Assembly (NCBI GenBank): GCA_027577595.1
Contig: JANBRJ010000097.1
Location: 1 to 60,188 of the forward strand
Direction of reading: 5' to 3'
Source of the DNA: Coemansia sp. RSA 487
Lineage: Eukaryota > Kickxellomycota > Kickxellomycetes > Kickxellales > Kickxellaceae
DNA length: 60,188 nt
Positions 1-60,188 of this stretch are shown one piece after another. A program made the position numbers and the translations under genes. Numbering within the stretch: the stretch's first letter is position 1; each line of letters begins with the position of its first letter. The notes beneath the pieces were generated by a model. The model was not told the origin of the DNA. It saw nothing but the letters and a program-made list of their open reading frames with translations, and ran no database searches.

Positions 1-46
1 CAAGATCCTTGCCGTAGGCCTGAGACTTGATAACAGAGTTCTCCAT
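1..46 (-). CDS. 5' end of a gene running off the left edge; possible urate oxidase
   Basis: Reading the minus strand from 46, an ATG opens a frame encoding MENSVIKSQAYGKDL and then leaves the window. The short stretch AYGKD resembles the conserved start of peroxisomal urate oxidases, which commonly begin with a few variable residues followed by YGKD and then an N-V-R segment. Urate oxidase converts uric acid to 5-hydroxyisourate in purine breakdown. Only 15 codons are visible, so the family call is a guess from one motif. That a coding region begins here is more likely than not: the ATG has an A at -3 and the peptide looks protein-like. It is divergently placed against the OPT-like gene that starts at 1414. 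Confidence 0.4.
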   Translation of the reverse strand, partial: MENSVIKSQAYGKDL

Positions 47-1413
47 TGCTAAAAGTTGAAAAACAAAACTGGCGGGTTTCTCACTGGAAGATAAGGAAAA
101 AGTGGATGAATTGATAGATCCGCTGAATTGATTGAAAAGAAATAAATGTGTTGTCCTACTCCTCATGCTCTTCTTTTATATCTGGCGGATGCCGGAGAAG
201 CTGAAGCAACCAGAACATCTTTATTGCATCGTCGATATACGCATACAAATTAAGCTAAACAGTGCGGGCACGGAGAATTTATTGTTGAACTCTGGAACAT
301 CTAAAAAAATCCCCGCGATTTCAAAATGCCAATGAAAATCTTGTCGATTAATCAAGCTCGCACGCTTATCAAGCTTGCTTTCGATAAACTTGTATGTCCG
401 GCGCTAGATTCTTGCAGGAACATATGCCGAAGAAAGACCGGCACATGATACGATATCAGTTTATTAAATGTGTTTTCGCCTTTTAGCTTTCGTTTTTTTT
501 GGCCGATAAATAAAGAAATGGCAATGACAGAAAGAAAGGGCCGATTGCTTCTTGGCTAGCCAAACTTTGCAATCGGACAATGCGTAATTTAATCGCCACA
601 ATTAAATATGAACATTTGTGAAGGACGCAGTATGACATCATGGCACGTAAATTCTACGCTTAACAATCCGCAGCTCGGATATAAAATCCTTCACGCCGTT
701 AGCTGTGGCAAAGGAGCTAAAAAGAAAGTAATACTCCCCATGCATTGAGTGAATGCAATCCATACTTGTATCCTGGGTCATATTTTTTTTACTCCGAAAC
801 ATCCACAAAATTCAAAGCATATCATAATGAATTAGAGTGGGAAAGGTCCGTCAACAAAAGCCTAAAAGCAGTATACAATAAACCCAAGTTACAGGCAATC
901 AATGTCTCATTTTCACTTTTTTTAATCGCAGTATTATAGCTAATGTTGTTTATACTTTTCTATAATTGGGTTATGATACCTACTGTTTTAATGGAATATA
1001 AGGGATGAGAGGGACATCTAGATTGTAATAGGCCAGCCGCAACTCCTAGAAACAACAAACCCGGGCTATTTCTTTTCTTTTATTCTCCATTCTTGACCTT
1101 CATTATTCTGGAAACAATTGGAAGGTATCAAACAGTGGCGGTGGTCCAAGTTTCCATACAGGAAGAGTCAATGCAAAATTTTCCGTTCTGGCTATAATCC
1201 AAATTTTGCTTCATTTTTATTTCCCTTGAGGCTTTCTAATCAAACTGTTTTATATGTATTTCTTGTACAAATAATATTATGAAATGACTCCTTTATCTTG
1301 TTATTCTATCCACGTTGCGTTTATTTGCCAGCACTACCCGCTAGTCATAAAGCAACATTCCTAATAATTTTTTTTTTTTTAAAAAAAAGCACATTTATAT
1401 CATATTGTCGGTC
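47..1413. other. Intergenic region, probable divergent promoter
   Basis: This is AT-rich DNA between the left-edge minus-strand start and the OPT-like gene. It holds only short open frames with non-protein-like composition (for example around 132-335 and 745-939). A TGACATCA sequence resembling a CRE/ATF site lies near 632. A long T/A run sits at about 1369-1388, just before the OPT-like start. I see no RNA gene or repeat here. Confidence 0.5.
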
Positions 1414-4400
1414 ATGTACAGGCTTGACGATCCACCCCAGCTACCCTCAATAGCACACGATATGAACATATTTAGCGCATTTGATGACGACAAGCCGTTA
1501 TCGCACGCTGCTAGCTGGCATAGCAGTATCGTCGAGATATACGACACAGGCGAAAAATCCATATGTTCGTCAAGCCCACCGCCGCTTCCTGCAAGCAACG
1601 ACACCATTGTTGAACCAGGGTATGCGGAATGCCTTCCATGTTCTTCCGCTGCTGAGGATTTTGCACCGAGCTGGAAGGCTTGGATGTGCGCGCTGATGTT
1701 TACCACAATGTTTGCGTTTATTTCGCCAGTATTTCTCTTCCGGGCCTACACGATGCCAGTGACACCGCTGCTGATCCCCGTGTTTTTGTATCTCTTGTGC
1801 CAGCTTTCCAACGGCCAGCAAATGGTTTCCACCCGTAACACCAGTCTTTCTAAAGGTACAGAGTTGATAAGCGAACACTCAAATGTGTACTGCAAATGGT
1901 ATTTGCACAGTATGCGGCGATTCAAAGCATTTCTAAGAGCTTGTTTGTATTGGCGGCCCGACATTGGAAGCTTTTCCAGACAGGAAGTTGCGTGGATCAC
2001 TTCGATGGTTGCAGCTGGCGGCAGCTTTGCGCCGGCATACCAGTGGATTGCGACGATTGACTCTGACTACGGCCATCTGCTAAGCCATTGGCAACAACTC
2101 GCGGTTGTTCTTGGAACGCAGCTTCTTGGTTGGTCGCTCGGGCAGATGCTGAATCGCGTCTTTGTTGGCCGTAGCAACAAAGCCCCGTGGCCAGACACGC
2201 TTCCATTGTCCTTTCTTATCCAGACATTGTTTCCAACACCCAAGCGCTGTTATAGCCAGCAGCAGCGGCAGCAACCAGACAATCACTGCCGTTTAACAGA
2301 GAATGCCGATGTGGTCGATTCGGACATTACTCGCACAAACACACAGCTTTTTGACAAGCGTAATGACGAAAAAATGGACAGATGTTCGCCAATATTTCGT
2401 CCTAAACATTCTCTACCCTCAAACGCGCTCGCTGGATCCGACTCGCAAAAGAACTACGAACCAAAAGATCGGCTCTCCTGCCATTCAGCACCCGATAACG
2501 ATTCAGCTCATAATAGCAATGATATGCAAGCGGTGACGATAACGAGAAAACGAACGCTGGCCCTTCTTACATCCGGAACGTTTGCCTACCATATCATATT
2601 GTCCTACATTGTGCCGATATTCAAGTCATTTTGCCTGCTGTGTTTTGCTAATCCCAGCAGCAGAATTTTAGGGTCGCTGGGATCCGGCTGGAACGGGACC
2701 GGCATTCTATCGGTCACATTCGACTGGGCGGCCATAACGTCTCTGCAGCCATTTGTGACGCCATTCTGGGCGCAGATACATTACCTTTTAGGCGCAGTGC
2801 TCATGCTATACATTCTAACGCCGGTTGGATGGCGCCTAGACTGGTGGGAATCATCTAGTCTGCCTATCGTATCTACAAACGTGTTTGATATTACGGGTAG
2901 TGTTTACAACATTACGGTTGTTGACCAGCTGGGGGCCAACTATCGTCAGGGTCCCCAACGCGTATATGACCCTTACTCGCCGGTCCGGCTGACTGTGAAT
3001 AGCGCGCTTGCGTATATTGTTTCCGTGGCGGCTACCGCCGCTGTGATCATGCACCTGGCTCTATGGCACTCGCAGTGGTCGCTGCAGGCAGTGACTAATA
3101 TGGCACAGTCGCTGGTGAGGCTCTGGGACCCACGGCCTCTCTTCCGAACATCCTCATCTGCCCGCGAAGACGAGAGGTGCTCGAGAAAGCGGGCTGTTTC
3201 GGACCTTGCCAAGCGCACAGGCGGTGCGGTTATTGGGCTGAGCAAGGGCAGGACGCATGATCAGACGCCTTTGGCATCGTGGAACATTAAGTACGTAGGT
3301 AGCCGCGTCGGACGGATGCTGATATTCACAGCGTCGCTAGGAATAGCCGTAGTGTCTTCGCAGCTGGGGATCACGACGCTCCCCGGGTGGCAGGCGCTTC
3401 TGGCGGCGGTTTGGGCAATGCTCATGTGCATTCCGCTTGGGTTTGTCGAGGCGATGACCGGGTTTACGCTGCCGATGGACCTGCTGCCGCATATTTTCGC
3501 CGGATGGATGGATGGGCCTGGCCACCCGATCGAGAACGGGTACTTTCATCTCTGGGCCACAGTCCCCGTGCGTGTTGCGCTGGGGTGGTCGGGCGTCCGT
3601 GGATTTCAGCTGGTGTATAGCAGCTGCTTTGCGGAAAGCAGGCCCAGATGCACGCAGCAGCAAAAAAGAGACACTAAGCAGCCTACGCCGCAGCTGCCAT
3701 GGATGAAGCGCGGGCTGCTCATCGGGCTGGTCTGGGGTGCTTGTGTCAACCACATATCGTACACTGCGTTCAGCAACAGCCTGGAGCAGACCCAGATCAT
3801 CCTGCCGCCCTCTCCTGCTGACAAGGCAGAGTCCAGCGCAGCAGATATGACGCCCACGGCGCTGGGATGGCACGAGGAGGGAGAGTTTGGCAGACTGCCC
3901 GCAGCCCTGAGCTCCGAGCTTGTGGTGTGGGGGATCGTTGGGCCAAAGTCGCTGTTTTCGGCAAACAGCCCGTACCGGATGCTCTTCCTGTACGGTGCTC
4001 TGGTCGGTGTTTTTGCGCCGCTGGCACAGTTCACCGTACACCGGCTGCTTGTACGGCTTGCAAAGAGCGATGCTGCCGGAAGAAGAAGCACTGCGTGCAG
4101 ACGTATGGCTGGGCAGTTGGCCTATGTGGCCAAGAGCATCGAGATCCCGCTGGTGCTCACTGGCATGGTCGCGGTACCGACGATCCCTGCAAACTTTATC
4201 ATATCGGGACTTGTTGTGGCCGTGGTGGCACATATCTGGTGCAAGCGCAGGAGCACGACTCTTGTCGATAGATCGTTGTACAACGCGGCCATGGATACAG
4301 GTGCACGGCTAGCAGTGGCGGTGCTGTTTGCGGTTGGACAGATCTTGGCCACGCAGCAAAAGGCGCTGACATTTGCCAGCTGGTGGGGCAACCGTGTGGG

Positions 4401-4452
4401 CAACGTCGAGCAGTGCGATACAAGAAGAACCACAGGCAACAGCGGGTTCTGA
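1414..4452 (+). CDS. Divergent OPT-family oligopeptide transporter-like membrane protein
   Basis: A 1012-residue multi-spanning membrane protein. Its overall plan matches the two OPT transporters downstream: an N-terminal tail, many hydrophobic segments, and a segment (LGTQLLGWSLGQ) that lines up with LTSQIMGYSFAG of the paralogues. GLVWGACVN and VVWGIVGPKSLF also correspond to OPT positions. The OPT family moves small peptides, glutathione or metal chelates with protons. Two OPT hallmarks are not recognisable: the NPGPFN motif is replaced by a different sequence near residue 190, and the KIPPR motif is missing. A roughly 100-residue polar insertion (about residues 280-390) separates the first hydrophobic block from the next. 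The frame opens at 1405 with TTG; the first ATG is 1414. Substrate and activity are unknown. Confidence 0.75.
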   Translation: MYRLDDPPQLPSIAHDMNIFSAFDDDKPLSHAASWHSSIVEIYDTGEKSICSSSPPPLPASNDTIVEPGYAECLPCSSAAEDFAPSWKAWMCALMFTTMFAFISPVFLFRAYTMPVTPLLIPVFLYLLCQLSNGQQMVSTRNTSLSKGTELISEHSNVYCKWYLHSMRRFKAFLRACLYWRPDIGSFSRQEVAWITSMVAAGGSFAPAYQWIATIDSDYGHLLSHWQQLAVVLGTQLLGWSLGQMLNRVFVGRSNKAPWPDTLPLSFLIQTLFPTPKRCYSQQQRQQPDNHCRLTENADVVDSDITRTNTQLFDKRNDEKMDRCSPIFRPKHSLPSNALAGSDSQKNYEPKDRLSCHSAPDNDSAHNSNDMQAVTITRKRTLALLTSGTFAYHIILSYIVPIFKSFCLLCFANPSSRILGSLGSGWNGTGILSVTFDWAAITSLQPFVTPFWAQIHYLLGAVLMLYILTPVGWRLDWWESSSLPIVSTNVFDITGSVYNITVVDQLGANYRQGPQRVYDPYSPVRLTVNSALAYIVSVAATAAVIMHLALWHSQWSLQAVTNMAQSLVRLWDPRPLFRTSSSAREDERCSRKRAVSDLAKRTGGAVIGLSKGRTHDQTPLASWNIKYVGSRVGRMLIFTASLGIAVVSSQLGITTLPGWQALLAAVWAMLMCIPLGFVEAMTGFTLPMDLLPHIFAGWMDGPGHPIENGYFHLWATVPVRVALGWSGVRGFQLVYSSCFAESRPRCTQQQKRDTKQPTPQLPWMKRGLLIGLVWGACVNHISYTAFSNSLEQTQIILPPSPADKAESSAADMTPTALGWHEEGEFGRLPAALSSELVVWGIVGPKSLFSANSPYRMLFLYGALVGVFAPLAQFTVHRLLVRLAKSDAAGRRSTACRRMAGQLAYVAKSIEIPLVLTGMVAVPTIPANFIISGLVVAVVAHIWCKRRSTTLVDRSLYNAAMDTGARLAVAVLFAVGQILATQQKALTFASWWGNRVGNVEQCDTRRTTGNSGF

Positions 4453-4761
4453 TTCGTTAGACGATATTCATTGTGCTTTTCAGTGTTAATTCACCCCCAC
4501 CCCCTTCCATAGAGAAAAAAGTGAAAGAAAGGAATCGGTCTATTTGAGAAAAATGAAAAGATATAAATACGAGTTAAAAAAAAAAGACTAAACAGGGAAA
4601 AATGTACACAAAAGAAACATCCCTTGTAGAAAAAGAAAAAACTAGAGCATAAAGGCAAGGGTCCACTTGTCCTCCTCCAGCTCCGAAACGCAAGTAAGCT
4701 GCTTACTGAGAAATTCCAGCAAACATGACCTTGTTATACACTTTTATGTTGATGTTCCGTT
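4453..4761. other. Convergent 3' intergenic spacer
   Basis: About 300 bp of A-rich sequence between the convergent OPT-like (+) and HAP2 (-) stops. It carries A runs typical of overlapping 3' UTRs. No coding frame or repeat was seen. Confidence 0.5.
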
Positions 4762-5769
4762 TTACTTTGACGAGGCGCTGGATTCTGAAACGCTACTATG
4801 CTTTCTCTTTGCCTTGGACGATGATGATGTCTTTTTAGAAGAAGCAGGTTTGGTGCTTGGCGGAAGCTCGCCCTTCTGTTCCAGCTCGGCAATCTCTGCT
4901 GCTGTCAGGAACCGGCCGCCAGGACCGCGCGGGCGACGCATCGCGTGACGGTGGCGTGACTCGTGTAAATAGGGCTTGCGCTTGGCGTTCAGCTTGTGCT
5001 CGGCCGCCAGGCGGGCACGCGCCTCCCTGCGCTTCATGATCCGGTGGTACTGTTTAGCGTTGACAAGGATCGGATGCCCGCCGCCGTCTTCTGTGTCCAG
5101 GATGGTGGTGACACCGCCACCTGCAACCGTAGGCTGTGCAGGGATCGGCTGTGGAGGAAGTCTGTCCATTTGCTGCTGGCCGTGATAGCCTCCTCCGCCC
5201 GGCACTGCAGCCGACTCGACGCTGTACGCAGCAGCCGATCCATCCAGCCCAGCCATTGCTGCCATCTGCTGCTGCTGGAGCTGCTGCTGTAGTGGCATAT
5301 CTGACGATTGGTACATTTGAAGCTGAGGCGAATTGTTCGACCCTGCGGCCGCTCTAGTCTGTTGCTGCGGCTGCTGGCCTTGGGCCATGGCCATTGCGGC
5401 TGCCGCCGTAGCAGCGTCGTTGAAGGCACCCATGTTGGTAAACATCATTTGCTGGGCGCCCGATGCCCCCGGCGCCATCGACATCGGATGTATTGGCGAG
5501 CCGACCGGCATGCCGATGGCTGCGCTGCCTAATGTTGTTGCTGCAACAGGCGACCGTTGCTGCTGCTGCGTGGATGCAACGAAGAGAGCGCTGTGATCCG
5601 CCTGCATACTGGCGGTACTCTGGTATGGGCTTTGTGCGTAACCGATCGGTGATCTGCCGACAGCGGCGTTCTGTAGTGGTGCTGAGGTGACTATTACTTG
5701 CTGCTGGTGATGATGTTGTGGTTGAGAGCTTAGCGCATACGGGTATTGGTCTCCTGCATGGATCATCAT
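4762..5769 (-). CDS. HAP2: CCAAT-binding factor subunit HAP2 / NF-YA
   Basis: A 335-residue protein. The C-terminal 105 residues carry the complete NF-YA core: the subunit-association helix (VNAKQYHRIMKRR), a short linker, then the DNA-binding part (YLHESRHRHAMRRPRG and GPGGRF). NF-YA joins NF-YB and NF-YC (HAP3, HAP5) to bind CCAAT boxes in promoters, in fungi often of respiratory and metabolic genes. The N-terminal two thirds are rich in Gln, Ala, Ser and Met, as in activation regions of this family, and the tail is Lys/Ser-rich. The open frame extends upstream to 5862, but that codon is TTG and the extra residues look like translated leader. The tandem ATGs at 5769 and 5766 are the first real starts. 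A structured inverted repeat lies about 315 bp upstream. Confidence 0.95.
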   Translation of the reverse strand: MMIHAGDQYPYALSSQPQHHHQQQVIVTSAPLQNAAVGRSPIGYAQSPYQSTASMQADHSALFVASTQQQQRSPVAATTLGSAAIGMPVGSPIHPMSMAPGASGAQQMMFTNMGAFNDAATAAAAMAMAQGQQPQQQTRAAAGSNNSPQLQMYQSSDMPLQQQLQQQQMAAMAGLDGSAAAYSVESAAVPGGGGYHGQQQMDRLPPQPIPAQPTVAGGGVTTILDTEDGGGHPILVNAKQYHRIMKRREARARLAAEHKLNAKRKPYLHESRHRHAMRRPRGPGGRFLTAAEIAELEQKGELPPSTKPASSKKTSSSSKAKRKHSSVSESSASSK

Positions 5770-7384
5770 TCGAGATATGATGCTTTTTGGTTGGTTAAGA
5801 GGTATACAGGAAAATGTAGAAGCTCCAATAATTGAGAGAAGAAAAAAGAAGCAACAAGGCAAATGAGAGGATTTTGGAGAATACGGTTCGTTTTATCTGG
5901 TTGGAATAATAAAAAAGAAGGATTTAAAGCTCGCGTCCATTCAGAGTAGCTTTTTGAAAAAAAAAATTACAAGACTTGCAAAGTTTCTCGCTCTATTTAT
6001 CTTGTCCGACATTAAATATAAAGCAAGCGCGGACAAAGATGAAGGGCGTTTTTTTTTGGGTAAACTGTATGTGGGGAGAGGAGGGGGCTGTATGCCGTTC
6101 ATGCAACGGCCCCCTCCATACAGCCCCAATGCTCATTTTCGTTATCTTTCCGTGCTTTTATCACTCTTTATTAACGCAACCCACAGGTCAGGAGACAATA
6201 GAAAAATATCGGATTTAGGCCTTCTCGAACATAGGAGGTCACGTTCTCCCCTGTTAGCCGCACGGATGCTTCATTAAGAAAGGTTTGGATCTGTTGTTGT
6301 TGTCATTGACCACCTGACCACCATACACACAAATGACCAACCATAGTACGTGTCCTCAACATGCAAAACCTTACGACATCCAATCGTAATGTCTGGCCCG
6401 TTGTGCAACCACTGCCTTCACTGGTGATCCACTCCTACGCCAAGTGCGCTTTGCAAAAAAAAAAAAAAGCAAAGGCTAGAACTAATGTTCTCTGAACCGT
6501 CCGTCCGCCCCGCAGCCGAACTCCGTCTTGAACAGAAAAAAGATGGCACAGTGCCTCAAAGCAAGGAGGAAGAAAGGAAGTCCACTCTCCGCAGCAAGCA
6601 TATGTCAAAACGAAAGGGAAAACAGCTATTTCTTGAAATATGTAGGGGCAGGCAAGAAGAAGACAGACCATCAAGAGATCTTGCAATGAGATGTGGCTGT
6701 GCTGCGGCGGGTGGGAAAAAAATTAATGTCGCCATTTTTCCCGGACGCTGCGCTATCTCCTACCATGAAAATAGATTGATCTGTAACATGTCTTTTTTTA
6801 AATGTGCGTGGTCCCCCCCGAGCAAACCTCATTGCATTTCACAGCATAACTTACTCATTGCAGCAACTGCATTTACCGCATGTTTCTTTCCTGTTTTTCT
6901 AATGCCGCATTTGTCCTTTTTTGATATATCTGCCTTGTAAATCTATAGTCACGTTGCACACAAGCCCTGGGTAATCATTAAACCAAATACGTGCAAAAAA
7001 GACAATGGATGCGCGGGACAATCGGAACCGCTTACCGATGCGCATTGCCGATTCATCTGGTCATCTGAAATCTGGCGCTTTTTTGCTTAACCAAAAAAAA
7101 ATAAACAGAGGCCAAATGTTTATTTTTCGTGTTTGATTAACGAATTACACGTGGATTATTTATCAAGGCTGACACGAACATGCTGCTCCAAGAAAGACAG
7201 TTGGATACTGCCAGAAAGAAACGCTGACACAAAGAGAAGAAAGAAGAAAAGACAAGCTGTGACTTTTTCGCCACCAGCGATGAATGATGGGGCACATTGT
7301 TCATAAATGCGTGCGTGCTTGAACAAGCAAAAACGGACAGACACTTTTCCTTAACAATCATATATGCTAAAAAAATAGTTTTGC
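5770..7384. other. Intergenic region upstream of HAP2 and of the F-box-like gene
   Basis: A 1.6-kb divergent spacer between HAP2 (-) and the short F-box-like gene (+). It contains the nested inverted repeat at 6084-6127 (separate entry), an A run near 6455-6468 and a T run near 6049. Open frames here, such as 6485-6940, have unconvincing composition and no recognisable domain. Confidence 0.5.
6084..6127. repeat. Nested inverted repeat (cruciform or hairpin potential)
   Basis: GGGGCTGTATG (6084-6094) is exactly reverse-complementary to CATACAGCCCC (6117-6127). Inside it, CCGTT (6095-6099) pairs with AACGG (6105-6109) around a 5-base loop. A 7-base CCCCCTC segment (6110-6116) is left over and is complementary to GAGGGGG at 6081-6087, so two alternative foldings compete for the same G-rich arm. 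The element contains STRE-like AGGGG/CCCCT. It lies about 315 bp upstream of the HAP2 start codon. Its role is unknown; a regulatory site or an RNA structure in a long leader are both possible. Confidence 0.7.
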
Positions 7385-8182
7385 ATGTGCTTCTGCATGT
7401 CTTCCCCGCCACCACCACCGCCACCCCCCACCATCATCCAAGAAAGCATGTCTGTGGCAAGTGAACTCCCCAACAACGTTATCGCCAGAATACTTCGCTA
7501 TACGGTTGTCACTGCACGTTGGGCTGATCCGAGCATCGACCACTGGACAACCAGCCAGCTGCCGCTTGCTTCGATATGCAGACAATGGAGAGCTGCAAGC
7601 ATTCCGATTGTATTCAACTCCGTCTACATTGTTTGCAGCCGCGCAGTTCCGGTATTAGTGGCGGAAGATGATGGCAGATCTCGTTATTGCACGGGTGCCC
7701 ACATTGTGTCCAACATCGACCTTATCGCCCAGCACAGCTCCACGCACTTGCCTGCTTTTCTTGGCATTCATGTTTGTATTTACCGAAACCTGCCTCCAAA
7801 GCTCAATCTCCTTATCAGTCTGTTGGAAAAAAACACAGGCTTGCTTACCAATATAACCAATTTGCATATGAGCTTTGTAGCTGTCGGCATTAACCCATAC
7901 GGATTTCCACGGCTGGATGAGTGCCGTTTAATCAAGTGCTATGCCACCCGAATAGCTGCCACTGTTCCAAATGTCTCGAAGCTGAGCATTAGGTGCTATA
8001 GTAGAAACAGGCTGGCACATAAATTTGCGTATTCTGTCGCTCGAAAATACGTGTCTCAGCTTGATAAAATGGATGTCATATCAGCTTTGGGCACACACAA
8101 CATAAGTCATTTATACGTGGCTAGCCGAATCAGGTGGAGACATATCAAGCGCCTTTCTATACGGAAAAGTAACTCAGCATAA
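7385..8182 (+). CDS. Short F-box-like / leucine-rich variable protein
   Basis: A 265-residue soluble protein. After a Pro run (residues 8-15) comes an F-box-like segment (LPNNVIARILRY, then CRQWRAASIPIVF) of the kind that opens a large, variable protein family in Kickxellales genomes. The rest has LRR-like spacing (VPNVSKLSIRCYS, ISHLYVAS). F-box proteins usually link targets to SCF ubiquitin ligases, but no partner can be inferred. Known relatives, as I recall, are about twice this length, so this copy may be C-terminally truncated or spliced. The start could be 7385, 7397 or 7448; the last begins directly before the conserved segment. Family assignment rests on pattern resemblance only. Confidence 0.6.
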   Translation: MCFCMSSPPPPPPPPTIIQESMSVASELPNNVIARILRYTVVTARWADPSIDHWTTSQLPLASICRQWRAASIPIVFNSVYIVCSRAVPVLVAEDDGRSRYCTGAHIVSNIDLIAQHSSTHLPAFLGIHVCIYRNLPPKLNLLISLLEKNTGLLTNITNLHMSFVAVGINPYGFPRLDECRLIKCYATRIAATVPNVSKLSIRCYSRNRLAHKFAYSVARKYVSQLDKMDVISALGTHNISHLYVASRIRWRHIKRLSIRKSNSA

Positions 8183-8302
8183 GGCTATGAAGTAAGGTGA
8201 TAATATAATTCGGCAAGGAATAGCTCCGCTTCCAGGATTAAGCTAAATATTCTATTGTTATCAAAAAGCGAAAAAAAAGGAAACTCTATCTATTCAGGAG
8301 TC

Positions 8303-10651
8303 TTATATATCCATCATTTCCTTGTAATTGGCTTTGCCGTATGCCGCCAGTGGGCAATGGTACACGTTTAGACCCCACCATTGCGGAAGCTCCACCTTTA
8401 GGAAGATATAGTATACAATGATGCCCGAGATTGCCAGCCCACAGTCAAGCCCGGCAGAAAGTGCAAACGCATACCTCTGCCACGCGCGGTTAAAGTACTT
8501 GTGCCACAGGTAGTTGAAGAAAAAGCACCCAATAAACCAGTTCGTGTACACATGCGACGGGGCAGGCGGCATGTATCCGATTGCGATGAATAAAAGCGGC
8601 GTATGGATGTGCTTGGCCCAGCTGTTCGGGAACCGTTTTGATAGATACCAAAAGGGAAACGGAAGAAGAACACCGAGAATAAACAAGTACATGACTGGGT
8701 GGTAGGGGCTTCCAGGCCCAAACATGCGGCCAGGTCCAACCAGACCCCAAATAACCGACGCTGAGAAGAAGGTGTTGGCCTGCAGGCACGTAAATGGCAT
8801 TCCCTCTTTGGTACACATGTGATCCACAGTAGCCATCAGCCAAAAGGCAACGCCAAGCTGCACAAAGGAGCAGATGATGGTTCCGACTAGCTGTGCGATG
8901 AACAGGTGTCGTGGCGGAAGCTTCATATAGTGGCCAAGCTTCTGGTCAGAGACAAGAACCAATGCCTGCGCCATGGTGATGTAGCCGTAGACCTTGAAGG
9001 TGACATTGGCGATAGGATCTTCAGGCCGGCCATACCCAATGATAAACTCGGTGATGACATTGAGACCCGGCTGCTGGTTCGACAGCGCCTGCACGATTCC
9101 AATCGGGATGGTAAAAATAAATGGAATAAACGTTGCAAGGATAACCCAGTACCACGGCAACATGTCCCAAACCTCACAGACCACGATGGAAACCGCAAAT
9201 GTAATGGCAAAGGTAACCGCATACCACCACAATGGAACCTCCTTATACCTGTGCATGAGCCTCATATGGATATCATCATCCATCTGCCGAGCCTGGCGGA
9301 CACGCTGGACAATGTCCTTGCCATATGTTAGGGCAATGTATACCAGAAGGTTGGTGATTGCCGCAAAGCTGAGTCCATATGTCATTGCGTACGTGAATGT
9401 CATGCGTAGGGGTCCGTAGCTGGCATACTTTGCTTCGTCAAGCATGTTGTTGGCAGTCATCACCTGGTCGATTTCAAACTCTGTGCCGTTGGTCTGATAG
9501 AGAGTTGCGGTGTACATCGGCATAAGCTGCGTGTTCCACGTATTCCTGTAGTACCCTATCGGGGTTGCGACCCACATCACCAGCACAAACCCGGCAAATA
9601 CATTGCAGGCGTATATCCAAGGAATAGCAATAGGCGATTGTGTGTAGGAAGACGAGATGTATGACCAATCGAGCGTAAAGTTGAGCATGCCAACGCCGTT
9701 AAAAGCATCACCGAGCTGGTTCGCATAGATGTTGGCGGGTGCAATGAAGCAAAGAATTGCCAGGAAGCTCAAAGCAGGAAAGATGACACCTGGGATAAAG
9801 TACCAGAGGAAGCTGCCGGCAAAGCAGATCCAGAACACCCACGTACGAGTTAGCCGACTGCCAAAGTTTTGAATCTCGTGGAAGGTGCGGAAAAGCGTGA
9901 CACTCACAAGTGTCGATGGCCAGATCATCGCTGCTGGGTAGACGAGGAAGCGACGCGAGAAGCCGGCAAAGCTATAGCCCATGATCTGCGAGGTCAGGAT
10001 AAAGAGAATCGACGGACCAAAGCCCATGTCCGTATGGTACCACATCTTCTTGATGGTCACGACGTCTATGCCATACGTGGTGCCAACGCTAGTGCCTGCG
10101 AAAATAGAAATAATGACGTGCTCTTTGATGTTGAATGGGCCGGGGTTGAGTGTCCACTCCCAGCCAAATGTGCGAAACTTTCTCTTGGGCAGAACCAACG
10201 CCATGATGTAGCCAAGAGGAAAGGAGAGCAGCTGCACGACATATCCGTTGAGGGTGATAGGGTTTTCACGGAACCAATAGTACTGGTTGACAAAGGCAAG
10301 GCCGACGGCGAATATGATGCCTAGCACCCATGAGCGGAACGTAAGGCAGGGCATGTTTGGGTCATCCTTGTTGGACACAGCCATGCGTACCATCTCGATT
10401 GGTGAGTCCTCGACATCCAGATCCTTTTCAACGCCACCGAGCATCTTTTCGTCGGCATACCCAGCATCGCTGTAGCCTCTCTCGATGTCGCCAGCATGCA
10501 TGTCATTAAAAGCAGGCTGAGCGCTATTATTGTTTGGTTCAACATATAAATCTTGCTGGTTCTTTGTTCCGCGAGAAAAAAGAGCTGCGACGGGCGCAAA
10601 AACACCAGCGGCTTTGCGGCCGACAGACGATGGCTGATAATTCTCAGACAT
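8303..10651 (-). CDS. OPT-family small oligopeptide transporter (copy 1)
   Basis: A 782-residue proton-coupled peptide transporter of the ISP4/OPT type at the cell surface or vacuole. The hallmark NPGPFN followed by IKEHVIISI is present near residue 165, and the KIPPR-type motif (as KLPPRHLF) near residue 570. About 14-16 hydrophobic segments follow a roughly 95-residue hydrophilic N-terminus. The open frame reaches 10681, but that codon is TTG; ATG at 10651 (MSENYQPSS) is the first true start. It is followed downstream on the same strand by a close paralogue (12536-14797, its upstream neighbour in transcription order), and the two share long stretches of identical DNA. The substrate (di-, tetra- or pentapeptides, glutathione) cannot be told from sequence. 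Confidence 0.93.
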   Translation of the reverse strand: MSENYQPSSVGRKAAGVFAPVAALFSRGTKNQQDLYVEPNNNSAQPAFNDMHAGDIERGYSDAGYADEKMLGGVEKDLDVEDSPIEMVRMAVSNKDDPNMPCLTFRSWVLGIIFAVGLAFVNQYYWFRENPITLNGYVVQLLSFPLGYIMALVLPKRKFRTFGWEWTLNPGPFNIKEHVIISIFAGTSVGTTYGIDVVTIKKMWYHTDMGFGPSILFILTSQIMGYSFAGFSRRFLVYPAAMIWPSTLVSVTLFRTFHEIQNFGSRLTRTWVFWICFAGSFLWYFIPGVIFPALSFLAILCFIAPANIYANQLGDAFNGVGMLNFTLDWSYISSSYTQSPIAIPWIYACNVFAGFVLVMWVATPIGYYRNTWNTQLMPMYTATLYQTNGTEFEIDQVMTANNMLDEAKYASYGPLRMTFTYAMTYGLSFAAITNLLVYIALTYGKDIVQRVRQARQMDDDIHMRLMHRYKEVPLWWYAVTFAITFAVSIVVCEVWDMLPWYWVILATFIPFIFTIPIGIVQALSNQQPGLNVITEFIIGYGRPEDPIANVTFKVYGYITMAQALVLVSDQKLGHYMKLPPRHLFIAQLVGTIICSFVQLGVAFWLMATVDHMCTKEGMPFTCLQANTFFSASVIWGLVGPGRMFGPGSPYHPVMYLFILGVLLPFPFWYLSKRFPNSWAKHIHTPLLFIAIGYMPPAPSHVYTNWFIGCFFFNYLWHKYFNRAWQRYAFALSAGLDCGLAISGIIVYYIFLKVELPQWWGLNVYHCPLAAYGKANYKEMMDI

Positions 10652-12535
10652 GCCAAAAGAATCCGAGTAAAAAAAGGGCAATCGATGATCTACAGAAAAT
10701 ATTTGGAAAAAAGTTGATTATTCATAGCAGAAAATATTTAGAAAAAAGGCATTTCACTTTTTGCATCCATGTGGCGTTTGCATATCAGCGATTACGGACG
10801 ACAAATTCCACGCTGATAAATAGGCATACCTTTACGTTTTTAAGTAGAGTCCATTAAACGAACTAAACATGTGCAAGAGAATGTGACTCGGGCGAATTGT
10901 TCAATATAGTCCCCGCCCCTCTTCCAGTGATCGGCTACTACTTTTGTAACCGAATAATTATATTACAAAGAACAATAGGATAGAATATCAATTAAAAATG
11001 CTGTAACAGAATATTATAGCTTAAAATATAGGCTGCAAGTTTAGGCGGCAAGTGAAGAAAAGCAAAGCAACAATAAGATATTGGGGAGGAATAGCGATTA
11101 CAATGGGAAGAGACGTGAGGGAAAAATAGGGGAGGGTTGTGGCTGAAGAAGCTCAATTTATACCTTACGAGGAACAATGGCCTTCGGAAGCATATGCTCG
11201 GCTTTTTGTTTTGTTTGCGCTGGCAGATTGTGCACCTCATGCTCGATAAATTTGTATCCACGGATCGGGGTCATCCTGGGAAAAACAATACTCCTACACC
11301 ATACATGTCTAATATATCATCTGATCCGCTATTTTGGTGTATAGTTTCCTTTAGTGTCCTTGATCCGACTCTCCGGCAGCTCATATGCCTCTGTTTTCCG
11401 ACATTTCCAAATTGGGTCATGCCTTTAGGTCGGATTACAGCAAATAAAATGACATCTAGCTCCAAGCATAAGCGGAATTTGGAAACGTGGCTAGCTGTTG
11501 TGACGCTCTTTTATGGCTTGATCAGCAACACGCAATATCCTTAGATCTACGATATTACGCAGTGTTGGAATGCATTTGGAATGCGGAATTGGGTGTCTTT
11601 GGGTGATGTTTCTTTTTCGCTGTAGATCACATACTAGTCGCACTGTTATAGGAGGTAGATTTTACTTTGTGCACATTTACTTTGGTGTTTTTTTTCAAGT
11701 CCTATATGCAAAAGGAAACATAACGATCCGTTCTCGTGTGTCACAAGTAAATCAATCCCGCTATAAAAATAAGAAGAGGAGAGGGAGGAAATAGTCACAA
11801 TCTCATGGGACGAAAAATTCCGCTTCCATTCGGTCTGTCAAAAATCGGCAAAGCTCAGTCTTCCCGAAATACAGTACATGTTGGTTGAAACCGCCATTTG
11901 GAATTTTTTTTTTTCGTTGTTGTGGCAATTACTTTGTTTTGCAATTTGCCCATATTTTTAACTTGCGGAGTGGCGAATACACTAGAGTACAAAAAAAGTT
12001 GGAAAAATAACTAACGTTATAGCCAAATCAATAGATCAAGCACTGTGTCCGCGTTATGGACGGGTGATGTATGTGTGATAGGGGAATGCCTGGTGTCTTG
12101 GGTACTAGCACCGTTTAGCGGATTTGTGAATTATAAATGATCAAGACGGCGGTCTATGGTGAATTTTTGCAATTTGCCTATTGGATAGCTTGGAATCAAG
12201 CCCGATCAAAATCTCAATTATGCGACTTGGTTTGAGATTATCATCCTTTTATTTTCCATGCTAATAATATCTTCATTGACAAATATGTTGTGGAACGGGT
12301 TATAATTCTGATGGAAGGGCTGCTTTTTTTTGAAAGAAAAAAGAGATTTGCAGGCCGATCCTATCATCTAACGGTCATCCACATAAAGTCTTAATACTAA
12401 ATGTCCGTGGGAATTCCGTTTTAGTGCATTGAGCATCCAGCATTTGACAAAAGAAAATATACCAATGGTTCAATATATATTTTATTGAAAGACAGAGTAC
12501 ACATTTACTCCAACACCAACAACAGCAACAAAAGG
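10652..12535. other. Long promoter region between the two tandem OPT genes
   Basis: A 1.9-kb spacer that should contain the promoter of OPT copy 1 and the 3' end of copy 2. A C-rich block CCCCGCCCCTC near 10911 resembles GC-box or stress-element sequence about 260 bp before the copy 1 start. A 36-codon protein-like window ends at 11249 but has no convincing exon borders. Otherwise the DNA is AT-rich and featureless. Confidence 0.45.
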
Positions 12536-14797
12536 TTAGGAGGAAGATGAAGAAGCACGTGCCTGCTGAATACCGCTTGCCGCCAAAGGGCAATGGTGAA
12601 TATTAGTACCCCACCAGTCAGGAATTGTCACTTTCATAAAGATAAAGTATGTGATAATTCCCGAGATGGCCAAACCACAATCAAGGCCGGCAGAAAGTGA
12701 AAACGCATAGCGGGTCCACTGCTTGTTGCGGTACTTGTGCCACAGATAGTTGAAGAAGAAGCACGCGATAAACCAGTTCGTGTACACATGCGACGGAGCG
12801 GGCGGCATGTATCCGCTGGCAATAAAGAAGAGCGGCGTGTGGATGTGCTTGACCCAGCTGTTGGGGAACTTTTTCGAGTAAAACCAGAAGGGAATGGGGA
12901 GCAGAAGACCAAGGATGAACAAGTAGAGTGCCACATGGTAGGGGCTGTCAGAGCCAAACATGCGGCCAGGTCCAACCAGACCCCAAATAACCGATGCTGA
13001 GAAGAAAGTGTTGGCTTGGATACACGTCCAAGGGTAGCCTTCCTCTGTGCAGATGTTGTCGATGGTGGACATCAGCCAGAAGGCAACGCCAAGCTGCACA
13101 AAGGAGCAGATGATGGTGCCGACGAGCTGCGCCATAAAAAGATGGCGCGGTGGAATCTTCATGTAGTGGCCAAGCTTTTGATCGGAGACAAGAACCAATG
13201 CCTGCGCCATGGTGATGTAGCCGTAGACCTTGAAGGTGACATTTGCGATAGGATCTCCAGCACGCCCGTAGCCGATAATGAACTCAGTGATAACGTTCAG
13301 ACCCGGCTGCTGGTTCGACAGCGCCTGCACAATGCCGATGGGAATTGTGAATATGAATGGAATAATGGTAGCAACAATCACCCAGTACCACGGCATGAGA
13401 TGGTAGACTTGGCAGGTGACGATCGACAAGACAAAGGTGATAAGGAAAGTGGCTGCGTACCACCACAGCGGCACTTCCCTGTACTTGCGCATGAGCTTCA
13501 TGTGAATATCCTCGTCCATAGTGCGGGCCTGGCGAACGCGCTGGACAATGTCCTTTCCGTAGTAGAGGGCGACGTAGGTGAGGAGGTTGAGAAGCCCAGC
13601 AAACCCAAGGCCGTATGTCATGGCAAAGGTGTATGTCATGCGCAAGGGCCCATAACTGTCGTAGCTGGCGGGATCAAGAGTCTTCTCGGGCGTCATGACC
13701 TGGTTGATGTCAAACACCGAGCCGTTTGTCTGGTAAAGCGTCGCCGTGTACATTGGCATGTTTTGCGTGCCAAAAGTGTTCTTGTAGTACCCAATCGGGG
13801 TTGCAATCCACATGATGATGACGAAGCCGGCAAACACGTTGCAGGCATAGACCCAAGGAATGGCGATTGGCGACAGCGTGTACGCAGACGAGATGTAGGA
13901 CCAGTCGAGCGTAAAATTGAGCATGCCCACTCCATTGAACGCATCGCCGAGCTGGTTCGCGTAGATGTTGTTTGGCGCGATGAAGCAGAGGATCGCCAGG
14001 AAGCTAAGGGTGGGGAAGATGACACCCGGGATAAAGTACCAAAGGAAGCTGCCGGCAAAGCACATCCAGAAAATCTGGGTGCGGGTGAACTTGCCACCGA
14101 GGTTCTGGAACTCGTGGAAGGTGCGGAAGAGAGCAACGCTGATGAGGTTGGTCGGCCAGATCATTGCTGCTGGATAGACGAGGAAGCGACGCGAGAAACC
14201 GGCGAAGCTATAGCCCATGATCTGCGAGGTCAGGATAAAGAGAATCGACGGACCAAAGCCCATGTCGGTCTTGTACCACATCCGCTTGATAGTCACCACA
14301 TCGATGCCGTAGGTTGTAGCGGCACTGGTGCCTGCAAAGATGGAGATGATGACGTGCTCTTTGATGTTGAATGGGCCGGGGTTGAGTGTCCACTCCCAGC
14401 CAAATGTGCGAAACTTTCTCTTGGGCAGAACCAACGCCATGATGTAGCCGAGAGGAAAGGAGAGTAGCTGCACGACGTAGCCGTTGAGGACAATGGAGTT
14501 TTCGCGGAACCAGTAGAATTGGTTGACAAAGGCAAGGCCGACGGCGAATATGATGCCTAGCACCCATGAGCGGAACGTAAGGCAGGGAAGATCTGGGTCG
14601 TCCTTATTTGAGACGGAGGCGCGGACCATTTCAAAGGGCGAATCCTCTTCTTCTTCGGCCTCGTCAGCATAGGCAGCTTTCTCGTGAGCATGCTTCTCCT
14701 CATCGTGCATGCCGTTGTAGCTGCCTTCGCGCTGGTCCGGATGAGACGCCTGGTGCTGCAGCTGGGGCGCACCAGGAGCGCTTTCGATATCAAGCAT
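12536..14797 (-). CDS. OPT-family small oligopeptide transporter (copy 2)
   Basis: A 753-residue paralogue of the 8303-10651 protein with the same hallmarks: NPGPFN followed by IKEHVIISI, ILTSQIMGYSFAG, and KIPPRHLF in canonical form. It starts at ATG 14797 (MLDIESAPG). The hydrophilic N-terminus is shorter and acidic (EEEEDSPFEM), and the C-terminus ends in a Ser run. By eye the two proteins agree at well over three quarters of positions in the membrane part and differ mainly at both ends. Proton-coupled peptide uptake is expected from the family. Together with the divergent member at 1414-4452 this makes three OPT-like genes within 15 kb. Identity is concentrated in tracts, including one of 101 bp without a difference (10113-10213 versus 14349-14449). 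Confidence 0.93.
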   Translation of the reverse strand: MLDIESAPGAPQLQHQASHPDQREGSYNGMHDEEKHAHEKAAYADEAEEEEDSPFEMVRASVSNKDDPDLPCLTFRSWVLGIIFAVGLAFVNQFYWFRENSIVLNGYVVQLLSFPLGYIMALVLPKRKFRTFGWEWTLNPGPFNIKEHVIISIFAGTSAATTYGIDVVTIKRMWYKTDMGFGPSILFILTSQIMGYSFAGFSRRFLVYPAAMIWPTNLISVALFRTFHEFQNLGGKFTRTQIFWMCFAGSFLWYFIPGVIFPTLSFLAILCFIAPNNIYANQLGDAFNGVGMLNFTLDWSYISSAYTLSPIAIPWVYACNVFAGFVIIMWIATPIGYYKNTFGTQNMPMYTATLYQTNGSVFDINQVMTPEKTLDPASYDSYGPLRMTYTFAMTYGLGFAGLLNLLTYVALYYGKDIVQRVRQARTMDEDIHMKLMRKYREVPLWWYAATFLITFVLSIVTCQVYHLMPWYWVIVATIIPFIFTIPIGIVQALSNQQPGLNVITEFIIGYGRAGDPIANVTFKVYGYITMAQALVLVSDQKLGHYMKIPPRHLFMAQLVGTIICSFVQLGVAFWLMSTIDNICTEEGYPWTCIQANTFFSASVIWGLVGPGRMFGSDSPYHVALYLFILGLLLPIPFWFYSKKFPNSWVKHIHTPLFFIASGYMPPAPSHVYTNWFIACFFFNYLWHKYRNKQWTRYAFSLSAGLDCGLAISGIITYFIFMKVTIPDWWGTNIHHCPLAASGIQQARASSSSS

Positions 14798-17552
14798 GGT
14801 TTATAGCCCTCTCGTTTTTTATTTGTGCGTAGAGGCTAATAAAAATGTAAGGGTATTAGAAATAAAAAGAGAAAAAGTAACAAGGGTAGCAATGTATGCT
14901 AACACAAATACATACGACAAACAAAGAAACAAGCGCAATGGATATATAGAAAAGGGCAATATGAATGACTAGCGTGTTTGGATTCCACAACGCGGTGTCA
15001 TATAAAAGTATAATACCAGATAAGCAAGGAATAATAGAATGGCTTTGTTGAATAAACTACAGTTAAAGAAGCTGAAAGAGATGGATAGGAGCGCCGAGTG
15101 AAGGTACCAGCCAGAGAGGGAGGAATGTGGAGATGGACAATGGCGACAAGCCCCCCTTTTTAAGTGAAATAGCGACGAGATAAAGCAGCTGGAAGGGCAG
15201 AGAGATAGAGAGATAGAGAGATAGAGAGGCGTTCTGCGACAAATGCTGTCCAAGGGATTTCCCAGAAAGCGCAAAGAGGGCCGACATTGTTGTTGTCAAA
15301 CGAATCAATGCATGGTCGGATGGAGCAATTGTCTGCGTGTGAAAAAGGAAAAGAAATAGCTCAAGCCTGCGCTAGCATTGGAAGCACCCATGGTCATCCC
15401 GGTTGTGGCGAGAAGGGGAAAGAATGGCAGCGGCAAATAAATCCACATCTATTCATTCGGGTGCAGACAATCTTGAGATGGATGGGTGGATAGATGGATA
15501 AAGGAGAAATGCGCCTTTCTCCTACTTTTTGTCCGATAGCTGCATGTGTTATTTTTGCACAAAATGTCGCATATGGTTGGAGGTAAACAAAAAAGTGGAC
15601 ACTCTGGCGGTGCCTTTTTTGGAATTGTTGCTGAATCTCATCCGCACATCCAATTACAAAGGAAAATGTAAAACTTTTGCATAGCGATAGCTAAAGTCTA
15701 GGAATATATTTTTCTCACATTCATCCCGAAAACCTGTTTAAAGCATTTGAAGGACGGTTTCCGTGCGGACGGGAGACAGCATTGCAGACAAAATAAATAC
15801 ATCTATTACCACGATTTCAGCGAATTACAGCCGGTGGACAGCACGACAAGGCAAAGAATAAATAAATAAGCAAGTGGATTGTCAACACGGCGCGTTGCGA
15901 GTCCCCATGTCTCAGAGTGCTCCTCTTGCCATATCTAGAAGGGTAGGAAAACAAAGTAGCACAACTATCTTTGAAATTTCAGTGGTTTGGTGTGGTTGAT
16001 GCATGATCGTCAAACGCGCATTTTGCGCTGGTTCCTTTTTTCTTAGATAACCCGATGGAAGTGTGCAAACGAAGCTCTTTCCATATCGAATTGCGGCCTG
16101 CATCGCCAAGAAAAATGGCGAATGACTGTGGGAAACAACGGCCTCCTCCGAAATGTACTTGGTTTTTTTCCAGAAATAGCGTATGTCCCATGCTATCTTT
16201 TTGCAAGAAGAATAGAAAAATAAGTTTACAAAAGGCTTGCGATCGATCACATTCACCCAAACACAACCACATTTGGGGATTGCCCAGAATTTGGGCACAG
16301 CAATCACAGCCTATAGATTATGATCGGCAAGCATTTGATTACGTCCAGCCGGATCGGCCAATAGACGAAAAAGCAGCACAGCATATAATCGGAATGAGCA
16401 TATGCTCTCCAATTTCCTCTTTAGGCCATTGCGGGTTTAAAAAGGTCAAGAGAGCCAAATAATAAATAGAAAAGGCTCAACACAAAACAAAACGCACGTT
16501 GGACAAAAAGGTGAGATCTTTTTCGTCTTTGAGATGTGGCAAAGGGCGAGAAAAAAAAGCAGAAGAAATCGGCGCAATTCCAGCCGTTCCTCTCCGTGGG
16601 CTATCATCCTCACATGCAAATACAAAAAACCAAAGGTTGCAGTTAGGCGCATGCACCGATAATCACTTCTTTACTTGGTAACCAGGACAAAGAAATACAG
16701 CTATACGGTGTGCTTTGCCACAATTGTCAAACAAAGGCTGCTATAGACCTGACAGGGTGGCATGGGGTTGGCTAATGCAAGACTGGACATCCAAAAGATT
16801 GAAAGTGTTTGTCCTTTTTTTTCTCTTCCTCACAAATCTCGGACTACCATGTGATATTAGCTTTGCGAAGCTAATGCTACATGCACTAGCTCTTGCATTT
16901 GCTGTTATTTGGAGGAGGGCTTGATTGGGTTATCTTCTACCCTCTCTTCCCAAACGAGACGCACATTTTGAACCATCACAAAGAATCGCCGCGATAAGCT
17001 GTGCATACGTTGGTGCCAATACGAGCGAGTTCTGGCATTGCATGCTGTTCTGGAGGCAGCAAAGTTGTCTTGACAGCATCGATGGCAGCAGCATGCCTAC
17101 TTTAAGCATATAACGAATGTGCCTTTCCACCTCTGTGGGTCACAAGGCAAGTGCTGCCTGGCGTGGCACTTGTTTCTGCAGATGAATTGAACACTGGCAT
17201 TACAATATAAATGTGCATCGGAATTGCCATATAGAGAAAAGGGCTTGAAGTGGAGAATAGATGCTTCCAAATATTCGATCTGGAGCAACCATGGTAAACA
17301 AAATGAGCCTGGGAAAAAGGGCAACAGTGGCGGTTAATTCGAAATCCTGTTTTCTTGATTTTCAATCAGAATATCTGCGCTAGTTCTAGAATCTAGAATT
17401 TAGATGTCTACCGTATTTATTTTGCATAGACTAGCAATCAGACACGACGTATTTACGTTAGCACAGACTTTTCATCCAGTGGTGGTTTAGTAACGAATAA
17501 TGTAATTAAAAGAATATCATATAAAAGAAAAACGAAAAACAACTATGTAATA
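14798..17552. other. Long intergenic region
   Basis: This 2.75-kb stretch lies between the OPT copy 2 start (-) and the antiporter stop (-), so most of it is OPT upstream DNA. It contains an AGAGATAG microsatellite (about 15200-15228) and scattered short open frames. One stretch near 16310-16410 reads like protein for some 30 codons but lacks a start or domain. I see no RNA gene or mobile element. Confidence 0.45.
15200..15228. repeat. AGAGATAG microsatellite
   Basis: Three to four tandem copies of an 8-base AGAGATAG unit lie upstream of OPT copy 2. Confidence 0.75.
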
Positions 17553-19247
17553 TCATCCAGATGAACCCAGCGTAGACGAAGACGTGTCCATGTCTTTTGG
17601 ATAAAGGAAGTACGCCACACCAACAATGACATATGCAATAATAAGAACCAGCCCCTCCAGCCAGTTTGTTCTTCCATCACCAATAATGTAGTTGACGAGC
17701 AGGACAGTGACAAACAGAACAACGGTGGTGAACGGGCTAAAGTAGATGGTCATTGGCTTGTCAATGATCCAGCCCAAGATGCACAAGAGTGGCAAGACGA
17801 AAAGCGCAATCTGGATGCTAGATCCGACAGCCACGCCCAAAGCCAAGTCCATTTTGTTGCGAATGGCAACAGTGACAGCAGTGACGTGCTCTGCCGCATT
17901 TCCAACGATGGGCAGGAGAATCATACCAACAAACGATGGCGACAGATTCCACTTGTCTGTCAAGCCATCGATGGAATCAACAAGGAACTCGGCGCACACT
18001 CCGGTCAGCCCCGTGACGATGACCAAAAGCGCTATTGCCGCCAAGACGGTCAGCTCGACCTCCTCTTCATCTTCATCGCCGTCCTCCTCAGACTTTGCTT
18101 CGATAGCAGTCGCCTCGGCATTGGCGGGCTCTTTGGTCTCCTCGACGATATCAGCATTGTTCCTGACTAGCTCTGCAGTCGATGTCGCTGCGGTCTGTGA
18201 GTGGGCTGGCGTTGCGCCAATAGTGATATCGCGGGGGCTTTCTGTCATCGACTCCTCGTTGGATGCGGCACGTGCGCCATCAACGTTGGCAGCGTTTCCT
18301 CCTTCGTTAGTATTGTCGCTGTTTTCCTGGGGCTTCCTTGCAGCCTCCCTGCGCTCCTCCAGCGGAACAGCCGAGAACAGGTTTGCGTGCGTCTTGAGCT
18401 GGAAAAACAGATAGGCAATGTAGATGACGAGAAGGAAGATGGCTGTGACATGGGACATGGTCAGCGTGCCGCTTTTAAGCTCAGAGCCCTTAGCATTGAG
18501 TGAGTTGTAGGCAGCTGGCAGCAATGTGGCCAAGATGGCCATGGCCAGCAGGGAGCCGTATGACTGCGCCGCATGCGTGTTGAAAATCTGCTCGTTGTTC
18601 TTGATGCCGCCAAAGAAGAAGCAGCAGCCTCCGACCAAAAGCAGGTTGCTCAGAATGGAGCCCACCAGCGAAGTCTGCACAATTTCAATCTCGCCCTTGA
18701 CCAGTGCAAGGATGCCGACAAGAAGCTCCACCGCATTGCCAAAGGTAGCGTTCAGCAGCCCGCCGATGGCGTCGCCCAGATGCAGGGCCAGTTGTTCGGT
18801 CGCGTAGCCTAGGAGCTTGGCCAAGGGGACAATTGCGAAGAAGTTGATGATGAAGACAGCCACGTCGGGGAAGTGCGCCGGATGCGAAGCAATGCCAACG
18901 GGGACCAGAAGAAGAAGCACGTTAATCCAGCTGGCAAACACCGACCGCCGGAGAACAAGCAAAGGGTCCTTCAGCCCTGCCGGCTTTTTCTTGCCGGCGT
19001 CGCCTGGCGACGACGATGCAGCGCTGGTGCTTGTTTGTCTTCGGGCGTCCGTCGAGCGGCGAGCAAAGCGGTTGGCGTAGTTAGCAGCACGTGGGCCCCA
19101 GTGCCTACTAGAGCGTCTGCGCTCGGAGATAGGAATGGGGGCATCCGAGCTTCTCCGTACTTGCTCGTCGTTCTGCGGTGCTTGGATGGAATGCAGCGAC
19201 TCGGGCGACGAGCTTCGCCGCATTATTCTATTAAAGATGTTTGGCAT
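17553..19247 (-). CDS. VCX1: Vacuolar Ca2+/H+ antiporter of the CAX/VCX1 family
   Basis: A 564-residue protein expected to exchange cytosolic Ca2+ for vacuolar H+. Both CAX repeats are visible: GNAVELLVGILAL then SLVGSILSNLLLVGG in the first half, and GNAAEHVTAVTVAIRNK then GVAVGSSIQIALFVLP in the second. The two halves are joined by a long hydrophilic loop (about residues 290-400) ending in an acidic patch (EEDGDEDEEEVE), the family's usual central acidic motif, here enlarged. The roughly 100-residue N-terminal tail is basic and Ser/Arg-rich, fitting a regulatory tail. About 11 membrane segments are apparent. The ATG at 19247 is followed by MPNIFNRIMRR. It is divergent from the USP gene across a 1.4-kb spacer. 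Confidence 0.93.
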   Translation of the reverse strand: MPNIFNRIMRRSSSPESLHSIQAPQNDEQVRRSSDAPIPISERRRSSRHWGPRAANYANRFARRSTDARRQTSTSAASSSPGDAGKKKPAGLKDPLLVLRRSVFASWINVLLLLVPVGIASHPAHFPDVAVFIINFFAIVPLAKLLGYATEQLALHLGDAIGGLLNATFGNAVELLVGILALVKGEIEIVQTSLVGSILSNLLLVGGCCFFFGGIKNNEQIFNTHAAQSYGSLLAMAILATLLPAAYNSLNAKGSELKSGTLTMSHVTAIFLLVIYIAYLFFQLKTHANLFSAVPLEERREAARKPQENSDNTNEGGNAANVDGARAASNEESMTESPRDITIGATPAHSQTAATSTAELVRNNADIVEETKEPANAEATAIEAKSEEDGDEDEEEVELTVLAAIALLVIVTGLTGVCAEFLVDSIDGLTDKWNLSPSFVGMILLPIVGNAAEHVTAVTVAIRNKMDLALGVAVGSSIQIALFVLPLLCILGWIIDKPMTIYFSPFTTVVLFVTVLLVNYIIGDGRTNWLEGLVLIIAYVIVGVAYFLYPKDMDTSSSTLGSSG

Positions 19248-20636
19248 CAGGCTGAAAACCTAAATTTGAGTTTTTGTGGAACTGCTAAAGTGGTGGTGGT
19301 ATAAAGTATAAAGCACAGAAGTGGATGGAAGCGATGGGATGCAGGAGTGAGAAGCTGGAAAATGGAGGATGGAATGTTTTGGTTTTCTCGTTTCGCAACA
19401 GTTGAGGACATCCAGCATTTAAAAGAAAACCGATGGAAAGTTCAAAAATCACAACACAGGCGCAGCCTGCTAAATGGAAACAAAAAAGACTTGTTTTTAT
19501 TTGGATGTTTCCATTAGAAACTTCTCCCCAAGTTCCATACAAAGCCTCGCCCCCAAATCTCTTTCAAAGCGAAATATAGTCATGCCAAGACTCACCAGCG
19601 TTTCTTTGTGCCGTACAGATGAGGAGAGGACAGCTTGGGTGGTGTTTTGTGGAAAGAAGACTTTAGGCTTTCTTTTTTATTTTACCAGAAAGCTGGCATT
19701 CTTGTTTTTCTGCTATCCTGATTCCCAGGCTGGCACAAGAGGCCAGTGCTGTGTCCTTTTCTCCATTGTAAAATGCACATCTCTATTCTCCACATGGCCA
19801 TGGCTTACATGGCTCCCTTCACAGTGCCATAAAACCAACCTCACTTTGGAGCCAGCAGTCAGATGAAACGTCTTGTATGCATGGTGGCTGTGCTGACGTT
19901 GGGCTGCATGCCAGGTCTACATGTTGTTTTGATCTGTCAATGATATGCAAAGGCAGCGTCATTCTCTGCTCAATATCGGCTTGAGTCTGCGTTTAAGCTC
20001 AGCGAATTAGCATCACAAAAGCACGAATGCCAAGAACGTTTTTGACAATCCTCAACTTCTAAACACAAACAGATGTCCGCAACAGTTGCGTAATCTAGAT
20101 CAGTAATCTGATCGTGTGATCTACTATGTAGCAATTGGCTGGTGCATCTGAGAAATCTTCAAGCTGGAAAACAACTCCTTGAGCACATACCCATTGAGGA
20201 AAGAAGAAGGCAGCATGACGTTTCCGTCCCTCCCTTTATACATAGACAACGAAATCCTAGTTCTTCAAGCAAGCATGCGATAAAGGGCGATTTGGAATTG
20301 GGAAACAAAGATAGAAAGGCCGGTCAAAGGAAACCACAGAAGCAGCGCGCTCCTTTCTTCAAGCGGCATATACGATAAAAGAGGAGGCTCGTGTTGAGCG
20401 GGAGAGGGGAGAAGACTGTGCCACCACCACCAGTAGCGTCTTTACTTTCAGGCATCATCACAGTTTTATTTTATTTCTTCAGAATAGCACTCACTCCTGA
20501 CGCAACTTTCTTTCGTCTTTTGTAAGGTCTGCCCTTGACATTTACTTTCAGCATTTCTTTTACTATTTTTAATTTCTTTCTTCTTCCTCCTTTTTTTGTA
20601 TATTTTTAGTCTTATTTTTGCCTGCGTGAAAAAAGA
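19248..20636. other. Divergent promoter region of the antiporter and USP genes
   Basis: A 1.4-kb spacer. A strongly pyrimidine-rich block at about 20557-20600 precedes the USP start, as is common in fungal promoters. No RNA gene, repeat or convincing extra coding frame was seen. Confidence 0.5.
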
Positions 20637-23600
20637 ATGTCAAAGGTTGGTGAAGGTCGCGCGTCAGACCTCATCAAGCGGTTTGAAAGACTGGCGCTTG
20701 ATTCAAATTCCAGTGGCCCACCAATTCGCATTCCCAAGCGCTCGTCGGCGCTGCCAGCAACAACAACGACAGTTGAGGGTGCGCAGTGGTCAAAGCTGCC
20801 GTCAGGCTCGCAGTCACCACATACGTCGACAGCTGCTGCTACAGCATATGCAAAAGACGACCAAGAGTCTGCTGCAGCAGCCCCGTCTCATATGCCAAAC
20901 ACAGCAAGCTCGACTACGTCATCTGTACAGGACCTTATGACTATCAGCTCGTATTCGTATGCACACGCAAGCCCGGCCAGTGCCAGCGCCCCAGGACAGC
21001 CTGAGCGGATGCAGTCTTTGTTGCCGGGAAGGGCGAGGGCAAACACCACAGAGTCTGTTGTCCGTTTAAGCCAAATCGAAGCTTTGAAACAGCGCAAGCC
21101 GTCCAATTCCTCCGGATCCCGGCAAAAGACCTTGGTCACTGCGTTGAACCAGCGAGCAAACATAGACCCAGCGATTCAGGCGTCGTCGCGGTCCTGGCTT
21201 AACTCTGCAGAGCGGCGCATCGACGAAGCAATGCTTGACCTCGATTCAGGCGATCTGGAAAATGCGTATCTGCGGTTTATGATTGCTTGCAACATCATCA
21301 GCGAAAAGATTCCAAAGCAAAAGGATTTCGACTCGGTACGAAAGGAGCCAAAGTACATCAAACTGCACAAAGACGTTGCCACCCGTATTTTAGACGAGCT
21401 AGAAAAGTTAGCAAGCGAGCTTAGAAAACAGCCATACATGGAGCCCAAGAGATCTGTGATGACACCCGAACAGGTTGACAAAATGGAAAGCAACTTTGCG
21501 CAGATGTACCCAGAGAACCCGCTCAGCTCTCCGCTAACAGCTGGTTTTTCTGCTACTGCTTCTGAAGCACAGCCATCAATGCTCCACCAAATGAAGCATT
21601 CGGGTGTAGAAAATGGCATTGCCACGTCATCTCCAGCAACCTCTACTTCTGACAGCAGGTGGTTGGCCGCGCGCCAGAGCAAGTTCGACGAGATTGATGC
21701 CCAGGCGCGGAGAATCGATGCTAATGTGCACTCGTCACGAGCACATAATCCCATGCTTCCTGGAGTGTCTATCGTAAATAGGGGCCAGCCAAGAAACCGA
21801 AATGCCATGGCCATCAGCCCGCCAACGGACGAAGCAGAAGGGTACGACTCCAGGGCCGGAAAGGCATCCATCGACTACTTTGATCCCAACGCAACCACAT
21901 GCACGCCGAAAGAACTTTGGGGTCTTCTTGAGCAATCGCGCACAGGCGTTAGTGGCCGCCCGATGGTGCTTATTCTGGATATACGCCCGCACCAGGACTT
22001 TGTTTGGGGTCGCATTGACCACAGACACATCGTCAACATCGATCCAATTGGACTGGACAAACAAAAATGCACAGCAAGGGATATCTCTGCGTCCCTTATG
22101 CTCGTCTCTGAGGAGCAGCAAATGTGGTTCCGCCAGCGCGACGAGTTTGACATCATTGTGTATGCCAGCCAGTCCGCGCGGTCGTTCAGCGATGCAGCCA
22201 GTACAGAGATTCCTGCTCTTGAAGCAGTTAACCGTGCCATATACCACTACGAGTTTGACAACCCGCTGAAGCGCTCGCCGTTGTTTTTGATCGGCGGATT
22301 TGACGCCTGGGCGCGAGCCATGGGAAGCAATAAATGCATTTGGTCCGACGATGCTAGAAAGTCTCTTGCACAGCTGTCGGGCGTGCGTGCGGCAAAGAGC
22401 CCAAAGATACAGCCCACACCACAACCAGACATTCCTTCATCCATGACTGGTGTGCCTAGTGGTGCACCCAATGCAGTGAGCAACGCTCTGGCGTCGTTGA
22501 ACGGGTCACAAAACCGCCCACACTATTCGTCGCCAGCAAGTGGTGGTCCGAGCGCTGGAGTCAATGTGCAGCCAGCGGCTGTGGGCTCAGTGTTTGACTT
22601 TTTCCAACAAAACAACGGCTACCATCCTCAGTGGCAGCAGCAAGGCGATGGCCGCCATGCACCAATGCACACCTCCTACACACAAGGTTATAATGCACGT
22701 ATGACACCCCGAATGTCCGTTCCCGAGCCTGGGACTGCGCAGCTTGGATCGTCGTCCGCTCAGCACTCTGTAGCAAAGGCGCCCGTCATCAATGTGGCGA
22801 CTCCTTTCGAAGCACCTGCCAGCACCGCTGGACATGCGAGCAGCGGTGTGTCAGTCGCGCATTCTGCTCATGCGGGTATGAATCCGCCAGCATTGCCGCC
22901 AAAGCCTGCCTCGTTGGTGTCCGAGGTCACTGCACAGGTCCAGAGACGCAAGACTATATTTGATAATCCAAACTATGGCTTTACTGGACCTGCACATGTG
23001 GCATCGGATGGCTATGTGCCCCATGAGTCGAGCGAACACCCAGATGTCGTTCCTGGACAGAATGAAGCAGCAGATGGACCCAGGAAGAGGAGAAAGCCTC
23101 CAAAGGTGCCGCTCCCAACAGTTCCTCAAACTGTGGAAAACCCGATCGAGTATGCTCCGCATCTACAACAACAACAACAACAACAGCAGCAGCAGCAGCA
23201 AATACAAGAGCAGGCGCACTTGCCTCGTATCTCTAAAACAGGTATGCCTCCTAATCCTCCACCTGCCCCTCCTCAAAATGCCTATATTCCACCGAAGCCA
23301 CCAGCTTATATCCTACAACAACAACAACAGCAGCAGCAGCAGTTTGCCCAGCAGCAGCAACAGCAGCAGCAGCAACATCACACCTCAAATGGACACGGAT
23401 TCTACAATCATCCAGTTGCTGCTGGATCAGATCCTTCGCTCAATGGCCGCATGCACGCTGGAAACAATCTGCGCAGCTCGATTCTTTATCAGACAGACAT
23501 TCTTCCACCGGACGAGCCAATACCAGCAACACCAATGGGTAGCAACAACATGCCTAGCACACCAGCAAGCGCCAACTTTTCAGACAGTACGTCTGCACAG

Positions 23601-24749
23601 CTGAGGCGGCGTTCGCAGCTGTCCGACACTGCAGCCTACGGAGCAACGGGGCTAAAGAATTTTGGCAACACATGCTTCATGAACTGCGTGATCCAGTGTC
23701 TTGTTGGCACGGCACCATTTGCGCGGTATTTCATGCAAGGCGGCTGGAAGAAGGATATGGTGCGTGATAACAGCAGAAAAACAGAGGTCACAGTGGAGTT
23801 TGCACGCTTAGTGGACAACATGTGGCGTGGGCAGTACGGGTCCATTTCGCCGATCGGGTTCAGATCATCGGTAGGCAAATGCTCGGAGGTGTTCAAGGGC
23901 AACGATCAGGAGGATGCGCACGAGTTTGCAACGTTCCTTTTGGACACACTGCACGAGTCGCTTAACCGTGTGCATCCACGGCCAAAGCCTGAAAGAGAGT
24001 TTACGCCTGAAGAAGAGATGCAGTTTGAAACCCTTCCCGACGTGCAGCAGGCGGATATCCAGTGGGGCAGGTATATCAGGCGCAATTGGTCGATCACAAC
24101 GAGCATCTTCCAGGGCCAGTCGCAGTCGCGCCTCACCTGCCTTACATGCAACCACACGTCAACCACCTACTACACGTTTACCGAGCTCTCAGTGCCAATC
24201 CCTTCTGCGGACGCTGCCAAGGGGCCAGGCAGTAAGACACTTGTGCGCAAATCTTCGAAAAACAATATACGGAACACCGGTCCAGTCAACATCTACCAGT
24301 GTCTGGACGCGTACTCGGAAACCGAGATCCTTGAAGGTGATAATAAGTGGATGTGTCCCAGGTGTAAGACAAAGCGACGTGCATCCAAGCGACTTTTGAT
24401 CTCGCGGCTGCCGCTTGTGCTTATCGTGCACTTGAAGCGGTTCTCGACCATTGGGCACTTCCGAGAAAAATTGGAGACCAATGTTCTTGTTCCTACACGC
24501 AACCTGTACATGGACAAGTATGCGATCCAACAGCAGCGGCAGCAGGCAAGCAGCTCTACTTGCTACAACCTGTATGGTGTGGCAAACCATTTTGGCACAT
24601 TGTCTGGCGGCCACTACACTGCCAGCGTGTTCAATGGTCTGCGTGGCCAGTGGAACTACTTTGACGATACTAGGGTTTCGATCATCCCAGAGAACAATGT
24701 AGCTACACCTGCTGCATACCTGCTGTTCTTTGTTCAAGCCCAGCAATGA
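20637..24749 (+). CDS. USP8/Doa4-type ubiquitin carboxyl-terminal hydrolase
   Basis: A 1370-residue deubiquitinating protease. Domains in order: a USP8-type helical dimerisation domain (about residues 165-275), a rhodanese-like domain (about 420-570), a long disordered part with poly-Gln and proline-rich stretches (about 575-1000), and the USP catalytic domain (about 1005-1368). The Cys box NFGNTCFMNC puts the catalytic Cys at 1013, the His box GGHYTA gives His 1326, and two CxxC pairs (CLTC, CPRC) form the fingers zinc site. The rhodanese active-site loop reads VYASQSAR, with no Cys, so that domain should be catalytically dead. This architecture is that of USP8 and yeast Doa4/Ubp5, which remove ubiquitin from cargo at endosomes. 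It is a single exon, convergent with the IDO-like gene. Confidence 0.95.
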   Translation: MSKVGEGRASDLIKRFERLALDSNSSGPPIRIPKRSSALPATTTTVEGAQWSKLPSGSQSPHTSTAAATAYAKDDQESAAAAPSHMPNTASSTTSSVQDLMTISSYSYAHASPASASAPGQPERMQSLLPGRARANTTESVVRLSQIEALKQRKPSNSSGSRQKTLVTALNQRANIDPAIQASSRSWLNSAERRIDEAMLDLDSGDLENAYLRFMIACNIISEKIPKQKDFDSVRKEPKYIKLHKDVATRILDELEKLASELRKQPYMEPKRSVMTPEQVDKMESNFAQMYPENPLSSPLTAGFSATASEAQPSMLHQMKHSGVENGIATSSPATSTSDSRWLAARQSKFDEIDAQARRIDANVHSSRAHNPMLPGVSIVNRGQPRNRNAMAISPPTDEAEGYDSRAGKASIDYFDPNATTCTPKELWGLLEQSRTGVSGRPMVLILDIRPHQDFVWGRIDHRHIVNIDPIGLDKQKCTARDISASLMLVSEEQQMWFRQRDEFDIIVYASQSARSFSDAASTEIPALEAVNRAIYHYEFDNPLKRSPLFLIGGFDAWARAMGSNKCIWSDDARKSLAQLSGVRAAKSPKIQPTPQPDIPSSMTGVPSGAPNAVSNALASLNGSQNRPHYSSPASGGPSAGVNVQPAAVGSVFDFFQQNNGYHPQWQQQGDGRHAPMHTSYTQGYNARMTPRMSVPEPGTAQLGSSSAQHSVAKAPVINVATPFEAPASTAGHASSGVSVAHSAHAGMNPPALPPKPASLVSEVTAQVQRRKTIFDNPNYGFTGPAHVASDGYVPHESSEHPDVVPGQNEAADGPRKRRKPPKVPLPTVPQTVENPIEYAPHLQQQQQQQQQQQQIQEQAHLPRISKTGMPPNPPPAPPQNAYIPPKPPAYILQQQQQQQQQFAQQQQQQQQQHHTSNGHGFYNHPVAAGSDPSLNGRMHAGNNLRSSILYQTDILPPDEPIPATPMGSNNMPSTPASANFSDSTSAQLRRRSQLSDTAAYGATGLKNFGNTCFMNCVIQCLVGTAPFARYFMQGGWKKDMVRDNSRKTEVTVEFARLVDNMWRGQYGSISPIGFRSSVGKCSEVFKGNDQEDAHEFATFLLDTLHESLNRVHPRPKPEREFTPEEEMQFETLPDVQQADIQWGRYIRRNWSITTSIFQGQSQSRLTCLTCNHTSTTYYTFTELSVPIPSADAAKGPGSKTLVRKSSKNNIRNTGPVNIYQCLDAYSETEILEGDNKWMCPRCKTKRRASKRLLISRLPLVLIVHLKRFSTIGHFREKLETNVLVPTRNLYMDKYAIQQQRQQASSSTCYNLYGVANHFGTLSGGHYTASVFNGLRGQWNYFDDTRVSIIPENNVATPAAYLLFFVQAQQ
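23165..23375. repeat. Two CAA/CAG poly-Gln tracts within the USP gene
   Basis: Runs of CAA and CAG codons at about 23165-23203 and 23315-23376 encode glutamine stretches in the disordered linker. Mixed codons suggest selection for, or tolerance of, the Gln run rather than fresh slippage of a pure repeat. Confidence 0.8.
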
Positions 24750-24912
24750 TACTCTACTGTGTACAAATGTTTTTTATCGTCTATTCATGTTTATTTCTCT
24801 TTTGATTTTTGCATTCCTATACTACCACTGAGCATACAATTGATCTAATCAACTACAGTTACTTTCTATTGGTGAAAAGTGTTTGAAATAAATATTGAAG
24901 AAATGTATTTTA

Positions 24913-26457
24913 CTAGTAGGCGATCATACTTGTGGCCAGCTGGCTGGGCTCAGCATCTTCCAAGACACGGCTGAGAGAGCGGCGCACTATCTCTGCTCTG
25001 TGAGCAACGTTGTCTGTGGTAGCGCGCTGCGTGGGTGTCAGCATCTCGAGATCTGTGTTTGATCTTGTGCGCAAGATGAGCTCTGCGATGTCTCTTATGT
25101 GACGGGTTTGGACGTTCAAGTAGGATCTGAACTCGGACGACGAGCGCATGGTTTGCAAGTGAATTGAATCGCGAAGGTTGGCCCACTGGCGGTACCTGTA
25201 GGCCAGGACCTGGTCGAGGACCGCAATGTAGTGTGCGGATGAGACCGGCGACTGCAGTGCATACGACTGGATGCTTTGGTTGCGCGCGTGCTCGACGATG
25301 TGGGCAAAGAAGGCGCGGTAGTTCTCGGGCCGCAGCTTATCGATCCCGTCAGAGCAAGGGAGCGTGCCTTGAGGGCTAAGGTTGGAAAGCTGGAACAAGT
25401 GCGTGTTAAGCGAGGCTATCGGATTGCTACTCTGCGCAACACCAAAGAACTGGTGTTCGGGGGCACCAGCCAAGGGTAGCCCCGCCTGAGTACCTGTAGT
25501 TCCTTCGTAGATGACACCTGTGCTGAACATTGGCTGGCTCTTACATCCACTCAAGTAAGTACGGAACGATGCATATTCACCGGTGTTCTTCAGCGTGCGT
25601 GATAGAATCCCATTGACGTTGTCCATGGCCTTTGTGTACGTTTGCAACGCTTGGTCGAAAACATCACGGCTGTCGGATTTGGCGCTACCGAGCAGCTCCA
25701 ATGACGCTTCGATCATGGGACCTGTGTGCTGCGCGGCTGCAACATGGCCCACAATGTAGCTGTTCTCTGCATCGCAGCCCGAGAACCTGCGGATCGGCTC
25801 GATATTGTCAATGCTTGCGGGTGCCGAAACGTCCTTGCGCTTGTAGTTGTAGAAGGTGAACGACATCGAGTGCTCCAGGAACGGCTGGGCATTGAGTCTG
25901 GCGGCTACTGTTTGCAAGGGTTTGGCGATGTTGGCCGGAAGTATGCGGCGCGCGAGCCCGTAATTGCGCGCCAGGCGGAACTGGATGTCGCAGGGCTCCA
26001 GGAGATATGCGGAGGCCAGGAACGTGTAGTCACGGTACAGGGCTCCCAGGATGCGGTTGTCGAAAACGAAATCGACGTCGTACATCGGCAGCTCACGCTC
26101 GACACGTTCGCCGAAGCGCCCGCTGTGAAGGAGCCCGTAGGTGCCGTCGCCCTTGTAGATGGGCATTTCATCCAGAATCTCCTCCAGCTTTTCAAAGTAG
26201 CTTGGGAGTACCGCTAGAGGGTCATGGCGTGGAAGAAACCCGCATTTGGGCGTCACGCTAAACTCGCTTCCCGTGTTGACATTTGTCCAGTTGTCGGCAG
26301 ACTTGGATATCTGTGCAAATGGGGCAGCGTTGGAGCTCGATACTACGGCTGCCTGGTACTTGGCAGCGCATGCTGAAAAGTGCCTGGCGTTTTGTCCCAG
26401 AAGGCGGGTCTTGTTCAGCACACTAGCTGCTCTGGCACGAGGAATCATAGCTGCCAT
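24913..26457 (-). CDS. Indoleamine 2,3-dioxygenase-like protein with a mitochondrial-type N-terminus
   Basis: A 514-residue protein. The order of conserved features follows the indoleamine 2,3-dioxygenase (IDO) family of haem enzymes that open the tryptophan ring: GFLPRHDPLAVLP near the start, RRFSGCDAENSYIVG, FRTYLSG then GVIYEG, a QSSNPIASLNT segment matching the QSS element, RAFFAHIVEH, and WANLRDSIHLQTM, where His 433 aligns with the haem-ligand histidine. The first 35 residues are rich in Arg, Ala and Ser with no acidic residue and end in RHFSACAAKY, resembling a mitochondrial presequence. IDO enzymes are normally cytosolic. Similarity to classic IDO is low outside these motifs, and about 70 residues follow the haem region, so a divergent IDO-like role is possible. 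Convergent with the USP gene. Confidence 0.75.
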   Translation of the reverse strand: MAAMIPRARAASVLNKTRLLGQNARHFSACAAKYQAAVVSSSNAAPFAQISKSADNWTNVNTGSEFSVTPKCGFLPRHDPLAVLPSYFEKLEEILDEMPIYKGDGTYGLLHSGRFGERVERELPMYDVDFVFDNRILGALYRDYTFLASAYLLEPCDIQFRLARNYGLARRILPANIAKPLQTVAARLNAQPFLEHSMSFTFYNYKRKDVSAPASIDNIEPIRRFSGCDAENSYIVGHVAAAQHTGPMIEASLELLGSAKSDSRDVFDQALQTYTKAMDNVNGILSRTLKNTGEYASFRTYLSGCKSQPMFSTGVIYEGTTGTQAGLPLAGAPEHQFFGVAQSSNPIASLNTHLFQLSNLSPQGTLPCSDGIDKLRPENYRAFFAHIVEHARNQSIQSYALQSPVSSAHYIAVLDQVLAYRYRQWANLRDSIHLQTMRSSSEFRSYLNVQTRHIRDIAELILRTRSNTDLEMLTPTQRATTDNVAHRAEIVRRSLSRVLEDAEPSQLATSMIAY

Positions 26458-27124
26458 TGTTGTGCTTGTATATAAATAAGGTAAAGTACAGGTTTACAGT
26501 TGAAAAGTGTATGTGTTGAAAAAGAAAAAAGTATCTTTAGTGTGGATGTATTAGTTTGGAGTGTTTTCAGGCAAGACCAAGCGTTTCATCCTTCGTTATC
26601 TGACTATTTATATGCTAGAAATGTACATAATCCAAGAATTTGCATTATTTTATTTTCTGACAAAAAGCTGTATAATTTCTCCGCTCCCGCATAATCGCAG
26701 AGCAAAGTCTATCGCCGTTAGGAGAAATATTCGAGAGAAAATCCTCCGCAACGGGCAGAATAGAAAATAGGAGAAAAGTATGCGCACGCGTACGTGAAAA
26801 CGAAAAATAAATACCCCTTGAGGAACAACACCAGTCACAAAATATATGTGCATCAAATGGAATATCACTCCATATATAGCAAGCATTCCACAAATGAACG
26901 AAAACGTCAGCGTTAAACGGAGATTATCACTTGTAATTTCACCACGTCAGAAAAAATACCTGTGACGGACAGACGGATATGATATTAGATGAAAATATTC
27001 TCCGCGCTATCGTTTTTCGGTCACATGCGCTGTCTCCTAGAGCTTTAAATGCTACCTTCGTTATTAGCGCGGTCACATGATTTGCTCCAAGATCCAAACC
27101 AAGATCCCGCCACCAACACGAAAC

Positions 27125-27418
27125 CAGGTAACTCACTCCCCTCAAATAATCTAGATTAGGAATGATAATCTCATCAGGACTTGACGTGTTGCAAAGTGAA
27201 AAGGGTTGGTCAATTTTGGTGTGTTTTTGTCTGCTCTCTCTGAGGAAGGTAATCTGTTCTTGGAATAGAGAAGCCTTCTTTAAACGCAGAACATAATGCT
27301 TGTGTTGGTAGGTGGGCCATCTCTCGCCCCTACTAGTGACACTAATGCTACACACTATGCGGCGGGCTGGAAAAAAGGGGAATTAAAGAGGTTGGACCAG
27401 TTTGTCATCACATCATGC
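27125..27418 (+). repeat. Diverged direct repeat, copy A
   Basis: About 290 bp with clear similarity to 29093-29340. Best-kept blocks are CAGGTAACTCACTCCCC at the left, GTAATCTGTTCTTGGAATAG in the middle, ATGCTACACACTATGCGG then CGGGCTGGAAAA, and TTGGACCAGTTTGTCAT at the right. Copy A carries some 35 extra bases in the middle. Nature unknown: it could be a duplicated regulatory segment, a non-coding RNA gene, or an old small element. Terminal inverted repeats or target duplications were not seen. Confidence 0.75.
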
Positions 27419-27763
27419 TCTCTGCTGGTCTAAATTTCAAGCTTACAACCTGGGAAGCTTCCTTGAACTGGGCAATCATCTGCAAGTATCGCCCCCACAC
27501 CAATCATATCGTACATATTTTCGTGATACTTTCCACATTTGACGCTGATTTTCTAAAGGGGATTTTCAATCGTCAGGCAAAATGTTTTGTGCTGGTCTAA
27601 AAAGTTTGCTTTTGAAACTTTTTGGCATAAAGTAACACAACAAGCATTTATGTCAGAGCTTTTAATTCCTCTCAGATCATTCATTTTTGTCTCATTTGAC
27701 ATGTTTTGCTTTTCTCTGTGTTTATTTTGATACAGTTTACCATTTCATTTAAAGCTATCTGTC

Positions 27764-27779
27764 TATATATATATATATA
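27764..27779 (+). promoter_or_regulatory. (TA)n tract, candidate TATA element
   Basis: An alternating TA run about 16-30 bp before the ATG at 27795 and followed by AAAACAAG. It is close to the start codon, so either the leader is very short or the tract is a simple repeat rather than a TATA box. Confidence 0.4.
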
Positions 27780-27794
27780 AAACAAGCAGCGACA

Positions 27795-28691
27795 ATGTTT
27801 GCGTTTACCACGTATAGGATCATATTTATCTCAGTTGCGGCGCTGATAGTTCTTCTGACTCTTGTGGCTAACTATTATATTTTGGATGTATCCAGCGCAA
27901 TCCCGACTGGGCAACTGCAGCAGCCACAACCAGAGCAGTCACAACCAGGACAGCCACAATCAGAGCAGCCACAGCCAGAGCAGCCATCAGAGAACTCGCA
28001 ACAGATGCTAGAAGAGCAACAGCGCCAGAAGTTTATAGACGAATATAAGGGAAAACCACATTTACCTGCGGCGGATGAGCTGTATTCGCTGAAGCCGGTT
28101 CGTGAGGCATCTGAAGACATCACATCAACGGTGTTCATGTTCCGCGGCGACTTCAGCAGTCCACTTTACGATCTTTTCTCCTTACACAAGCGGGCTACTC
28201 GCTATTGCGATAAAGATACTAATGCTGATGGCTGCGATGTCAAGCTGCCGAGGAACTACAAATGGAGCAATCTTTCCGATAAACTCTTGGATGCGCTGGA
28301 GCACATGTGCAAGGCACCAGAGAAAACCGATTTTTATGTAAAAATAGATGATGACTTGATTATGTCGGAATCCAAGCTCGACGAGGTTATGAAAGTGATG
28401 GCCACAACAGATTGCCAAATTGCTGGTGGCATTGCGCGAGACTACGGGTTTTACTGGGCGGTCGGAAAGATATACATTTTCAAACGGGCCATACTGGAGA
28501 AAATATGCTCACAGGTTCCGATTACAAATATGTATTTCATAGGCGAGGACATGACATTTGGTAGTCTTTTAAACACTACTGACAGGAGCATGTTTTGTAA
28601 CCTGGGCCGGCCTCAAAATCACTGGCACAAAGACTACGAGGACCATAGAGTTACAATCAAATACCTTACTCAGCATAATGAGAGAAGATGA
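27795..28691 (+). CDS. Type II membrane glycosyltransferase-like protein (GT31-like fold suspected)
   Basis: A 298-residue protein. Residues 8-30 form one membrane anchor after a short cytosolic end, followed by a Pro/Gln/Glu-rich stem with short PEQPQ-type repeats (about 41-68), then a globular part of about 200 residues. The globular part has FYVKIDDDLIM (Asp 185-187), the D-x-D metal and sugar-nucleotide motif with flanks like galactosyltransferase family 31, and a later FIGEDMTFG in the place of the conserved E-D-V/M motif. This suggests a Golgi glycosyltransferase; donor and acceptor are unknown. It is shorter than typical GT31 enzymes. The gene sits exactly between the two copies of a diverged direct repeat. 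Confidence 0.65.
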   Translation: MFAFTTYRIIFISVAALIVLLTLVANYYILDVSSAIPTGQLQQPQPEQSQPGQPQSEQPQPEQPSENSQQMLEEQQRQKFIDEYKGKPHLPAADELYSLKPVREASEDITSTVFMFRGDFSSPLYDLFSLHKRATRYCDKDTNADGCDVKLPRNYKWSNLSDKLLDALEHMCKAPEKTDFYVKIDDDLIMSESKLDEVMKVMATTDCQIAGGIARDYGFYWAVGKIYIFKRAILEKICSQVPITNMYFIGEDMTFGSLLNTTDRSMFCNLGRPQNHWHKDYEDHRVTIKYLTQHNERR

Positions 28692-29362
28692 TATGTATGG
28701 TTTTGTTGCCTGTTGGTGGTTGGTTTTCCTCTTTTAAAATATCCAATAGTTAAATTTGACGACGGTTTAGTAATGATAAACCGAAGGGAATATATACACA
28801 TTGTTACCAAAAAATAATTTCAGAGATTGTATACATGAAATTGCTCCGATTTATTGGTGCATGTTACATAATTGACGTTTTTGTTAACGCATCTGTGTTG
28901 CTATAGCCAAAAATCAGGGCATTATCAACCTCAGCTGCTATTTCTCTTATTTACCTAAAAAAAATACTTTTCGCTGGCTGATTGGAATTGCTATTTCGTA
29001 GCCGCAAAAACAGTCTGTTCCTAAAAAAGAAAGTGCTGGATAATAGCAGCCAAACTCGTGGATGCAACTTGACATTGTTTTTGACACAACATCAGGTAAC
29101 CCACCCCCTTGAAATAATGCCGCTTATGAACGTTAATCATGTCAGGATTTAACATAGTTTACACATTTATTCAAGTCAGATTATTTAGAGGTAGTAGCAT
29201 CTTCCCGAAGAGAAGTAATCTGTTCTTGGAATAGAGATACCTTCCTTACCCCTGCTGGTAGCACCAATGCTACGCACTATGCGGTGGGCTGGAAAAGAGA
29301 GGTGTTGGGGGGCTTGGACCAGTTAGCCATTGTGCAAGCAAGCTAATGCGCTGTACTGGCAA
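28692..29362. other. Intergenic region with repeat copy B
   Basis: About 670 bp between the glycosyltransferase-like gene (+) and the release-factor-like gene (-), both ending here. It contains copy B of the direct repeat (29093-29340). No coding frame of note. Confidence 0.5.
29093..29340 (+). repeat. Diverged direct repeat, copy B
   Basis: About 250 bp, same orientation as copy A (27125-27418) and about 1.97 kb from it. Blocks CAGGTAACCCACCCCC, GTAATCTGTTCTTGGAATAG, ATGCTACGCACTATGCGG and TTGGACCAGTTAGCCAT match copy A with few changes, while the stretch after the first block has largely diverged. The different rate along the element points to constrained blocks or to partial gene conversion. 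Confidence 0.75.
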
Positions 29363-29869
29363 CTACGGATCCTTTACTAGATCGCCACCATGGTTCTGAT
29401 CGCTCTCCTCGGAGTTCAGCGCGTATTTCTTTTTCGACCGTTGACGATGCTTATGCTTGCGTGCTTGGAGTTTCTTGATCTTTTTCCCAATCTTTGACTC
29501 CTGGCCATTGATCAGAAGATCGAGCTTTTCAGCAAGCCTCTTGCGCGCGATCTTGCGGTTCTGCTGCAGGTACCGTGTATCTTGACAAATGACCACCGTG
29601 TTTGTGGGCTTGTGAAGAAGTTGCACGCAGCTACTTGTTTTGTTCATTTTCTGACCACCGTTGCCCCATCCGCGCACGTGCTTTTCCTCAATGTCTTCGT
29701 CGTTCAGAATAATTGGGTGATGGTGTCCTTTGGCTTGCTCCGCTCCCTCATTGCTGCCGTCCGCCTTGGACATGAGTAATCGAGATTGAATACACACTTT
29801 GGCTGTTGTTTCAGCTGGCCTTTGTAGTCGCCATATCGGTGCAATCAACGAGGATAGTCTATTGTGCAT
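29363..29869 (-). CDS. Mitochondrial class I release-factor-like protein (MTRFR/C12orf65 type)
   Basis: A 168-residue protein. Residues 1-45 are basic and hydroxylated, fitting a mitochondrial presequence (LSSLIAPIWRLQRP). From about residue 58 comes the class I peptide chain release factor domain with the catalytic GGQ at residues 71-73 (GWGNGGQKMNKTSS), followed by the Lys/Arg-rich tail (KKIKKLQARKHKHRQ) that contacts the ribosome in this group. No codon-recognition domain is present, so it should act in rescue of stalled mitoribosomes rather than in normal termination. Length and order match MTRFR and its fungal relatives. ATG at 29869. It is divergent from the small secreted protein gene. 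Confidence 0.88.
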   Translation of the reverse strand: MHNRLSSLIAPIWRLQRPAETTAKVCIQSRLLMSKADGSNEGAEQAKGHHHPIILNDEDIEEKHVRGWGNGGQKMNKTSSCVQLLHKPTNTVVICQDTRYLQQNRKIARKRLAEKLDLLINGQESKIGKKIKKLQARKHKHRQRSKKKYALNSEESDQNHGGDLVKDP

Positions 29870-30362
29870 TAGAGGAATTAAAGTTGACAGAACACAGCTT
29901 TAAAATGATACGTTTGATTATAGGCAAAAATAATCTGCCTGGATCAACTCGAGATTTTAACTATTGGTGATTGTTAATATATGGCCAAAAGTTGTGGGAA
30001 GACGTCATTCTCTGCCAGCTGAGCGGAATTTCCATTTTATATTGGCAAGTGTTTTTTTTAAAAAAAAATCCAATATCAAACACAGAGATGGATCCATATT
30101 TGACGATAAATCAATGGATTCTGTTTGGTTCAAACTGTATTCTCGGAGCGATGGATCCAAGATCGAAACGGATAGCCTAGGAACAAGTGTTTCAGGTGTT
30201 GTAGGTATGTTTGCTGAAAATATATATAAAGGACGAGAAACGTCCTCTAAAACTAAAGTTAAGGATTCAGTATCAGCAGATTCAGCTAACTGCCTTTTTT
30301 TCTATCTCTCTCCAACGCTACCATTGACAATCATACTTACCTATTTGCTAAACAAAAAGAAA
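29870..30362. other. Divergent promoter region
   Basis: About 490 bp between the release-factor-like gene (-) and the secreted-protein gene (+). The frame of the secreted protein stays open upstream to 29964, but those residues look like translated leader. A clear TATA element lies at 30221-30230. Confidence 0.55.
30221..30230 (+). promoter_or_regulatory. TATA box of the secreted-protein gene
   Basis: TATATATAAA followed by GGACGAG lies 133 bp before the ATG at 30363. A leader of roughly 100 nt ending in a C/T-rich stretch would result. This is the cleanest TATA element I noticed in the window and suggests inducible or strong expression. Confidence 0.6.
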
Positions 30363-31001
30363 ATGAAGTTCTTTGTTCCATACGTTTTTGTCGGCATTGC
30401 TGTGTTTGGCGCTACTGCTTTTGGCCAAGATGGTGGTGATGATACTGACACCGATATTGGCACCGACACTGGAATGGCCGCTTCTCCTACCCAGACTCCT
30501 GCCAATATGTACCAGCCAACACCATCATCCATGATGCCTGGCTTTATGACTGGTGGCATTCCACCGATGAATGTCGTCAACGTCGGCGGTAGCGGTGGCC
30601 CCAGCCGAGGCCAGATGCCCAACATGGTGCAATCGCTGCTTTCGCGCCTTGTGTCGTTCTTCGACCTTTCACATGTAGCTAGCACCACCACCGATACCCC
30701 AGTCACCTTCGACATGGTTTACGATCCATCAATGGGAAAATTCACTCATATGACCAGCAACGTTATGCAGTCCGGCGATACCTACTACGTTCCTGTGTGC
30801 TCCATCGATTCTATCACCGGTACTGGAACCGGAACTGCGTCGGCTCAGGGATGTGACTATGGCGTTCGCCTCAACCCTGTTCCACTGAATGTTGCCCGAG
30901 CGCAGCTGAATATCATTCACACGCTGTTTGCTGTTCTTCGGAATATCGCTCGTCCGGCATTCATGTTTGGCGAATCGAGTGCAATGAACACTGCCCAGTA
31001 A
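30363..31001 (+). CDS. Small secreted protein of unknown function
   Basis: A 212-residue protein starting at ATG 30363 (MKFFVPYVFVG). Residues 1-20 form a signal peptide with likely cleavage after TAFG or ATAFGQ. An Asp/Thr-rich repeat (DDTDTDIGTDTG) follows, then a Pro/Met/Thr-rich stretch. A more ordered part (about residues 95-195) with LLSRLVSFFDLS, a Thr-rich segment and two Cys residues ends the protein. There is no further membrane segment and no GPI-type hydrophobic tail, so it is probably released or wall-associated. I do not recognise a family. A TATA box and leader upstream support real transcription. Confidence 0.75.
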   Translation: MKFFVPYVFVGIAVFGATAFGQDGGDDTDTDIGTDTGMAASPTQTPANMYQPTPSSMMPGFMTGGIPPMNVVNVGGSGGPSRGQMPNMVQSLLSRLVSFFDLSHVASTTTDTPVTFDMVYDPSMGKFTHMTSNVMQSGDTYYVPVCSIDSITGTGTGTASAQGCDYGVRLNPVPLNVARAQLNIIHTLFAVLRNIARPAFMFGESSAMNTAQ

Positions 31002-31145
31002 TTGATCATATTCCCGTATGGACGCTGCAGTATATGGTACTATGATCCAGTAGCATTAAACATTTGTTCAGAACAGTCTTTTTCTCCATGGTTCCTTAAG
31101 AAAATGAGCTATTCAGCAACCACAAAAGAAAGAATATATGCTATT

Positions 31146-31934
31146 CTAGTTGATCTTCGAATAGTTGTTGAGGAACATGTACCGAGAAAACACAAGATAC
31201 AGCTTGCGGAACCACGCAAGCTGGCTCTCATGCATACACATGGCCTGGATACCCATGGAGTATCCTTGGAGATCCGCCACAAACATAAGATTTCTTCCCG
31301 AGACAAAAAACGAGCCCAGTCCAAAGATCGTATCAAGAATGGAGCTGAACTTGCGTGCCAATCCAATCGTCTCCAGCGCATACACGTTGACCGACTTGAA
31401 CTTGAGCCGCTGCGACGTCAAAGCCATGTGCTTCACACCCATATATGCAGCTATATGGTTCTGGTGGCCCGACACGCCGCGCTGGTCAAACGTGAATACT
31501 GCGTCGACGTCACCAACAATGACCACATTTTCGACTACTTTTGCCACAAGTGCAGCATTCCAGATCCGTTGCGGGTCGTCGGGCAGATTGGCATCGTCCA
31601 CTATTATGACGCTCTCAGGCGTCAGTCCAAATCCAACTGATGCCTTGATCAGTTCCTTTTTGCGCACCTCGCCTGCGCCGTCGTGGTCTCCCTTCGACAG
31701 GCACAGCAGCGTGACCGCAATGTCCTTACGTCTGCTCATGTACGCAAGTGTTGGCGAGAAAAACATGCACTCGTCGTCTGGGTGTGCCGTCACAAAAAGA
31801 ACGTGCTTTTGCTTCTTGCCTAGCTTTTCCTTTGGAATGAACTCGCGCTCGGCTATGCCGGGTCGGAAACAAAGGAGCACGTAGAATGCTACCGAGGCGA
31901 GTAGAATCGGAATCACGATGTGTAATATAATCAT
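31146..31934 (-). CDS. GPI12: N-acetylglucosaminyl-phosphatidylinositol de-N-acetylase (PIG-L)
   Basis: A 262-residue ER enzyme that removes the acetyl group from GlcNAc-PI, the second step of GPI-anchor synthesis. It has one N-terminal membrane anchor (residues 3-22) and a cytosolic LmbE-like domain. The metal motif AHPDDE is at residues 50-55, followed by LCLSKGDHDGAG and RKKEL; the second motif is FDQRGVSGHQNHIA, with the histidines that complete the zinc site and catalysis. Length and domain order match the PIG-L family. It starts at ATG 31934 and diverges from the SAP-kinase gene over 400 bp. Confidence 0.95.
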   Translation of the reverse strand: MIILHIVIPILLASVAFYVLLCFRPGIAEREFIPKEKLGKKQKHVLFVTAHPDDECMFFSPTLAYMSRRKDIAVTLLCLSKGDHDGAGEVRKKELIKASVGFGLTPESVIIVDDANLPDDPQRIWNAALVAKVVENVVIVGDVDAVFTFDQRGVSGHQNHIAAYMGVKHMALTSQRLKFKSVNVYALETIGLARKFSSILDTIFGLGSFFVSGRNLMFVADLQGYSMGIQAMCMHESQLAWFRKLYLVFSRYMFLNNYSKIN

Positions 31935-32336
31935 CGCAAATTAGAGCTGTGTCTATTACCCCTGTGTGTAATGTAGAAAAGAAATGAGAAAGAAAAGATA
32001 AAGAACGCTATCTTTTTTAACGTAATACAAGCTTTGATAAACATGGAAATATAGTTTATCTGCTGTGTGGTTGACGCCACTGTTTACTGATCAACGCTCA
32101 GCCTTCGCCGCCAAAATGGAAAATCAAACTCCGTTTAATCCAGAGATTTTTCTCCTGTGGATTGCTTATACCTTGCTGCGGGATCAAGCCTCCGTCATAC
32201 ACATGACTCTTGCTGCCTTTGAATTTTTGGTGCAGGCGTTTTGAGCTCTAGCGTTTCTCTTTTCTTCTCTATTCTGTGCATTAGCTTCCAATTGCTCTAT
32301 TTTCAATCAATACATTTACAGACACCAGCCAAGAGA
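31935..32336. other. Divergent promoter of GPI12 and the SAP-kinase, with a 42-codon upstream frame
   Basis: A 400-bp spacer. It contains the short frame at 32116-32244 (separate entry) and a pyrimidine-rich block at about 32250-32280 before the kinase start. No repeat was seen. Confidence 0.5.
32116..32244 (+). CDS. 42-residue upstream frame or microprotein before the SAP-kinase
   Basis: An ATG in a strong context (GCCGCCAAAATGG) opens 42 codons, MENQTPFNPEIFLLWIAYTL and on, with a hydrophobic, helix-prone composition, ending 92 bp before the kinase ATG. If the kinase transcript begins upstream of 32116, this would be an upstream ORF that lowers kinase translation. Otherwise it could be a separate microprotein. 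No family is recognised. Confidence 0.35.
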   Translation: MENQTPFNPEIFLLWIAYTLLRDQASVIHMTLAAFEFLVQAF

Positions 32337-33550
32337 ATGGCATTTCAGCTAATAGCGCGGCATGTGGACGAGACACTGGAGCAGGAGAACTGGTTTACGC
32401 TCAACAAGCGTATAAAAGCGGACCTCATAGTTTTGTGCCAAGAACGAGGTAAGCATAGAAGCGCCGCCCCTCTCCCTTTTTTCATAGGTATTTGACGCAA
32501 ACAACACTAACAGCGAGAATGGCTCTAAACCAATGATATTTTCCCAACCTGATATCGATAGGTCTCTCGGCAGAGGGCTCAAAGTCGCAGCTGATACAGG
32601 AGCTAATGGATTGGAAGATTAACACAAAGCCTGTGCCTGTACCGTCGAGTCCACACTTGGAACAGGTAAACACGCGGGAAGCCAACCTGCTTTACAGTGC
32701 AGGAGCAAAGAACAGCAACGAGGCATCGGACTACTCGGACGAAATAGCTGTGGACAAGCTGGTTTTCGGGAGCAAAATAGGCTCTGGGGGCTTCAAGGAC
32801 TGCTACCGAGGCGAATACCAAGGAAACCCGGTGGCAATAGGCGAAGTAAGGATAGCAGACTTTTCGTCGAGTGACTTTGAAGAGATCCGGCACGAAATCA
32901 GCGTTTTGAAGCAGCTACGGCACGAAAACATTGTCAAGTTCATCGGCGTGTGCTCGAACAGGCGGAGGCTGTGCATTGTAACTGAGCTGTGCGAAAACGG
33001 CGACCTGTTTGACTTTATGAGAAAAGTTCCCAAGCCGCCGTTTGGCCAGCTAATGATGTTCATGCACGATATTGCACTGGGTGTATCGTATTTGCACACA
33101 CGGCGACCCAGTGTCATCCACCGCGATCTAAAGTCAATGAACGTGCTGATATCGTCTGACAACCGCGCAAAGATAAACGACTTTGGGTTGGCACGTATCC
33201 GCCCGCGCATGAACACGATGGTTCACACTGCTTGCGGGACGCCCAACTGGCAGGCACCCGAGTTCTGGGCATCGCGACCATCGTACACCGAAAAGGTCGA
33301 TGTTTATGCGTGTGGTTTGATCTTCTGGGAAATACTGCAGTGGGGCGAGGAACCGTATCCGTACCACGACATGACTGAACACCAGCTCTACTCGCAGGTG
33401 CGCGACCATGGGTACCGCCCACCGCTGACTCGCCTACAAAAATATCCAAAGGCATTGCTTGATCTCATCCAGCAGATGTGGGCTCAAGTTCCAGCGGACA
33501 GGCCTCCAATGACACAGGTTGTGGAGCGTCTTTTAGAGTATCTTTCATAA
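32337..33550 (+). CDS. SAP-domain protein kinase lacking the VAIK lysine
   Basis: Two exons (32337-32448 and 32562-33550) give 366 residues. Residues 25-56 form a SAP motif (LVCQERGLSAEGSKSQLI-type), a DNA- or nucleic-acid-binding helix pair that is completed only by splicing. The kinase domain (about 103-365) resembles TKL/tyrosine-kinase-like enzymes: HRDLKSMN (Asp 226, Asn 231), NDFGLAR (Asp 244), CGTPNWQAPE and DVYACGLIFWE. The beta-3 VAIK lysine is replaced by Gly 131 (VAIGEV). A lysine instead sits in the glycine loop, GSGGFKDCYRG (Lys 116), the place used by WNK kinases. The alpha-C Glu is present (Glu 149). The kinase is therefore probably active by a WNK-like arrangement. Substrate unknown; the SAP motif suggests a nuclear role. 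Confidence 0.85.
32449..32561 (+). other. Intron of the SAP-kinase gene
   Basis: A 113-bp intron with donor GTAAGC and acceptor GATAG; CACTAAC at 32505-32511 or CTGAT nearer the acceptor could be the branch site. Splicing joins CGA G to GT CTC and restores a continuous SAP motif (CQERG joined to LSAEGSKS), which supports both borders. Confidence 0.85.
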
Positions 33551-33924
33551 TATCCGTTCTCCCCTTACACTTTAATAGAAGGAAATATGCGTGGATGAAA
33601 ATGCTCACAGCAGGGTGTTCAGATTGCGTGCTACCTTCTACCTGTGTTGTGAGAGCCACATGTTCTGAATGTACTTGCACTGTGTGTGTGATTAATTTCA
33701 GTTCCGAATATGTGCATAGTGCATGAGTATTGGAAAGGGTGGAGACAAAACAAGCCAAAGATTCAAAGCGGATTGCACATGTGTTCTCTCTTTTTTTCAC
33801 ATTAATTTTTCTCAACTGTCAAATGACGTCTTCCACAAGAGGGGGAAAGGGCTTGCAAAACAATTGTTCAGGAGGACACACCTTGCATTCAGAGATGCTC
33901 GATAAGACGACAACGTCATTGCTC

Positions 33925-33955
33925 AAGCCTCCTTACTGAAGTCGCAAGGAGGCTT
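33925..33955. repeat. Perfect 10-bp inverted repeat (hairpin)
   Basis: AAGCCTCCTT (33925-33934) is followed by an 11-base spacer and its exact reverse complement AAGGAGGCTT (33946-33955), then a T/C-rich run. It lies 375 bp after the kinase stop. It could be a transcribed stem-loop, a 3' processing structure or a palindromic binding site. Confidence 0.75.
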
Positions 33956-34494
33956 TCTCTTAAGTCAGATGTTAGAACTGATCCCCTTGTTTTTTTAACG
34001 AATTTTAAGAAAGGGTGGGGCCGTATTTTGGTTGCAATTGCTTGGAACCTTTTTCAAATGTCATAGGATAAATGTGTGCTCATATTCAATGAAACAAAAG
34101 ACGAAGTCATTACTACGCCTCCCTCTCCTCGTTTCGTCATATATCAATTGCTTTTTTTTATCTTGTTTCAGCTTGACTCTTATATTCTGTTTGCAATATA
34201 AATGTAATGGGAAAAATGAGGAGAGGGAGTGTGGCATATGTAAACAGCATGCATTCTTTTTTTTTGCTATTTCATTCAAGAGCTTTTTTTTCGTCACGAT
34301 TTCTATATCATGTGTGATATGCAAGGTGAAGGATGTTTTGTCATTTTGCTTTTTTTGTTTGTTTTTTGGTACCTTGTGTTTTAGAAATACGGAATGAAAA
34401 AACAAACTAAAGTACATCAAACAATTCAATAGGCTCTTTAATCTTCCGTATATAAAAAAGACATAATATTTCTTGTTTCCCCTCTCCACCTTTC

Positions 34495-34522
34495 TATTAT
34501 TATTATTATTGTTATTATTATT
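34495..34522. repeat. TTA/ATT microsatellite
   Basis: About nine imperfect copies of a 3-base TTA unit (one with G) upstream of the zinc-finger gene. Confidence 0.8.
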
Positions 34523-34654
34523 CGGATTGTTCTGCTATAACACCGCTCTGCTCTCTTATTGGCATCCATCACCAAACGTTGATTACATTGTTACGCTTGC
34601 CACTTCAATACTTTAGTATTTAAAAACAGAAACACTTCTCAATCAATAGCAAGT

Positions 34655-35035
34655 ATGTCGCTGCAAAAGCAAGTAAGGTTTAGTTCGCAAATAGACATAA
34701 TCCAACCGCTCGAGTACACAGAACATAGTCCAGCCTCGCCCTCCATCAGTAGTATTAGTGACGACTCCGCTGATCCGTCGTCACCTGCAGATGCAGTGCT
34801 GCAGCACAAATACCGTCGTCCAAAGGGCAATAAAGCCCACAGCTCTTCTTCGTTACTCGGGGTTCGTGCTAGAGCAACAAAGGAGAGCATCTTGGGCGAC
34901 CTTTCACGCTACACACAAGAAGCATACATTTGTCCTTTTTGCAGCTCAAATTCCAAGACCTATGCAGACCAACTGATCCATCTGGAGGTTGTCCACCCCT
35001 GGTACGACCTTGACGTGCACAGAAACATGCGCTAA
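34655..35035 (+). CDS. Small single C2H2 zinc-finger protein
   Basis: A 126-residue protein with a Ser-rich, disordered N-terminal two thirds and one zinc finger near the end: Cys 93, Cys 96, His 109, His 114 (C-x2-C-x12-H-x4-H, YICPFCSSNS and on), followed by a short HPWYDLDVHR tail. A basic patch (KYRRPKGNK, about residues 52-60) could be a nuclear signal. A single finger usually contacts RNA or protein rather than long DNA sites. No named family is recognised. ATG at 34655 has A at -3. It is convergent with the RING gene 160 bp away. Confidence 0.65.
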   Translation: MSLQKQVRFSSQIDIIQPLEYTEHSPASPSISSISDDSADPSSPADAVLQHKYRRPKGNKAHSSSSLLGVRARATKESILGDLSRYTQEAYICPFCSSNSKTYADQLIHLEVVHPWYDLDVHRNMR

Positions 35036-35197
35036 TTCCAATTTCCACTTGTGCCTGCATCAAAGTACGCGATATACTGTTTCCCTTTCTTAATGTTACA
35101 TAGCTACCTATCCTCTACGTTTGTGTCGCTCGTTTCAGCAATAAAAAAATTTGTAAGGAAAATGAGTGCTAGTACAAAAAAAAGGCGGAAATACTGC

Positions 35198-37852
35198 TCA
35201 ATTTCTTATTTCTGCTCCTGGTGTTGCTAATGTACTCACCGCCTCTGCTCGACAGACTGGACACATATTGGAGCCCTGTGTAAACCAAGAATCTCCACAC
35301 ACCAGGTGCAAGGCGTGGCGACATCCCAACACCCTCAGCGTCTCTCCAACTTTAAAGTCCTCTAAGCAGACTGGACAACGGTCGGCCGAAACCAGTTTAA
35401 CCGTAGTTGGATGGTCGCCGTGCTCCTCCACCTCGCCTTCCTCTATCAGCCGTGCAACTACATCGGCATTTTGGTTGTCGTCCTCTGCTTCGTTGCCAAC
35501 AATGCCCTCATACCTATACTTTGCTAGCTTCTTATTCACCAGATCCTGGCTGACAGTGTTGGACATCACCTGGCCGATAATGTTTGACAACTCCGTCAGG
35601 ATCTCATAGTTATTTCCAGATGTGCCGTTGTTTTGTGATGCACCTGCTTCTCCGTCGGCAAGTGTATCGCCTAGCATATCGGACAATAACGTCGATGCAA
35701 TGATGTGTAGAAGCAGTGGATTTCCAAGCTGCGTGTACTGAATTGTCAGGTATGCAGACATCATTGGCGTATCGTTGTTGCTATTGCTTCTTCCTTCCGC
35801 AGTATGACGCCCATCTGCTGCCGGCGAGTCTGTGCTCAAATTGCCGGTGTTGTCATTGGATCCACCGACTTCTGCATTGTTTGCCGTTGTGGCTCCTATG
35901 TCACTGCGGCCGTGGCGCCAAGCAGCGAGGCCATCAATTATACTTGGCACAATTCTTCCGACACGAGTGCGAATGCCTCTGAAAATACCCTGGAGTCCGT
36001 GCTCCTCTCCATCGACACCACCACCAGGATCATCATGTCCAGGAGCAGAAGGAGTAGTATGTGGATTTGCGGTGCTGGGAGTGCTAAGGGGAGAAGGAGA
36101 AGGAGAAGGAGAAGGAGAAGGAGAAGAAGAAGGGCCAGTGGCATCAGCGGTACCATGTTCTGCCTGCGAGCCAGCGCTTCCACGTACGTTGAATCCCGCA
36201 CTGATCGCCTGACGCAACTCGCCGCTCATATGCATCCCAAGAATGACAACCGGAATAGGCAAATAACGCCGCTCATCACTCATTGCTTGCACCATGCTAC
36301 GCAGCCGCCGTAACTTCTCCTCACGCTCTCTCTGTCTCATCACACGGAGCAATTCGTTTCTGGACGACTGATGTGCAGCTGTAGAATCACCGCTTGTCGT
36401 GGCCGTCGCTTGCTCTGACAGCGACAGTGCTTCTGAAGCCTGTGTCGCATTGTCAATGCTGTCTATCACAGAATTCAGGTTTGCAATGATACGAGGATCT
36501 CTCGTCTGATCGCTGTTGCCACTACGAGCCTCCCTGCTTGCACTGGAATCATCGCTAGTTCCAGCGGCCCCTCTAGATTGTTCCAGGCTGTTGCGGTAGT
36601 GCTCGTAATGCTCAAGCGTTTGGTCTATGGCGTCGGGAAGCAAAAACATGCGGTAGTGCATCCTTGTATTTCTCATCATCTCCTCAACATTAGGCTGTGC
36701 GTCTTGTTGTGTGCTCTGCTGCGCGCCTGGTTGTCTAGGTTGGTGCAGCGTATGCAAAGAAGATGGGGTGTTTTCCTGGGTTGTGTTTTCAGGAGGACCA
36801 TTACCAGTGTTCGCAGCCGATGTACCAGGAGCCTGCGCTGCCACTGGCCCAGCCTGGATGTGTAGGGGAATGCTGGACTCAAAGTTGGACCGACTCAGAT
36901 CGTTGGCGCTGCTACTGTTTGCGCTGCCTAACTCGGACACGATAATAGAAAGAATAAAGCGTGCCACGTCTCTATATAATGCCACTCTGCTTGTAAAGCC
37001 CATATTGTACATAGGAAGCACCGATTCTGGAGTAGCTGATTGCTGTTGCGTTGAATCGGCTGTTGTACCATCAGCAGATGTCGCTGTAGCAGAAGAAGCG
37101 TCGTTATTAGAAGCATTTGCTGAAGCAGTCGGGGCGGTGGTTGGAGTTGGAGCAGAGAAGAAGTTTGCGTTATTTGCTACATTCCCGTTCCGCAACGCAT
37201 CCATCTCTTGTGGATTGTTAACGGCGGCAAGAGCAGTTCCGCGCTCCTCAAGCTCGCGCGCAACGGCATCAACGATAGATCTACCAATGATACGAGCCAA
37301 AAGCAGGTCCCCGCCACGTACACGATTCTGACGCCTCGGAGAAGAAGATGCTGATTGGGTTGGATTCTGGGAAGATGTGTTTTGCGATCGAGTATCAGCT
37401 CCGCCATCCACATCAGCCATCTCAACATCCTCGTGTCTATTAGCGTCAGCCATTTGTGCGTTGGTTCTGGAAAAAGAACTCTCCTCAGTCATAGGCAGCA
37501 CCGCCTCAATGAGCTGTGCTGCATTCCTGCGCATTTCTCCCATTTCTTGGTCGCTGTCGTTATCACGACCTGTATTCTGTGCGCTTATGCTCTGTGACAA
37601 CGGTGTTTGTCTTACCGATTGTGTTGCTGAGACTGTGGGATTGGCGTACGGCGAATAGCGGGCAGCTACATTCCGGCGACGGCGTGGTCCTCCTGAAGAG
37701 CCACCAGTATCATCCGTACCCCCATTTGCCCGCCTTCCGCCTCTCCTTTGCCGTGAATCGGTTGCGGAAGATGACCCTGCTGGCTGCTGTTGTGCTTCAG
37801 CTTGGTCTTCTGCGGCATTGCTGTGTGGAATAGACGAGGCTGTCTGTCCCAT
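35198..37852 (-). CDS. RING-H2 E3 ubiquitin ligase-like protein
   Basis: An 884-residue protein, mostly disordered (Ser/Ala/Asn/Gln-rich), with a C-terminal RING-H2 domain: Cys 826, Cys 829, Cys 844, His 846, His 849, Cys 852, Cys 864, Cys 867 (CPVCLEDF to CPVCRAEA). Ahead of it are short conserved-looking helices (about residues 285-300, 405-420, 500-530, 675-700). A Ser-Pro dipeptide run (about residues 577-588) is encoded by a GGAGAA-type repeat at 36090-36135. RING-H2 proteins recruit ubiquitin-conjugating enzymes; the target is unknown. The coding DNA after the last Cys contains a textbook donor (GTGAGT, 35234-35239), so the final 12 residues may come from an unspliced intron. ATG at 37852. 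Confidence 0.85.
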   Translation of the reverse strand: MGQTASSIPHSNAAEDQAEAQQQPAGSSSATDSRQRRGGRRANGGTDDTGGSSGGPRRRRNVAARYSPYANPTVSATQSVRQTPLSQSISAQNTGRDNDSDQEMGEMRRNAAQLIEAVLPMTEESSFSRTNAQMADANRHEDVEMADVDGGADTRSQNTSSQNPTQSASSSPRRQNRVRGGDLLLARIIGRSIVDAVARELEERGTALAAVNNPQEMDALRNGNVANNANFFSAPTPTTAPTASANASNNDASSATATSADGTTADSTQQQSATPESVLPMYNMGFTSRVALYRDVARFILSIIVSELGSANSSSANDLSRSNFESSIPLHIQAGPVAAQAPGTSAANTGNGPPENTTQENTPSSLHTLHQPRQPGAQQSTQQDAQPNVEEMMRNTRMHYRMFLLPDAIDQTLEHYEHYRNSLEQSRGAAGTSDDSSASREARSGNSDQTRDPRIIANLNSVIDSIDNATQASEALSLSEQATATTSGDSTAAHQSSRNELLRVMRQREREEKLRRLRSMVQAMSDERRYLPIPVVILGMHMSGELRQAISAGFNVRGSAGSQAEHGTADATGPSSSPSPSPSPSPSPLSTPSTANPHTTPSAPGHDDPGGGVDGEEHGLQGIFRGIRTRVGRIVPSIIDGLAAWRHGRSDIGATTANNAEVGGSNDNTGNLSTDSPAADGRHTAEGRSNSNNDTPMMSAYLTIQYTQLGNPLLLHIIASTLLSDMLGDTLADGEAGASQNNGTSGNNYEILTELSNIIGQVMSNTVSQDLVNKKLAKYRYEGIVGNEAEDDNQNADVVARLIEEGEVEEHGDHPTTVKLVSADRCPVCLEDFKVGETLRVLGCRHALHLVCGDSWFTQGSNMCPVCRAEAVSTLATPGAEIRN
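36085..36137. repeat. GGAGAA microsatellite coding for Ser-Pro repeats
   Basis: A tandem hexamer run GGAGAAGGAGAA (plus strand) inside the RING gene encodes alternating Ser and Pro on the minus strand. It is a likely length-variable site between strains. Confidence 0.8.
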
Positions 37853-38204
37853 TTGAAAGAATGCTCTAGTAATTCTTTCCAGCTAAATGTAGTGTTACAA
37901 ATAGTGTAAAAATAAATACTGAAATAAATGAAGCTTGGCTAAAAAAGAATTGGCTGGCAAAAATGGTTTGTTGAAATCAAGTGTCAGCAGGAAGGAATTT
38001 ATCCACAGTGCGGATCACGACTTTTGCAGATGATAGGATCCGCAGAGAGAAAGAAAAAAACGGGTGGCCATATCAACCATCAATGGGGCTCTTTTTGTAT
38101 GCCTGGGTCAGAGATGTTTATTTGTCAGCAGTAGCCAAGAAGAGCAGCCGCCCTTATTATCTTGATCCAACATAAAAAAATTCTACAAGATGAGCTGAAA
38201 CGAA
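37853..38204. other. Intergenic region with an orphan exon-like frame
   Basis: A 350-bp spacer between two minus-strand genes (upstream of the RING gene, downstream of the F-box gene). On the plus strand, 37981-38175 is open with protein-like composition but no ATG (separate entry). Otherwise AT-rich. Confidence 0.45.
37984..38175 (+). other. Possible orphan terminal exon
   Basis: About 60 codons, including RIRREKEKNGWPYQP and then MGLFLYAWVRDVYL, end in TAA. Composition is protein-like: charged, with Trp, Tyr and Pro dispersed. There is no in-frame ATG at the start, and a stop lies just upstream. CAG acceptor-like sequences occur at its left end (TGTCAGCAG). No first exon is visible in the 130 bp available. 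It may be the last exon of a decayed or unusual small gene, or chance. Confidence 0.3.
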
Positions 38205-41019
38205 TCAATCGAACGAAATAATTACAACGTAGCCATTCGCGCAGCCAAAAGCAATATGCGCATCGTCCATAGCGGTCACGGTCTGCTGTAGCCCGTGCAT
38301 CGAGTAGGGCATAACATCGCCTCGCTGGTAGTAGCTGGTGCCGCCCTCGTGCTTCTGGCCAAAGCTGTACGGGCCCTTGGTCACCGAATGGATCCGATCA
38401 ACGTCCCGCCACAGCTGCTGCACATCCATCGCCTGGCCCCGATGGTCCACATTCAGCACCGGAGTCTTCTCGAACTGCGACTCAAATATCCTCTGGATGT
38501 AGTACGGCGCAAGCAAAAAGATAAGGTGCAGCCCCGTGCCCTTAATGATCTCATCAAAGATCTCGGGCATGAATCGCGAAACGTACTCGCGCGCCTCCTC
38601 CGCCTGCTCAAGCGTACACGACTTGCGGATAAACGGCGGGCCATCGACGATGTGGTAGTACAGGATGACAATGTAGCGCATGATGCGGGCCTCCAGATAC
38701 ACAAGCGTGATGTTGTCGTTGTCGACTGTGTGGTCAAAGTGGCGGAGCCTGTTGGTGTTTGGGTTGCGCTGGGCGGGGATCCCCTCGTCCATGAGGCCCT
38801 GGCCATCGGATCCGTGGAGCATCGTTATGAGGTGCATGTGCTGGTCGTTTTCCGGATCAAATCCGTCCTTGTATGGCTGCGGCATGCACGCAGGCGGGTC
38901 GCGGAGCATGGGCGCCCGCGAGCATGCCTTGACGATCCGCCGCTTCGCCATACTTTCAGGATCCACGGTGCCGCCGTTGCAGTAGCGGAGGGGCGGCGGC
39001 GACAGCAGTCCGGGCCCGTACTTGGGCACCATCGGCTCGGTCGGGTACACCCCAAGGGACACCGCCATCGCACGGCCTTCCTTGCTGCTCTCCAGGTCTG
39101 CGATCTGGATGAAGTTCCAGTCCAAGTACAGCGCCCTTCGGAAGTCCGCCGACAGGATGTCGCCAACAGGCCCCCGCTCGAACGGCGAGTCGATGCTAAT
39201 CATATGGTACCGGGACTCCTCGGGGACTCTGTTCAGCACTTGCCGTTCTCTCCGCGTACCCTGCGGGTGCTCGGCGTCGATGTCGCCAATGACGTGGCTG
39301 TACATCGTTTCCATATCTTCGTGTGTGTTTCGGAGCTGCTCTAGAATCATGTGCGTTTCCGAGCCTGCGTTGCTATGGCTGTCGCTATCGTTGTCACCGT
39401 CAGCTGCCGCCGCCGCCGCCGTTGCTGCCTCTCCTTCTTCCGCTTGCTGCTCTTCGTCCTGCTCATCAGCGCTCCAGTCAAAGTACTCGTCGGAGCCAGA
39501 GTTGGAATGGCTGGCGCTATCTGCATCGGCTTCGCGCGGCTCGTCGCCCCGCTGCTGCCCGCCCCCCAGGCGCGCAGTTTCCTCGGAAGTGCTCATCACA
39601 AGCGAGTCAAGCGGCGGCAGGTTCTGCAGCCCGGGCTCGAAGAGTTCATAGTGGCCAAACCCAAACCTCCCCCACACGCACAGGTGCGACATGTGCAAGA
39701 GGCGCATCATGTAGGGTGCGCCGGCCTTCCCGATCATAAAGATCGGATACATGGGGGTGTCAAGCAGCGTGTCGAGCTGCGTGCGCTCGGCCGACCGGTC
39801 GGTGATGGCAATCACGCCGGTCTCGTCAATGGTCAGCACGTGGTTGTCGTTATCCAGAACAAACGCGCCCGTGATGTTCGCCCTGTGCGTCGTACACATG
39901 TTGTCCTCGAGCGTCTCGCCTGTCTTGTGGTTCCATAAAGAGATCGTCGACCCATGGGCCACAATAACATAGTCCAGCCACACGTGCACGACTCCTATTG
40001 TGTCAACCTTGTTTGACGCAACAAATGTGCGCAGATGCTTGCCCGCCTTCATATCGTAGACATCGACTTCGCCCGCAGCCGTGGCAGTGACCAGGATGTT
40101 GCTGATCGTTTGAAAGTCAAAGATTGCGGGTCTTTTGCGCAGCCGGATAACGCTGTGGGCGGGCTTCGTGGGGATCCCGCTCCGCGAGCACTTGAGGAAC
40201 GCCTCGACGTCTGCATCGGTAAAGGGCGGGAGCTCTGGCCCGCCGTACTTCTTCTGCTCCTTTAGCAGCTCATTGTTGTCGCTGATGTACTTTTCCGTGA
40301 TCTCGCGCACCTTGTCGTAATGGCCCGCAAGATTCCATAGGTGGATGCATTTGCCCTGGTCGTAGAGCACCGCAACGATCGCGCTCTTCATCTTGACCAT
40401 CTTCACAGCGCCCTGCCACTCGTCCTCGATGTCAGCATTCGTGCCATCCAGCGGCACCGGCGGAAGGTAGAGCCGCATGGTGGGCCGCGCTTTGCGCCAC
40501 CGGTGCTCGCGGTTAAGCAGCTTTTGGAGCAGCCGCATCAGCACCCGCGGGTTTTTGACCCACTGCTGGTTCGCGCCCTCCTCGAGCCTCATCCGCAGAG
40601 CCTCCGGTGTTTCCTCGGAATCAACGTCCTGTTTGTTGCCGCTGCCTTCTTCCTCCGCCTTCTCTTTCTCGTCATCGCCATGGACGTCGTGGCCGTTTGG
40701 CAGGTGGCGGAATAGTATAGGCTCTTGATCAAAGTGTGAAATCTGGTTAAGTATTGGGTATATGATACTCGGGTCAGTAAGCAGCTTTCTCCACCCGCGG
40801 CTCACTAGCGAACATGTGTACAGCTCCCTTGTGCGCAGCTTCTTTATCACCATGACCGCCAGATCGAACGGTAGGCGCGTCAATATATCCTTTGAGTTGG
40901 TGCCATTGCTGGCATCGTCGTTGGCCCTAAAGTTTGGTGGAAGCTTTGTTCGTGATTGAAATTAGCAAAGTTTGTTCAACCAGTACGTTCAAAACAGCTT
41001 TTTTTACCCTCACCTACAT
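38205..41019 (-). CDS. F-box protein with a weak WD40-like region
   Basis: The proposed gene model has a 2-nt start exon part (41019-41018, AT) joined across an intron to 40926-38205. This gives 907 residues beginning MANDDASNGTNSKDILTRLP. The F-box follows at once (about residues 15-55: LTRLPFDLAVMVIKKL, then CSLVSRGWRKLL). Residues about 130-420 contain beta-strand repeats ending in LW or VYD (CIHLWNLAGH, EVDVYDMKAG, TISLWNHKTG), a degenerate propeller. An acidic/Ser region follows (about 470-530), then a conserved-looking C-terminal half. F-box proteins present substrates to SCF ubiquitin ligases; the target is unknown. Without the intron the frame has no ATG before the F-box, only TTG, which is why a spliced start is proposed. 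Confidence 0.75.
40927..41017 (-). other. Inferred intron splitting the F-box gene start codon
   Basis: A 91-bp intron on the minus strand with donor GTAGGT and acceptor CTTTAG, with GCTAAT as possible branch site. Splicing joins AAAAT to GGCC and creates ATG GCC in frame with the F-box. A competing donor GTGAGG lies 4 bases on but would put a stop directly after ATG. Borders are inferred, not shown by transcript data. Confidence 0.55.
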
Positions 41020-41993
41020 TTTCAAAGCACTTTCTGTGGAAATGTATCACACTAGAGTAGTAGATTGAGATTCAAAAAGTGCAGCTGGAGGAAACACAAG
41101 ATTCAAGTATAAAAAGAGAGTTTGTGAAGAAACGATTTTGTTTTCTATTTATGAAAAATCGCACTATTGATCAGAGTCAATCACGTGATTTGCCATCTGA
41201 AAATAAAATAGCAGCTTCGCATTGCTTGCATTCCCTAATGCTATAGGGATAGCAGTTTTTGCAGCATCCTCCCTTTCTCGTCTCCTTTATTAGACACGTA
41301 AATTAAAGCGCATTTGCAAATAATTGCTAATTAACGAATGTAGTTTTCGTGTGCTCCTCTAACTTGCAGGGCTTTCATTGGGAGAGGCTTACACATCGAG
41401 GTCAGTATGGGATGGGATTGATGGACATATCCAAGCCGAATTTCTATCTGCGCGAGACATAGAGGTTAGCTGTGTGGCTTATAGATAGTAGTATCCATGC
41501 GATTTAGCGCATATTTTTAACATTCACATTCAATCAGCTACCTTTAAAAGAAAACCTGTTTTAAACAAGGTCTGCAATATATAATTGCTTTGTACAACAA
41601 CTATTTTTTTTGCAAATTGACTTTGCTAGCTGCATACAAGGTATCGCCTATATGCGCTTTACATTTAGAATGCATTAGGATTACAAAGATCTGAAAATAT
41701 GCCTATAGTAGATGCACAAACTTTCTAGAAAGCTCCCTTGTGTTTATCGACGCCTAAAGGCATGCGCAAAAAGCCGGGTTGTGCTTTCCTTTTGGTTTCA
41801 GGTATAGAAATATCTTTGTTCTTCACGGGAATGCATCTTGGAAGACAATGGCAGCATATGATACTGTTTGTAGTGCGCAAATTGTGCCGTAGAGTGCTAA
41901 ACAGAAAATGAATCCTAATATTTCGCCTTTTTTATCTCCCTTTTTCCTCTACAAGGCATTAACTGGCAGCCCTATTATCTATATTTTTATAGT
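41020..41993. other. Divergent promoter region of the F-box and mannosidase genes
   Basis: A 970-bp spacer. It contains a perfect 12-bp palindrome with a CACGTG core (41179-41190) and an exon-like window at 41370-41464 flanked by CAG and GTTAGC. No other feature was seen. Confidence 0.5.
41179..41190. promoter_or_regulatory. AATCACGTGATT palindrome (E-box type site)
   Basis: A 12-bp perfect palindrome with a CACGTG core. In fungi the TCACGTGA form is bound by Cbf1- or Pho4-type basic helix-loop-helix factors. It lies 160 bp upstream of the F-box start and 800 bp from the mannosidase start. Confidence 0.5.
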
Positions 41994-43829
41994 ATGGTTT
42001 ACTTTTATCTCCGTAAATTTTCGCGAAACAGCGCTCTAAGGTATGGCCTGTGCTTAGGTGCGCTTGTTTTAACAGTGCATGTATTTCGCACAACCATACC
42101 TTGGATTTGCAGCACCAAGCCTGCAGGAGATAATTTGAACCAGCGGGCTGCTTGGCTGGACCAAGCCAAAGCCATACCCACCGGAGAGTACAATGCTTTG
42201 CTGAGCGCACGGTTTGAAAGACCATCCATCTGGCCAAACTACACTCTGCCCGGGTGGCATGCCACATACAACCAGCAAAGAAAGCTGAACGACGTTATTC
42301 GCGAAGCGCTGGCGAACGGAAAGGAAGGACTCTCCAGCGCTAATGGTAAGCAGGCGATGCAAGAGCGGCGCGAGAGAATCGTGGCAGTCACAAAATCTGT
42401 ATGGGGCGCGTACCGGCGGGACGCATTCGGGTACGATGAGTACCATCCAGTGTCACACAGCGGGACAAACCACACGCGCCAGGGCGTTGGGTACTTTGTA
42501 GCCGATGTGCTTGACACGCTGTGGCTCATGGGGCTCAAGGAAGAGTACGCGGAGGGAAGAGACTTCCTAGTTAGGCACATCACCTATGACCAGCCAGGAA
42601 GCGTGTCGCTGTTTGAAACAACAATCCGCGTGCTTGGCGGGCTACTGGCGGCCTTCCACTGGTCGGGCGAAACCGACACCGATCTTCTGCGTCTGGCCGA
42701 CGAGCTCGGCACACATCTGTCCCGCTCATTCAACACTGTTTCGGGCATTCCGCCAGAAATTGCATTCCTGCAGCAGCAGCAAGAAGGGCACATCTACGCC
42801 TACGAGAGCAGCACAGCCGAAGTCACCACGCTGCAGCTCGAGTTCCGGTACCTGGCAAAGCTCACTGGTAACCACAAGTACCGCGAGTACGTGGACAAAA
42901 TAATGAACATTACGTTCGAGGCGCCGAAATGGGACAGCCTCGTCCCAATCTACATCAATGCCGTCACCAAACGGTTCACCGGCGACATAATCCGGTTGGG
43001 TTCGCGCGGCGACAGCTACTACGAATACTTGCTGAAGCAGTGGCTCCAGACGCGCCAGACCGAATCGCGGTTCCGCACCGAGTACGATGCAGCCATGGAG
43101 GGCGTCAAAAAGTACTTGGCTGCAGTCAGTCCAGGCCAGAAAATGACGTTTATAGGCGAGCTGCTTTCCCCGCGCAGCACCAGCCCTGTATTTAGTCCCA
43201 AGATGGATCACTTGGTTTGTTTCCTTGGTGGCAACTTGGCGCTGGGTGCAACGCAGGGTCGCTCACTGGCGGAGATGTCGCCGCGTGAGCTGACTGCGCG
43301 CGACCGGGAGGACCTTGTACTTGCGCGCCAGCTGACAGAAACTTGCGCCCACATGTACTTTGACACGGTTTCGGGCCTCGCGCCCGAGATCGCTTACTTC
43401 CGATGGATCGATCCGGCAACAGGGATCGAACGGACATTCGATGCAAGCACCCAGCTTGTCAAGCCACATGGAGACATTCTTGTGCCTGCGCTAGATCGCC
43501 ACAGTCTGCTGCGCCCAGAGACAGTCGAATCTCTGCTCATTCTCTGGCGCATCACCGGCGAAACCAAGTGGCGCGACTACGGCTGGCGCATCTTCCAGGC
43601 CTTTGAACAGTGGGCCAGACTTCCGCACAGTGATGACGGGTTTGCCAATTTGCGCGACGTCACCGTGGTGCCTCCTCAGCACGACGACAAAATGGAGACA
43701 TTCTTTGTATCTGAAACTTTAAAGTACCTGTTTCTGCTGTTCAGCGATAGCGATACTGTTCCACTGTCCCGATACGTCTTCACCACAGAGGCACACCCTC
43801 TGCCCCACTTCACCTGGGACCATATATAG
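41994..43829 (+). CDS. Class I mannosyl-oligosaccharide 1,2-alpha-mannosidase (GH47)
   Basis: A 611-residue type II membrane enzyme that trims alpha-1,2-mannose from N-glycans in the ER or Golgi. Membrane anchor at residues 14-32, short stem, then the GH47 (alpha/alpha)7 barrel from about residue 130 to the end. Family motifs in order: RRDAFGYDEYHP, GVGYFVADVLDTLWLMG, FETTIRVLGGLLAAF, AEVTTLQLEFRYL, LGSRGDSYYEYLLKQW, MDHLVCFLGGNLALGA, LRPETVESLLILWRITG, METFFVSETLKYLFLLF and TTEAHP, whose Thr binds the calcium ion. All acidic catalytic positions look intact. The single exon starts at ATG 41994, and the protein ends soon after the calcium motif, as usual in the family. Whether it is the ER MNS1 or a Golgi form is not resolved. 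Confidence 0.96.
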   Translation: MVYFYLRKFSRNSALRYGLCLGALVLTVHVFRTTIPWICSTKPAGDNLNQRAAWLDQAKAIPTGEYNALLSARFERPSIWPNYTLPGWHATYNQQRKLNDVIREALANGKEGLSSANGKQAMQERRERIVAVTKSVWGAYRRDAFGYDEYHPVSHSGTNHTRQGVGYFVADVLDTLWLMGLKEEYAEGRDFLVRHITYDQPGSVSLFETTIRVLGGLLAAFHWSGETDTDLLRLADELGTHLSRSFNTVSGIPPEIAFLQQQQEGHIYAYESSTAEVTTLQLEFRYLAKLTGNHKYREYVDKIMNITFEAPKWDSLVPIYINAVTKRFTGDIIRLGSRGDSYYEYLLKQWLQTRQTESRFRTEYDAAMEGVKKYLAAVSPGQKMTFIGELLSPRSTSPVFSPKMDHLVCFLGGNLALGATQGRSLAEMSPRELTARDREDLVLARQLTETCAHMYFDTVSGLAPEIAYFRWIDPATGIERTFDASTQLVKPHGDILVPALDRHSLLRPETVESLLILWRITGETKWRDYGWRIFQAFEQWARLPHSDDGFANLRDVTVVPPQHDDKMETFFVSETLKYLFLLFSDSDTVPLSRYVFTTEAHPLPHFTWDHI

Positions 43830-44001
43830 ACAGATCAGAGCAATCCCGACTCTGTGGCAGGGGGAATAGGCCTGCATATTTTAGATCAGGAATTGCATTG
43901 CAGATAATCAAGGCACGAATTCTTTTTCTTTTCTTTTCTGTTTCCATTGTATTTCAATTCCAATTCCAATTTATTTCTGCTATTCACACCGATTCGCCAA
44001 T

Positions 44002-45666
44002 ATGCTTCTTAAACCACCAGTCCGCCGTGGAATGAAGGAACTCGACAGAACCGCCTTCAGTCTTACGATCCCCGTAACAGCGCTACGTGTCCCAACGAAG
44101 TCTGTTGGGCAAATAAAGGCTGACCTAGCAGAGTAAGTTACAGTGCGCTTCTATTGACCTGTGTTCACCCCCTCCCTTGGCTTTAAAATAGTCTAAAGAG
44201 AAATGCAGTGCTGTTTTTAATACCAATGTCGTAGTGATGTGCTCAGGTTGCCAAAGCTCCGCAACGTGGTTGAAGACGAATCGAGCAAGGACCACAAGAT
44301 CGTGCTACTCAAGCCCGAGATCAGCGGACCCGATCTCAACGAAGCAAGCGCCCGGTTACGCGCCCTAGCCTCCGAGAACGGATGGCAGGCGCTGACGCAC
44401 AAAGTGACCGTCGGATACGAGCACTGGTCGGCCGACGACATCCTCAGGGCAATTCTCCCGGACCCTAACCAAGCACCCACGTCGTATGAGCAAATCGGCC
44501 ATATTGCACACATGAATTTGCGCGATGAATACCTCGAGTACAAAACACTGATCGGCCAAGTGATCCTGGACAAATCACCCACCGTCACCATGGTCGTCAA
44601 CAAGCTAGATACCATTGACAATACATTTAGAAACTTCCAAATGGAGGTGCTTGCAGGCGATGCTGATTTCATTGCCCAGGTCCGCGAGAACGAATGCGTG
44701 TTCCGCTTCGACTACTCCAAAGTATATTGGAACTCGCGTCTACACTCGGAGCACGAGCGCCTGATCAAGCGGTTCCCACAGGGTGCAAGTGTTTGCGACG
44801 TCATGGCCGGGGTTGGACCCTTTGTGGTCCCTGCCGCCAGACGTGGCGCGCTAGTTTGGGCCAACGATCTCAACCCCGCGTCATACCAGGCCATGTGCGA
44901 CAACATCCGTATGAACAAGGTGCAAGACCGCGTGCGCGCCTTCAATATGGACGGCCGTGACTTTATCCGCAAGGCATTTGCTGATTTCATTGCTCTGACA
45001 GCAAAAGGCCCACCGTCATTGCCGCCTATCAGCAAATGCAACACAGGCAAACAGAAAGCTGGTACTGCGCAAGCACCGCCAATTACTGTCGCCTCTCGCT
45101 CGTTCGACCATGTTGTCATGAACCTGCCTGCCATCGCTATCGAGTTTCTCGACGCGTTCCGCGGTCTCTTCCGCAACATCACCGGAAAGAGCGAAAAGGA
45201 ATCAGACGACTTGCTCCAGATGCCTTTGATCCACACGCACTGCTTCACGAAATCCGACGAACCCGAAAAGGATATTCTTCAGCGGGCGTGTCGTGCCATG
45301 GGGTACCCCGAGGACAAGTACAGCGATTTAGATGCTGAGGTTTTCTACGTACGCAGGGTTGCACCGAAAAAGGATATGTACTGCTTGTCGCTTCGCTTGC
45401 CAAAGTCGGTCGCCTACGCTGAATCCACAGACGAACAACACGAAATGTAAGCATCGCCTAAAGCTATATTGACCAGAATGCTTCCAACGTCACCAAAACA
45501 TCTCGCTACATACTAAACATCATTGCTACTATGATTGCTGGTCGTTTATATCTGTAGCTCTGGTTCTGTAGGTACTAAAAGAAAGCAACAAGACGAGGAC
45601 GGCCACGTTTCTGACAAACCAAGCGAAGCAAAGACCGCAAAGTGCGAAAATGCCCCGCAAAACTGA
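44002..45666 (+). CDS. TRM5: tRNA (guanine37-N1)-methyltransferase TRM5
   Basis: Three inferred exons (44002-44132, 44235-45446, 45558-45666) give 483 residues. TRM5 places m1G at position 37 next to the anticodon and prevents frameshifting; in fungi it serves nucleus/cytosol and mitochondria. Exon 1 gives MLLKPPVRRGMKELDRTAFS and the conserved LRVPTKSVGQI, missing if only the long frame is taken. Exon 2 carries the D2/D3 core: NKLDTIDNTFRNFQMEVLAG, FRFDYSKVYWNSRLHSEHERL, SAM motif DVMAGVGPFVVPA, ANDLNPASY and the NLP motif VMNLPAIAIEFLDAF. Exon 3 adds a charged tail (TKRKQQDEDGHVSDK and on). If the second intron is retained, the protein ends at 45450, with 448 residues. Confidence 0.9.
44133..44234 (+). 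other. TRM5 intron 1
   Basis: A 102-bp intron with donor GTAAGT and acceptor GTCGTAG. Splicing joins GA to T GAT GTG CTC AGG and links the N-terminal LRVP region to RLPKLRNVV in the spacing usual for TRM5. Without it the core frame has no ATG start, only GTG. Confidence 0.88.
45447..45557 (+). other. TRM5 intron 2 (inferred)
   Basis: A 111-bp intron with donor GTAAGC overlapping the last sense codon (AAT GTAAGC), branch-like TACTAAA near 45511, and acceptor ATCTGTAG. The exon that follows stays open for 36 codons with a lysine/acid-rich composition like many TRM5 tails and ends at TGA 45664-45666. Confidence 0.65.
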
Positions 45667-45964
45667 GATATTACGAATAAACTCCCAACTATTTTGGTAC
45701 TAAACAAGTTATCACAAGTGTTTAATAGACAAGAAACCTTAGCAATATAAAATACGCGTGATGTAGTTAGCTATTGTAAACGTTCTCAGAATCAGTGATC
45801 ATTTTATACAGCAGATGTTTGGAAGAAGCGACTGATAATGTATATGTTGAATACATATCAATGCAGATACCGACGCCTGTTTGACATATAAACAATTCGA
45901 TTTTTACTTTTTCAAATCGAAAAAAATAAATAAATAGCCAAACACGAAAGGATAATATAAATTG

Positions 45965-46594
45965 TCAATGAGTTGGCTGGTACTTTTGTAACTCTTGCTG
46001 GTTTTGCAAGATTTTTGCCTGCGCCAACATCGACACATTATCCAACCTCGTGCGAACTTTTTTGAGGGTTACATTGATGTTTGCGATCCTGGTCCTCGAT
46101 TCCCTGAGTTTCTGAGCTGCCTCCTGGCTAGCATTCAGTAGGCCCGCTGGCTTATCGCTAGTCACATGCAGGCCACCAGACGATATAACCGTAGAAGTAA
46201 GATTCTGGGAAGAGGAAGTAGCCGCGATCCCGGGCGGCACCACCAGTTCGTCAAACTGCTCCAGCTCAGTGGCCAATCTGTTGAGAACCTCGTTCAGCAC
46301 GTCTTGTTTGGCCCAAACAGACTCCAGCAGCCCATCCAGCTTAGTCAACGAGGGAAGAAGCACACGGAGCATCGATGTGGCATTGGTCGATATTCCCCCG
46401 CCCACGACAGCTTCCTTTTGCTGCTGGTCTTTGGTCTCATCCACTTTTATCCTATGCCCTTCAGCCCCCAGCTCTTCTTTGATATTTAGCTGCGCGTCAG
46501 CAAGCGCTGCAATGTCGCTATCTGTGCTCACTGGCTCTTTGCGATCCACGTCCTCTCCCTGAGCAGTTATATTTGCGTGTGTAGCATCCGACAT
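45965..46594 (-). CDS. SNAPIN-like subunit (BLOC-1/BORC type coiled-coil protein)
   Basis: A 209-residue protein starting at ATG 46594 (MSDATHANIT); the frame opens a few codons earlier at TTG. The N-terminal third is acidic and disordered. Two coiled-coil stretches follow: LLPSLTKLDGLLESVWAKQD then LNRLATELEQFDE (about residues 82-120), and RIANINVTLKKVRTRLDNV (about 170-190). The LDxLLxSVxxxQxxL...LATEL pattern and the second helix match SNAPIN, which joins small coiled-coil partners in BLOC-1 and BORC, complexes acting on endosomes and lysosomes. A roughly 45-residue loop separates the helices, longer than in animals. The call rests on pattern and spacing. Confidence 0.65.
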   Translation of the reverse strand: MSDATHANITAQGEDVDRKEPVSTDSDIAALADAQLNIKEELGAEGHRIKVDETKDQQQKEAVVGGGISTNATSMLRVLLPSLTKLDGLLESVWAKQDVLNEVLNRLATELEQFDELVVPPGIAATSSSQNLTSTVISSGGLHVTSDKPAGLLNASQEAAQKLRESRTRIANINVTLKKVRTRLDNVSMLAQAKILQNQQELQKYQPTH

Positions 46595-46868
46595 TTTTTT
46601 TTTGCTCAAGCAGCTCGGGGTGGTATTTATTTATAGTTTAGCAATTAAAAAAGCAGACAATGTTTAATCCAGCAAGGGTTTGAGCGACAATAATGTGCTT
46701 TTTCACTGCACGGCATTCGGATGGTGTCGATTTTATAAACACGACAATGACAGACAGGTTTGAGTTATGCTCTAGATACACGGCAGCACGTGGGCAAAGG
46801 GAGTAAAAAATGGAAAACAGATACATCGTTCTTAATCCTTCACAACATTTGAAAGCAGTTAAAAAAAC

Positions 46869-48638
46869 CTAAAGCTCGGAGGCATCGTCGGCGGCAGGCG
46901 CAGCAGTCGATGCATCGTCGTTATCGTCATTTTCAAAGGTACCCGGAGGAACCGAATACATGCAAATGACGGACCTGTTCGGGTCGCGCATGATGACATA
47001 GCGGCCCTCATCCAGCTGCAAGCACATATCGACAATAGCCTTGACGATACCCCATCCCTTGAACTCGTTCAGCTTGTGCTGGGCAAGCAGGTCTGAGGGC
47101 GTATACGATTGGAATCCTAGGATGCCATGGCGAGTACGATCGCGCGGGGTGGCACGCGAAACAAAGCCGATGCGCATCTGGTCGGCGTCAGCAAGGAGGG
47201 CTTGGAACGCCCAGCGCGCGATCTTGCTGCTGTTGTTCTTGTTCTCGATCGCAATGACGGCAGCGCGCTGGGTGTCCAGCTTGGTGCGCCAGTCAAGCGC
47301 ATCGCCGGCACCGGTGGCATTGATGTCGTGCTGCGTCAGCGCACGAATGAACAGCTGCTTCTGCTTTTGTGTGCCGCTCATCGTGATTCCGTCGATCTCG
47401 GTACGCACAGCCATGAAGCAGCGCTCGGTGGAGGAATCGGCACTTGCCTCGTCTTCGTCGTCAGAGCCGTCGGGCCGCGCGCTAAGGTCGAAGACGCGGT
47501 AACGGTAGGCGTTGTCGTCGACGGATTTGTCGGCGTCGCTCTCGCTGCTGTCCTCGTTGAAGGGGTTCGCGTGCTCGAGGTCAACGGTGCCCTTGGAGGT
47601 GATCTGCTTGATGTACTTGCGAATGATATCGCGTGACTCTGCCGCAAGCATGGTGGCGGAGTTGATCGAGCCGGCCTTGTCTCCAGCCTCTGGCGGAGGC
47701 TCGGTAGCGTTCTCGTTGACCGATGGGAAGTCCAGCGGACCGCCGTCGCGCTTGTCCAGGAACAGCTTGTCGCCAACACGGTTGATAACAATATCCCAAG
47801 CGCTGAACGAGACGGTGGACGCCATCAGCATAGCAATAACTGCATCAGTGGCAAATACCTTGATGTCGCTGTTGCTGCTTGCAATCTTGGCCAGAACAGG
47901 ATCCTCGCTGGCGGTGACATTGTAGCGCACAGTGTTGGATGCCTTCAGTGGGCGCTCCAGACGGGTGTTGACGCGGTCGTACAGGTGGTCATAGACACCA
48001 ACCTTTCCGTACATGCCCATCTCCTTGACGTGGCGGATAGAGAAGCTCAGGTCGGCCATACGGCTGAACTCGATCTCCTGGATGAGCTCCCAGTCTTCGG
48101 TGGGCTTGACGCTAGCAAACCTGCGATGCTGATCGCGGCCAAAGTCGCGCCAGCCGCCATATCTTCTGCGGAAACCGCCGCCGCCGCCGCCTGCAAACTT
48201 ACCACCGCGTCCACCAGCGTGGCCCAGTCGCTGCATTCCTCCAGGGCCGCGCGCAGCACCACCACGCCCGCCTCTTGTGCGGTCACCGTGGACTGCACGC
48301 ACGCCAATCTTCTTCAATGCCGCTCCGCGGTTGTCGACCACAGAGAATGACTTCTCATCCTCCTCGGCCTGGTAAACAAACGCCGAGGCTGCGTTGCTCC
48401 CGTAGGTCTGTTGCACGCCGTCGCGGCCCTGCTTTCCACGCCCGCCGCGACCCCCATCGCGCTGATCGCGCCCATCAGTAGATGTAAACCAATTGGCAAC
48501 ACGATTAACCTTGTCGCCCTTCGAGAAAGGAACATAGGGAATGTCCTTGTAGTTGATGGTTGGCTGCGAAGTGGAAGGACCCCAGCCCTTGGGGTTGTCA
48601 AACACCGTTGGAAGAGTAAAGCTTGGAAGATCGCTCAT
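46869..48638 (-). CDS. Eukaryotic translation initiation factor 3 subunit D
   Basis: A 589-residue eIF3d protein, part of the eIF3 complex on the small ribosomal subunit, able in animals to bind mRNA caps. The N-terminus SFTLPTVFDNPKGWGPS and YVPFSKGDKVNRVANW is typical of the family. An RGG-rich stretch follows (about residues 118-168: RGGRGG, GGGGGGFRRRYGG), then the conserved core from FSRMADLSFSIRHVKEMG to GFQSYTPSDLLAQHKLNEFKGWG and YVIMRDPNRSVICMYSVP. The tail is acidic (NDDDAST), as usual. The single exon starts at ATG 48638. An acidic insertion lies about residues 365-400 (EDSSESDADKS, GSDDEDEAS). Confidence 0.96.
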   Translation of the reverse strand: MSDLPSFTLPTVFDNPKGWGPSTSQPTINYKDIPYVPFSKGDKVNRVANWFTSTDGRDQRDGGRGGRGKQGRDGVQQTYGSNAASAFVYQAEEDEKSFSVVDNRGAALKKIGVRAVHGDRTRGGRGGAARGPGGMQRLGHAGGRGGKFAGGGGGGFRRRYGGWRDFGRDQHRRFASVKPTEDWELIQEIEFSRMADLSFSIRHVKEMGMYGKVGVYDHLYDRVNTRLERPLKASNTVRYNVTASEDPVLAKIASSNSDIKVFATDAVIAMLMASTVSFSAWDIVINRVGDKLFLDKRDGGPLDFPSVNENATEPPPEAGDKAGSINSATMLAAESRDIIRKYIKQITSKGTVDLEHANPFNEDSSESDADKSVDDNAYRYRVFDLSARPDGSDDEDEASADSSTERCFMAVRTEIDGITMSGTQKQKQLFIRALTQHDINATGAGDALDWRTKLDTQRAAVIAIENKNNSSKIARWAFQALLADADQMRIGFVSRATPRDRTRHGILGFQSYTPSDLLAQHKLNEFKGWGIVKAIVDMCLQLDEGRYVIMRDPNRSVICMYSVPPGTFENDDNDDASTAAPAADDASEL

Positions 48639-49322
48639 TTTATATTCTTTTCAAATTTAAATTATCAAGAAAGAAATAAGAAAAGAAAATTTTTTATTCG
48701 AAGGATTTTTGTAAAAAGAAAGAGATGAAATTGGGGAAGTCTTGGTTGGTTTGTCTCATTTCAAAAACAGCTGAGCAGTTTTTCTCGCGAGCCTGTACCA
48801 AATATATGCAGATGTTCTGTCTTTTGCAGATATTCGGCTCTTTTTCCTCTTTTTCTTTTTGGCTCAACAGAACTTGGACTTTGAGATGCTAGATTTGTGC
48901 TTCAAAATATAGTCCAATTAATCGTGATTACCGATCAAGAAGTGGATCAACAGCGCATGCCCAACTCTTTTTAAAATGCCATCCAGACAGTACCAAACAG
49001 ATCTGCTCAGCAATACCATCAGTATAAATGTAACAGTGCCACTGTTTCAAAGTTTTTCAGAGAATTTTAAACAATTAAAAGCCCTAATCAAAACGTAAAA
49101 ATGAATCATAAAATGTAAAATGTTGTTGCCTTAGGCTGCCTTATGCCAGTATTGAACAGAGCAGAGAAACACGAGTATGAAAGGAAAGTGCAGTCGCGAA
49201 GGGTTGCCGGTTGTTGCAGGCGTGGAGAGTGCACTCGCATTAACAAAGCGAATCCAAAATGTCCAAGTGGCTTGTTAGAAAGTGCAGATGTGTGCTTATG
49301 GTGATTATTTGTTTGTGTTCCC

Positions 49323-49896
49323 TTACAAAAGTTTGTTGCTGGGATCCACGCTTGTATTTTCCTTGTCACTGCCATCAACATCTAGCGACTTGTGCTTCTT
49401 TGATCCATCCATGACTGCTACAGCCTCATCAGTACCACCATTATAAAATAGTATTGTCAAGGCTTCGGCCGGGATAGATTTTCGAGCATGTTTTTCCAAG
49501 AGCCCTTGCTCAAAGTTTTGCTTTCAGGAAAGGGAATGTCCAATGTACTGCCTGTTTTGGGGGAACAGGAAGCTATGTATGAGTTTCAAGACCCTTCACA
49601 TTGCTCGGTACCAGAGAACTCGTAAGAATTGTCCTCATTGAGCAAGCAGGCCACACAAGCGCCGTGTTAGATCTGTCCACAAAGCCAAATTCCTCTGGTT
49701 TTACATCTCTGTCCCGAGAATAGATACAAGTAAAGGCATGTATAACAACATAGAAGAGATTCAAAGTCGCAGATAGCCCCTCGGTGCAAGTTTCCTCGCA
49801 GGACTTGGATAGGGATGTATAGCGATATGTTACAACAGGACAGGAGCAGCCCGTACTATGATTACCTTTTCCCAAGTGTGACGTGCTGCTGCTTAG
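49323..49896 (-). pseudogene. Orphan two-exon coding fragment, 5' end missing
   Basis: On the minus strand a frame is open from 49896 to 49600 and includes RDRDVKPEEFGFVDRSNTAL and VWPACSMRTILTSSLVPSN. A 79-bp candidate intron (49599-49521, GTGAAG ... CTGAAAG, phase 0) joins it to a second open stretch (49520-49323), QNFEQGLLEKHARKSIPAEA and on, with a hydrophilic tail to TAA. The two stretches are in matching phase and total about 165 codons of protein-like sequence. No ATG starts the first part; only 85 bp separate it from the SSK1-type stop, so the 5' end appears lost or uses an unseen exon. No family is recognised. It may be a gene relic or an expressed small gene with an internal Met start. 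Confidence 0.45.
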
Positions 49897-49957
49897 CTAA
49901 ATCATTAGGTTATGATTAACTCGCTTTCGAAAATGAATTGATAAATAAGTAAAAAAA

Positions 49958-49981
49958 AAGAATAAATAAATAAATAAATAA
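49958..49981. repeat. AAAT microsatellite
   Basis: About five tandem AAAT/AATA units directly after the SSK1-type stop codon, probably within its 3' UTR. Confidence 0.75.
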
Positions 49982-52900
49982 CTACAGCACGCGCTTGGTT
50001 CTGCTCTCCGGTCTCTGCATTGCAGCGGTGGTCTTTTTCCGCTTGGACCATGTCTGTGTAGACCACCACTTTCTCCATCCGTCATGGTCGATAAGCGCCT
50101 GCATGCACCCCCATTCAATAATCTTTTTGCTGAGCCATTCCAAACCAACAGGCTTGGTCAAAAAGTCGTTACACCCAGCAGCAAGCGCTGCATGTCGGTC
50201 GCTCTCTAGAGAAGACGCAGTCAGTGCAACAATGATCACTGGAGACTTGATTGCCGTCGAGGGTAATGGCGAGGATGTGGACTGTTTCCCTGGCGACAGT
50301 TTGCCCAGATCCTTGGCCTTCTCTAGTGGTAGCTGCAGATTCCGTGGCATGCCTATGCGCCGCATGCTATTATTCCTCGATACAGATAGCGTAGTCGTCA
50401 GGTTCCTGGAATTGCCTGTTGCACCAATACTCTTTTCTCTTTTCAGCGTATCTGGATACATTGCAACCTGCCCTGTCGACTCGACTCCCAGTGGGTCCGG
50501 CGAAAGCAGTGCATCGCCCTGTTGAGCGCTCTTTTCTTGAGATACAGCCACTGCTAGGGCTTTAGCACCATCGCCACCGTATTGATCCAAGGTTGAGCAA
50601 GGGCTTCGCTTAAAGCCGACAAAAGACCGGTTCCGCCGCGCAGCCAGGGATGATTTTTGGTTCGACGACACACCAGCTGCAGTGTTGGCCGTGGGCACAG
50701 AGTTTGCAAGGCATTGCGTCTGAATATAATCCGAGTTCCTTAGAGAAGAAGACCGCTCGCGGGAATGCAGTGGTGTCCACCGGATAGTACGCTGGAAGGC
50801 ACCATCATGCCCAAGCCCTGCTGGCGGCGTACTCACAGATGTCATGGCCATTCGCGATTCAAGGGCCAATTTGCGTGTAAGCGGAGTTAACACGCTCATC
50901 GATGGAACGCTGTCAGCGGCCATACTTGCCATAGATCCGGTCGAGACCCAGACACCGACCTTCTTTTGCCGCTCCAGGCTGCGAATGTGCTTTGTTGCTG
51001 TTATGCCGTCCATGATCGGCATCTGGATATCCATAAAGACGATATGGTAAGGCCCTCGTCCAGAAACAGCCTCCCCATCTTCGCCCATCCGCGACTCCTC
51101 CGCTGCACGCGTCCACATGGAAATTGCCTCTTCACCATTCGAAGCAACGTCGTAGGAGACGTTGAGGTGCATCATAAAGCGCTCCATGATGTTGCGGTTG
51201 ATAATATTATCCTCAACGAGCAGAACACGAATCGGCGGTGGTCTAAATTTCTGTGCCAGAAGCATCAGCTCGCTTGTCAACGCCGTCGTCTGCTGGGTGC
51301 TTGAGCTGCCGCTCTGCCGCTTGTCCTTACCCCGTGGAATCTGTGCCGAGCCAGAGTGTTGTCTGTTCACACGCTTGCGAGTCTTATCACCAACCCCCTT
51401 GCCGCGTCCGCTTTGCGACGACACTATCGACGACGTATCAGGATTATCCCCCTCAGGCTTGCTGTCACTATCGGGGAGCTCTCCTGCAGCTTTCATCGCC
51501 TCAAGCTTTTGCGACTCTGCCAGCTTCTTGCTGGCGATTTGTAAACGAGCACGAAGCTTTGCCTTGCGCTCCTGCGCAGTTGTTGTTGGCTTTGGGGCTT
51601 GAGTCGACAATGCGTCGCTGGATGCTTGCTGCTGCCCCTCCTCCCCTTCCTTTTGTGGAGACGCCTTGCTCTTGCTGTTGTTGACATCAGCATCTGTCTG
51701 CGCTTTGTCGTTTTCCTTTGAAGAAGCCTCTTCCCCATTCGTTTCTGCTGGCACTTGAGACAAATCACTACTCTCAGAGAATGGCTCTGTCTCTATGGCA
51801 TTCGGATGGGCAGACGGAGGCATGGGAAGCGGCTTGTCCAGATTCAGCTGCTGCCTTTGGCGTTCAAAGTCGCCGGGCGTATCTGTAGCCCTTAAGACTG
51901 CCGCCACATCCGCTGCTGCCGAGTCCAGATTTTGTAGGGTTTGCATTGTAGTATTCCTGTGCATGTCCTTCAGTCTACGGTCTTTCCGAGCTGCACCGCC
52001 GCCAATCGATGGGATCGGGTCGCTACGGCTAGGTGGAGAAACGTCCCGCATTTCTGTGCCCCCATGAGATTCTAACCTTGTTGACACAGATCCAGTGGTT
52101 GACGGATCCTTTGCTGTAGGCTTTGATCCTTGCAGTTCGGGACTTTGGTCATGTATCCCAAGAATCTTGCCTCTAGCCATCTGCCTTGCACGGTTAAGAA
52201 TCTTGTCACGGAAACGGGAAGGCGTCCTCGTATGGCCACGCTCATACAAGTGCTCTGCGCTTTTTCGCGATAGGTCTAGCGAGGACTCACTACGCTTTGG
52301 AGGGAGCGCTGGTGATGTCGATGGTAAATCGTCGTACCCATAACCGGCATATATGCCAGCGTTGCTGTCGTGGGTTGCCGCGTCCAAAACCTGCTTTCCA
52401 AGCTCTACTGGTACCTTGTCGAGCGAGACTATCGAGACTGAATTCTCGGAAAAGGTGGACACTGTATCTGAGTTAGCGTTGCTGTATGTCGAAGATCTCT
52501 CAGAAGACTGCATAAGAGACGCTGGACTGGAGATTCTCCGGCTTTCTCTGCTATTTGTGGTTCTGCTACTGCTGCTGCTTGGCTTAAAGTGTTTGTTGGG
52601 CTTCAACGGAGCAGAGCTGTTGTCGCCCTCGTCCTTTGCGTGGCTAATAGCAGCATCTAGCTCGGCTGGGGGAACTGCGTGTTGGCCGGATCCTCCACGC
52701 ACGGACGAAGATGTAAACCGAAGCGATCTCGCCAAGGCTGGGTCGATTTCAATCAGCGGGCTTGGTGGAGTCTTTGCCGAGTTTGGAAACTCGGGCGAAG
52801 ACGACCGAGTGTCAGTTATGGCGCCCATTGCAAGGCTCGAGGGACGGTCGCTTCTCCACTCAAGACTGCTTTTAGAAATTTCCACAGCGTCGTCCGACTG

Positions 52901-55900
52901 TTGATGCGTGTCAGGTTGGGATAAGTGGGTGTTTGGAGCCGTGATTATGTCAGAACCGAGACTCGGCTCTCTGGAAATTGGTATATGAGGCTGCTGCTGC
53001 TGCATAGTAGGCTGTACAGATACGCCAGGAATATAGTGCACTGCGTCACTGATTGTGTCCGAAACATAGGTGCTGGATGTAAGTATGGACGTAGTGGCCG
53101 CTGCAGAGACCAATGGCAACTGAGCTAAGCTGCTAAATGTGTTGGCTGTGGTGTTGCTTTCTGTGGTAGCCGGGAAAGCGATAACACCTTTGCTTTTGTC
53201 TGCACCGTCGTTATCTTCCATATTACCAAACGACAGATCGGAGGCCTTCGGCGATCCCGACACTGTGCGCAGGTTGCGATAAAAGCCCTCACTAGTTGTG
53301 CTATGCGGAGTCGACAGAGTAGAGCCTGCTTTCAATTCGTTTGTAGGGTCCGTTAGCGGGCCGGTAATATAGCTAGCACCAGCAGACATATCATGTCTAC
53401 GATGTCCCTGGTGGAAATTAGACAGTCCACTAACACCAAAGCTCTGGGTATGTTGTTGCTGCTGCTGCTGCTGCTGTTGTTGTTGTTGTCTTTTCGCGGT
53501 GAGACGTAACTGTAACTGTCGCATGTCCCATGCAAGCTGCAGACTATTCAAAAGCCTTCGCTCGCTTACAGGCTTGGGCACAATCTTGACTATAGGCGGA
53601 GGCAGCGGATGAGGAACCGCTAGCAACGCACGCAAGCAGCTGATATACATTTCCAGAGCTGAAACAGGAACAAACACAACCACACCGATCGTCGCCGTTT
53701 GTAACCCCTTTCGCCGTCTTACAGAAAGCGAGCTCCGACCTTCACTTCTGGGTGACCCCATATACCCTTCGCTAGCAAAGCCCATGCTACTGGCTGTATC
53801 GTTCGACGGATGGTGGCCACCTATGTTGTAAGAAGAGCCCCCGCGCATTGAGATTGAGCCTGAAGACGAAAAGGTCAGGGTGCCTCGCAATGTCTCAAAC
53901 TCGGTCTTCATCGCCTCGATGTCATCATCGATTATTACAAATGCAGGTGGCCGCTGTGCAACTGGGTGCCTTGACTGGCCGGGAGTTGAAGGTAACTGTG
54001 TCCCAAATCCAACCGCCAACCGCTCCACCTGGCAGCCCGCGAATGTGGTCAAATACCCATCCAAATACCGAATTAGCTTGGCATCATCCTCTTCGTCCAA
54101 GCGTAAAGCTGAATTTGCGACCGTTGCGTCTGCAAGCACAGGTTCATTTGTCGCGCCACTGTCCTTGCTTGCGGATACAAGATTTTGTCGCTGTGTCTCA
54201 GAACCAGGTGTACGAATAACAATGCGTGCGCCACGAAGCATAGTGCAAAACTCTGACATATTAGGCACAAAGTCTATCGGTGTCTCCAGCATTAGATGGC
54301 TGTTGATGTCGGCAGGGGGCATCTCTTTCAGCTGGCGCGCAAGCAACGATGGTGGGTTCGGGATCAACGAATCGTCAATCGACATTCGTATTATGATCCA
54401 GTCATCGGACTTTACCAAATCGCTTCTTTCAAGCCCGCTTAGTGCAGCTTTGGGTGCCATGCTGCCATCGGCGAGCTGACCGCCAACAACGTGTGTGGTC
54501 AAGGATTCTTGTTTCTCCGTAGCAGACCACCTGCTTTCGACATTGACACTGTCGGAATATATCGAATTGCACAGTTCGTACACCTCCTCTAGTTCAAAAG
54601 TGCACCAATCTTTCCTCACGCCAAAACCCGTTTGCGCTGCTTCGTCGCTCTCAGAGTCGCTTCCATTGGCAAACCTAACAGTGCTCCTGCTTCCAGAACC
54701 GGCCTCCGTGTGGTTCCTGCGGCAAATAACGTAGATAGAAAGCGAAGCATGCTGCTGACCAGCAGCGCTAGTATTGTGAGCAGCAAAATGAGGAGTCAGG
54801 CAGAGCACGTCGCCAGATTGAAGGTAGTGCTCGAGAAGAATGCAAATGCATTCAAGCAAGATGTGCTTTGTCACCTGCACGAATTCACTTTTAAGAAGCC
54901 ACTTGCCGTGCAAAAGCATGTCTTCAGAAGTGACGGTTTCAGGGAACGCAGCGTTGATGATTTGCTTAGCGCGGAACGGGGGCGCCGGAAGCGTAATAGT
55001 TAGCTCTATCCCGAGTTCGTCCGCTCGTGCCGCTGTCGCGTCGCAAATGGCCTGCAAGTAGTATAACACACCATGAGATTTCTGGAGGGGCTGCTGAATA
55101 GGGGCATTGTTATCGTTGGCAGCTATGCCCCCCTTGATGTCGCTAGGAGCATGCCACGAAGGGTGTTTTGTGGTATCCGGCTGGCCATTGTTGCCAAGGC
55201 CAAGATGCTGCCGAGTGATTGTGGTAAAGCTCTCAACGTGTTCCAAAAGAAAGAGCGTTGTATTGATTGTCGATATTGGAACCACAACGTGCTCATACCC
55301 GTTCTCTGGTTCATCAGGCAAGCAGCAGGACCTTCGCCCAGTTCTGCGCCTTCTATTGTCTCCAGCGGTGCGCAGCGTGTCTTTGCTATGGAAGCATGGT
55401 GCGCCAGCAACAGCCAATCGGACATGCGACTGCAGCAGCCTGCTGAATCTAGCACGCTCGGCACGCAAGCTAGCCAAGAGCTTGTTTGTCCTATCCTGCA
55501 CAACAGATGCAGAATTGTTGGCGGCATGGCCAGGAGCGTGCATTCCAAGCAATGCAAGGCTGGCAACAAAGCTGAGAAGCCGTATCCGGGTATCCAGGAG
55601 TGGCTTCTCGGTATTGGCTTCCTGCTCGTCTCTGTTTTCGGGCTCTGACAATGCACGGCGAGACTTTCTCTGCACAAGAAGCAGCATGATGTTTGCAGCA
55701 ACCAGAGCAAGAAGCTGGCGGCTCTCCACAGCGCGGGTGCTCTGGATGAGGTGCTGGAAGGAAAGCAAGGTCATTGCTAATAGACGCAGCTCCGAGCGAG
55801 TTGTCCCATTGGACAGTATGCCGTTTTGTAAAAGTCGCACGTATAATCGGCGCAACGTTCCCTGTATATCGAAGTTCGTATTGCTGCTGCTAGGAGCGGC

Positions 55901-55912
55901 ATTAGCTGACAT
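49982..55912 (-). CDS. SSK1: SSK1-type response regulator with degenerate N-terminal kinase-like region
   Basis: A 1976-residue protein. The C-terminus is a receiver domain: VLLVEDNIINRNIMERFM with the acidic pair, VFMDIQMPIMDG with phosphoacceptor Asp 1628, VALTASS, and FLTKPV with the Lys. SSK1 proteins take phosphate from a histidine kinase relay and control the stress MAP kinase cascade (HOG type). The receiver is interrupted between the Asp strand and the Thr strand by an unusually long Ser-rich insertion of about 230 residues. The N-terminal 700 residues hold two hydrophobic segments (about 68-80 and 108-123) and stretches resembling a worn histidine-kinase dimer and ATPase region (LRAERARFSRLLQSHVRL, ICDATAARADELGIELTI) without a clear phospho-His box. 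The middle is disordered with a poly-Gln tract. Single exon; ATG at 55912. Confidence 0.85.
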   Translation of the reverse strand: MSANAAPSSSNTNFDIQGTLRRLYVRLLQNGILSNGTTRSELRLLAMTLLSFQHLIQSTRAVESRQLLALVAANIMLLLVQRKSRRALSEPENRDEQEANTEKPLLDTRIRLLSFVASLALLGMHAPGHAANNSASVVQDRTNKLLASLRAERARFSRLLQSHVRLAVAGAPCFHSKDTLRTAGDNRRRRTGRRSCCLPDEPENGYEHVVVPISTINTTLFLLEHVESFTTITRQHLGLGNNGQPDTTKHPSWHAPSDIKGGIAANDNNAPIQQPLQKSHGVLYYLQAICDATAARADELGIELTITLPAPPFRAKQIINAAFPETVTSEDMLLHGKWLLKSEFVQVTKHILLECICILLEHYLQSGDVLCLTPHFAAHNTSAAGQQHASLSIYVICRRNHTEAGSGSRSTVRFANGSDSESDEAAQTGFGVRKDWCTFELEEVYELCNSIYSDSVNVESRWSATEKQESLTTHVVGGQLADGSMAPKAALSGLERSDLVKSDDWIIIRMSIDDSLIPNPPSLLARQLKEMPPADINSHLMLETPIDFVPNMSEFCTMLRGARIVIRTPGSETQRQNLVSASKDSGATNEPVLADATVANSALRLDEEDDAKLIRYLDGYLTTFAGCQVERLAVGFGTQLPSTPGQSRHPVAQRPPAFVIIDDDIEAMKTEFETLRGTLTFSSSGSISMRGGSSYNIGGHHPSNDTASSMGFASEGYMGSPRSEGRSSLSVRRRKGLQTATIGVVVFVPVSALEMYISCLRALLAVPHPLPPPIVKIVPKPVSERRLLNSLQLAWDMRQLQLRLTAKRQQQQQQQQQQQQHTQSFGVSGLSNFHQGHRRHDMSAGASYITGPLTDPTNELKAGSTLSTPHSTTSEGFYRNLRTVSGSPKASDLSFGNMEDNDGADKSKGVIAFPATTESNTTANTFSSLAQLPLVSAAATTSILTSSTYVSDTISDAVHYIPGVSVQPTMQQQQPHIPISREPSLGSDIITAPNTHLSQPDTHQQSDDAVEISKSSLEWRSDRPSSLAMGAITDTRSSSPEFPNSAKTPPSPLIEIDPALARSLRFTSSSVRGGSGQHAVPPAELDAAISHAKDEGDNSSAPLKPNKHFKPSSSSSRTTNSRESRRISSPASLMQSSERSSTYSNANSDTVSTFSENSVSIVSLDKVPVELGKQVLDAATHDSNAGIYAGYGYDDLPSTSPALPPKRSESSLDLSRKSAEHLYERGHTRTPSRFRDKILNRARQMARGKILGIHDQSPELQGSKPTAKDPSTTGSVSTRLESHGGTEMRDVSPPSRSDPIPSIGGGAARKDRRLKDMHRNTTMQTLQNLDSAAADVAAVLRATDTPGDFERQRQQLNLDKPLPMPPSAHPNAIETEPFSESSDLSQVPAETNGEEASSKENDKAQTDADVNNSKSKASPQKEGEEGQQQASSDALSTQAPKPTTTAQERKAKLRARLQIASKKLAESQKLEAMKAAGELPDSDSKPEGDNPDTSSIVSSQSGRGKGVGDKTRKRVNRQHSGSAQIPRGKDKRQSGSSSTQQTTALTSELMLLAQKFRPPPIRVLLVEDNIINRNIMERFMMHLNVSYDVASNGEEAISMWTRAAEESRMGEDGEAVSGRGPYHIVFMDIQMPIMDGITATKHIRSLERQKKVGVWVSTGSMASMAADSVPSMSVLTPLTRKLALESRMAMTSVSTPPAGLGHDGAFQRTIRWTPLHSRERSSSLRNSDYIQTQCLANSVPTANTAAGVSSNQKSSLAARRNRSFVGFKRSPCSTLDQYGGDGAKALAVAVSQEKSAQQGDALLSPDPLGVESTGQVAMYPDTLKREKSIGATGNSRNLTTTLSVSRNNSMRRIGMPRNLQLPLEKAKDLGKLSPGKQSTSSPLPSTAIKSPVIIVALTASSLESDRHAALAAGCNDFLTKPVGLEWLSKKIIEWGCMQALIDHDGWRKWWSTQTWSKRKKTTAAMQRPESRTKRVL
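53455..53492. repeat. Poly-Gln codon tract in the SSK1-type gene
   Basis: A run of TTG/CTG triplets on the plus strand, i.e. about 12 CAA/CAG Gln codons on the coding strand, in the disordered middle of the regulator. Likely length-variable. Confidence 0.8.
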
Positions 55913-57179
55913 GTACTGTGCCCCCTGGTCGCTTGTTTCCTTTAATTCTACGGCTACACGGCGAATGACGTTTGTTTTTCCAAAAAAAAAAGTGCGTTGC
56001 TTGCTGCAGATATCAAACCTCTCCCTTACCCGTAAGAAAAATGACTGCGAGTCGAATGACAGACAAAGGTAATGCTAAAATGTGTAAAGAAAAGAGGGCA
56101 AGCCAGGTGCATTAAAGGCAGGGGTAAAGTTAGACAGACATATGAGTGTGGCTAGTTATCGCACGGACGCGTGGCTAATAGATAGTCCAGTATCTATAGT
56201 AACTGTAGTGTACATACAAGTATCGGAGATATCAAGGATAGAGTAAAGCGCCCCCAACAAAGTGCTATGGTGGTGGTGGTGCTGGTGGTGCTAGTGCTGG
56301 TGGTGCTAGTGCTGGTGCTGGTGCTGGTGAGTAAGAGGATTGCGTAAAGACCGGTAAATTCAAAAAGTGTTTGCGTGAGAATGAAGTGATACAAACAAAA
56401 AAAGAAACAGAATCGATAGTAACAGAAAGTGGACAAAAGGCGGGAAAAGAAAAAGAAAAAGTGACGAGTATTCTTTTTGATGTGTTCTTTTTTGATGTAT
56501 TATTTGGATACACTGATAGAAAAAAGGGATCAAAGGCAAATCCTCTTATTCTTTGCCCTCATCCTATAAGAAAAGACGGGCACGGTTTCTGGCATCAAAA
56601 GTTGGAAGCAAACTCGGAACAGCATATTCATATTTATACATACAAGGATTTTGTAATTATTTCACCGAGTCCAAAAAATAGAAAAACAGAAAAATATTTT
56701 GGACAATTGGCATGTGCACGAGATTTTTACATTCACTTGGACGATTTTACTAATCGTTGACGAACAATAAAAGACATTTAGCAGCCATTACTGGTTGCAA
56801 AGCCGAAACCAAGCATGGTGATATATATGCAAAATTGTTATCAACACATGCGCTTGCTATATTCATCTGAAGTGCAAAGACTGTCAACAGTGACTTATGT
56901 GGTGTCACTGAAGCTAAATACAGTGAATCCACCGTCAATTCATTTGATAAAGCGCAGTCAGTCAATCACTTATAATGCATATATTGTGCATATATATGTT
57001 GGGATTATCAGTGTTTTATGTAGAAAAGAACCACGGGTACAAATACCACTGGGTAGAATGTTTGTGCTGGAATATAACTCAATCATCTGCAGCCAAAGAG
57101 TAACAACACTGACCCAGAAAAAAGCGCATGGTTGCAAGTTAAAGGGTAAGCATATATATAATCTGTTTGGGTCTTTTGT
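55913..57179. other. Intergenic region between the SSK1-type gene and the OCRL-type gene
   Basis: A 1.27-kb spacer containing the SSK1-type promoter and the OCRL-type 3' end. It includes a GGTGCT trinucleotide-type microsatellite (56265-56332) and A-rich runs. Open frames such as 56371-56760 have no domain and poor composition. Confidence 0.5.
56265..56332. repeat. GGT/GCT/AGT microsatellite
   Basis: Some 22 consecutive triplets of GGT, GCT or AGT about 350 bp upstream of the SSK1-type start codon. The mix of triplets looks like a compound, diverged repeat. Confidence 0.8.
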
Positions 57180-59876
57180 TTAGATCTGGCCGTGGGATCG
57201 CAGCAAATACAACAAAAACAACTCAGCTCGCTCTCCATCGTTTTCGTCAAGCGCACGCTCAGATGGCGCTCGCAGCAGAGCCTTTGCAAATACCTGTGCT
57301 ACGCGTTGTGCCGAGGTTGCGCCCTTTTCGATTGCCTCTCGCAGGAACGCTAGCAGATAAATCAGAACATTGAGATTTTCCGGTGCAAGATCCTCAAGCG
57401 CTTCAAGCGCTGCTGCCCGCGATATGCCGCCTGCTTCAATGCACGCGCCGTACAGCTCAAATGGAACCAGGGGCTCTGGGAGCGAGCGGATCAGATCGAT
57501 CAGGCAGCTGGCCACTGTGTCCACACCTACGTCGTGCGGCGCTGCAAGTGTCGCGTTGGCAATTACCTCAGGAAGCGGCGATCCTGCCAGTCTCTCGTCG
57601 CTGCTACTCCCCACTGCAAGCGGTGCAACCAGCAGATCTTCCGGGTCGCCATAATCTGATTCCGTGTCGGAGCCTGTTTCTGCATTGGAATGGCGGCGTT
57701 GTTGCTGGTTGGCTTGCTCCTGGGCTGAAAGCGAACTCATATGCTCGTGTGCTACTGTTGCGTCTGGGTTCCACGGCCCAAGAGACAGCCGCTCAAGAGC
57801 CTCTGTGGTTGATCTGTTGCCCATATCGCCAAGCATCGAATGCATCGTCGATGGGACAAGTGTATTCTGGTCAGCCAGTCCCAACTGCAATCCAGAGTCA
57901 CCGCCCACTCCATCTATCACGCCCCCAACATTCCCAAACATACGGCCTCCACCGCTGCCTGTCATCTGGTTACTGTTGTGGTCCTGCACCTGAATTCGCC
58001 CTGGATCTTCGACAACCGTGCGAGCCATGTGCTCCTCCGAAGGCGAGTGCCATTGCAAGATGGTGTCTGGATCAAGCGGCGCATCTGTATCCAGATACTC
58101 CTTGATTTTGCGTGCCAGTACACGGTTGCCGGCCCAGTAGAAAAGCGAGTACCCCCTGTTGACCGCATACTGGGACAAAAAGTCGGTCAAGGTCCAAATG
58201 CATTTAGGCACGCTGAACTGGCCGGAGCAAAGACATTTCTCAAAGTCGTGGCGGCTCATCTCGCGGACAGGTTCCTTGCAGTGAACCAGAATGTCCAGGC
58301 TCATCCCATACACCGATGGCCTGTAGTTTCCTTGCACCTGGACAAAGTAGTCGCGCCCACGCTCTAAATGGAGGACAAGGATATCGCACATATCCTCGGT
58401 ACGGGAGTTCAGAGGCGCCGACGTATGCTCGTCAACTATGACAACAAACTCCAGATCTATGCGAACTCCAGGAAGAAGCATCCCGCTACTGGGCGTGATG
58501 CGCAGCCACTCTGGCGCATAGCTAGCTCTCGACGGTGTTGTCGCAAAGCTGTACTCGATAGGCACTTGACCCGAGTTTGTAAGACCTATCTTTTGTCTCG
58601 CCGGCCGTCCAAAGTTCACCTCGCCGAAATCGACAACCGTTGACTCCAGCGCTGCAGTTGGTATGCATTCGTTTTCGTAGTGGTCCAACTCGCGCAGAAC
58701 GTCGAGATAGATCGACTGGCGGCGCTCAGGATCGACGCTCCACACATCGACGCCTAGACATGCGCGCACGGGCTTATGGTCCGAGGTCGTTAACGATTCC
58801 ACAGAAGAGTAATCGTTGCAACTGACGCCACCCTCGCAGCCTGGCCGCGTCCACCAAAGCACACGGTCGCACCACGCCGGTCGCCGCTTCGCGTCGTACT
58901 CATTTGTGCCAAGCATATACTTATATGTCGGTGCAAAGCCAATGTCGGCTTCCTCGAATCCAGAAAACGCTTGCTTGTTCATCATTGCTATACGCAGCTG
59001 ATCCAGCCCCAGCAGCGATCTGTACTCGCCCTGTGCAATGGAGCCACCAGCGTCGCCGGAATCGATGGCCAGGCGGTAGTTGAGGTCTCCGAGCCAGAAA
59101 ACGTAGCTGTGGTCAAAGATGGTGAGATGGCGGTTTGCTGTGCCATGGCCAGCCCCGCGCAGCTCAAGGGTCTTTGGAACAAGCGGATCGATGGAGGATA
59201 CATGGTTGGCGGTACCAAACACCATTCGCTTACATATGTCGTGGAACTGCGCGTTCCGTTTATCCACTTGCAAAGCATCGTGCGCAAGATGCGAGCACAC
59301 AAAGCAGAGCGGAGTGTCCCGGTACATCATGCGCACAGCAACTGCGCCCTTGTTGCCAACCATCCCCATGATCCCACATCCGACCGACGCTGTCTGAACG
59401 CCGGACACAAGCTCTGCTACATCCAGCCGCGCATACACCATCACAAACATACCAATGAGCTGTTTCGAAGCTATCTTGCAAAACGAGTACCGCGTGTCGC
59501 CCATGCATCTTTCTATTGCTTCGGTCCACTCGGAGTCCTTGACTGTGTTGTTATATACAAATGCCTCGGCTCGCACATCCAGCTCTTGGAACCCAAGCAC
59601 CAATAGCTCTGGGAGACTCTCTAACGACATGCTATTCGTGTCTTTGGGCACGAATCCAAGCCATTCAGCCAGCGCCTTTGTGTCTGCTGGTGCCTGTCCG
59701 TTGACATTCCACGTCCCGACAAAGGCATTCAACCTGTAGCCATGTATAAATTCCCCACTGCGCTTTTTCAACGAATGGAGAATCCATGCTTCTTTTGTCG
59801 GAGTGCTTACCCGCTCTGTCGGCGAAACGCTATCAGAAATTGCATGTGCTGCAACTGTTGTATGTTCATTTGGCAT
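57180..59876 (-). CDS. OCRL/INPP5B-type inositol polyphosphate 5-phosphatase with RhoGAP-like end
   Basis: An 898-residue protein. The 5-phosphatase domain (about residues 45-375) has FVGTWNVNGQ, LGFQELD, GNKGAVAVRM, FVCSHLAHD, FWLGDLNYRL, PAWCDRVLWW and TSDHKPVRA, all the catalytic motifs for removing the 5-phosphate of PI(4,5)P2 and related lipids. An ASH-type beta domain follows (about 415-545: VVDFGEVNFGRPARQK, PEWLRITPSSGMLLPG). A RhoGAP-like domain ends the protein (about 570-895). This order is that of animal OCRL and INPP5B, which act on endosomes and Golgi. The GAP arginine finger is absent (SLFYWAGNRVL), as in OCRL. The GAP-like domain is split by about 180 low-complexity residues between KEYLDTDAPLD and VASCLIDLIRSLPEPLVPF. 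ATG at 59876. Confidence 0.93.
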   Translation of the reverse strand: MPNEHTTVAAHAISDSVSPTERVSTPTKEAWILHSLKKRSGEFIHGYRLNAFVGTWNVNGQAPADTKALAEWLGFVPKDTNSMSLESLPELLVLGFQELDVRAEAFVYNNTVKDSEWTEAIERCMGDTRYSFCKIASKQLIGMFVMVYARLDVAELVSGVQTASVGCGIMGMVGNKGAVAVRMMYRDTPLCFVCSHLAHDALQVDKRNAQFHDICKRMVFGTANHVSSIDPLVPKTLELRGAGHGTANRHLTIFDHSYVFWLGDLNYRLAIDSGDAGGSIAQGEYRSLLGLDQLRIAMMNKQAFSGFEEADIGFAPTYKYMLGTNEYDAKRRPAWCDRVLWWTRPGCEGGVSCNDYSSVESLTTSDHKPVRACLGVDVWSVDPERRQSIYLDVLRELDHYENECIPTAALESTVVDFGEVNFGRPARQKIGLTNSGQVPIEYSFATTPSRASYAPEWLRITPSSGMLLPGVRIDLEFVVIVDEHTSAPLNSRTEDMCDILVLHLERGRDYFVQVQGNYRPSVYGMSLDILVHCKEPVREMSRHDFEKCLCSGQFSVPKCIWTLTDFLSQYAVNRGYSLFYWAGNRVLARKIKEYLDTDAPLDPDTILQWHSPSEEHMARTVVEDPGRIQVQDHNSNQMTGSGGGRMFGNVGGVIDGVGGDSGLQLGLADQNTLVPSTMHSMLGDMGNRSTTEALERLSLGPWNPDATVAHEHMSSLSAQEQANQQQRRHSNAETGSDTESDYGDPEDLLVAPLAVGSSSDERLAGSPLPEVIANATLAAPHDVGVDTVASCLIDLIRSLPEPLVPFELYGACIEAGGISRAAALEALEDLAPENLNVLIYLLAFLREAIEKGATSAQRVAQVFAKALLRAPSERALDENDGERAELFLLYLLRSHGQI

Positions 59877-60188
59877 TGTCTATAAGAGAAAAAAAGGTAT
59901 TTTTAATTAAGAAAGAGCATACATTTGTAAAAATAAAAAGCCTTCCAGATAAAAAAACGAAAGGCGATGATGACGCCACCAGGTATGCAGAAGTGAGAAC
60001 CGAACCTTTCTCTTTTGCTTCTTCGTGAGCCAAATTATTTTACACAGATAACACTCAAGCTTTTATACATGTAGAAATATTGAAGAGATATATTTTTCTT
60101 TCGTGCATTACCAAAGCTCTAACTAGACAAAAATATAGAGGGCTCTGAGGGGGAAAGAAAGAAAAAGCAATATCAGAGAGAAGAACGC
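59877..60188. other. Upstream region of the OCRL-type gene to the right edge
   Basis: About 310 bp of A/T- and purine-rich DNA, expected to be the OCRL-type promoter. No start of another gene can be made out before the edge. Confidence 0.5.

What the first reader, a model, noticed from the sequence alone, without database searches (positions are those of the whole stretch)
32337..33550. SAP-kinase with a WNK-like relocation of the catalytic lysine
The beta-3 motif reads VAIGEV, with Gly 131 where almost all kinases have the ATP-anchoring Lys. In the glycine loop, GSGGFKDCYRG carries Lys 116 in the same slot as the WNK1 catalytic lysine (GRGSFKTVYKG). The rest of the catalytic machinery is intact: alpha-C Glu 149, HRD Asp 226, Asn 231, DFG Asp 244. 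The overall domain looks TKL/tyrosine-kinase-like rather than WNK-like, and it is fused to an N-terminal SAP nucleic-acid-binding motif. This would be a second use, convergent or shared, of the displaced-lysine design, perhaps with chloride or osmotic sensing as in WNKs. I have some recollection of VAIGE-type kinases in other early-diverging fungi, so the family may be large but uncharacterised.
Basis: partly seen in the sequence, partly recalled or inferred. Interest (0 to 1): 0.75.

Follow-up and report, generated by a model that had tools for sequence, protein, structure and literature searches.

The report
Kinase with relocated catalytic lysine
A probably fungal gene encodes a protein kinase of the RAF-like kind that lacks its usual ATP-holding lysine but carries one at the spot used by the enzymes WNK and POMK, so it may be an independent case of a catalytic residue that moved.

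Summary
Spliced, 32337-33550 (+) encodes 366 residues; K116, G131, E149, D226, N231 and D244 sit as stated. K116 aligns with WNK1 K233 and G131 with C250. The domain resembles TKL/TK kinases (CTR1, RAF, TNNI3K) more than WNK, though WNK sisterhood is not formally rejected. AlphaFold2 gives a confident kinase fold with strand beta-2 starting at K116. Best explanation: an active Ser/Thr kinase using K116 in place of the beta-3 lysine. Rival: a pseudokinase with a coincidental lysine. No close relative was found, as no fungal genomes were searchable. So conservation of K116, the decisive test, and lysine-phosphate distances remain untested. SAP passes Pfam's cutoff only narrowly.

The parts
32337..32448 (+). 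exon 1 (residues 1-37 and first base of codon 38)
32449..32561 (+). inferred intron, 113 nt, GTAAGC...ATAG, inside the SAP-like motif
   Evidence: needed to keep the frame open; no transcript
32562..33550 (+). exon 2 to stop codon
32400..32599 (+). SAP-like motif (residues 22-50, split by the intron)
   Evidence: Pfam PF02037, 24.4 bits against cutoff 23.9
32762..33532 (+). protein kinase domain (residues 105-361)
   Evidence: Pfam PF07714 4.2e-55; AF2 pLDDT 90.8 for residues 90-366
32780..32812 (+). glycine loop GSGGFKDCYRG (residues 111-121)
32795..32797 (+). codon AAG, K116, in the slot of WNK1 K233
32831..32848 (+). beta-3 motif VAIGEV (residues 128-133)
32840..32842 (+). codon GGC, G131, where the canonical beta-3 Lys would be (Cys250 in WNK1)
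32894..32896 (+). codon GAA of E149, alpha-C glutamate
33119..33142 (+). catalytic loop HRDLKSMN (D226, K228, N231), Ser/Thr-kinase type
33179..33187 (+). DFG (residues 244-246); F245 where WNK1 has Leu369

Best explanation
An active RAF/CTR1-like (TKL) Ser/Thr protein kinase of a fungus-like eukaryote in which the ATP-anchoring lysine has moved from beta-3 (now G131) to the start of beta-2 in the glycine loop (K116). K116 would reach the ATP phosphates and pair with alpha-C E149; G131 leaves room where the beta-3 lysine would lie; D226, K228, N231 and D244 carry out the usual chemistry. The weak N-terminal SAP-like motif would hold the kinase at chromatin or RNA. Shown: sequence, slot equivalence, group similarity, predicted fold. 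Inferred: activity, the role of K116, the role of SAP, the host group.
For: K116 aligns with WNK1 K233 and G131 with C250 both by MAFFT and by BLASTP. K116-to-G131 spacing is 15, equal to POMK K91-to-S106 (residue numbers in the passages); WNK1 K233-C250 is 17. [quoted passage not shown] this is compatible but weak, since beta-2 may start there in ordinary kinases too. The other catalytic residues are kept, whereas a decayed pseudokinase would often have lost some. The double state is rare: 1 of 71 control kinases. Published precedents show a lysine here can serve catalysis in WNK1 and POMK.
Against: One sequence only: no close relative was found, so conservation of K116 is untested. No ATP-bound model and no coordinates, so no distances. 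Lys occurs in this slot in 2 of 69 control kinases that keep the beta-3 Lys, so coincidence is possible. The loop valine kept by CTR1, WNK1 and EGFR is Cys118 here; that this position belongs to the C-spine is recalled.
Confidence: 0.65

Rival explanations
1. A pseudokinase: the beta-3 lysine was lost, K116 is a coincidence, and the domain acts as a scaffold or switch tethered by the N-terminal motif.
For: Loss of the VAIK lysine is one of the marks by which pseudokinases are defined (passage). Lys appears in the slot in 3 of 71 control kinases, 2 of which keep their beta-3 Lys. No conservation data.
Against: alpha-C Glu, HRD Asp, catalytic-loop Lys and Asn, and DFG Asp are all intact; the Lys lies in the slot known to substitute in WNK1 and POMK.
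Confidence: 0.25
2. A true WNK-family kinase that has diverged, with chloride or osmotic sensing.
For: Same lysine slot; VAIGEV beside WNK1 VAWCEL; 31% identity to WNK1 over 229 columns; a tree holding the query with WNK1 is not rejected (p-AU 0.239).
Against: CTR1 scores higher (143 against 107 bits). By sequence the best PDB hits are EGFR, CTR1, RAF, TNNI3K and tyrosine kinases, with no WNK among the 60 of 2652 rows shown; by fold CTR1, TNNI3K and tyrosine kinases lead, with no WNK among the 50 rows shown. The free tree puts the query with CTR1, RAF1 and two tyrosine kinases, support 80/91. DFG instead of WNK1's DLG, and L369F makes WNK1 chloride-insensitive.
Confidence: 0.05
3. Active without K116, through another basic residue or a divergent ATP pose.
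For: Active kinases with rearranged active sites exist (POMK, PRPK, haspin in passages).
Against: The lysines from residue 100 to the hinge are K103, K109, K116, K154 and K163, and of these only K116 is at a position with a precedent known to me.
Confidence: 0.05

Closest known systems
WNK kinases (WNK1-4)
   Same: Lys in the glycine loop/beta-2 slot, small residue at the beta-3 Lys position, alpha-C Glu and HRD Asp kept (WNK1).
   Different: Query is TKL-like; Gly instead of Cys at beta-3; DFG instead of DLG; spacing 15 instead of 17; Phe at the Leu369 position.
POMK / SgK196 (protein O-mannose kinase)
   Same: Lys at the start of beta-2, small residue (Ser in POMK) at beta-3, Lys-to-beta-3 spacing of 15.
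   Different: POMK lacks the alpha-C Glu and the canonical HRD/DFG Asp residues, is an ER glycan kinase, and has a transmembrane domain; the query keeps the canonical motifs. POMK's sequence was not aligned here.
TKL kinases CTR1, RAF1, TNNI3K
   Same: Closest Ser/Thr kinases by sequence: CTR1 33% identity, 143 bits; CTR1 and TNNI3K closest by fold; CTR1 shares HRDLKSxN and GTPxWxAPE.
   Different: CTR1 and RAF1 have Gly at the loop slot and Lys in beta-3 (TNNI3K letters not seen); not known to carry SAP motifs (recalled).

Membership tests
TKL kinases | highest similarity to TKL kinases by sequence and fold | tested here: met
   CTR1, RAF and TNNI3K among the best sequence hits and CTR1, TNNI3K among the best fold hits, mixed with tyrosine kinases; the grouping with CTR1 and RAF1 alone is weakly supported, 61/69
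WNK kinases | Lys in the glycine loop/beta-2, none in beta-3 | tested here: met
WNK kinases | sequence kinship with WNKs | tested here: inconclusive
   CTR1 beats WNK1; free tree separates them (80/91) but the AU test does not reject sisterhood (p 0.239); both have long end branches
WNK kinases | Leu at the DFG Phe position (WNK1 L369), part of the chloride site | tested here: not met
   F245; L369F is a chloride-insensitive WNK1 mutant (passage)
POMK | beta-2 Lys with a non-Lys residue at beta-3, spacing 15 | tested here: met
   K116/G131; POMK K91/S106 from the passage
POMK | canonical HRD/DFG Asp and alpha-C Glu displaced or absent | tested here: not met
   E149, D226, D244 all present
Active kinases with a migrated lysine | migrated Lys is required for activity | not testable with these tools
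   needs an assay
Active kinases with a migrated lysine | migrated Lys is conserved among relatives | tested here: inconclusive
   no close relative found in viral contigs or genome contigs; no genome held for the window and no fungal collection
SAP-domain proteins | Pfam SAP match above the curated cutoff | tested here: met
   24.4 against 23.9 bits, narrow; no SAP match in PDB by phmmer

The most novel reading that the evidence does not exclude
A TKL clade of early-diverging fungi moved the catalytic lysine to the glycine loop once and then radiated, giving a third independent natural case of lysine migration beside WNK and POMK, here with the rest of the active site canonical and with nuclear, chromatin-tethered members.
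Probability: 0.5. Interest if true: 0.7.

Novelty: new variant of a known kind. Interest (0 to 1): 0.5.

Why it matters
The beta-3 lysine is used both to define active kinases and to make kinase-dead mutants. A TKL kinase that moved it would mean that lists of fungal pseudokinases may contain active enzymes, would give a third natural replicate of this migration with all other motifs canonical, and would help separate lysine position from WNK-specific features such as the chloride site.

Tried and rejected
Chloride/osmotic sensor: rejected as the leading reading because of F245. 'Second use of the design': rejected, POMK is already published. Sequencing error turning VAIK into VAIG: unlikely, a Lys codon differs from GGC at three bases, and the loop change is separate.

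Relatives: protein query in viral contigs, 1 candidate stretch, 0 relatives; four-kinase alignment in viral contigs, 28 stretches, 3 distant kinases at 28-30% identity, used only as controls; fixed-gap loop-plus-VAI pattern in viral contigs, 0 hits; the same with a non-Lys codon in genome contigs, 16 loci, none a kinase: 15 read through the match show other proteins or broken frames, and L010 is cut right after the match, with no kinase-like sequence before it; best tblastn E 0.024. That pattern covers one spacing and one set of codons. NWQAPExW pattern in viral contigs, 1 locus, not a kinase (a terminase by my reading of the translation; tblastn E 0.002 over 31 columns around the pattern only). 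Phage records by tblastn: 32 records, identity 23-32%, not inspected for the lysine slot. The search inside the window found only the gene itself plus one weak hit at E 0.15. A pattern count over the 140 loci then held gave no match. The fold search in viral predicted structures gave kinases of giant viruses, retroviral oncogenes and others at 18-35% identity in the 50 rows shown; their lysine slots were not seen.

Phage kinase L024 (Lys in the slot, Asn at the aligned beta-3 column) was followed once: its only match in viral contigs was its own contig. It has Ser at the alpha-C Glu column, so it was not counted as the same design.

Literature: searches found no paper in the held open-access library describing fungal TKLs with a glycine-loop lysine. 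Of long result lists only the listed part was seen (20 of 305, 10 of 449, 12 of 81). Only listings and the passages named in the report were seen, and the pseudokinase survey of Kwon 2019 is not held, so prior description cannot be excluded.

Samples: the AF2 alignment used 57 viral-contig kinase segments (of 60 listed and 78 non-redundant; L032, L057 and L049 dropped as partial) plus the window domain. The tree used 6 of those segments, picked by hand, plus 6 PDB kinases and the query; the EGFR row is partial (227 residues), and the PAK1 row carries the crystal's Arg in place of the beta-3 Lys.

Full report
What is there. The window lies in a eukaryotic, probably fungal, genome (an inferred intron in this gene; neighbours include OPT transporters, GH47, eIF3d, TYW2, NF-YA and an OCRL-like phosphatase). 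'Fungal' is inference from gene content; the organism was not identified and no genome is held for it. The gene at 32337-33550 (+) has two exons and encodes 366 aa.

Domains. Residues 105-361 are a protein kinase domain (PF07714, 4.2e-55). Residues 22-50 match SAP just above the cutoff (24.4 against 23.9 bits); a sequence search of the PDB with the first 72 residues found nothing credible. The SAP fusion should be treated as likely but weak.

Which kinase group. Sequence search of the PDB puts EGFR (a record with two kinase copies, which inflates its score), CTR1, RAF, the Src-Abl ancestor and TNNI3K first. Pairwise BLASTP gives CTR1 143 bits, 33%, and WNK1 107 bits, 31%. Foldseek with the AF2 model ranks CTR1 first, then TNNI3K, Hck, FGFR2 and Fyn; no WNK is among the 50 rows listed (at least 2,000 matches passed, so WNKs may lie below). 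A 13-row tree places the query with CTR1, RAF1 and the two tyrosine kinases, 80/91, away from WNK1 and PAK1, but query, WNK1 and PAK1 have long end branches, and forcing query with WNK1 costs only 4.5 log units and is not rejected (p-AU 0.239). So TKL-like is best supported, not proved. The catalytic loop HRDLKSMN is of the Ser/Thr type (established knowledge of kinase motifs).

The lysine. K116 aligns with WNK1 K233 and G131 with WNK1 C250 in both alignments; the WNK1 residue numbers rest on K233 as named and on counting along the sequence. From published passages: WNK K233 lies on beta-2, in contrast to beta-3 in all other kinases (PMC9877542, passage). [quoted passage not shown] changing the corresponding Lys to Gly abolishes activity of human POMK, and moving the Lys back to beta-3 restores it (PMC5142810, passages; PMC10211241, passages). 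The query's K116-G131 spacing of 15 equals POMK's. In the AF2 model (pLDDT 90.8, pTM 0.90; alignment of the window domain and 57 kinases from viral contigs) beta-2 runs 116-123 and beta-3 126-133 (model 27-34 and 37-44). That fits a beta-2 lysine but is weak evidence, since the alignment consists of kinases that nearly all have the ordinary arrangement.

How unusual. Among 71 control kinases with letters at both columns (of 78 non-redundant segments; the other 7 had gaps), 3 have Lys in the slot, 2 lack the beta-3 Lys, 1 has both. That one, L024, has Ser at the alpha-C Glu column. A relocated-lysine pattern of the query's exact spacing gave 16 hits in genome contigs, none a kinase (one of them, L010, cut right after the match), and 0 hits in viral contigs, but those collections are bacterial, archaeal and viral.

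Mechanism. I favour an active Ser/Thr kinase in which K116 does the job of the beta-3 lysine and pairs with E149 (0.65). The alternative of a pseudokinase with a coincidental lysine keeps 0.25, mainly because only one sequence is available. Regulation by chloride through the WNK site is unlikely: WNK1 L369F is chloride-insensitive (PMC13397483, passage) and the query has Phe there (F245). By the alignments WNK1 F283 is kept, L299 is Ile and L371 is Leu; the membership of F283 and L299 in the chloride site is recalled, not from a call.

Prior knowledge. Fungal kinome work seen here reports TKL expansion in Laccaria, with no occurrence of 'lysine' or 'WNK' in its main text (PMC2838846, passages and counts), and a large kinase repertoire in Rhizophagus irregularis (PMC10234402, passages) without mention, in the passages seen, of a relocated lysine. 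The oomycete kinome paper already allows the lysine to be in subdomain II 'or in subdomain I' (PMC3019232, passage), so the possibility is known to annotators. A human active-kinase list exempts WNKs from the beta-3 salt-bridge rule (PMC12934671, passages). Searches gave no description of such a fungal family in what was listed from the held library, which omits most subscription papers.

Verdict. Observation confirmed; interpretation partly supported; a new variant of a known kind, conditional on conservation data that could not be obtained here.

Noticed in passing
L024:488-1579 (-), IMG/VR contig IMGVR_UViG_3300042991_001118, 116 kb: A kinase from a viral contig with GMGSEKLV (Lys in the WNK slot) and Asn at the aligned beta-3 Lys column, but Ser at the alpha-C Glu column; only its own contig was found in viral contigs.
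   Followed up: partly
L085:2843-3697 (+) and L077:7718-8575 (+): Kinases from viral contigs with Lys in the glycine-loop slot that also keep the beta-3 Lys: possibly what an intermediate state with both lysines looks like.
   Followed up: no
L018:1003-2196 (+): Kinase-like protein on a viral contig with HRDLKSLN and DWT where DFG would be.
   Followed up: no
window 49985-56074 (-): 2030-residue open frame with a response regulator receiver domain, possibly an SSK1-like osmotic-stress regulator (name recalled).
   Followed up: no
window 1351-4449 (+), 8306-10717 (-), 12539-14800 (-): Three open frames matching oligopeptide transporters (OPT) within 14 kb.
   Followed up: no
window 57183-59879 (-): OCRL-like inositol 5-phosphatase with ASH and RhoGAP domains.
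   Followed up: no
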